Shown here piece after piece: positions 1-31,249 of a stretch of DNA of 31,249 nucleotides (its first letter is position 1; each line of letters opens with the position of its first letter). The stretch spans positions 1 through 31,249 of the IMG/VR virus record IMGVR_UViG_3300030107_002194. One strand, written 5' to 3'. Made by a program: the position numbers and the translations under genes. A model generated the notes under the pieces. That model worked only from the letters and a program-made list of their open reading frames with translations, was not told where the DNA came from and did no database searches. Origin of the DNA: a virus.

Positions 1-120
1 AGCCCATAAAGAACAGACCACCACAGTAGGCAAAACAAACACCATCTGCTCTGTTAGAAAGGCAACTGTCCAACAAGGTACTAGCACCACTAAAGATTTT
101 TTAATTAATGCTACTATCAT
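1..120 (-). CDS. Partial small membrane protein, C-terminus beyond window
   Basis: An ATG at 120 on the minus strand opens a reading frame that runs off the left edge after 40 codons. The start overlaps the stop of the upstream gene by one base (TAATG), a typical translational coupling arrangement. The visible part reads MIVALIKKSLVVLVPCWTVA and then continues hydrophobic, so it looks like a membrane segment after a short basic N-terminus. A holin or another small phage membrane protein would fit. With the C-terminus missing, no function can be assigned. Confidence 0.5.
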   Translation of the reverse strand, partial: MIVALIKKSLVVLVPCWTVAFLTEQMVFVLPTVVVCSLWA

Positions 121-605
121 TACACAATCCCCAATCTAAACCACTTAGGCATAGGTGCGGTCTTATTCCACTCAGCTATTCTTATCTTATCCCCTATATA
201 ATAATTTCTATAGGCTTTAATAGCATCACCTGATACCTTGTACTCCTCAGGCATACATTGAGGTTGTTGTGTAGGTCTAATATTGTCAAAAGTAAAAGGA
301 ACTTTAAGTAGACCTTTTATAACTTCTTCACAAGCATGGGTCTTACCATACCTTTCTGTATATTCATGGCACAAAGACCTACCATGCGACCACAACCATG
401 TGTAATTTATATGAGAATAACCTGCCCATAAAGTGCAAGGATGGTTCTTAAATGCTTCTTTGTATTTTACTTTATCACCATGACCATACCTGTGCCATAC
501 AGAACATAACATTTGAGCTGTTTCTAGTGGCATTTTAACAATGTGTTTATCACACATCATTCTTGCAGATTTTCTAGGGCTAAAGTGTAATCTAAATATA
601 TTCAT
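120..605 (-). CDS. Conserved phage protein with N-terminal CDKH-VKM-ETAQ motif
   Basis: This 161-residue protein begins MNIFRLHFSPRKSARMMCDK and continues with the pattern CDKHIVKMPLETAQML near residues 18-33, then HPC..WA...S..NY.WL and EY..RYGKTHA. From memory, this pattern marks a family of uncharacterised phage proteins found in marine and other phages, sometimes given tentative names, with no function I can vouch for. The conserved Cys, His, Lys and Glu near the N-terminus look like catalytic or metal-binding positions, but that is inference. It is the last complete gene of the minus-strand run, is followed with a one-base overlap by a membrane ORF, and lies four bases downstream of the 88-residue paralogue gene. 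Confidence 0.7.
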   Translation of the reverse strand: MNIFRLHFSPRKSARMMCDKHIVKMPLETAQMLCSVWHRYGHGDKVKYKEAFKNHPCTLWAGYSHINYTWLWSHGRSLCHEYTERYGKTHACEEVIKGLLKVPFTFDNIRPTQQPQCMPEEYKVSGDAIKAYRNYYIGDKIRIAEWNKTAPMPKWFRLGIV

Positions 606-608
606 ACA

Positions 609-875
609 TTATTCCTTTCTTATATTTTTCGTAAGATAATCTATAGTACCTTTAATAATAGCACGATAATACTCATCTAAATCTATATATTTTGTAGCAT
701 AGTAAATAGCATCATATACTATATCATTATCTAATGATAGTATAAAAGATGATGAAACTAATGACAAAGCTTCTTTTTGTTTATCAGTTAAGTAATAATC
801 ATCTAGGTTATCAATAACATCTATTGGACTTATTGATAGTATATCTACAGCATCATCATCAATCATTATACACAT
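609..875 (-). CDS. Small acidic protein, second copy of a tandem paralogue pair
   Basis: This 88-residue acidic protein of unknown function is clearly paralogous to the gene just upstream (866-1108). Both contain DDAVD(I/V)LSISPIDVIDNLD near the N-terminus, LTDKQKE in the middle, SLDNDIVYDAIY.ATK.IDL and a tyrosine-rich C-terminal helix. This copy carries about ten extra residues around the mid-protein KEALSLVSSS segment. Its start overlaps the end of the upstream paralogue by ten bases. The pattern suggests a short helical protein, perhaps a dimer or an inhibitor-type phage protein. I do not recognise a family. Confidence 0.65.
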   Translation of the reverse strand: MCIMIDDDAVDILSISPIDVIDNLDDYYLTDKQKEALSLVSSSFILSLDNDIVYDAIYYATKYIDLDEYYRAIIKGTIDYLTKNIRKE

Positions 876-1108
876 TCCTCATTTGATGTAACAAAATTTT
901 TAAGATAAAATACAGCATCTTCAACAATCTCATGATAATAGTCAGATAAATCTATATGTTTTGTAGCATGGTAAATAGCATCATATACTATATCATTATC
1001 TAAAGATAATATAATTTCTTTTTGTTTATCAGTTAAAGTACACTTATCTAAGTTATCAATAACATCTATTGGACTTATTGATAGTACATCTACAGCATCA
1101 TCAATCAT
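866..1108 (-). CDS. Small acidic protein, first copy of a tandem paralogue pair
   Basis: This 80-residue partner of the downstream 88-residue protein begins MIDDAVDVLSISPIDVIDNL and ends with a short asparagine/glutamate tail containing a cysteine. The two proteins share their N-terminal block and the NDIVYDAIYHATKHIDL block almost residue for residue, while the middle and C-terminus differ, so the pair arose by local duplication. The gene starts at the stop codon of the 68-residue gene upstream, with a one-base overlap. Function unknown. Confidence 0.65.
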   Translation of the reverse strand: MIDDAVDVLSISPIDVIDNLDKCTLTDKQKEIILSLDNDIVYDAIYHATKHIDLSDYYHEIVEDAVFYLKNFVTSNEECV

Positions 1109-1314
1109 TATACACCTGCCATTGTTGCTTTTAATGTTATGGGTGTTACAAATGACATTGCATCATTCCCACATATTGTTTCTAATTCGTCTAAAATTTG
1201 TTGAACAGATGATAACTCCATTGGAAAATGGAAGGTTAATATCTCATCTCCATTGCCATCTGTAAGAGTAAATCCATCTGTTAATGTACTAATATATCCA
1301 TCATAACTCATCAT
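1108..1314 (-). CDS. Hypothetical protein, 68 aa
   Basis: This short protein of unknown function begins MMSYDGYISTLTDGFTLTDG, with alternating polar and hydrophobic residues that suggest beta strands, and a C-terminal stretch LKATMAGV. Its ATG overlaps the TGA of the upstream 58-residue gene (ATGA), so the two are probably translationally coupled. An AAAGGATACA sequence just before the ATG could serve as ribosome binding site. No family recognised. Confidence 0.5.
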   Translation of the reverse strand: MMSYDGYISTLTDGFTLTDGNGDEILTFHFPMELSSVQQILDELETICGNDAMSFVTPITLKATMAGV

Positions 1315-1487
1315 TGTATCCTTTCTATGTTGCTATTTTTTAAGTTAAAAAACGTTCTTAGTAATACCCTCAGTTCCTCATAGGTTAATCCTGCTTCAAT
1401 CCATTCAGGAATAATCTCCTCTGCTTGTTCTAAGGCTTTGAAATACCTCACTTCTTTATCTATTGTTACTCTATAATCTTCACTCAT
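1311..1487 (-). CDS. Hypothetical small acidic protein, 58 aa
   Basis: The reading frame starts MSEDYRVTIDKEVRYFKALE and ends NSNIERIQ. An AAGGAGATAGT ribosome binding site precedes the ATG, which is strong support for a gene this short. Its TGA overlaps the ATG of the 68-residue gene downstream. The middle (EQAEEIIPEWIEAGLTYEEL) looks like two amphipathic helices. The gene fills what would otherwise be a 170-base gap. Unknown function. Confidence 0.6.
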   Translation of the reverse strand: MSEDYRVTIDKEVRYFKALEQAEEIIPEWIEAGLTYEELRVLLRTFFNLKNSNIERIQ

Positions 1488-1488
1488 A

Positions 1489-1797
1489 CTATCTCCTTAC
1501 ATCTTTTAAGTTACCTTCAAAGTATCTATCTCTCTCAATCCTACCTACAGATTGCAACTCATTCAATCCAAAGTATCCTAGCTCATTCTCAAACCCTTTA
1601 ACATATCCAAAGAATAACCAATCATCATAATGTTTCTTCCCATTTATGTATTTATACTTCTTCTCTCCTTCTATGACATACCATGTCCAAGAAGAAAATG
1701 GGTCAAAAAACTTAACCACAATCTTAGGATTATCTGAGTCTACACTATCCATAGGTGGAATTTTCTTTTCTATCTCTTTTGTCATTAGTTTCATCAT
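1489..1797 (-). CDS. DUF2958-family protein
   Basis: This 102-residue protein matches the DUF2958 pattern from memory: an N-terminal K-L-(M/L)-TKEI-KK-(I/L)-PP, then VVKFFDPFSSWTWYVIEGE, DDWLFFGYVKGFENELGYF and a C-terminal LNELQSV...IERDRYF. The family occurs on plasmids, phages and mobile elements and has no established biochemical role. The start used has a GAGG-type site upstream; an internal Met at position 5 is also possible. The N-terminal 53 bases overlap the end of the upstream small membrane protein gene in another frame, which is more overlap than elsewhere in this block. Confidence 0.75.
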   Translation of the reverse strand: MMKLMTKEIEKKIPPMDSVDSDNPKIVVKFFDPFSSWTWYVIEGEKKYKYINGKKHYDDWLFFGYVKGFENELGYFGLNELQSVGRIERDRYFEGNLKDVRR

Positions 1798-1936
1798 CTT
1801 TGTCCTCTTTCTTAGTTAATAATTCTGTTAATAATTCTTTAAATACAATACCTATAATCATTCCTATACCAATCATTATAAGAGTATACCCACTAAATTC
1901 AAGAACTAATCTTGTTTCAGAAAACATATCCTGCAT
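1745..1936 (-). CDS. Small single-pass membrane protein
   Basis: This 63-residue ORF has a clean hydrophobic segment of about 20 residues (roughly positions 12-32, LEFSGYTLIMIGIGMIIGIV) followed by a highly charged tail rich in Lys, Asp and Arg. That organisation is typical of a one-span membrane protein with a cytoplasmic charged end, and Rz-like spanins or small holins look similar. The ATG has a strong AAGGAG site at correct spacing. The 3' end overlaps the DUF2958 gene by 53 bases, so one of the two genes may use a different end or start, although both have supporting signals. Confidence 0.5.
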   Translation of the reverse strand: MQDMFSETRLVLEFSGYTLIMIGIGMIIGIVFKELLTELLTKKEDKDDETNDKRDRKENSTYG

Positions 1937-1957
1937 TTTAACTCCTTACTGTTGCAA

Positions 1958-2284
1958 TTATGCCACACTTCTGAGCTTTTTCTTGTTACCACCTGTAGGT
2001 GACTTAGGTGGCAAGGTATAATTCCCATATCTTTTATGATATACCCTTGTAGAATTACGAAAGTATCTTTTTTCTACCCATTCCTCACCTTTAATATCTG
2101 TAATCCTTGTTGCTTTAAAGTGAAACGGCTCACCTGTATTGTAATATATATAAACTTTTCCTAAGTTAATTACAATACCATTCTTAGTTTTATAAATATT
2201 CAATGCTTTCTTATGTTTTCTTACTCTATATACATCAGGTATTATTTTTAATACTAATTCATTAATCATTGTTCTAATCCTCAT
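1958..2284 (-). CDS. Hypothetical basic protein, 108 aa
   Basis: This basic protein of unknown function has an N-terminal helix-like part (MRIRTMINELVLKIIPDVYR), a middle with beta-strand character (GIVINLGKVYIYYNTGE, then FHFKATRITDI) and a basic tail NKKKLRSVA. It resembles small nucleic-acid-binding phage proteins in composition only. The gene lies 29 bases downstream of the GP88-like gene on the same strand and 21 bases before the small membrane protein gene. No named family recognised. Confidence 0.5.
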   Translation of the reverse strand: MRIRTMINELVLKIIPDVYRVRKHKKALNIYKTKNGIVINLGKVYIYYNTGEPFHFKATRITDIKGEEWVEKRYFRNSTRVYHKRYGNYTLPPKSPTGGNKKKLRSVA

Positions 2285-2313
2285 TAGTTTAAAGTTAAAG
2301 TTATACTACATTA

Positions 2314-3168
2314 CTAAGCTACTAATCTTACTACAAAATCTCCTGTATCTTTTTTAGCATCACCTTTGGCTTTTAAATGCACCCATTTATATTCACCATC
2401 TAAAAACCTAGCATCATACTTATCACCATCTAACCAAGAATATTTCTTAGGTAAGAATTTTGTATTATTGGGTATCTCACCTTGCACTACCATAGCAATA
2501 TTCATACCTCTACTTATAGCTTGATCTACATATTTTTTATAACCTTTTTTACCACTATAGGAAAAAGTTAAGTGATAGATATTGCTATCAGGTATCATTC
2601 TATTAGCAATTTTAGTGTAATCATACCATTTAACACCATACTCCTTAGAATATTTTACCATAATATCCCAGACTACTAATTCCCACCTAATATCACTTGT
2701 ACCATTTAACCTTATAGATGGCATACAATTCTCTTTTTCAGCCTTTCTTACTACTCTCATAATTTCTTTTTCAAGTAGTATTTTATACTCACTTAGGTAT
2801 TGATAATAAAACAAAGTTTTTCTTAATCTACCCATTTCTACAGATTGAAACCTACCTCTACCTGCGGAACGTAAACATGGCTTATGGCAACCTGCCATTA
2901 ATGCCATAGCACAAGTTTGTGTACCACTCCTATCACTAGGTAGAAGATACTGTATCCCTGTTATAACTCCTACTTTCTCATTTTTAACAGTCTTGGCATC
3001 AAGACCAATAGATAATAATCTATCAGGCTTTCTTGTAAATAGTGAATAATACTTAGGTATCTCAAATATTGCATCACAATAATGTTGAGGTACTTTATCT
3101 AAATTATAAACTATTTTTCCTACAAGTTTTTCCCTATGAGAATAGTAGCTTAATTCACATAAATCCAT
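2314..3168 (-). CDS. GP88/DUF7227-like phage protein
   Basis: This 284-residue protein carries a pattern I recall from the phage GP88/DUF7227 group: a GVITGIQYLLPS strand, a cysteine cluster (C near 86, AGCHKPC near 93-98), the block SAGRGRFQSVE followed by RKT, then VR.AEKENCMPSIRLNGTSD, a WYDYTK segment, YHLTFSYS, an NIAMVV strand and a C-terminal DGDKYDARFLD and LKAKGDAKKDTGDFVV. The fold appears to be an alpha/beta barrel-like enzyme with a cysteine cluster, and the biochemical role is not known to me. The ATG follows a GTGAGGACTAA leader that is repeated exactly before the 33-residue gene upstream. It is the largest gene of the minus-strand block. Confidence 0.6.
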   Translation of the reverse strand: MDLCELSYYSHREKLVGKIVYNLDKVPQHYCDAIFEIPKYYSLFTRKPDRLLSIGLDAKTVKNEKVGVITGIQYLLPSDRSGTQTCAMALMAGCHKPCLRSAGRGRFQSVEMGRLRKTLFYYQYLSEYKILLEKEIMRVVRKAEKENCMPSIRLNGTSDIRWELVVWDIMVKYSKEYGVKWYDYTKIANRMIPDSNIYHLTFSYSGKKGYKKYVDQAISRGMNIAMVVQGEIPNNTKFLPKKYSWLDGDKYDARFLDGEYKWVHLKAKGDAKKDTGDFVVRLVA

Positions 3169-3185
3169 TAGTCCTCACTTTCAAA
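3168..3185 (-). repeat. Direct repeat (copy 2) of an 18-base translation-initiation leader
   Basis: On the minus strand this reads TTTGAAAGTGAGGACTAA and ends at the ATG of the GP88-like gene. The same 18 bases occur at 3283-3300 in front of the 33-residue ORF. The GTGAGGA core is a plausible ribosome binding site. The TGA stop of the 33-residue ORF lies inside this copy, so the upstream gene terminates on the ribosome binding site of the next one. Confidence 0.7.
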
Positions 3186-3282
3186 TATACCATGATAATA
3201 AATTCAGGAGTAATGGTATCCACAGTCCAACACTAACCCCTGTTACAAAAATAAAAATACTTTTATAACTTATCTGTAACAT
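3181..3282 (-). CDS. 33-residue membrane micro-protein
   Basis: The frame encodes MLQISYKSIFIFVTGVSVGL followed by WIPLLLNLLSWYI, almost entirely hydrophobic after one lysine, so a single membrane span is predicted. The start has the same 18-base leader with a GAGGA core as the next gene. The stop falls within the leader of the GP88-like gene, coupling the two. Functions such as a small holin, a pinholin-like peptide or an inhibitor of a host membrane protein are possible, but none is shown. The well-formed initiation site is the main support for such a short ORF. Confidence 0.5.
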   Translation of the reverse strand: MLQISYKSIFIFVTGVSVGLWIPLLLNLLSWYI

Positions 3283-3300
3283 TTAGTCCTCACTTTCAAA
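3283..3300 (-). repeat. Direct repeat (copy 1) of the 18-base initiation leader
   Basis: These bases are identical over 18 positions to 3168-3185 and sit directly before the ATG of the 33-residue membrane ORF. They begin two bases after the T-run of the terminator at 3302-3328, so any transcript reading through that terminator immediately presents this ribosome binding site. Confidence 0.7.
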
Positions 3301-3301
3301 C

Positions 3302-3328
3302 AAAAAAAACCCATTGGGAGCCAATAGG
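3302..3328 (-). terminator. Intrinsic terminator on the minus strand, possibly regulated
   Basis: Read on the minus strand, CCTATTGG, a CTC loop and CCAATGGG form an eight-pair stem (one G-U pair) followed by eight consecutive T. This is a textbook Rho-independent terminator for transcripts coming from the 3486-3728 gene. It stands immediately before the leader of the 33-residue and GP88-like genes, a position expected of an attenuator rather than of an operon end. Confidence 0.75.
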
Positions 3329-3440
3329 TTACTTGCCTACTCTTCCGTAGGTCTTACATCATGCAAAGTCTACAATGCTATGAGAATAACTAGCATATCT
3401 AATAGCTAGACTACATGCCTCACCTATTGGCTTCCAATGA
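3302..3440 (-). ncRNA. Candidate structured leader RNA / attenuator
   Basis: This non-coding stretch folds strongly on the minus strand. The arms 3422-3439 and 3312-3329 are complementary over 17 of 18 bases and could close a domain of about 130 nt. Each arm is also a small hairpin on its own (ATTGG with CCAAT), and the downstream hairpin is the terminator. Inside the domain there are pairings ATGCTA/TAGCAT, AGTCTA/TAGACT with a flanking CATG/CATG, and CCTAC/GTAGG with a GGAAGA loop. The long-range pairing and the local hairpins are mutually exclusive, as in an attenuator or riboswitch expression platform. A free-standing small RNA ending at the terminator is the alternative. It matches no RNA family I recognise. 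Confidence 0.5.
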
Positions 3441-3485
3441 GCTTACGTAACTTAATCGTTGCCTCTTATGGTTATGTTATTAATA

Positions 3486-3728
3486 CTATGTATTTAAATT
3501 ATAGTATATAGTACCTATTCTATTCTTCCATTTACCCTTTGCTACTAAATTGTTATAATTTACTTGAGCTACATTATTATACTTAGCTAACCAATTTAAA
3601 TAATTTATATTCTTTTGATTAACTTCTCTTTTCTTTTCAGCTTCAATAGCTTTGCATTTTTTAACCTTGTTAACTTTAGCTTTTCTCTTATGAGAGTGTC
3701 TTTGTTTTTTAGTATATTTCTTTGTCAT
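3486..3728 (-). CDS. Small highly basic protein, 80 aa
   Basis: The likely start is the ATG at 3728, giving MTKKYTKKQRHSHKRKAKVN at the N-terminus, about one third of the first 50 residues being Lys or Arg, then an aromatic/asparagine-rich C-terminus (NYLNWLAKYNNVAQVNYNNL). A longer version starting at 3827 would add 33 residues spanning an AT-rich, promoter-like region and is less likely. The composition suggests nucleic-acid binding. The gene lies between two minus-strand terminators and may have its own promoter (3739-3766). Its stop is about 45 bases before the structured leader. Function unknown. Confidence 0.5.
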   Translation of the reverse strand: MTKKYTKKQRHSHKRKAKVNKVKKCKAIEAEKKREVNQKNINYLNWLAKYNNVAQVNYNNLVAKGKWKNRIGTIYYNLNT

Positions 3729-3738
3729 AATACCCTCT

Positions 3739-3766
3739 ATTATACATAGGTGATTTTGAAACACAA
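3739..3766 (-). promoter_or_regulatory. Possible sigma70-type promoter before the basic protein gene
   Basis: On the minus strand, TTGTGT (3766-3761) and a perfect TATAAT (3744-3739) are separated by 16 bases, the same spacing as the two divergent promoters at 4567-4672. A long T/A-rich tract lies upstream and could act as an UP element. The predicted start of transcription would fall only three or four bases before the ATG at 3728, implying a nearly leaderless message, which lowers confidence. Confidence 0.35.
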
Positions 3767-3838
3767 GAAAAAAAAACATAATTTTTAAACTTTTTTTTAT
3801 TTCTTTTAATATCAATAACTTATACATACTTTAGATAC

Positions 3839-3861
3839 AAAAAAACCTGCTAAAAAGCAGG
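3839..3861 (-). terminator. Intrinsic terminator after the 61-residue gene
   Basis: On the minus strand, CCTGCT and AGCAGG form a six-pair stem with a TTTT loop, followed by seven T. It lies 25 bases beyond the stop codon of the gene at 3887-4072 and would end the transcript started at the minus-strand promoter in the control region. On the plus strand the following sequence is only CTTTAATGG, so termination in that direction is weaker. Confidence 0.8.
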
Positions 3862-3886
3862 CTTTAATGGTTTATTTAAGTTTATT

Positions 3887-4072
3887 TTAGATAAAAGCAG
3901 GTTTATTCCCAATATCTGAATCATATGAAGTAAACCTATACAAATCATAGTCTATTGTTTTTGTTTCTTTAATACCTGAAGCATCGCATATATGAAACTT
4001 ACAATTTTTATTAATATCTGAATTATACTTGTTTTGTAAATCTTTTAATTCTCTGTTTGTTATATTTGACAT
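3887..4072 (-). CDS. Hypothetical protein, 61 aa, first gene of the minus-strand transcript
   Basis: The protein begins MSNITNRELKDLQNKYNSDI, contains a CKFHICDAS segment with two cysteines and a histidine, and ends with a tyrosine/aspartate-rich stretch. The ATG follows GAAAGG at a spacing of about eight bases. It is the first ORF downstream of the minus-strand divergent promoter and is followed by its own terminator, so it would be transcribed alone and early. A small regulator or host-takeover protein is plausible from the position only. No family recognised. Confidence 0.5.
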   Translation of the reverse strand: MSNITNRELKDLQNKYNSDINKNCKFHICDASGIKETKTIDYDLYRFTSYDSDIGNKPAFI

Positions 4073-4566
4073 TTTAAAAACCTTTCATTTAAAAATTAAT
4101 TAAGTAAGTGTTATTAACTTTAAATCATACTTTTTAATAAATGTAAATATATGTATACGTTAAAGAGTCAATAAACTTTATATGTGATAAATATGTCACA
4201 ACCTACTGAATTTATTAGAATATGCCAGTAGAGATAGGTTATAAATAACAAGCATAAAACAAGCTATAAAAAAGCTTTAAAGTTTATCTTTAATATATTT
4301 AAGAGTTTAATTATAAGTTTATTTATAATATAAGTTATAATATAAGTTATAAATTGCACCAATAAAAAAAATAAATATAAATGTACGGACAATTAAGGGC
4401 ATGCTAGGGACAGTAGGGGTAGCCCCCCATATATATGCCCTGATGCTCAATTTTTTGGTGAAAAAAAGGTAATTAAAAAAGAAGTAATAGAATCAATAGG
4501 TTATACAGATGGCAACCTATTAGTATACTATAAGGTACTGGAGGGGTGAACAAGATACAAGTATCT
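4073..4566 (-). other. AT-rich non-coding leader of the minus-strand transcript
   Basis: No convincing ORF was found on either strand over nearly 500 bases. The region holds several inverted repeats: AATAGGTT/AACCTATT (4495-4502 and 4514-4521); GGGCAT/ATGCCC (4397-4402 and 4435-4440) enclosing GGGG-TAG-CCCC (4416-4426); and CTACTG/CAGTAG (4203-4208 and 4226-4231). A very AT-rich stretch spans about 4260-4380. If the promoter at 4567-4594 is active, all of this becomes an untranslated leader before the 61-residue gene. A replication origin or protein-binding region is an alternative reading. Confidence 0.45.
4325..4352. repeat. Tandem 12-base AT repeat
   Basis: Two perfect copies of ATAATATAAGTT (4325-4336 and 4337-4348) are followed by the first four bases of a third. 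It lies within the most AT-rich part of the control region. It could be a DNA-unwinding or iteron-like element, but two copies are too few to claim an origin. Confidence 0.5.
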
Positions 4567-4594
4567 ATTATACCAGTCCTGACGGATTTGTCAA
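4567..4594 (-). promoter_or_regulatory. Sigma70-type promoter driving the minus strand
   Basis: On the minus strand there is a perfect TTGACA (4594-4589) and a perfect TATAAT (4572-4567), 16 bases apart. The -35 and spacer contain TGACAAATCCGTCA, an imperfect dyad. It is the mirror image of the plus-strand promoter at 4645-4672, and the two share a 17-base element with one mismatch. It is expected to transcribe the 61-residue gene and possibly the rest of the minus-strand block. Confidence 0.8.
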
Positions 4595-4660
4595 GTCTTT
4601 TTTTAAGTTTTTTTAATTTTTTTTTAAAATAGTGCATTTTTTACTTGACAAATCTGTCAG
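4577..4660. promoter_or_regulatory. Paired inverted operator-like elements between divergent promoters
   Basis: The 17-base element CTTGACAAATCTGTCAG at 4644-4660 recurs in inverted orientation at 4579-4595 with one substitution (CCGTCAG). Each copy holds the -35 box and a TGACA-N4-TGTCA type dyad. The plus copy is perfect in its arms, and the minus copy has one arm mismatch. Such placement would let one regulator occlude RNA polymerase at both promoters, with different affinity. No regulator gene is evident in this window, so the binding protein would be encoded elsewhere or by the host. Confidence 0.65.
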
Positions 4661-4672
4661 AATGTGTATAAT
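4645..4672 (+). promoter_or_regulatory. Sigma70-type promoter driving terS and the head genes
   Basis: A perfect TTGACA (4645-4650) and a perfect TATAAT (4667-4672) are separated by 16 bases, giving a transcription start near 4679 and a leader of about 175 bases before terS. TGACAAATCTGTCA (4646-4659), spanning the end of the -35 and the spacer, is a dyad with five-base arms and looks like an operator. The upstream 4597-4642 region is almost pure T/A and could act as a shared UP element for both divergent promoters. Confidence 0.85.
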
Positions 4673-4695
4673 AGAAACATAAGCTAGTAGATATA

Positions 4696-4707
4696 GTCAA
4701 ATTTGAC
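4696..4707. repeat. 12-base perfect palindrome in the terS leader
   Basis: GTCAAATTTGAC is a perfect palindrome about 17 bases downstream of the predicted transcription start of the plus-strand promoter. Its position would suit an additional operator or a small RNA hairpin. It resembles the TTGACAAA part of the promoter element, which makes a related binding specificity possible. Confidence 0.5.
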
Positions 4708-4762
4708 CATAAATATTTGATTGATATAGCAAAATAGACTACTACTGCTTATAATTTTAATT

Positions 4763-4840
4763 ATGAAATTGGAGGAGGGTTCTGTAGATGCTATTCGTAA
4801 GACATCTTTTCCAAATGAGCCTAGCTCCCCTTCTCCATAA
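4763..4840 (+). promoter_or_regulatory. Structured 5' leader of terS with mini-ORFs
   Basis: GGAGGAGGG (4771-4779) can pair with CCCTTCTCC (4828-4836) through nine pairs including one G-U, closing a loop of about 48 bases that contains a second hairpin (AGATG with CATCT around a TTCG-bearing loop). GGAGGAGGG is also a very strong ribosome binding site for an 18-codon frame starting at 4788 (MLFVRHLFQMSLAPLLHN, ending at the TAG 4842-4844). A second frame, 25 codons, starts at 4763 and ends at 4840 without a ribosome binding site of its own. The pairing would hide the strong site. This looks like a leader-peptide or RNA switch arrangement, but either mini-ORF could be chance. Confidence 0.45.
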
Positions 4841-4854
4841 TTAGTAGGTATGGT

Positions 4855-5253
4855 ATGAGTGCAGTAGCAAAAAAGACATTAACAGATAAACAAGAGAAAT
4901 TCTTAGACTCTCTGTTTGAAAACGGAGGTAATGTTCAAGATGCTATGGAAGTTGCAGACTATCACCCCAATTCCAGATCCAATCTTATTAATTCTGTAAA
5001 GAATGAAATCATAGAAAGAACAAAATCAGCATTAGCAGGGTCAGCTCCTAAATCTGCTAAACGTATTCAAGAAGGATTAGATGCTGATGGCACATTACCT
5101 AGTAGTCAGATGGAAGTTAGAATGAAAGCTGCTGCTGATATACTAGATAGAATAGGAATTACTAAACGACAGGAAATAAACGTACAGGCAGAGGTAGTAC
5201 ATGGAGTTGTTCTTTTGCCTAGTAAGAAACCAATGGTGAATGTAACACCATAA
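4855..5253 (+). CDS. terS: Terminase small subunit
   Basis: This 132-residue protein starts MSAVAKKTLTDKQEKFLDSL and has the typical small-terminase opening: LTDKQ..FLD.L..NGGN..DAMEVADY, a helix-turn-helix-like DNA-binding part, then a helical oligomerisation region (IIERTKSALAGSAPKSAKRI) and MEVRMKAAADILDRIGITKR before a short tail. In the phage it recognises the packaging site and stimulates the large subunit. Its place just ahead of terL, at the head of the plus-strand operon and about 175 bases downstream of the promoter, supports the call. The ribosome binding site is weak (GTAGGTATGGT), which matches the idea of a regulated leader. Confidence 0.8.
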   Translation: MSAVAKKTLTDKQEKFLDSLFENGGNVQDAMEVADYHPNSRSNLINSVKNEIIERTKSALAGSAPKSAKRIQEGLDADGTLPSSQMEVRMKAAADILDRIGITKRQEINVQAEVVHGVVLLPSKKPMVNVTP

Positions 5254-5265
5254 CAAGAAGAATAA

Positions 5266-5427
5266 ATGCCCTTTAAGCCCATTAAAAGCAAATATGAAAT
5301 TGATGAGGTAGATGAGGAAGTTTTGTGGGAAGAATTAAGGAAAGTACCGGAAGATTTATCATTAAAGGAACTTAATACTTTTTTTAAAGAGTATTTACAG
5401 AAGAATCCAAATATGTTTATAAAGTAG
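5266..5427 (+). CDS. Hypothetical small acidic protein, 53 aa
   Basis: The frame encodes MPFKPIKSKYEIDEVDEEVL and continues WEELRKVPEDLSLKELNTFFKEYLQKNPNMFIK, an acidic, mostly helical little protein. An AAGAAGAATAA stretch precedes the ATG. It fills the gap between terS and the HExxH protein in the same direction. Its role is unknown; a packaging accessory is suggested only by its position. Confidence 0.55.
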   Translation: MPFKPIKSKYEIDEVDEEVLWEELRKVPEDLSLKELNTFFKEYLQKNPNMFIK

Positions 5428-5433
5428 TGTGGT

Positions 5434-5766
5434 ATGAGTAAGCAAGATATAGAACCTACTATGACAATAAAAGTAGGTGGAATAGATATAGATGTATTTT
5501 TTGTTCCCGGTGATAATGATAGCTTCGGTGACTTTACTTATTTACAAACACAGATACGAGTAGATTCTCGATTAGAAGGCGGTGCATTAGTTGATACGTT
5601 ACTCCATGAAGTATTTCATGCAATCTGGTCTATAGGTCAATTAAAAGAAAAAGATCAAGAAGAAGAACGAGCAGTTGCAGTAATGGCAAGTTATATGACA
5701 CAAATATTAAGAGATAATCCTCACTTAGTAAAATGGATAACAAAGAACCTTCCTCGTAATGGATAA
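5434..5766 (+). CDS. HExxH putative zinc metalloprotease
   Basis: This 110-residue protein contains HEVFH at residues 58-62, the zinc-binding HExxH signature, preceded by a hydrophobic helix (GALVDTLLHEV), with Glu residues at 76-78 that could supply the third ligand. It resembles small phage and ImmA/IrrE- or SprT-like metallopeptidases in motif, but is short. Being between terS and terL, it could act on a head or packaging protein, or cleave a host regulator. The gene overlaps terL by eight bases. Catalytic activity is inferred from the motif only. Confidence 0.65.
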   Translation: MSKQDIEPTMTIKVGGIDIDVFFVPGDNDSFGDFTYLQTQIRVDSRLEGGALVDTLLHEVFHAIWSIGQLKEKDQEEERAVAVMASYMTQILRDNPHLVKWITKNLPRNG

Positions 5767-7321
5767 AGAAAAACCAAAAAGAAGGTATCAATATAGCAGT
5801 ACCACAAAAGCAAAACAAAAAGCAGCAAGAGATATTTCAAAAAAGAAAAAAGAACTTGCTAAGTTAGAAGCTAAGAAAAATAAGTTAACCCATAAGTCTA
5901 AAGGAGTTGTAGAAGAGGGAGTACAAAAGGTAGAGAAAGATAGTGAAGTTATCTTTTCTCCTAATGAAGGTCCTCAATATGATTTCCTTGCTGCTCCTGA
6001 AAAAGAAGTGTTATATGGCGGTGCAGCAGGTGGTGGCAAGTCTTACGCAATGTTAATGGATTTGTTGCGATATGCAAGTAATGGAAACCATAGAGCATTA
6101 TTGTTAAGAAGAACATTAGCAGAGTTAACAGAGTTAATAGATAAAAGTAAACAAATATATCCAAGAGCTTTTCCTTCTGCAAGGTTTAAAGAATCAACAA
6201 AGACTTGGGTATTTCCTTCTGGAGCTACGGCTTTGTTTAGTTATGTCGATCAAGATGATGATGTATATCGTTATCAAGGTATGGCATTTACTTGGATTGG
6301 GATTGATGAGCTAGGACACTATCCCAGTCCATTCGTTTGGAACTACTTACGTTCTCGTTTACGTACTACAGATCCTTCTATAGATACGTATATGAGAGCT
6401 ACAGCGAATCCGGGTGGATCTGGTGGACATTGGATTAAAAAGATGTTCATAGACCCATCACCTCCAAACGAACCATTCTGGGCTACAGATACTGATACTG
6501 GTAAAGTATTAGCGTATAGTAAAGGGCATGAGAAAGAAGGGCAACCTTTATTTGCTCGTAAGTTTATTCCAGCTAGATTAACAGATAATCCTTATCTTGT
6601 TAAAGATGGAACATACGAAGCAATGCTAATGTCACTTCCTGAAGTACAACGTAGACGTTTACTAGATGGGGATTGGAATGTTAGTGAAGGTGCAGCCTTT
6701 AGTGAGTTTAGTCAACAACACCATGTTATTGAACCAGTAGAGATACCTTATAACTGGGTTAGACTAAGAGCTTGTGATTATGGATTTTCTAGTCCATCCT
6801 GTGTATTATGGGGAGCTATAGATTGGGATGGATGTATTTGGATTTATCGAGAGCTGTATCAAAATAGACTAACAGCAGATGAATTAGCAGAATACATTAT
6901 GGAATTAGAATCAGATGATCCTCAAATGTATATGTCCGTTTTGGATAAATCGTGTTGGAACAAATTAGGAATGGGTAAGAGTATTGCCCTATCTATGATA
7001 GAAAAAGGATTAAGATGGGTTCCATCTAATTCTGATAGGATGCAAGGTAAGCAAGAAGTACACAAACGATTACAGCTTACCAGAGATGATAAACCTAAAT
7101 TAAAAATATTTAATACGTGTACAAATATTATTAGAACATTACCTACATTACCTCTTAGTAAAAACAATAGTGAAGATGTAGATACAAAAGCAGAAGATCA
7201 CGCATATGATGCATTACGTTATATGTTTATGACACAACAAAGTAATAGACCATTTATTCCTCAGTATGGTAGAGGAGCACAACAAAAAGAAGAAGTACAA
7301 GATTCAATATTTGGATATTAA
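5759..7321 (+). CDS. terL: Terminase large subunit
   Basis: This is the DNA-packaging motor ATPase and nuclease (520 residues). After a lysine-rich coiled-coil-like N-terminal extension of about 60 residues come Walker A GGAAGGGKS (87-95), Walker B WIGIDE with D183 and E184, a coupling motif ATANPGG near 214-220, and an RNase H-like nuclease domain with acidic residues D340 (RACDYG), D396 (VLDKS) and D484 (HAYDALRY). Length and motif order are normal for a large terminase of the Terminase_6 type. The basic extension is unusual and might bind DNA. It overlaps the preceding HExxH gene by eight bases and is followed after 11 bases by the lysine-rich protein. Confidence 0.95.
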   Translation: MDKEKPKRRYQYSSTTKAKQKAARDISKKKKELAKLEAKKNKLTHKSKGVVEEGVQKVEKDSEVIFSPNEGPQYDFLAAPEKEVLYGGAAGGGKSYAMLMDLLRYASNGNHRALLLRRTLAELTELIDKSKQIYPRAFPSARFKESTKTWVFPSGATALFSYVDQDDDVYRYQGMAFTWIGIDELGHYPSPFVWNYLRSRLRTTDPSIDTYMRATANPGGSGGHWIKKMFIDPSPPNEPFWATDTDTGKVLAYSKGHEKEGQPLFARKFIPARLTDNPYLVKDGTYEAMLMSLPEVQRRRLLDGDWNVSEGAAFSEFSQQHHVIEPVEIPYNWVRLRACDYGFSSPSCVLWGAIDWDGCIWIYRELYQNRLTADELAEYIMELESDDPQMYMSVLDKSCWNKLGMGKSIALSMIEKGLRWVPSNSDRMQGKQEVHKRLQLTRDDKPKLKIFNTCTNIIRTLPTLPLSKNNSEDVDTKAEDHAYDALRYMFMTQQSNRPFIPQYGRGAQQKEEVQDSIFGY

Positions 7322-7332
7322 AGGGATTAATA

Positions 7333-8367
7333 ATGAATTTAAATAATAAAACTTTAGCAGAATTAGAAAAGCTTCTTAAACAATCAAAAACTGCATCTGA
7401 TAGAAATCGTATTCGTGCAGCTATAAGAAAAAAAGAAGAAACACAAGTAAAGCTAAAAAGACAAAACCTTTTAAAAAAAGGTAAAGAAATTATTGCAGAA
7501 GAAAAACAAAAAAAACAACAAAAAGTAGCAGCAGAAAAAGATATAACAAGTTCATTAAAAGATGAAAAAGCAAAAGGTAAAACAAAATCTAAAACTTCTC
7601 CTGCTGTTGAACTTACTGAAAAACAAAAAGGATTATTACGTGGTATAAAACGTGATAATTCTACTATGACTACTAAACAACTAGAAAATCAAATTAGACG
7701 TAAACCAGATATAACTGTAAAAGAATTAAAAGCAGCAGTAGGTAATGCTTCTAAAAAAAGAACTGGAGTTGTTAAAAAAACAACACCTATACGAAAACCT
7801 AAAATAAAACCTATAGTAAAAACTAGAGTAAAACCTGTAGATTCTCCACCTTCATTAAGAAAAAATATAGGTAAGAAACCTGCATATTTTGCAGATCAAC
7901 CAAGAGTTTCAGATATAAAAGCAACAAAAGCTGTAGTAACTAAAGTTAAACCTAAACTTGACGAAACTGTTGTAGCATCAATGCCAAAAAGTATTAAACC
8001 AGCCGCTAAGAAAATTTCTGATATGTCTTTAAAAGATGTAGGTAGAATGACTGCTAAAAAACTAGGAGATCTTCGTGAGAAAGGTAATAAAGTTGATGAC
8101 TTTCTTGAAGGTGTATTTGCTAAGATAGGTGGCGGTAGAACACGAACTAGAGCAGAAAGAGTTAGAGATAGAGAAACTACAGAACGCATGGAACGTGAAA
8201 GAATGAACAAAGGGGGATCAGTAATGTATGGTATGAAAAAAAAGAAAAAAGAAATGATGGGAGGTGGTTCTGTTAAAATGAAACCTGCCAAACAAATGAA
8301 TAGCAAAAAATATGCTATGAATAGAGGTGGACTAGCCTCACTTAGAAAACCAACAAGAACTATATAA
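7333..8367 (+). CDS. Lysine-rich low-complexity protein of unknown function
   Basis: This 344-residue, very basic protein opens with helical repeats (LAELEKLLKQSKTASDRNRI) and a long K/Q/E-rich stretch suggesting coiled coil, followed by a disordered K/P/T-rich middle and a C-terminus with glycine/methionine/lysine runs (MYGMKKKKKEMMGGGSVKMK). Proteins with similar Met-Gly-Lys tails occur in head modules of marine phages, where they may be packaged with DNA, though this is from memory and not firm. It has a GGGATTAATA leader and sits between terL and a small head gene. A DNA-binding internal head protein is a reasonable guess. Confidence 0.55.
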   Translation: MNLNNKTLAELEKLLKQSKTASDRNRIRAAIRKKEETQVKLKRQNLLKKGKEIIAEEKQKKQQKVAAEKDITSSLKDEKAKGKTKSKTSPAVELTEKQKGLLRGIKRDNSTMTTKQLENQIRRKPDITVKELKAAVGNASKKRTGVVKKTTPIRKPKIKPIVKTRVKPVDSPPSLRKNIGKKPAYFADQPRVSDIKATKAVVTKVKPKLDETVVASMPKSIKPAAKKISDMSLKDVGRMTAKKLGDLREKGNKVDDFLEGVFAKIGGGRTRTRAERVRDRETTERMERERMNKGGSVMYGMKKKKKEMMGGGSVKMKPAKQMNSKKYAMNRGGLASLRKPTRTI

Positions 8368-8379
8368 GGAGATATTACA

Positions 8380-8625
8380 ATGCCTATGGGTAAAGCTTAT
8401 GGTAAAAATGAAATGCAATCAGTATCTAAACAAGGTGAAATGAGTCCTATTCCTGATGGACAATTGTACAGAGAAGGATTAGAAGGCGACATAGTTGGTC
8501 CAACTAATACATCTTTTACAAACACATTAGATGCTAAAACTAAACCGGGATCTATACATAATCAAGAAAAAGCTATTTTTGCAATGGCTGATGATTATTC
8601 ATTATATAATACATCAGGTAAATAA
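8380..8625 (+). CDS. Hypothetical protein, 81 aa
   Basis: This small protein begins MPMGKAYGKNEMQSVSKQGE and contains few strongly hydrophobic residues, so it is probably extended or disordered alone. A clear AAGGAGATATTACA ribosome binding site precedes the ATG. Its position just before the portal gene suggests a minor head protein. No family recognised. Confidence 0.55.
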   Translation: MPMGKAYGKNEMQSVSKQGEMSPIPDGQLYREGLEGDIVGPTNTSFTNTLDAKTKPGSIHNQEKAIFAMADDYSLYNTSGK

Positions 8626-8642
8626 TTAACCGAAAGATTAGT

Positions 8643-10748
8643 ATGGCTATAGGTGATGAAGATCCTGAAGTTATTGAACTCGATTCAGAAGAAACTCCGG
8701 GTCTAACAGGCTACATAAAGCAAAAGTTTATTGATGCTGAAAACGGAAGATTATCTGATGAAAGACGTTGGTTAAAATCCTATAAAAACTATAGGGGTAT
8801 AACTGATAATACAACGTCTTTACGTAGCTCAGAAAAATCTAAAGTATTTATTAAGATAACAAAAGTTAAAGTTTTGGCTGCCTTTGGTCAAATTATTGAC
8901 ATTCTGTTTGCTAATAATAAATTTCCTATTAGTGTTACCAGCACACCAGTTCCTGAAGGTGTGGCTGAATTTGCACATCTTCCTTTACCAGAAGAACAAC
9001 AAATACCTAATGAATTAAAAGATATGCCTTTATCTCAGTTAGGATTTGATGGAAATAACTTAGATGAGTTTCTTGCAGGACTAGCAGAAAAATATAAAGG
9101 GTCTAATTTAGAAGAAGGTGTTTCTAAGTTTGGTGCTCCACAAATTGAACCTGCTAAAGAAAGTGCAAGAGTTTTAGAAAAAACAATTCACGATCAATTA
9201 ACTGACACTAATGCAGCAACAATCTTTCGTCATGCAATTTTTGAATGTTGTTTATTAGGTACTGGTATTATTAAAGGACCTTTTAACTTTAATAAAACTG
9301 TTCATAATTGGGAAATGACTGATGAAGGTAAAACATATGAGCCTTATGATAAAGTTGTTCCACGTATTGAAGCTGTATCTTGTTGGGATTTTTATCCTGA
9401 TCCTGCTGCTGTTTCTATAGAAGATGCTGAGTATATTATACAAAGACATAGATTAAGTAAAGATCAATTACGTGCTTTAATTAATAGACCTCACTTTAAT
9501 ACAGAAGCAGTACGAGCAGCACTAACAGAAGAACCTAATTATGAAGAAAGATATTTTGAACCTGTTCTTCATACAGAAGATGATGATCCTTTATTTGCAG
9601 AAAAAAGATATGAGATCTTAGAATATTGGGGTACATTAGATGCTAGTCTTGCAAGATTGTTTGGACTAGATGTACCTTCAGATATAGATGATCTAGATGC
9701 AGTACAAGTTAATGCATGGATTTCTAATGGTCATGTATTACGTTTAGTATTAAATCCTTTTGTACCAGCAAGAATACCCTATTATAGTTTTCCTTACGAA
9801 TTAAATCCTTATCAATTATTTGGTATTGGTGTTGCAGAGAACATGGAAGATTCTCAACTACTTATGAATGGTCATATGAGAATGGCTATTGATAACTTAG
9901 CTCTTGCAGGTAACATGGTATTTGATATTGATGAAACACAATTAGTTCCGGGTCAAAATATGGAAGTATATCCCGGTAAAATATTTAGAAGGCAGTCAGG
10001 ACAAAGTGGTACAGCAGTTAATGGATTAAAGTTTCCTAATACTGCACCAGAAAATTTACAAATGTTTGATACAGCTAGACGTTTATCAGACGAACAAACA
10101 GGTATTCCTTCTGTTATACACGGACAAACAGGAGTAACTGGCACAGGCAGAACTGCTGCTGGATTATCTATGCTGCTTAATTCCGCAGGATTATCTATTA
10201 AAACTGTAATTAAAAACGTAGATGACTTTTTATTAAAACCTTTAGGTGAAGCGTTCTTTCAATGGAATATGCAATTCAATGACACTAATGCAGAGATTGT
10301 TGGTGATTTAGAAATTAAACCTAAAGGAACATCTGCTATCATGCAGAAAGAAGTACGTAGTCAAAGACTAACAGCTTTACTACAGACTGTTGTTAATCCT
10401 GTTCTTGCACCATTTATTAAAATACCTAACTTAATTAAAGAACTTGCAATATCCCAAGACATAGATCCAGATCAATTAGTTAATGATCCTAACGAAGCAG
10501 CAATTTTTGCAGATATATTAAGAGGTTTAGCAAATGCATCAGGAAACAGCCCAGAAGCTTCTCCCAATAGTCAACAATCCCCAGACATGGGAGCCAATAC
10601 AGCAGTACCTACAGGAGCAGATCCAATGGACCCATCAGGCGTTGGCGGTGGAACAATCGGAGTCGGTAATACGCCAGTTGCAGGGGAAAGTAACTTTACT
10701 GGGGAACCTCCTACAACTGAAGGAACTGGTGAAGTCCAGCTTGGATAA
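8643..10748 (+). CDS. Portal protein
   Basis: This 701-residue protein is the probable dodecameric portal through which DNA enters and leaves the head. Supporting features are its size, its place after terL and ahead of the scaffold and capsid genes, and its sequence style. The N-terminus has GYIKQKFIDAENGRLSDERR and WLKSYKNYRGI; the core contains a large acidic/aromatic region with the segment VPRIEAVSCWDFYPDPAA, typical of podoviral portals; and near residues 380-500 come RIPYYSFPYE, the helix VAENMEDSQLLMNGHMRMAI and a GRTAAGLSMLL motif. The last 70 residues are Gly/Pro/Ser/Thr-rich low complexity and coincide with an overlapping gene in another frame. It appears related to the large portals of podoviruses infecting marine Alphaproteobacteria. 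Confidence 0.85.
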   Translation: MAIGDEDPEVIELDSEETPGLTGYIKQKFIDAENGRLSDERRWLKSYKNYRGITDNTTSLRSSEKSKVFIKITKVKVLAAFGQIIDILFANNKFPISVTSTPVPEGVAEFAHLPLPEEQQIPNELKDMPLSQLGFDGNNLDEFLAGLAEKYKGSNLEEGVSKFGAPQIEPAKESARVLEKTIHDQLTDTNAATIFRHAIFECCLLGTGIIKGPFNFNKTVHNWEMTDEGKTYEPYDKVVPRIEAVSCWDFYPDPAAVSIEDAEYIIQRHRLSKDQLRALINRPHFNTEAVRAALTEEPNYEERYFEPVLHTEDDDPLFAEKRYEILEYWGTLDASLARLFGLDVPSDIDDLDAVQVNAWISNGHVLRLVLNPFVPARIPYYSFPYELNPYQLFGIGVAENMEDSQLLMNGHMRMAIDNLALAGNMVFDIDETQLVPGQNMEVYPGKIFRRQSGQSGTAVNGLKFPNTAPENLQMFDTARRLSDEQTGIPSVIHGQTGVTGTGRTAAGLSMLLNSAGLSIKTVIKNVDDFLLKPLGEAFFQWNMQFNDTNAEIVGDLEIKPKGTSAIMQKEVRSQRLTALLQTVVNPVLAPFIKIPNLIKELAISQDIDPDQLVNDPNEAAIFADILRGLANASGNSPEASPNSQQSPDMGANTAVPTGADPMDPSGVGGGTIGVGNTPVAGESNFTGEPPTTEGTGEVQLG

Positions 10749-10782
10749 CTATAAGATAGAGAAACAACATGGCATTAAATGA
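10534..10782 (+). CDS. Small helical protein overprinted on the portal 3' end
   Basis: This 82-residue frame overlaps the portal gene by 215 bases and the next gene by 14. The sequence reads like a genuine protein: MHQETAQKLLPIVNNPQTWE, then a predicted coiled helix pair (YLQEQIQWTHQALAVEQSES, RQLQGKVTLLGNLLQLKELV). The pattern of an E-S-x-x-IRQLQG-x-x-x-LL-x-LL type helix resembles small proteins that follow portal genes in other phages, by memory. AAGAGG (10520-10525) stands at correct spacing from the ATG. In the portal frame the same DNA encodes a low-complexity tail, as expected if this frame is the constrained one. Confidence 0.6.
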   Translation: MHQETAQKLLPIVNNPQTWEPIQQYLQEQIQWTHQALAVEQSESVIRQLQGKVTLLGNLLQLKELVKSSLDNYKIEKQHGIK

Positions 10783-11665
10783 TGAAATGACAAGACTAAA
10801 AGAAACAAAAAGATCTTCAAGATTTACTGTTACTCCTTCTGCTTTAAATACTACTATGATAACACAAAATCAAGATCAAACTATCTATGGTGTTATATCT
10901 GATATTCTTAATGGTGCTAAAACAGAGTTAAGTAATGTTGATTCTAATTTACCTATAACACCTGTTTTAGATTTTGATTCTTTAAATAGTAAACCTCAAA
11001 GTCAACTTGACCAAGAAACTTTTCAACAACTGGCAGAAGTTAATCCAGATCTTTCTGCAAAACTATTACCTGATGATGAAATGATTCGTTATAAACAACG
11101 ATTAATAGAAGCAGCAAAAAAAGCAAGAGAAAAAAAACAAGAAGGCGGTGAAATTGAAACACAACCTCCTATGGAAACACAACCTCCTATGGAAGAACAA
11201 GCTGATACACAATTAGATATAGCTGGTTTAGGTCCTTTAGGTTTAGTAGATGATATGGATGGAGAAAAACAAACTGGTGTTGCAGATGATTTACCTATGG
11301 AGTTACCTGAAGGTTCTTATGTATTAAATGCTCATGCTGTAGAATTAATTGGTGTAAAAGATTTAAATCAGATTATTAAAGATGCTATTACAATAGCAGT
11401 AGAAGCAGGATATGATTTACCAAAAAAAGTAGATCCTACAAAAAAAGTTCCTATTCAAATATCTAATGGTGAGTTTGTAATACCTGAAATACTTGTTCCT
11501 ATTATAGGATTAGAAAATTTAGAAAAAATGAATCGTAGAGGATTAGAGTATCGTAAACAACAAGAAGCAGAAGCAGGTGAAAAACAACAAGCTGCTAATG
11601 TACAAGAAGCACCAGTAGATGCAGAAACTCAAGACCTTATGGACCAAATAAAAGATGTTGCGTGA
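10769..11665 (+). CDS. Head-module structural protein with duplicated GEFVIP-type motif
   Basis: This 298-residue acidic protein has a polar N-terminal half, a short tandem repeat ETQPPM twice near residues 130-141, and two copies of a motif I recall from marine phage structural proteins: LPEGSYVLNAHAVELIGVKD (about 179-198) and ISNGEFVIPEILVPIIGLEN (about 231-250). Each reads as a two-strand unit ending in an (A/V)xxIGxxxL helix. The C-terminus is Q/E/A rich. The product is probably a virion or assembly protein; function unknown. The ATG overlaps the end of the overprinted gene, and the stop overlaps the lysozyme start by 11 bases. Confidence 0.6.
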   Translation: MALNDEMTRLKETKRSSRFTVTPSALNTTMITQNQDQTIYGVISDILNGAKTELSNVDSNLPITPVLDFDSLNSKPQSQLDQETFQQLAEVNPDLSAKLLPDDEMIRYKQRLIEAAKKAREKKQEGGEIETQPPMETQPPMEEQADTQLDIAGLGPLGLVDDMDGEKQTGVADDLPMELPEGSYVLNAHAVELIGVKDLNQIIKDAITIAVEAGYDLPKKVDPTKKVPIQISNGEFVIPEILVPIIGLENLEKMNRRGLEYRKQQEAEAGEKQQAANVQEAPVDAETQDLMDQIKDVA

Positions 11666-12140
11666 GTTTATAAAAGCAGTAGAAAATCCAGCTCAAGTAG
11701 GTAAAGAAGGAGATGTATGGTTTCCACATGATTCTCCTGAAGGTGGATTACCTACACTAGGTTATGGACATAAATTAACTTTAGAAGAGAATGAAGATCA
11801 ATTAGTATATTGTATTAACATATTACATGGTTGTTCAGATGCAGAGATTGATGAAATATTAGAGGAAGATATAAAAGCTGCAAGTAATGTTGCGGAAAAA
11901 TGTGTTCCAGAATTTCATACTTTATCTGAAACTAAACAGGATATGTTAATAGAATTTGCTTTTAATCTTGGTTATGGATTAAAACAATTTAAGAAATTTA
12001 TAAAGGCTCTCATTGATGATGATTGGGATACTGTTAAGAAGGAGTATAAAAGATTTTATCGTACTCCTGATGGACAACTCCAAGAAGTCAAACATAGAAA
12101 TGAAGAGTTTTATAAATACTTTCTGAGTAGAAACCCTTAA
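11655..12140 (+). CDS. GH24-like lysozyme
   Basis: This 161-residue protein resembles phage T4-type lysozymes (muramidases). The start contains E10 (FIKAVE), and PTLGYGHKLT near 33-42 corresponds to the conserved T-x-G-x-G-H strand, with D26 and T34 as candidate partners of the catalytic glutamate. Downstream helices LIEFAFNLGYGLKQFKKF and WDTVKKEYKRFYR match the C-terminal lobe. It lacks a signal peptide. Located inside the head operon, between portal-associated genes and scaffold, it may be a virion-associated hydrolase used for entry, or the endolysin, exported by a holin. It overlaps the previous gene by 11 bases and is followed by a short hairpin-bearing spacer. Confidence 0.75.
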   Translation: MLREFIKAVENPAQVGKEGDVWFPHDSPEGGLPTLGYGHKLTLEENEDQLVYCINILHGCSDAEIDEILEEDIKAASNVAEKCVPEFHTLSETKQDMLIEFAFNLGYGLKQFKKFIKALIDDDWDTVKKEYKRFYRTPDGQLQEVKHRNEEFYKYFLSRNP

Positions 12141-12172
12141 TCGGCTCTACTTATTAACACCAAAAAGGATAC

Positions 12173-12203
12173 CCAAAGCTGTCACTTTGGTCCCTAAGGA
12201 GGT
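12173..12203 (+). promoter_or_regulatory. Hairpin and strong ribosome binding site before the scaffold gene
   Basis: CCAAAG and CTTTGG (12173-12178 and 12185-12190) form a six-pair stem just upstream of TAAGGAGGT (12195-12203), a near-perfect Shine-Dalgarno sequence with good spacing to the ATG at 12211. No T-run follows, so it is not a terminator. It may stabilise a processed 5' end or support the high expression needed for scaffold and capsid. Confidence 0.55.
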
Positions 12204-12210
12204 ATAAAAA

Positions 12211-13050
12211 ATGATTGATAATAAACCAACAGAAAAGGAAAAACCAAAGCATACCCCATATCAGGGTGAATATAAAAAAGATCTTCTCAAACCTGATGAA
12301 GCACCAGAGCCTGATATATCTGACCTTTCTGAAATAGAAAAAACTCAGACACCAGAAGGAATGGTTGCTAAATCTAAAGATCATGATTGGAAGAAGCGAT
12401 ACGCTGATCTCAAAAGTTACCATGATCGTCAAAAGAATGAGTGGACACAACAAAAGGAATTACTGGAAGCTCAACAAAAGTTAGCTGAAAAAAGTCAAGT
12501 CCTTCAACAAATGCCAAAGTCTCCTGAAGAGATAGAGGAATTTAAAAAGGATTATCCAGATGTTTACGGAGTTGTGGAAACTGTTTCTAAACTACAAGCG
12601 GAAGCTAAAGCAGTAGAACTTGAAGAAAGAATTTCTGCTTTACGTCAACGTGAAGAAGAAGCATCTTACAAAACTGCTGAACAGGAATTGTTATCTATCC
12701 ATCCAGACTTTGTTGAATTGAAAAAGGATGCAGAATTTTTAGATTGGTTAGATAGACAACCTGCTACTATAGCAGATGGAATTTATAAAAACCGAACTGA
12801 TGCTAAATGGGCTGCTAGGGTACTTGATCTGTATAAATTAGATTCTGGTAATGTCAATCAAAAAAAGCAACCTAGATCTTCTAAAAGTGCAGCAGAAGCT
12901 GTTACTAAAACTAAAAGGTCATCCGTTAAAACAACAGATGATGAAAAGAAGATTTGGACTACTCAAGAAATTTCTCGATTAAAGCCTCGTGAGTTTGAAA
13001 AATTAGAACAAGAACTTGACGCAGCAAATCGAGAAGGAAGAATAATTTAA
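12211..13050 (+). CDS. Scaffolding protein
   Basis: This 279-residue acidic/basic patchy protein has the features of a capsid scaffold. It has a disordered N-terminus, then DWKKRYADLKSYHDRQKNEW near residues 59-78, a long coiled-coil region up to about 155 (QQKELLEAQQKLAEKSQVLQ), a conserved-looking helical part YKTAEQELLSIHPDFVELKK and FLDWLDRQPATIADGIY, and a basic C-terminus (TKTKRSSVKT). It is directly ahead of the major capsid gene and has one of the strongest ribosome binding sites here. Such proteins guide prohead assembly and leave before DNA fills the head. No protease-type head maturation gene is adjacent. Confidence 0.85.
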   Translation: MIDNKPTEKEKPKHTPYQGEYKKDLLKPDEAPEPDISDLSEIEKTQTPEGMVAKSKDHDWKKRYADLKSYHDRQKNEWTQQKELLEAQQKLAEKSQVLQQMPKSPEEIEEFKKDYPDVYGVVETVSKLQAEAKAVELEERISALRQREEEASYKTAEQELLSIHPDFVELKKDAEFLDWLDRQPATIADGIYKNRTDAKWAARVLDLYKLDSGNVNQKKQPRSSKSAAEAVTKTKRSSVKTTDDEKKIWTTQEISRLKPREFEKLEQELDAANREGRII

Positions 13051-13069
13051 CTTTTAAGGAGAAAATGAC

Positions 13070-14026
13070 ATGGCTTTCGCTAGTGCAGCAGGTTATGACA
13101 ACCTGTCAAATGGCAATTTTAGTCCAGTTATTTACAGCCAAAAAGTTCTTAAATTTTTCCGCAGATCTTCGGTTGCAGAAGCAATTACTAATACCGACTA
13201 TGCGGGCGAAATTGAGAATTTTGGTGATACAGTTAAAATCATTAAAGAACCTACAATATCTGTTTCTAGTTATACTAGGGGTTCGGTTGTAAATACTCAA
13301 GATCTTACAGATGCAGAGATTTCTCTGACTGTAGATCAAGGTAACTACTTTGCCTTTAAAGTAGATGACATAGAAGAAAGACAGTCTCATGTAAATTTTG
13401 AGGCTCTCGCTACTTCTTCTGGTGCATATGCTTTGAAAAAACAATATGACTTCAACGTATTAAGTAACATTAACTCAAACGCAACTACAGATACATCTAA
13501 CTTAGGTGCTGCCAGTTCTGCTATTTCATGCAATACTGGTAATGAGTGTGCAAACTATCTTAGTACAGCAGCTCGTCTACTTGATGAGCAAGATGTTCCT
13601 GAAGAAAATCGTTGGTGCGTGGCTCCTCCACAATTCTACGAAATTCTCAGACAAGCTGATGCTAAGTTGATGGATGCTAGTGTTACTGGTGAAGCAGGAA
13701 GTGCTCTTATGAATGGTAATGTTACCGCAAGAAAAGTACATGGCTTCACACTTTATCAATCTAACGCTATTGCAGTTGGTTCAGCAGGTGCTACTTCTAC
13801 AGCAACTTTTGGTCCTTCTTCAACAAGCGGTGAAACCAATGTTCTTTTTGGTCATATGAGTGCAGTCGCAACTGCTTCAGCTATTGCTAAAACTGAGATC
13901 ATTCGTGATCCAGATAGCTTTGCTGACATAGTTCGTGGACTACACGTATTTGGTCGTAAAGTTCTTCGTGGTTCTGGCACAGGATTTACTGGAGTTCTCT
14001 CCGGTGTTCCTGATCTTAACACTTAA
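13070..14026 (+). CDS. Major capsid protein
   Basis: This 318-residue protein is the expected HK97-fold coat protein. It follows the scaffold, has an AGGAG site, and is of typical length. The sequence has an N-arm (MAFASAAGYDNLSNGNFSPV), an E-loop/strand region (GEIENFGDTVKIIKEPTISV), a central helix (DIEERQSHVNFEALATSSG), a P-domain-like part (ALKKQYDFNVLSNINSN, RLLDEQDVPEENRWCVAPPQ) and a C-terminal region with IAKTEIIRDPDSFADIVRGL. It resembles coat proteins of marine podoviruses. A different frame at 13065-13292 is only a shadow. Codon use is regular and slightly richer in C-ending codons than its neighbours, in line with high expression. Confidence 0.9.
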   Translation: MAFASAAGYDNLSNGNFSPVIYSQKVLKFFRRSSVAEAITNTDYAGEIENFGDTVKIIKEPTISVSSYTRGSVVNTQDLTDAEISLTVDQGNYFAFKVDDIEERQSHVNFEALATSSGAYALKKQYDFNVLSNINSNATTDTSNLGAASSAISCNTGNECANYLSTAARLLDEQDVPEENRWCVAPPQFYEILRQADAKLMDASVTGEAGSALMNGNVTARKVHGFTLYQSNAIAVGSAGATSTATFGPSSTSGETNVLFGHMSAVATASAIAKTEIIRDPDSFADIVRGLHVFGRKVLRGSGTGFTGVLSGVPDLNT

Positions 14027-14045
14027 CCGATAGGAGAAATGTATA

Positions 14046-14537
14046 ATGGCTACATATAATGCAACTCATAGCGGTGGAGGAACAGCCGGACATCCATCAA
14101 GTGCTAATAAAGTCTACGTTTTAACATCACCAGTTTATGATGCTGTTGACAACACAGACTTAGAACAAGGAGACATAGTTCAACTATTTGATATACCTGC
14201 TGACACAATGATTGTTGGTGGTTGTATTGAAAACCTTGAAGCTTCTGGTAATGAACAGATCACTTATGATGTGGGTATTACTGGTGGTGACGTTGATATG
14301 TTTGTAGATGGTGCAGATTCAGACCAAGCTGCTGGATATGCTGTACCTTTCTTGATGGCTGCATCAGGAGCACAAGACAGTAACCCTGTTCTTGTAACTA
14401 CTGCTGATACTGTTGATCTACTTGTGATTGATGGTGGTTCATCCAAAACTACTGCTTGGAGATTTAGAGCACATATCGCAATGGCTGATATTTCTAGAAA
14501 CCCAGTAGAGTCTGCTACAGTATCAACTGGTACTTAG
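14046..14537 (+). CDS. Putative capsid decoration or head structural protein
   Basis: This 163-residue, glycine/aspartate-rich, mostly beta protein begins MATYNATHSGGGTAGHPSSA. It has alternating hydrophobic strands (VYVLTSPVYDAV, DIVQLFDIPADTMIVGGCIE, ITYDVGITGGDVDMFVDG) and no membrane segments. It follows the major capsid gene after 19 bases and precedes a terminator, the place where many phages encode a decoration protein. An analogous role is inferred. Similar short beta proteins are seen next to marine phage capsid genes, by memory. Confidence 0.6.
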   Translation: MATYNATHSGGGTAGHPSSANKVYVLTSPVYDAVDNTDLEQGDIVQLFDIPADTMIVGGCIENLEASGNEQITYDVGITGGDVDMFVDGADSDQAAGYAVPFLMAASGAQDSNPVLVTTADTVDLLVIDGGSSKTTAWRFRAHIAMADISRNPVESATVSTGT

Positions 14538-14552
14538 TATTATATAGGTTTT

Positions 14553-14583
14553 GAGGAGTTCCTTAAAAACTCCTCCTCTTTTT
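14553..14583 (+). terminator. Intrinsic terminator ending the head module
   Basis: GAGGAGTT and AACTCCTC form an eight-pair stem with a seven-base loop, followed by CTCTTTTT. It lies 15 bases after the decoration-type gene and would end or reduce transcription from the terS promoter, raising capsid relative to tail expression. No promoter with a clear -35/-10 was found immediately downstream. Confidence 0.85.
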
Positions 14584-14609
14584 GCTAAGTTCAATTAACG
14601 GAGATACAT

Positions 14610-15254
14610 ATGTTTTTTATTAAACTTCTTGATGAAGAAGATGTAAAGTATTGTAGAGAAGGTATTGAAGGATTACATTTTCAAGATGGTGGAGTAACAC
14701 AACCACTAAACAAATCTTACAATGTAAAAAAGAATCAACAAACAACTTCTGTACCTGACCATATAAGAAAATATTTAATTGATATTTTTTATAACCATTC
14801 TTATATAGATTCTGTTTACTGTCCTAATAGAGTGTCAGTAAATTTTTATAACAAATATCAAAAAGATGACTACTATGATATTCATGTAGATGCTTTTAAA
14901 GCAATGCCAAAATCTAATAATGTATTTTTTGATTATGGGTTTTCTATAAACTTAAATGATGATTACGAAGGTGGTAGTTTTTTTATGCACACAGATGTAG
15001 GTCCTGTGTCAAAACAATTAAAAGCTGGTGAAGCTGTAATATTTCCAATTATATATCCACATGGAGTTACACCAGTTACTAAAGGTACAAGAGAAAATGT
15101 ATTAGGTTGGTTATCTTCTAATATATCTTATGAACAAGCATTTATATTAAAAAATTTATATGATGTAAATGTATATTTAAGAGATAAAGATAAAGATACT
15201 TTTGTTAGTTCCACGTTAGTTCAAACATATTTAAAGAAAGCGTGGGGTAAATAA
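14610..15254 (+). CDS. PiuC/PKHD-type 2-oxoglutarate/Fe(II) dioxygenase, copy 1
   Basis: This 214-residue protein carries the double-stranded beta-helix motif set of PiuC/YbiX-type dioxygenases: H92-x-D94 (YYDIHVDAF), the strand DYEGGSFFMHTD, then FPIIYPHGVTPVTKGTREN with distal H151 and R161 for 2-oxoglutarate. All iron ligands are present. Members use 2-oxoglutarate and O2 to hydroxylate an unknown substrate; host relatives are linked to iron acquisition. It follows the head terminator and is immediately followed, with no gap (TAAATG), by its paralogue. Substrate unknown; modification of virion protein, host envelope or a nucleic acid is possible. Confidence 0.8.
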   Translation: MFFIKLLDEEDVKYCREGIEGLHFQDGGVTQPLNKSYNVKKNQQTTSVPDHIRKYLIDIFYNHSYIDSVYCPNRVSVNFYNKYQKDDYYDIHVDAFKAMPKSNNVFFDYGFSINLNDDYEGGSFFMHTDVGPVSKQLKAGEAVIFPIIYPHGVTPVTKGTRENVLGWLSSNISYEQAFILKNLYDVNVYLRDKDKDTFVSSTLVQTYLKKAWGK

Positions 15255-15914
15255 ATGATATATAAAATATTTAGTAATGAAGAAGTAGAAGATATACTTA
15301 GTAAGTTAAATAATAAAAAACTTGTAGATGGTAAAAAAACACAACAGTTAAGTAAAGTTTATAATATAAAAGAAAATAAAGAAACTGTTATTAATAATAA
15401 AGTAGATGAGTATATAACAAGTTTATTTAAACAAAAAGGAGCAATAGAAAAAATATATGCTCCTACAAAAATAAAGAATAGAATTTATAACAACTATAAT
15501 GTGAATGATTTTTATGATTATCATATAGATTCTTTTCAATCATCTGATAGTAAAATGATATACAATTATGGTTTTACTATTAGTTTAAGTAATGATTATG
15601 AAGGTGGACAGTTTGTTTTACAAACAGAAGCTGGAGAAATAGGATATACAGTTAATAAAGGGGAGGTAGTAATATTCCCTATAATATATCCTCACAAAGT
15701 TACACCAGTTACTAAAGGTTGTAGACAAAATATTGTAGGTTGGTTTGAATCTAAAATAACTTACGAACAAAGTTATATTTTAAAAACACTACAAGAAATA
15801 GTAAAAACAAATATGGATGTAGTAAAAAGTAATTCTGAAAATAAAACAGTAAAAAGTTTACTAATAAAATCAGGACTTATTCAAAATTACTTAGTAACAA
15901 AATGGGGAACTTAA
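15255..15914 (+). CDS. PiuC/PKHD-type 2-oxoglutarate/Fe(II) dioxygenase, copy 2
   Basis: This 219-residue paralogue of the preceding gene shares KSYNVK/KVYNIKE, NYGFTISLSNDYEGGQFVL and PIIYPHKVTPVTKG. Iron ligands H90, D92 (YDYHIDSF) and H147, and R157, are intact. The two proteins differ widely at the N- and C-termini, so they are old duplicates rather than a recent copy, and both probably remain functional, perhaps with different substrates. The gene starts directly after the stop of copy 1 and ends directly before the 113-residue basic gene, implying a tightly coupled mini-operon. Confidence 0.8.
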   Translation: MIYKIFSNEEVEDILSKLNNKKLVDGKKTQQLSKVYNIKENKETVINNKVDEYITSLFKQKGAIEKIYAPTKIKNRIYNNYNVNDFYDYHIDSFQSSDSKMIYNYGFTISLSNDYEGGQFVLQTEAGEIGYTVNKGEVVIFPIIYPHKVTPVTKGCRQNIVGWFESKITYEQSYILKTLQEIVKTNMDVVKSNSENKTVKSLLIKSGLIQNYLVTKWGT

Positions 15915-16256
15915 ATGGCTTTATCTGAAAGTGAAAAAAATAAATTAAAAAAAAATAAACTATCAGGATTAAATAAACCTAAAAGAACACCTACACATCC
16001 AACAAAAAAAGCAATGGTAGCAGTAAGAGGAACAAATGGAAAAATTAAAATCATACGTTTTGGGGATCAAAAAATGGGTCATAACTATTCCCCTGAAGCT
16101 CGTAAATCTTTTAAAGCTCGTCACGCAAAAAATATTGCTAGAGGGAAAGAGTCTGCTGCTTTCTGGGCTAATAAAGTTTTTTGGTCTGGTAAAGGCGGTA
16201 GTAAAAAAAGTCCTCCAAAAAGTCAAAAGCACGTAAAAGGTATTAAAAGAAATTAA
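15915..16256 (+). CDS. Small basic DUF6321-like protein
   Basis: This 113-residue, Lys/Ser-rich protein contains VAVRGTNGKIKIIRFGDQKM, then RKSFKARHAKNI and AFWANKVFW. It resembles, from memory, the small DUF6321-type proteins found in many phages (RFGD..M, RRKSFRARH, ARYWSCK..W), but lacks the usual cysteines in this version. The fold may be a zinc-ribbon-like head or DNA-binding protein that has lost the metal site. It is sandwiched between the oxygenases and the cysteine-rich micro-gene with a one-base overlap. Function unknown. Confidence 0.65.
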   Translation: MALSESEKNKLKKNKLSGLNKPKRTPTHPTKKAMVAVRGTNGKIKIIRFGDQKMGHNYSPEARKSFKARHAKNIARGKESAAFWANKVFWSGKGGSKKSPPKSQKHVKGIKRN

Positions 16257-16399
16257 TGGATCTTACATCAACATCATCTTGTAAAACTGATTATTGCGAT
16301 TTAAATGATTGTGATTGTAACTGTGATGATTGTTTAGAATCTAAAATTGCAGATACGTGTATGTGTGCCTGTCACGTAATAGAACCAAAATTATTTTAA
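16256..16399 (+). CDS. Cysteine-rich 47-residue micro-protein
   Basis: The frame encodes MDLTSTSSCKTDYCDLNDCD followed by CNCDDCLESKIADTCMCACH and VIEPKLF. Nine of 47 residues are cysteine (9, 14, 19, 21, 23, 26, 35, 37, 39), with His40, arranged as CxCxC and CxCxCH clusters and rich in Asp. That is metallothionein-like and probably binds zinc, copper or iron. Its start shares one base with the preceding stop (TAATG), so it is translationally coupled. It follows two iron enzymes, which suggests metal delivery or storage, but that is speculative. No named family recognised. Confidence 0.6.
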   Translation: MDLTSTSSCKTDYCDLNDCDCNCDDCLESKIADTCMCACHVIEPKLF

Positions 16400-16414
16400 T
16401 GAAAGCATATTAAT

Positions 16415-17446
16415 ATGGCTACATATCTTGTTTTAACTAATAGAGTTTTAGAAGCTTTAAATGAAGTAACATTATCTACTGATGGTTCAAATTTTACTAG
16501 CAGTAGAGGTATTCAATCTGCTGTAAAAACTTTTATAAATAAATCAATAAATGATATTTATAATGCAGAATTACAATGGTCTTATTTACATTCAGATACT
16601 ACTCAAGCTACAACCGCAGGAACAGCAGAGTATTCTTTACCTGCTGATTTTCGTCATGTAGATTATGATACATTTATTTTAAAACCTACACAATTAGTTT
16701 CTACAAATGAATTTAGTGCAGATAGTAATTGGACACATTCAAGTGGTTCTATATCTGGAGGGTTTCTTGTATTAACAGCAGGTGCATCTTCACAACAAAC
16801 TATAACAAGTTTTATTGCAAATAGAAACTATAGAGCTACTTTTAGAATGACAGGTACAGGAACTGTTAGTTTAAAAGTAGGAACAAGTTCTGGAGGAACA
16901 CAAGTATTAAATCAAGAGTTTACTGTAAGTAATGCAGGTGAAGGGGAAGTACATACAACAACTTTTGAAGCTACAGCTTCTACACTATATGTAACTTTAG
17001 CATCTGCATCAGCAACTAGCAATATAGATTATATTACAATTAATGAAAATATTCAACCTCAAAGATTAACTTATATTACTTATGAAGATTTTCAAAGAAA
17101 CTATAGAGAAAATGATCTTGCTAATAATCCTGAAAGTTATGGTATACCTAAATTTGTATACTCTACACAAGATGGTAAGTTTGGGTTAAGTCCAATACCT
17201 GATAGAAGTAATTATACTGTTGCTTATGAATATTGGAAAACGCATACTGAACTTTCAGATCATGGAGATACACCAGATTTAACTACACGATACCATGATA
17301 TTATTGTAAGTAGAGCTAAATACTATGCTTATATTTTACGAGGTAATCAAGTAATGGCTCAACTTTCTAATCAAGAATATATTGAAGGTTTAGCTCGTAT
17401 GAGAATAGAACTTATTAATCGTGACGAACAAATGAGATCTATATAA
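16415..17446 (+). CDS. Portal-adaptor (tail tubular A-like) protein with inserted beta-rich domain
   Basis: This 343-residue protein has the helical pattern of podoviral adaptors. The N-terminus is LVLTNRVLEALNEVTLSTDG, followed by AVKTFINKSINDIYNAELQW and EYSLPADFRHVDYDTFILKP. The C-terminus has LTYITYEDFQRNYRENDLAN and the helices YHDIIVSRAKYYAYILRGNQ. Between about residues 92 and 212 a beta-rich, Ser/Thr/Gly segment interrupts the pattern and looks like a carbohydrate-binding or jelly-roll insertion. This protein likely joins portal and tail nozzle. Its position before the nozzle-like gene supports this. The insertion might bind the cell surface or capsid glycans. Confidence 0.7.
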   Translation: MATYLVLTNRVLEALNEVTLSTDGSNFTSSRGIQSAVKTFINKSINDIYNAELQWSYLHSDTTQATTAGTAEYSLPADFRHVDYDTFILKPTQLVSTNEFSADSNWTHSSGSISGGFLVLTAGASSQQTITSFIANRNYRATFRMTGTGTVSLKVGTSSGGTQVLNQEFTVSNAGEGEVHTTTFEATASTLYVTLASASATSNIDYITINENIQPQRLTYITYEDFQRNYRENDLANNPESYGIPKFVYSTQDGKFGLSPIPDRSNYTVAYEYWKTHTELSDHGDTPDLTTRYHDIIVSRAKYYAYILRGNQVMAQLSNQEYIEGLARMRIELINRDEQMRSI

Positions 17447-17788
17447 ATGATAGGTAGATTAAAAAATGCAGGAGTAGCATTATCTAGTACAGACCTAACA
17501 AATGTTTATACTGTACCTACTAATTTTACATCTATTGTTAGAGAAATATTTCTTACTAATGTAGATGGTAGTAGTGCAGTAGATGCAACATTAAAATATA
17601 CTGATACTTCTGCAAGTGCAACTTTTTCTTTGCTTAGTACAAAAAGTATTGCAGCAGATGATTTTTTAAGAATAGAAGATGCACACATTATTTTAGAAGA
17701 AGGCGACATATTAAAAGCACAAGCAGGTGCTGCTAATGATTTAGAAGTTACAGCTTTTATTGAAGAAAGATATAAACCACAAGGTTAG
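17447..17788 (+). CDS. Small tail or head-tail structural protein
   Basis: This 113-residue, beta-rich protein (MIGRLKNAGVALSSTDLTNV, then VREIFLTNVDGSSAV and ATLKYTDTSASATFSLLSTK) starts directly after the stop of the adaptor (TAAATG). Its sequence resembles the small beta proteins near tail genes of marine phages, including the 115-residue protein at 22072. A structural role such as a head-tail or fibre-associated protein is inferred from the position. No named family. Confidence 0.55.
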   Translation: MIGRLKNAGVALSSTDLTNVYTVPTNFTSIVREIFLTNVDGSSAVDATLKYTDTSASATFSLLSTKSIAADDFLRIEDAHIILEEGDILKAQAGAANDLEVTAFIEERYKPQG

Positions 17789-17790
17789 TT

Positions 17791-19311
17791 ATGCCAGATA
17801 CATCATTAATATCACCAGTTACAGTTGGATTAGGAGGAGGTTTAATTCTCGATAAAGATGATTTTTCTCTTGCTCCCGGTGCTGCTGTTAAATTACAAAA
17901 TTTTGAACCTAGTATTAAAGGTGGTTATCGTAGATTAAGTGGTACAAGTAAATGGAATACTAATCAAGTTAATGGTGATGAAAAAATATTAGGCTTACAA
18001 ATATTTAATAGTGGTGTTGTTGCAGCAGCAGGTAACTTAGTAAGATTTGGTTCAGTAGGTAGTGGTTCTTACTCTACAATAGGAACACGAACATCTGCTG
18101 GTAGATATAAGTTTGATATATTTAATTTTAATAATACTGAAAAACTTATAATGGTAGATGATGTAAACCAAGCAGCAACTTATGATGGAAGTACATATAC
18201 ATTAATTACTACAACAGGAGCACCATCAGATCCAGCATCTGTAGCAGTATTTAAAGATCATATGTTTTTTGCAGGTATGTCTAGTAATCCACAAGAAGTA
18301 GTATTTACTGCTCCTTTTGCAGAAACAGATTTTTCAGCAGCTAATGGTGCAGGTTCTATAAGAGTAGATACTTCTGTTGTAGAATTAAAAGTTTTTCGTG
18401 ATACTTTATATATTTTTGGTATTGATAAAATATATAAACTTATTGGTAGTAGTATTGCAGATTGGCAAGTACAGCCAGTAACACAAACATTAGGTTGTGC
18501 TGATGGACACTCTGTTCAAGAACTTGGCGGTGACTTATTATTCTTATCATTAGATGGTGTAAGAACTATTGCTGGTACTGAAAAAATTGGTGATGTAGAA
18601 TTAGGAACTATTTCTAAACCTATACAACCTAGAATAGAAGATGTTGTAGCATCAAGAGAACGTATATCTTCTGTTATTGTTAGAGGTAAAAGTCAATATA
18701 GATTGTTTTATCCTAGTGATGGAGATTCTGTTTTTAATAGTAGAGGTATATTAGCAGTTTTAAAACGAACAGCTCAAGGTGGTATTGGTTTTGAATTTGC
18801 AGATATAAAAGGAATTAAACCTTCTGCTATGGCTTCTGGTTTTATTAGTGGCAACGAAATTATTTTAGAAGGTGGCTATGATGGGTATGTACGTAAACAA
18901 GAAAGTACAACAGATACTTTTGATGGTGAAAATGTCGTAGCTATTTATAGATCTCCTGATTTATCTCTTGGTGATGCAGGTATTAGAAAATCAATGGAAA
19001 GAGTTATTGTTAACTATGAAGTTGAAGGAACTATAGATGTAGATATGAGGATTAGATTTGATGGTGATGCCGCTAGTACACCCCAACCAGATCCTTTTGA
19101 TCTTTCTTCACCGGGAGGTATAGCTCTTTATGGAGGAGCTACTTCCACGTATGGTACTGCTGTTTATGGATCTAGTGGAGCACCAATACAACGACAAACT
19201 GTGGAAGGATCTGGATTTTTATTAGCTATTAAAGTAGACCATAATAGTGCTCAAAGTCCATTTACTTTACATTCATATCAATTAGAATTTATACCCGGAG
19301 GTAGACAATAA
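17791..19311 (+). CDS. Nozzle-like tail protein (tail tubular B-like)
   Basis: This 506-residue, mostly beta protein appears to have propeller-like repeats (LIMVDDVNQAATYDGSTYTL, VFKDHMFFAGMSSNPQEVVF, LYIFGIDKIYKLIG, DLLFLSLDGVRTIAG). Strands alternate with aspartate-glycine turns, and an arginine-rich middle (QPRIEDVVASRERISSVIVR) follows. Its size and place after the adaptor are typical of the podoviral nozzle (T7 gp12-like or P22 gp10-like). The assignment rests on context and pattern rather than a clear domain match. Two bases separate it from the previous stop, and its TAA overlaps the ATG of the long fibre gene. Confidence 0.65.
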   Translation: MPDTSLISPVTVGLGGGLILDKDDFSLAPGAAVKLQNFEPSIKGGYRRLSGTSKWNTNQVNGDEKILGLQIFNSGVVAAAGNLVRFGSVGSGSYSTIGTRTSAGRYKFDIFNFNNTEKLIMVDDVNQAATYDGSTYTLITTTGAPSDPASVAVFKDHMFFAGMSSNPQEVVFTAPFAETDFSAANGAGSIRVDTSVVELKVFRDTLYIFGIDKIYKLIGSSIADWQVQPVTQTLGCADGHSVQELGGDLLFLSLDGVRTIAGTEKIGDVELGTISKPIQPRIEDVVASRERISSVIVRGKSQYRLFYPSDGDSVFNSRGILAVLKRTAQGGIGFEFADIKGIKPSAMASGFISGNEIILEGGYDGYVRKQESTTDTFDGENVVAIYRSPDLSLGDAGIRKSMERVIVNYEVEGTIDVDMRIRFDGDAASTPQPDPFDLSSPGGIALYGGATSTYGTAVYGSSGAPIQRQTVEGSGFLLAIKVDHNSAQSPFTLHSYQLEFIPGGRQ

Positions 19312-22061
19312 TGGGAGCATCCTACACAAGACAAAGTAGCTCAGAAATTGTTGATGGAGAAGTCATCAATGCTGCTGACTTTAATAATGAATTTGCTGCA
19401 CTCGTAACAGCTTTTGCAGCTTCAACAGGTCATAGTCATGATGGAACATCTGCTGAAGGTGGTAATGTTACTAAACTACTAGGCACAGCAATTACAATAG
19501 GTAATGGTGCATCAGGAACAGATATAGCAGTAACATTTGATGGAGAAACATCTGATGGTGTTTTAACATGGATGGAAGATGAGGACCAATTTAAGTTCTC
19601 TGATGATATAATGATTGTTGATGATGAACAATTAATATTTGGTTCGGATTCAAATGTCGCTATAAGTTATGATGAAACCACAACAGACTCTTTAAAAATA
19701 GCTGCTACTGAAGGTGCAGGATTAGCTATCACTTTAATGGCAGATGAAGGTGATGATGCTGGAGATGAATGGAAATTAAACATTGCAGATGGTGGTACAT
19801 TAACATTAGGTAATGACATAAACTCTGCTGGTACTTATGTAACTCATTTAACTGTAACACCAAATGCTACTGTTGCTAACTCAACTATGGCAGTTGCAGG
19901 TAACTTAACAGTAGGTAATGACCTTACAATTACAGATGATGTATTATTAGATTCAGATAGTGCTGTTCTTAAATTTGGTGATGACCAAGAAGTAACAGTT
20001 ACTCATGTTGCTGATACAGGATTAAACTTTAAACATACAGCAACTGGAGATGATAAACCTATAGTCTTAACTCTTCAAACAGGTGAGACAGATATAGCTG
20101 CTAATGATGTTATTGGTCGTATAGACTTTCAAGCTCCTGATGAAACAACTGGTACGGATGCAATACTTGTTGCTGCTGGAATAGCTGCTGTATCTGAAGG
20201 AGATTTTAGCTCTTCAAACAATGCAACAAAATTAAGTTTTAGAACTGCTGCCTCTGAAGCTGCTAGTGAAAAGATGTCACTAAGTTCTGCTGGTAATTTA
20301 ACAATCTCTGGTGACTTAACAGTTTCAGGAGATGATATTACATTAGGAACAAATACAGATACAGCTATAATGGTAGCTGATGGAACTAATTATAATCCAG
20401 TTGTGCCAAGTGGAGATGTTACTCTTACAAATGCAGGTGTCTTTGGAATAGCAAGTGGTGTTATTGTTAATGCAGATATTAATGCAAGTGCTGCAATAGC
20501 AGACTCAAAACTAGCTACTATTAGTACAACAGATAAAGTAAGTGGTGCTGCTATTCAAATAGATGGTGCTACAGATGGTACAAGTATTACTATTGCTGCT
20601 GGAGATAAACTGCTTATAGATGATGGTGGTACAACAAAATATGTTGAAGCCTCTCAGTTAAATACTTATGTAAGTGCTGAAGCTAGTGCTATAGCTGCTG
20701 ATAATATTACAACTGGTGATGGAGCAGTTAGTTTAGAAACATCTTCAGGTAATGTTCTTGTAGATTCACAGGCTGGAACAGCAACTGTTGATGGTCATAC
20801 TGGTGTTACAATACAATCAAGTAACTCTGGTGATATAACATTAGACTCTGTTGCAGATATTAATTTAGATGCTGGTGGAGCAGACATAGTTCTTAAAGAT
20901 GATGGAACTACATTTGGTAGTATTACAAATTCTGGTGGTGAAGTAGTAATAAAATCAGGTAGTACACCAACAACAGCACTGACATTTGCTGGAGATGATG
21001 CTAACTTTGCAGATTCTGATTCTGCTGAATTATTATTTGGTGATGATGGTGAAATCAAACTTATTCATAATGCAGATGCAGGTTTACTTCTTAAACATAC
21101 AGCTACAGGTGATGGTACTCCAGTATCTTTAACTTTACAAACTGGTGAAACAGCTTTAACTGTTGGAGAGCCTTTAGGAACAATTAATTTCCAAGCTCCA
21201 GATGAGGCTGGTGGTACTGATGCTATTCTTATAGCTGCTGCCATAGAAGCTGTAGCAGAAGATACATTTGCAGCCGATAACAATGCTACAAAGTTAAGTT
21301 TTAAAACAGGTGCTAGTGAAGCAGCAGCAGAGAAAATGAGTATTTCTTCTGTTGGTAATGTTACAATGAAAAATACTGCTACTGGTGATGATACACCAAT
21401 GACATTAACATTACAGACTGGTGAAACTGACATTGCTGCTAATGATGTAATTGGTAAAATAGATTTCCAAGCACCAGACGAAGGTACAGGCACAGATGCT
21501 ATATTAGTAGCAGCAGGTATTGAAGCTGTATCAGAAGGTGATTTTAGTTCATCTAATAATGCTACTAAGTTATCCTTTAAAACTGGAGCATCAGAAGCTG
21601 CATCAGAAAAAATGTCATTAAGTTCTGCTGGATTACTTACTGTTGCAGATGATATTATGATTAAAGATGGTGGAACAATAGGTGTTGCTTCTACCAATGA
21701 TGCTTTAACATTAAGTTCCGCAGGTTTATTAACAGTCAAAGATGACTTAGTAATTAAAGCTGGTGGTACTATTGGTGGTTCAGGAGACACAGATCTATTA
21801 GAATTAGGTTCTGCTATACTAACAGTTAATGGTGAAGTCTCTATGACTACACTAGATATTGGTGGAACAAATGTAGGTTCAACAGCAGGAGAATTAAATT
21901 TACTTGATGGTTCTGCTAAATCAACATCATCAATTACTATTGCTGATAGTGATGCTTTTATAGTTATTGATGGTACAACAACGAAGCAGATACCAGCTTC
22001 AGATGTAAAAACATATGCAGCAGGAGAAGACCCAGTTGCTATGGCTATTGCTTTAGGATAG
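19311..22061 (+). CDS. Repeat-rich tail fibre protein, 916 aa
   Basis: This long, Thr/Ala/Asp/Gly-rich protein has the features of a trimeric beta-helical fibre. The N-terminus (MGASYTRQSSSEIVDGEVIN, ADFNNEFAALV, HSHDGTSAEGG) is the usual fibre-anchoring region of marine phage fibres. The shaft contains three copies of an about 90-residue repeat starting at residues 241, 595 and 687 (T-A-T-G-D, LTLQTGET, DFQAPDE, NNATKLSF, EKMS). There are also repeated AGNLTV, DGGT and TITDD turns. The C-terminus (ELNLLDGSAKSTSSITIADS) is common to such fibres. No receptor-binding knob is evident at the end, so it may act as an elongated side fibre or rod joined to the next proteins. Confidence 0.8.
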   Translation: MGASYTRQSSSEIVDGEVINAADFNNEFAALVTAFAASTGHSHDGTSAEGGNVTKLLGTAITIGNGASGTDIAVTFDGETSDGVLTWMEDEDQFKFSDDIMIVDDEQLIFGSDSNVAISYDETTTDSLKIAATEGAGLAITLMADEGDDAGDEWKLNIADGGTLTLGNDINSAGTYVTHLTVTPNATVANSTMAVAGNLTVGNDLTITDDVLLDSDSAVLKFGDDQEVTVTHVADTGLNFKHTATGDDKPIVLTLQTGETDIAANDVIGRIDFQAPDETTGTDAILVAAGIAAVSEGDFSSSNNATKLSFRTAASEAASEKMSLSSAGNLTISGDLTVSGDDITLGTNTDTAIMVADGTNYNPVVPSGDVTLTNAGVFGIASGVIVNADINASAAIADSKLATISTTDKVSGAAIQIDGATDGTSITIAAGDKLLIDDGGTTKYVEASQLNTYVSAEASAIAADNITTGDGAVSLETSSGNVLVDSQAGTATVDGHTGVTIQSSNSGDITLDSVADINLDAGGADIVLKDDGTTFGSITNSGGEVVIKSGSTPTTALTFAGDDANFADSDSAELLFGDDGEIKLIHNADAGLLLKHTATGDGTPVSLTLQTGETALTVGEPLGTINFQAPDEAGGTDAILIAAAIEAVAEDTFAADNNATKLSFKTGASEAAAEKMSISSVGNVTMKNTATGDDTPMTLTLQTGETDIAANDVIGKIDFQAPDEGTGTDAILVAAGIEAVSEGDFSSSNNATKLSFKTGASEAASEKMSLSSAGLLTVADDIMIKDGGTIGVASTNDALTLSSAGLLTVKDDLVIKAGGTIGGSGDTDLLELGSAILTVNGEVSMTTLDIGGTNVGSTAGELNLLDGSAKSTSSITIADSDAFIVIDGTTTKQIPASDVKTYAAGEDPVAMAIALG
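20031..21636 (+). repeat. Three about 90-residue repeats in the fibre shaft
   Basis: The copies begin at about 20031, 21093 and 21369 and encode the blocks T-A-T-G-D, LTLQTGET, (I/V)(D/N)FQAPDE, TDAIL(V/I)AA, NNATKLSF and EKMS(L/I)SS. Protein similarity is high while synonymous codons differ widely between copies, for example in the ATGD block. This points to old duplication retained by selection rather than recent slippage. Copies 2 and 3 are adjacent and copy 1 is separate. Confidence 0.75.
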
Positions 22062-22071
22062 GAGATATATA

Positions 22072-22419
22072 ATGGCAAATACGTTTAAGGTAATTACAAA
22101 AGCTGGAGTAACAAGTGCTGATGTAATTTATACTGTTGCTGGTAGTACGACAACAGTTGTTTTAGGAATTATGATTGGTAATACTCAAAGTTCGGATATT
22201 ACAGCAACCTTAACTTTAGGTTCAGATACTGCAAATCGAAGTGGTGCAAATAACGAAGATAACCAAGCTGTAGAATTATTAACATCAACAACCATACCTG
22301 CAAATTCTACACTTGAGGTAATGGGAGGAAATAAATTAGTAATGGAAACAACAGATACACTTAGTTTAACTGGTAGTGCTGCTGCTGATATTGCTGTTTC
22401 AGTTATGGAGATAACCTAA
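22072..22419 (+). CDS. Small beta-rich structural protein, 115 aa
   Basis: This 115-residue protein begins MANTFKVITKAGVTSADVIY with alternating strands (TTTVVLGIMIGNTQSSDITA, TSTTIPANSTLEVMGGNKLV) and a C-terminus DIAVSVMEIT. Proteins of this size and pattern are frequent between fibre genes in marine phages. The ribosome binding site GGAGATATATA and the one-base overlap of its stop with the next ATG (TAATG) support it. Probable virion component; function unknown. Confidence 0.6.
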   Translation: MANTFKVITKAGVTSADVIYTVAGSTTTVVLGIMIGNTQSSDITATLTLGSDTANRSGANNEDNQAVELLTSTTIPANSTLEVMGGNKLVMETTDTLSLTGSAAADIAVSVMEIT

Positions 22420-23480
22420 TGCCATATCTAGGTAAAGAACCCTCTTCTGCTGTTACATCTGGTTCCAAAAATTTATTAATAAATGGAGCTATGATGGTCA
22501 ATCAAAGAGGTGGTGGAGCAGCAATAACTTCTGCTTCAACATATAACAATAATGATGACAGTTATACTTTGGATAGATGGAATTTAGTTTCTGATGGTAA
22601 TGATATTGTTGATGTATCAAGAAGTACAACAGCACCAGACGGAGGTTCATTAAATTCAATAGAACTAGATGTTGAAACTGATGATAAAAAATTTGGTATT
22701 GTTCAGTTTATAGAAGCAAAAGATTGTCACAGTATTATTGGTGAAACAGTTTCTGTACAATTTAAAGCAAAAGTAAGCAACACTAGATTAGCAGATGTAA
22801 GGGTTGGAGTAATAGCTTGGAGTTCAACTGCTGATGCACCAACTTCAGATATAATTAATGCTTGGAATGATGCTTCAACTAATCCTACTTTAGCAAGTAA
22901 TTTAACTTTTGAAAACACACCAGCTAGTTTATCTTTAACAACATCATTTGCAACGTACAAAGTTGAAGGTATATCTATAGATACTTCTAGTACGACAAAT
23001 GTAGCGGTTTTTATTTGGAGTCAGACTCTGACAAATGATGTGGCTGACAAGCTATATATTACTGATGTACAGCTAGAAAAAGGAAATATTGCTGGTGATT
23101 ATGAAAGAAAATCTTTTGCACAAGAATGGTCTGATTGTCAACGATACTTTTTTTCTAGTATTGGTCACGATATATCAAAATCTGGTAATACAGGAGTAGG
23201 TAATGGTTATTCTTTTTTCACAATCGGTGACGACCATGGAGATTTTCTTGTTGACCATAAATTTGCAATAGAAATGAGAGTAGACCCATCGGTAACAGTT
23301 GTTAATACTTACCCAAATGGTGCGGCTAATGGTGTATTTAGAAACGCAAATGATGGAACGACAGAAGCCGTTAGTGATGCGTCAGAAATATCTGGATTAC
23401 ACATACAAGATACATCTCTTGATTCAAGTCACGCAAATGATTTGATGTTTGGAGCTGCCATTGCTGACGCAGAAATGTAA
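22419..23480 (+). CDS. Tail fibre / receptor-binding protein
   Basis: This 353-residue protein contains the N-terminal fibre block MPYLGKEPSS, then NLLINGAMMVNQRG and YTLDRWNLVSD, a carbohydrate-binding-like beta sandwich around VSVQFKAKVSNTRLADVRVG, and the junction QLEKGNIAGDYERKSFAQEW followed by DCQRYF. The last motif is a hallmark of phage fibre proteins, after which the C-terminal domain is normally the variable receptor-binding part. Here the C-terminal about 115 residues form such a tip. Adsorption to the host surface is inferred. It has the same M-P-(Y/F) opening as the C1q-like proteins downstream, suggesting a common attachment. Confidence 0.8.
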   Translation: MPYLGKEPSSAVTSGSKNLLINGAMMVNQRGGGAAITSASTYNNNDDSYTLDRWNLVSDGNDIVDVSRSTTAPDGGSLNSIELDVETDDKKFGIVQFIEAKDCHSIIGETVSVQFKAKVSNTRLADVRVGVIAWSSTADAPTSDIINAWNDASTNPTLASNLTFENTPASLSLTTSFATYKVEGISIDTSSTTNVAVFIWSQTLTNDVADKLYITDVQLEKGNIAGDYERKSFAQEWSDCQRYFFSSIGHDISKSGNTGVGNGYSFFTIGDDHGDFLVDHKFAIEMRVDPSVTVVNTYPNGAANGVFRNANDGTTEAVSDASEISGLHIQDTSLDSSHANDLMFGAAIADAEM

Positions 23481-23490
23481 GGATAAATAA

Positions 23491-23676
23491 ATGATTGTAA
23501 CACAAGCAAATAAATATGAGACTACTAATGAGAATGGCAACAAAGTTGAAAGAATAGTTGCAATTATTGATGGTCAAGAAAAACATATACCACTTAATAC
23601 AAAAAATAGACATTATCGTGCAGTGTTAAGATGGGTAGATGCTGGTAACACTATTGGAACACATACTTTTGATTAA
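23491..23676 (+). CDS. Hypothetical protein, 61 aa
   Basis: This small protein begins MIVTQANKYETTNENGNKVE and continues IVAIIDGQEKHIPLNTKNRHYRAVLRWVDAGNTIGTHTFD. It resembles short beta proteins found beside fibre genes in marine phages. The ribosome binding site is weak (GGATAAATA), and its stop overlaps the ATG of the oxygenase gene by one base. Role unknown, perhaps a fibre or assembly accessory. Confidence 0.5.
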   Translation: MIVTQANKYETTNENGNKVERIVAIIDGQEKHIPLNTKNRHYRAVLRWVDAGNTIGTHTFD

Positions 23677-24254
23677 TGAAAAAACTGGAAGCACCAAACT
23701 CTTTGATTGGGTATGCAGATTTAGATGAAAAAATTTGTGATGATTTACTTGAGTTTTACAAAAATGATACAATGTTTCATACAGTTAAAGGTGTAACTGC
23801 TAACGAAAAAAACCCATCTAAGGATATAAAAGAATCTTTTGATAAAAACATTTCTGCAAATTGTAGTGATAAAACAATTTATAAGTATCTTACTATTTTG
23901 CATAAATTTTTAAATGATTATAAAAAACTTTTTCCAACTTTATCTTTTGTAAATGTAAGAATAAGTGATTCATTTAATATTCAAAAGTATCCGAAAGATG
24001 GTGCATATAAAGCATGGCATTGTGAAAGAATGAATAGTGATGCAAAAACAAGTTTACGAGTGTTGTCGTTTATCACTTATTTAAATGATGTTGATGTTGG
24101 TGGAGAAACAGAATTTGCATTACAACAAAGAAGAATTAAAGCAAAGAAAGGTAGAACAATTATATTTCCAAGTGAGTGGTCACATTTACATAGAGGTGTT
24201 CCATCACCGAATCAAGAGAAATATATAACCGCAGGATGGTTTGAATTAGTATGA
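23676..24254 (+). CDS. 2-oxoglutarate/Fe(II) oxygenase, HxE type, copy 1
   Basis: This 192-residue prolyl-4-hydroxylase-like oxygenase carries AYKAWHCERM with H115 and E117 as iron ligands, RVLSFITYLNDVDVGGETEF, AKKGRTIIFPSEWSHLHRGV with distal H172, and K182 in EKYITAGWF. The usual HxD is HxE here. I recall this WHxE plus GGETEF pattern as typical of a phage and marine bacterial subfamily, so it need not mean loss of activity. The N-terminal third is variable. It is one base overlapped by the previous ORF and lies at the left end of the C1q-like gene array. Its substrate is unknown. Confidence 0.8.
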   Translation: MKKLEAPNSLIGYADLDEKICDDLLEFYKNDTMFHTVKGVTANEKNPSKDIKESFDKNISANCSDKTIYKYLTILHKFLNDYKKLFPTLSFVNVRISDSFNIQKYPKDGAYKAWHCERMNSDAKTSLRVLSFITYLNDVDVGGETEFALQQRRIKAKKGRTIIFPSEWSHLHRGVPSPNQEKYITAGWFELV

Positions 24255-24276
24255 ACAAGATTAAAGGAAAAATTAA

Positions 24277-24966
24277 ATGCCGTTTATTGGAGCACAACAA
24301 CCTACAGCAAATATTACTGATAATATAAGCACATTATCTGATACACAAGTTTTAGGTAGTGGTGCTGAAGAGGATGTAAAAATTACCTTTGATGGTAATG
24401 CAGTTGATTATCACATAGGTATGGATGATAGTGGAGATACTTTAAATTTTGGTAAAGGTTCTACATTAGGTACAACAACTAGCCAAACTTTTGATACGAA
24501 TGGAATAATACTAAGACCATTGCAACCTGCTTTTAATGCTTACATGGACTCATCAGGTGTTAATAACTATGCAACAGGTAACAATCATACTATATCTATG
24601 GGAACAGAAGTGTTTGATAAAAATGGAGATTTTGATAATAGTAATGATATTTTTACTGCACCAGTAACAGGGGTGTATAGATTTTCTGGAGCATATATGT
24701 TTAATGACCTTGATTCTGCTTGTAATGGTCATAGGTTTGAACTTGTTACTTCAGATGGTACATATAGATATGTGTGTGATTTAGCTTCTTGGTCTATTAA
24801 TGACCCAGATTTTATGACTTTTCAAATTCAAGCAGATTGTCCAATGGACTCAGGTGACACAGCTAAACTACAATTTCACTTTGTAGATGGTGCAGCTCAA
24901 AGTGATACTGGTGGTGTTGACCGAGCAGGACAAGAAGTATTTTTTTCAGGATTTTTAATAGGATAA
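24277..24966 (+). CDS. C1q-like tail fibre protein, copy 1
   Basis: This 229-residue protein is the first of three tandem paralogues. The N-terminal half carries the fibre-type block DVKITFDGNAVDYHIGMDDS and TLNFGKGSTLGTTTSQTFDT. The C-terminal half from about residue 85 resembles a C1q/TNF-like jelly roll, with FDKNGDFDNSNDIFTAPVTG, VYRFSGAYMF and closing strand RAGQEVFFSGFLIG. Such trimeric domains serve as receptor-binding tips in other fibre proteins. An AAAGGAAAAATTAA leader precedes the ATG. The second copy follows four bases after the stop. Confidence 0.7.
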   Translation: MPFIGAQQPTANITDNISTLSDTQVLGSGAEEDVKITFDGNAVDYHIGMDDSGDTLNFGKGSTLGTTTSQTFDTNGIILRPLQPAFNAYMDSSGVNNYATGNNHTISMGTEVFDKNGDFDNSNDIFTAPVTGVYRFSGAYMFNDLDSACNGHRFELVTSDGTYRYVCDLASWSINDPDFMTFQIQADCPMDSGDTAKLQFHFVDGAAQSDTGGVDRAGQEVFFSGFLIG

Positions 24967-24970
24967 TGAT

Positions 24971-25657
24971 ATGCCGTTTTTAGGATTTAATCCAAGTGAA
25001 AGTGCAGCAGCTTCAGCATCCTCTACTTTAGCTACAACAACAACTATTGGAGATGGTACTGCTGAAGATATACAAATACGTTTTGATGGTAATACTCTTG
25101 ATTATCATATTGGGTTAGATGATAGTGGTGACTTACTTACTATAGGAAAAGGTAGTGCATTGGGTACTACTACTGCAATGACTTTTGATACTAATGGGAT
25201 AATGGTAAAACCATTAAATTCATGTTTTGGTTCTTTTGTTAATACTGCTCAAACTAATTTAGCTACAAATACAGACCATACTATTGCATTTAGTGGCGAA
25301 GTAAGTGACCATAATGCAGATTATGATAATAGTAATTATATTTTTACAGCACCAGTTACAGGAACTTATCAATTTAATTTTTCCATGAGAATTACTAATT
25401 TAGATACTGCTTCAAGTTTTGACAATTATAAAATTGTAACAAGTAATGCTACTTATGTAAATAAACAAGACCTTGCCAGTTGGGGTATAGCAGATACAAA
25501 TATGATAATGTATTGCCATACTGTTACAGATATGGATGCAGGTGATACCTGTAAATGTGTTTTTAAAACAGGTTCAGGAGCAGCTCAAGCTGATGTTATT
25601 GAAAACAGTAATTCATTATATATTAATAGTGGATTTAGCGGTTATTTAATAGGATAA
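24971..25657 (+). CDS. C1q-like tail fibre protein, copy 2
   Basis: This 228-residue second paralogue has the N-terminus MPFLGFNPSESAAASASSTL, a shared block IQIRFDGNTLDYHIGLDDSG and LGTTTAMTFDTNGIMVKPLN, and a C1q-like part with FTAPVTGTYQFNFSM and NSGFSGYLIG. It differs from copy 1 mainly in the loops of the C-terminal domain, as expected for diversified receptor binding. The intergenic junctions before and after it share the same TTTAATAGGATAATGATATG sequence, indicating tandem duplication of a gene with its initiation region. Confidence 0.7.
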   Translation: MPFLGFNPSESAAASASSTLATTTTIGDGTAEDIQIRFDGNTLDYHIGLDDSGDLLTIGKGSALGTTTAMTFDTNGIMVKPLNSCFGSFVNTAQTNLATNTDHTIAFSGEVSDHNADYDNSNYIFTAPVTGTYQFNFSMRITNLDTASSFDNYKIVTSNATYVNKQDLASWGIADTNMIMYCHTVTDMDAGDTCKCVFKTGSGAAQADVIENSNSLYINSGFSGYLIG

Positions 25658-25661
25658 TGAT

Positions 25662-26345
25662 ATGCCTTTTTTAGGAAGTAAACCAGTACAAGCTCCTAGT
25701 GATGGAAATTTTACATCATCACTTACTATCGGAACTGGTGCTGAAGAAGATATAATGATTAAGTTTGATGGAAATGCTGTTGACTATCATATAGGATTAG
25801 ACGATAGTACAGATAAACTTACTATAGGCAAGGGGTCTACTTTAGGCACAACAACTTCTATGACCTTTGATGAAAATGGTATTATTTTAGAGCCTTTACA
25901 GCCTATGCTTAATGCTATTATTAGCACCTCTACTTTATCTAATATTGGCACTAGCTTTGAAAATATACCTTTTGAACATGAATTATATGATCGTAATGCA
26001 GACTATGATACTTCTAATTTTGTTTTTACTGCACCTGTTGATGGAGCTTATGAATATCAATTAATGATGAGATTTGATAATGTCGATAAAGATGCTAGTA
26101 GGATTGCTCTTGAAACAGTAATGGGAAATACTAGAGTAGACCATACAACTACAATGCCTCTTTGGGCTGGTGGAGATCCTGATGTATATTTTTATTTCTC
26201 ATATTATCTTAGAGATTTAGATGCTGGAGATACTGTCGGTCCTCCTAGAATAAAACAAAGCGGAGGAACAGCACAAATGGACACAACAGCAGATAGCACA
26301 TCAGGTCCTTTTGACCATTGGATGAATATTAGACTTATAGGATAG
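25662..26345 (+). CDS. C1q-like tail fibre protein, copy 3
   Basis: This 227-residue third paralogue begins MPFLGSKPVQAPSDGNFTSS, followed by IMIKFDGNAVDYHIGLDDST, then a C1q-like half with RNADYDTSNFVFTAPVDG and AYEYQLMMRFDNVD, ending WMNIRLIG. This copy is the most divergent in the domain loops. It is the last of the array and is followed after nine bases by two small paralogues. Different tips on the same anchor may widen host range or allow switching. Confidence 0.7.
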   Translation: MPFLGSKPVQAPSDGNFTSSLTIGTGAEEDIMIKFDGNAVDYHIGLDDSTDKLTIGKGSTLGTTTSMTFDENGIILEPLQPMLNAIISTSTLSNIGTSFENIPFEHELYDRNADYDTSNFVFTAPVDGAYEYQLMMRFDNVDKDASRIALETVMGNTRVDHTTTMPLWAGGDPDVYFYFSYYLRDLDAGDTVGPPRIKQSGGTAQMDTTADSTSGPFDHWMNIRLIG

Positions 26346-26354
26346 GAGCAAAGC

Positions 26355-26639
26355 ATGGCTAATTTAACAGTAGAAATAGATATTGATGATATAGATGAAA
26401 AACTTATGTTATCTCATTTAGTAGATATAGATAAGTGGGTTTTAGAAATAACAACAGGAAAAGTTGATAACTGTTGGAAAAGATTTAAAAAAGAATGGAC
26501 TAATAAACTTACTAATGATTCAAGTTTTACAGATACAATTCCAAGTAATAAAACAGACTTTATTAAACTTGTTACTGCTAGGTCTGATTATAAAGATAGG
26601 GCAGCAAAAGATAAAGAAGCTGAAGATAGAGGAATATAG
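26355..26639 (+). CDS. Small helical protein, tandem paralogue copy 1
   Basis: This 94-residue protein is paralogous to the next gene. Shared blocks are L..DL.DI..WV, (C/S)W(K)(R/K)F...WT, D(S/D)SFTD.IPSNK.DF..LVTARSDYK, followed by a charged tail. The helical pattern and the position after fibre genes would suit a fibre-assembly chaperone, but similar small proteins in marine phages lack a defined role. An AGGAGCAAAGC site precedes the ATG. Confidence 0.6.
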   Translation: MANLTVEIDIDDIDEKLMLSHLVDIDKWVLEITTGKVDNCWKRFKKEWTNKLTNDSSFTDTIPSNKTDFIKLVTARSDYKDRAAKDKEAEDRGI

Positions 26640-26648
26640 GAGTAAATA

Positions 26649-26927
26649 ATGGCACATAAAATATCAATCACTTTTACAGATGACGACCAAACATTACTAA
26701 AAAATGACCTTTCAGATATTAAAGGTTGGGTTGAGGGTGCTGTAGACGGAGAGAAAAATAGGTCATGGAAAAAATTTCATACATATTGGACAGATGTTTT
26801 ACTAGATGATGACAGTTTTACAGATGGTATACCTTCTAATAAAAAAGACTTTACAAATTTAGTTACTGCAAGATCTGATTACAAAACAGCTAAACAAATT
26901 TTTGATGAACGTAAAGCTAGTAAGTAA
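26649..26927 (+). CDS. Small helical protein, tandem paralogue copy 2
   Basis: This 92-residue protein is the second member of the pair: MAHKISITFTDDDQTLLKND, KGWVEGAVDGEKNRSWKKFH, then DDDSFTDGIPSNKKDFTNLV and TARSDYKTAKQIFDE. It has an AGGAGTAAATA ribosome binding site, and its stop shares a base with the ATG of the second HxE oxygenase (TAATG). Both copies keep the tryptophans and the TARSDYK end, so selection is still acting. Function unknown. Confidence 0.6.
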   Translation: MAHKISITFTDDDQTLLKNDLSDIKGWVEGAVDGEKNRSWKKFHTYWTDVLLDDDSFTDGIPSNKKDFTNLVTARSDYKTAKQIFDERKASK

Positions 26928-27499
26928 TGCAAAGAGTAGATGTTCCTCATTCTTTAATAGGAATGACTAATATTGATGAAACAATATGTGATGGTCTTAT
27001 AACTTTTTTTGAAGAAGATAAGAACTATCCTATACTAGAGGGAAGAACAACAGGAAAAGTAGATAAAGATAAAAAAGATTCTTTTGATAAAAGTTTACTT
27101 ATATCTCTACAAAACCCAGAAGTAAGAAACTACATAACTTGTTTGCAAGAATGTATTAAAAATTATATTAAATTATTTCCTATGTTAAGTGTTATTAAAC
27201 TTTCTTTATCACCAATTTTTAATATTCAAAAATACCCTAAAGGTGGTGGTTATAAAGTCTGGCATTGTGAAAGAAATCGTAGTAACGCAAATACAAACAG
27301 CAGAGTATTAGCATTTATGACATATTTAAATACTATAGAAGAAGGTGGTGAAACAGAGTTTGCTTTACAACAAACAGCAATACAAGCTAAAAAAGGTAGA
27401 ACTTTAATATGGTCATCAGAATGGTCACACGTACATAGAGGTATTCCAGCACCCAATGAAGAGAAGTATATCGCAACAGGATGGTTTGAATTAGCATGA
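26927..27499 (+). CDS. 2-oxoglutarate/Fe(II) oxygenase, HxE type, copy 2
   Basis: This 190-residue paralogue of the gene at 23676 has H113 and E115 (VWHCER), RVLAFMTYLNTIEEGGETEF, AKKGRTLIWSSEWSHVHRGI with H170, and K180 in EKYIATGWF. The two proteins share FNIQKYPK.G.YK.WHCER almost exactly and differ in the N-terminal third. The pair flanks the fibre cassette in the same orientation. Its stop overlaps the start of the secreted-protein gene (ATGA). Substrate unknown. Confidence 0.8.
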   Translation: MQRVDVPHSLIGMTNIDETICDGLITFFEEDKNYPILEGRTTGKVDKDKKDSFDKSLLISLQNPEVRNYITCLQECIKNYIKLFPMLSVIKLSLSPIFNIQKYPKGGGYKVWHCERNRSNANTNSRVLAFMTYLNTIEEGGETEFALQQTAIQAKKGRTLIWSSEWSHVHRGIPAPNEEKYIATGWFELA

Positions 27500-27954
27500 A
27501 TAGGATAACAGCTTTTTTAATATTTGCATGGATAACTGTTCTTATAGTTGCAGCTTACCCTAATCTTGCAAAGTCTTATCCGTTATTATGCGGTCCTAGA
27601 CAACAGGTATTAGATTCTTTAGAAAGATCGTTTGATGAAAAGATTGCAGAACGAGGAATAGATGAAGGATTGTTAGTTGTTATTACTGTAAACTCTGATG
27701 GTAAATGGTCTTTACTATTAACACCTAAAGGAAGATTAGAAAGTTTTTGTGTACCGTTAACTGGAACAGGATGGACACAAGACACTAACAGTTCTAAAGG
27801 TATTACACATAATGGTTCTGTTTTATCAATGGTATATACAACTGATGGTAATTGGAATATGTTATACTTAGATAAAACAAATGGAAAGATAGAAGAAATT
27901 ACTACAGGTTATGCTTGGGAACGTGTAATAGATTTTAATAAATTAGATAATTAG
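27496..27954 (+). CDS. Secreted small protein with signal peptide
   Basis: This 152-residue protein has a classical signal sequence: an arginine at position 3, a hydrophobic core (ITAFLIFAWITVLIVAAY) and a possible cleavage site near AKS, residues 25-27. The mature part has two cysteines (32 and 85), an LCGPRQQVLDSLERSFDEKI helix and beta strands VVITVNSDGKWSLLLTPKGR. I recall a similar Cys-Gly-Pro start followed by GxWT-type strands in secreted proteins of marine Alphaproteobacteria, which would suggest transfer from the host. A role in the periplasm, for example exclusion or lysis modulation, is open. It overlaps the oxygenase stop by four bases. Confidence 0.6.
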   Translation: MNRITAFLIFAWITVLIVAAYPNLAKSYPLLCGPRQQVLDSLERSFDEKIAERGIDEGLLVVITVNSDGKWSLLLTPKGRLESFCVPLTGTGWTQDTNSSKGITHNGSVLSMVYTTDGNWNMLYLDKTNGKIEEITTGYAWERVIDFNKLDN

Positions 27955-27964
27955 GAAAATTATA

Positions 27965-29368
27965 ATGGCAAGATTAAAACTTTTAAAACCACCTATGACA
28001 ATGCAAGAAGGTGGAGATATACTAGAAAGACGTTTCTCAGATGTTATAGGACAACAAGAAGCTATAGCAGGTTTGAGAGAACGTCCAGTAGGAGAAGGAG
28101 GTTTTAGTCTTGGTCCTGAAACACAAGTAGCTCCTATTCAACAACAAGTTCAGCAACAAGAATTATTTGCACCTCCTACACAACTTGCACCTATTGACAC
28201 ACAAGCAACAACTGCTCCAACTACAGATCTTACTGTAACTGCACCTACTCCTCAAGCAGCAGCACAAACTTCAGCACAACAGATAGCAACATTACCTACA
28301 GCACAGGCAGCAGTAGGACAATTATCTACAGAATCATTAGTAGATGTTGCACAAGCACAAGGTCAAGTAAGTCCTCAATCTTTAGCTATAGCTGCAACAC
28401 AAGAGTTAGACAATAGAGGTACAGTTCAATTTCAATTAGGAGAGCTTTATAATAGTATTGAGGAAGGTGGTGAGTTACCTCCATGGGCTGCTGGACCAGT
28501 AAGAGTTGTATCCTCAATAATGCAACAACGTGGTTTAGGTAATTCTTCAATGGCTTCTGCTGCTATGATACAAGCCTTACAAGAGTCTGCAATGCCTATT
28601 GCTGTAGCAGATGCTAATAAATTTTCCACAATACAATTACAAAATTTAAACAATCAACAACAAACAGCTTTAGCTAATTCTGCTGTCTTTGCTTCTATGG
28701 ATCGTGCTAATCTTGATGCACGTATGACAGCATTAGTAAATAATAGTAGAGCCTTTTTATCTATTGATACACAAAATCTTACTAATGAACAGCAAACAGC
28801 CACACTAGATTTTCAAACACAATCACAAAAATTATTTTCAGAAGCTGCTGCTCAGAACGCTGCAAACAATTTTAATGCAACGTCTGAAAATCAAGTCACA
28901 CAATTTTATAATACACTTGATACAACAGTAGAACAAAATAATGTAAATAGATTAGCAGCACAAAATCAGTTTAATGTTGATGAAGTTAATTCCATGAGAC
29001 AATTCAATACAAGTATTAATGATCTACGTGATCGTACTTTTGAAGCTCAACAACAAGCTATCAATCAGTCTAATGCTTTATGGAGAAGAACAATTAATAC
29101 TGCTAATACTGCAAATATTAATGCTTCACAACAAGCTAATGCACAAGCATTGTTAGGTATTAGTGTAGATGGACAAAATAGATTGTGGCAACAGTATAGA
29201 GATGAAGCAAACTTCTTAATGAATGTTTCTGAAAATAGAGCACAAAGAGCACATGATGCTGCAATGTTGTCTACACAAATTAATGCAAATATAAATTCCT
29301 ATAACCAAGCTGTAAAAGATAATTTTCAAAGTAGTTTAGGAAATGCTATATTTAACTTATTAGATTAG
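27965..29368 (+). CDS. Internal virion / ejection protein (glutamine-alanine rich)
   Basis: This 467-residue, Q/A/N/T-rich, predominantly helical protein has a disordered low-complexity middle (QQQVQQQELFAPPTQLAPID) and a long helical second half with the block QRGLGNSSMASAAMIQALQE. I recall that block from internal virion proteins of marine podoviruses. Heptad-like patterns suggest coiled coils. Its place after the tail module and before further structural genes fits a core or ejection protein. The evidence is pattern and context only. Confidence 0.6.
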   Translation: MARLKLLKPPMTMQEGGDILERRFSDVIGQQEAIAGLRERPVGEGGFSLGPETQVAPIQQQVQQQELFAPPTQLAPIDTQATTAPTTDLTVTAPTPQAAAQTSAQQIATLPTAQAAVGQLSTESLVDVAQAQGQVSPQSLAIAATQELDNRGTVQFQLGELYNSIEEGGELPPWAAGPVRVVSSIMQQRGLGNSSMASAAMIQALQESAMPIAVADANKFSTIQLQNLNNQQQTALANSAVFASMDRANLDARMTALVNNSRAFLSIDTQNLTNEQQTATLDFQTQSQKLFSEAAAQNAANNFNATSENQVTQFYNTLDTTVEQNNVNRLAAQNQFNVDEVNSMRQFNTSINDLRDRTFEAQQQAINQSNALWRRTINTANTANINASQQANAQALLGISVDGQNRLWQQYRDEANFLMNVSENRAQRAHDAAMLSTQINANINSYNQAVKDNFQSSLGNAIFNLLD

Positions 29369-29378
29369 GAGAATATAA

Positions 29379-29768
29379 ATGAGTTTATTTAGTTCAATAG
29401 GAAACTTTGCTAAAGGTCTTATACCTGGATCTATTGATGATGTAATTATTGACACCATTACAAAAGGTGATACGATTGGAAAAATTAAAGAAGGATTTTT
29501 TCCAAGTAAGGGTGATGATGATGATGATGGTGCATCTGCTCAACCTTTTATTCAAATGAAAGGTAGAGATTTACCAGAGATAGGAGCAAGAAGAGATATA
29601 AGTAGAATAGAAAGACTTACAGGTGAAACTCAATCAAGATGGACACGTTTTATGACAGCAAGTATTATGCAAAAATTTGCAGAAGGAAATACTGTAACAC
29701 CTGTTCCTAGTAGTGCTGTTAGAAAAGTACGTCCAACAAGAGCAGCTAAAGCAAGGATGACAACATGA
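29379..29768 (+). CDS. Structural protein, 129 aa, probable virion component
   Basis: This 129-residue protein begins MSLFSSIGNFAKGLIPGSID with an amphipathic N-terminal helix, contains a run of aspartates (GDDDDDGAS, about residues 46-52), then QMKGRDLPEIGARRDISRIE and a basic C-terminus (RKVRPTRAAKARMTT). The N-terminal glycine/phenylalanine helix could bind membrane, as in some ejection proteins. AGGAGAATATAA precedes the ATG. The stop overlaps the next start by four bases (ATGA). Function unknown. Confidence 0.55.
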   Translation: MSLFSSIGNFAKGLIPGSIDDVIIDTITKGDTIGKIKEGFFPSKGDDDDDGASAQPFIQMKGRDLPEIGARRDISRIERLTGETQSRWTRFMTASIMQKFAEGNTVTPVPSSAVRKVRPTRAAKARMTT

Positions 29769-30259
29769 TACCACAAGATCCTTTTAGAAGACCTATACCA
29801 TTACAGTCTTTAACAGATGAGACTGGTCAATGGATGTGGAATAGACCTCCAGAGTATGCAGACGTAGATGACTTTGTAGATGCTATTGAGGAAAAATTAA
29901 CAACTAATGAAACAGCAAGAGATGATATTCTTGATATGTTAATGATAGGTGCAACTGTTGAAGATGTTGTAAACACACTTGCTCTTGCAGCTTTTTCACA
30001 AGGTAAGATTACTCCTGATGCTGCTGAGATAGCTAAAGTTCCTCTCGCTGCAATGATTTTACAAATGGCTATAGATAAAGAAATACCTGTAAAAATATTC
30101 TCTGACTTTCCAGAAGATAGAGAATATGAAAAAGATGTTGATAAATTATCTTTAATGAGCCAAGTAAATCCAGAAGGATTTAAAGCATTAGAAGAAGGTC
30201 TTAATCAAGAAGTTGATATACAAGAAGAAGAACAATCATTTATGGACATGGAGAAATAA
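29765..30259 (+). CDS. Virion-associated protein, 164 aa, unknown function
   Basis: This 164-residue acidic, helical protein begins MIPQDPFRRPIPLQSLTDET, with a helix VDAIEEKLTTNETARDDILD, then hydrophobic helices VEDVVNTLALAAFSQGKITP and AAMILQMAIDKEIPV, and an acidic tail. It is translationally coupled to the gene before it and ends one base before the next start. Membership in the internal-protein block suggests a virion or assembly role. No family recognised. Confidence 0.55.
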   Translation: MIPQDPFRRPIPLQSLTDETGQWMWNRPPEYADVDDFVDAIEEKLTTNETARDDILDMLMIGATVEDVVNTLALAAFSQGKITPDAAEIAKVPLAAMILQMAIDKEIPVKIFSDFPEDREYEKDVDKLSLMSQVNPEGFKALEEGLNQEVDIQEEEQSFMDMEK

Positions 30260-30260
30260 G

Positions 30261-30899
30261 ATGGCATTGTATGCACTTGCATCAGGATTTTTAAATGCTT
30301 ACAATAGAAGTGAAGCTGCAAAAAAACAAGCTGCTGCTGAACAAGCTAAATTTGAAAGAGAGCAATCTACTATACTTGCAGCAGAAGAACGACAAGAAAC
30401 AAGACAAAAAGCTAGAGATGCACTAAAAAGAGAAGACGAGCAAAAAAAATTAGATTTTCAAAAAACAAAATTTGAGTTTTTAAAAACGTCAACAGCAGAA
30501 GATTTGCAATTAAAAAAAAATCAACTAGCCGCAACAAAAAGAAAAGTAGCAACTGATGCAGTTTTAGATCTTTTTAAAACTAGAATGAACGCTTATTCAA
30601 AAGGTTTAACAAACCCTACTGATCCAGCAATAGCTAGAGAAGCTACAAAAAGTTTGAATAAATTATCAAAACAATATGATATATTAATAGCATCTATAGC
30701 AAGAGGTGAGCCAATTAATCTTAAATCATATCTTAATATAGCTAATTCTATACAAAGTGATTTAGATAATAAACTGGTTCAACAAAAAGTAGAGGAGAAA
30801 GGTATAGATTTTGGTAATCTTGAGACATTTGAAAACACAAACGATTCTTTTCAAACAGGATTTGATAAAGATACTCCATCTGTAGTGTTGGGGGGTTAA
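30261..30899 (+). CDS. Coiled-coil internal virion protein, 212 aa
   Basis: The ATG at 30261 is preferred over an upstream in-frame ATG at 30213, because it has GGAGAAATAAG in front and avoids a long overlap. The product, 212 residues, begins MALYALASGFLNAYNRSEAA followed by a long charged helix (KKQAAAEQAKFEREQSTILA) up to about residue 100, consistent with coiled coil, then a helical C-terminal domain (LNKLSKQYDILIASIARGEP). The start resembles small internal-core proteins of podoviruses. The C-terminus is polar. Function inferred only from neighbours. Confidence 0.55.
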   Translation: MALYALASGFLNAYNRSEAAKKQAAAEQAKFEREQSTILAAEERQETRQKARDALKREDEQKKLDFQKTKFEFLKTSTAEDLQLKKNQLAATKRKVATDAVLDLFKTRMNAYSKGLTNPTDPAIAREATKSLNKLSKQYDILIASIARGEPINLKSYLNIANSIQSDLDNKLVQQKVEEKGIDFGNLETFENTNDSFQTGFDKDTPSVVLGG

Positions 30900-30905
30900 T
30901 TAATA

Positions 30906-31249
30906 ATGACACAACCAAACTACGAAGGTTTTAAAGTTTTAGAACGAAAAGATAGTCGTGGTAATGCTATTGTTGAACTACCTAGTTCTTACAGAGTGTC
31001 TGTAGAAACAGATAACAATGAGATAGCTTTACAAAAAGCTTTTGAATATAATGAAAAAGTTAAAGCTAATCGAGAACTAGATGGTAAAGATCCTTTGTAT
31101 AAAGATTTTCTTGCAGAGGATGAACGATTTGTTCAAACTCTAAGAAACTATTACAAAGATAAAGATGCAAGTTCTGTTAATGAAACATGGTATCAAAATG
31201 ATTTTTCTTTAGTAGATAACTATATTAATGATATAAGATGGAGAGATAA
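30906..31249 (+). CDS. Partial protein, start of a probable large internal virion protein
   Basis: An ATG at 30906 opens a frame of 114 codons that runs off the right edge. It begins MTQPNYEGFKVLERKDSRGN and continues with charged, helical sequence (ETDNNEIALQKAFEYNEKVK, DKDASSVNETWYQNDFSLVD). The weak leader (GGGGGTTAATTAATA) includes a GGGGGTT stretch. Podoviruses usually place a very large ejection protein, often with a hydrolase domain, at this position, so this may be its N-terminus. The available sequence does not show such a domain. Confidence 0.55.
   Translation, partial: MTQPNYEGFKVLERKDSRGNAIVELPSSYRVSVETDNNEIALQKAFEYNEKVKANRELDGKDPLYKDFLAEDERFVQTLRNYYKDKDASSVNETWYQNDFSLVDNYINDIRWRD

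Follow-up and report, generated by a model that had tools for sequence, protein, structure and literature searches.

A probable intrinsic terminator with a distant second arm in the early operon of an HMO-2011-like marine phage

Lambda tR1 is a phage early-operon attenuator that is read through after antitermination. The locus described here resembles such attenuators in that a terminator stands after the first early gene and ahead of the remainder of the operon; unlike at lambda tR1, we recognised no nut-like site and identified no antiterminator protein, the small basic open reading frame (ORF) at the head of the block having no known family. It belongs to a phage of the HMO-2011-like type, which is widespread in the sea and whose transcription control has, to our knowledge, been little studied. 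The window, by which we mean the whole stretch of DNA analysed, is a virus contig of 31,249 bases, a 31-kb fragment with the IMG/VR record IMGVR_UViG_3300030107_002194. Since the named phages nearest to its TerL (5759–7321) are the Roseobacter phages CRP-345, CRP-13 and CRP-1 and Puniceispirillum phage HMO-2011, at 53–56% identity, its sequence places it as an HMO-2011-like marine phage. Packaging and structural genes occupy the plus strand, and a block of small early-type genes, a GP88-family gene among them, lies on the minus strand.

Within this block, minus-strand positions 3444–3302 carry a near-perfect inverted repeat with T8 at its end and the next ribosome binding site (RBS) close behind. 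A sequence-only reading of the window had already located the core of the repeat, and its coordinates are right: CATTGGAAGCCAATAGGT at 3439–3422 pairs with 3329–3312 at 17 of 18 positions; extended to 23 nt, the repeat matches at 87%, and its arms stand 92 nt apart. Pairing of such quality within 150 nt has two centres in the window and none in 20 whole-window shuffles. Folded as minus-strand RNA, the 161-nt region reaches −54.9 kcal/mol (z −5.0), and none of 200 shuffles was as good. The 5′ arm of the long-range stem (3422–3444, AAGCTCATTGGAAGCCAATAGGT) is itself an interrupted palindrome, ATTGG-AAG-CCAAT, while the 3′ arm (3307–3329) doubles as a local terminator hairpin, ACCTATTGG-CTC-CCAATGGGT, of 10 pairs (about −11.2 to −11.5 kcal/mol, z −3.5). 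Between the arms lies a loop domain of about 90 nt (3330–3421), predicted to fold into an irregular hairpin and then a short CCTAC/GTAGG hairpin, and the U-tract follows at 3302–3309.

The earlier identification of an intrinsic terminator with eight T is borne out, as the local 3′ hairpin AACCTATTGGCTCCCAATGGGTT and its T-run form one of only two classic terminators in positions 1–16000 of the window, the other lying at 3865–3842. Read on the opposite strand, the stem is preceded by an A-run and lacks a T-run behind it, as fits a terminator of the minus strand. When long stems ending at a T-run were ranked across 1.03 Mb of related phage DNA, the element of the window came out strongest with a score of 30.4, followed by a different element at 20.5 and, in third place at 20.2, by a homolog in a second phage. 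Like intrinsic terminators in general, the element has a hairpin that runs straight into eight U without a break, on the strand that carries the neighbouring genes; unlike them, it has an extra complementary arm about 115 nt upstream, giving a stem of 21–23 bp and a loop of 40–90 nt instead of 3–8 nt. The signal is of an ordinary kind, and this distant arm, which lengthens the stem, is its uncommon part.

The homolog lies in contig IMGVR_UViG_3300025286_000771 (L002), whose TerL is 85% identical to that of the window. It is found at about 2799–2711 on the minus strand, in the same place and context, and both contigs share the gene order of promoter, small basic ORF, spacer, stem with T8, and RBS. 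Arms and T8 together are 89–90% identical between the two phages, above TerL (83% in this comparison) and well above the small ORF at its 3′ end (70%); the T8 is identical, and 19 of the 21 aligned bases of the 5′ arm agree. The loop, at 90 nt in the window and 38 nt in L002, aligns poorly and is conserved neither in length nor in sequence. A terminator would be expected to keep its arms and let its loop vary, as seen here, and an aptamer to do the reverse. The proposal of a minus-strand RNA element with a terminator ahead of an RBS is supported, the second phage sharing the element in sequence and position, with its spacing amended: in place of the two bases suggested between terminator and initiation leader, the T8 of the window ends at 3302 and the Shine-Dalgarno sequence (SD) GTGAGGA follows about 9 nt later, and in L002 the SD GGAGG comes directly after T8. 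In L002 the long stem loses two of its inner pairs and the local hairpin one pair, and the consensus structure, built from these two sequences only, has 17 pairs, of which none is changed on both sides and three on one side.

Other readings of the element were considered. One is that the small-gene transcript gives rise to a stable small RNA: its last 140 nt or so, closed off by long stem and terminator, would be processed or would accumulate and act in trans on host or phage RNAs. Ends that pair over 21–23 bp with a z of −5, a closing stem kept in L002, and an interior hairpin in L002 that is more stable than its own shuffles (z −2.75) are all in keeping with such an RNA. However, the interior, where targeting sequences would lie, is unconserved, differs by about 50 nt in length and folds at chance level in the window, and no convincing promoter lies directly ahead of the 5′ arm, and we therefore consider a small RNA unlikely. 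The arms are moreover direct repeats of one palindrome, both copies of which are perfect in the window, as would suit a DNA-level element: the two ATTGGnnnCCAAT palindromes might be paired operators, or the decayed remains of a mobile element with hairpins at its ends. Yet the second palindrome is imperfect in L002, both phages have the element in the same place with the same asymmetric T8, and the window holds no other copy, so that a DNA-level role seems very improbable.

A terminator with two possible stems invites comparison with riboswitch and attenuator expression platforms, which likewise combine alternative pairings with a terminator ahead of an RBS. The sequence-only reading had seen mutually exclusive folds here, with the long-range stem competing against two local hairpins. 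The long-range stem and the terminator hairpin share the U8 at their end, so each of them should terminate, and when the growing RNA is folded by minimum energy, which models the process crudely and leaves out kinetics, the long-range stem forms as the 3′ arm emerges in the window and in L002 alike. As modelled, the two folds are not an obvious ON/OFF pair, and a switch made of them is not supported. Blocking the arm-to-arm pairing costs the RNA 14.4 kcal/mol in the window and 12.6 kcal/mol in L002, and because the local hairpin of L002 is weak (only −6.0 kcal/mol, with a mismatch), the long-range stem is the better-conserved strong form.

A riboswitch, or an attenuator responsive to a protein, whose loop domain would bind a ligand and thereby decide between the two structures, is doubtful at best. 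Two alternative folds do exist, the interior is multibranched, and an RBS sits directly behind the terminator; but neither fold is an antiterminator, the putative aptamer is precisely the unconserved part, and the element follows a coding gene and does not lie in a plain 5′ leader. The internal stems (GCATG/AGTCTA/GCTAT and CCTAC/GTAGG) do appear in the predicted fold, but the interior alone (3331–3420) is no more stable than chance (z −0.96). Rfam 15 gave no match at gathering score, its weak matches being at chance level, which counts against a known riboswitch family. Left unclassed by the sequence-only reading, the element reads as a known kind, an intrinsic terminator or attenuator. Searches for tRNA and tmRNA were negative.

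The genes on either side suggest what such a terminator might do. Upstream of the element, an 80-aa small basic ORF ending in KGKWKNRIGTIYYNLNT (3486–3728, minus strand) starts almost without a leader behind a −10-like TATAAT at about 3745–3740; it matched no Pfam or PHROGs family, and in the window no good −35 box accompanies it. The L002 counterpart is also near-leaderless, lies behind a sigma-70-like promoter (TTGATA-16-TATAAT) and shares the C-terminus KGKWKxRIGTIxYxLN. The spacer between small ORF and stem (3445–3485) holds a block common to both phages, GGCAACGATTAAGTT in the window and GGAAGCGATTAAATT in L002, with 26 of 35 aligned bases identical and CGATTAA shared. Past the terminator, the first ORF of the window is a 33-aa membrane-peptide-like one (3181–3282, minus strand) served by GTGAGGA, followed by the main downstream early gene, the GP88-family gene at 2314–3168 on the same strand (PF17338, E 2e-30; phrog_1617); in L002, too, the SD after the terminator leads into an early block with another GP88-family gene.

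Promoter scans, whose calls are consensus matches only, found no strong promoter-like site between T8 and the GP88 gene in the window, nor just past T8 in L002. Gene order in both phages, together with these scans, places the terminator after the first gene of a block and ahead of its other genes, with no strong promoter-like site in between, and since nothing strong was found between T8 and GP88, downstream expression plausibly needs read-through. Further upstream, the early genes are preceded by a perfect sigma-70-like consensus match, TTGACA-16-TATAAT, at 4567–4594 on the minus strand. The second classic intrinsic terminator (3842–3865, minus strand) comes after a 61-aa ORF without family (4072–3887, minus strand), so that the path from the strong promoter at 4594 to GP88 passes two terminators in succession.

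The minus-strand match at 4594–4567 is one half of a divergent pair, the other being an equally perfect TTGACA-16-TATAAT on the plus strand at 4645–4672. The pair lies in 4561–4678, in an inverted repeat of 36 nt whose core, TTGACAAATC(T/C)GTCAG, is operator-like, and recurs in L002 at 3984–3957 and 4035–4062. This divergent promoter region may be an early/late control region.

We consider it likely, from the sequence, the predicted folds, and the position and arms common to the second phage, that the element is an intrinsic (Rho-independent) terminator by which the early operon is attenuated from within. Starting just upstream of the small basic gene, host RNA polymerase would transcribe it; as the 3′ arm is made, it would fold back on the 5′ arm made about 115 nt earlier, over 21–23 bp directly ahead of the eight U, or, failing that long-range pairing, on itself over 10 bp. 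Most transcripts would then stop at the U-tract, which would give the small basic protein an mRNA with strong structure at its 3′ end, and only read-through would reach the RBS a few bases on and the GP88 gene block. The outcome would be a ratio of the first early gene to the later ones that is fixed or delayed. Passage of transcription through this region, its termination and the efficiency of that step, and the regulatory use are what we infer for this attenuator. Against it stand the two homologs only, with no two-sided compensatory change, and the fact that a simple terminator has no need of a distant second arm or of a spacer block that is conserved. If a strong terminator does divide the early block behind its first gene, it would be a concrete, testable control point, and the element a plausible volume control for the later genes.

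A phage-specific, two-state terminator is a further reading. In it the strong long-range stem and the short local hairpin would differ in termination efficiency, and capture of the 5′ arm, or of the conserved CGATTAA spacer, by a factor from phage or host would shift the balance and so time the early genes. We rate this as improbable; the small basic protein would be the obvious candidate for such a factor, being a candidate regulator by its position and charge only.

The order of RNA segment, terminator and ORF is also that of type III toxin-antitoxin loci: in ToxIN, a terminator stands between the RNA and the ORF (PMC5086642). A unit of this type would consist of an RNA antitoxin, a terminator and a toxin gene. 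Unlike in ToxIN, no tandem repeat array was found upstream of the terminator and no toxin homolog beside it, as the neighbours matched no toxin family and no ToxN/CptN/TenpN-like gene was seen downstream. With these two defining features missing, we rejected the toxin-antitoxin reading, which we consider scarcely credible.

Our searches for further relatives led back to L002. Arm DNA patterns matched, among viral contigs, only that contig and chance sites, mostly within coding sequence and none with the structure of the element, and among genome contigs only coding or chance sites; a match in L058 was dismissed as chance, lying inside other sequence. Protein-guided searches with the GP88 gene, the small basic ORF and a 108-aa ORF returned nothing or only the L002 contig. 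TerL searches returned many relatives, but a covariance model of the window and L002 sequences found no third member among them or among 47 whole records. As many of the TerL-related contigs are too short to reach this region, absence elsewhere is weak evidence. Literature searches on the element itself, and on terminators in the early operons of these phages, yielded nothing directly relevant.

Four relatives carry a nearly invariant block, CATAGTATCGAGTAACATATGGGTGCCGTCCCACCCTGCCTAATGCGAAGCGGATGTTAACTGGAGG, on the minus strand (L017 3860–3765, L035 4630–4535, L011 2755–2655 and L012 460–355), placed after a small basic ORF and directly ahead of an SD, in the position that the element has in the window. 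Its sequence is compatible with a leader peptide of 13 codons, MGAVPPCLMRSGC*. In L035 the two changes GGT to GGA and CCA to CCT are synonymous, and in a GGGU/ACCC stem they would equally compensate for each other. Although it looked like a related RNA, the block folds no better than shuffles and can be taken for a leader peptide with synonymous changes, and we did not include it among the homologs of the element.

Other repeats were also present. An inverted repeat around CTTACATGC...GCATGTAAG with a 33–37-nt loop occurs in L026 (53–123), L029 (6007–6073) and L030 (1809–1881), and lies upstream of terminase genes in several relatives. In the window, the adjacent small ORFs at 609–875 and 866–1108 have near-identical N-terminal parts (DDDAVDILSISPIDVIDNLD and DDAVDVLSISPIDVIDNLD) and, judged by these, are probably a tandem gene duplication. 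The same genome also holds two pairs of related ORFs, at 14610–15254, 15255–15914, 23676–24254 and 26927–27499, that look prolyl-hydroxylase-like by eye.
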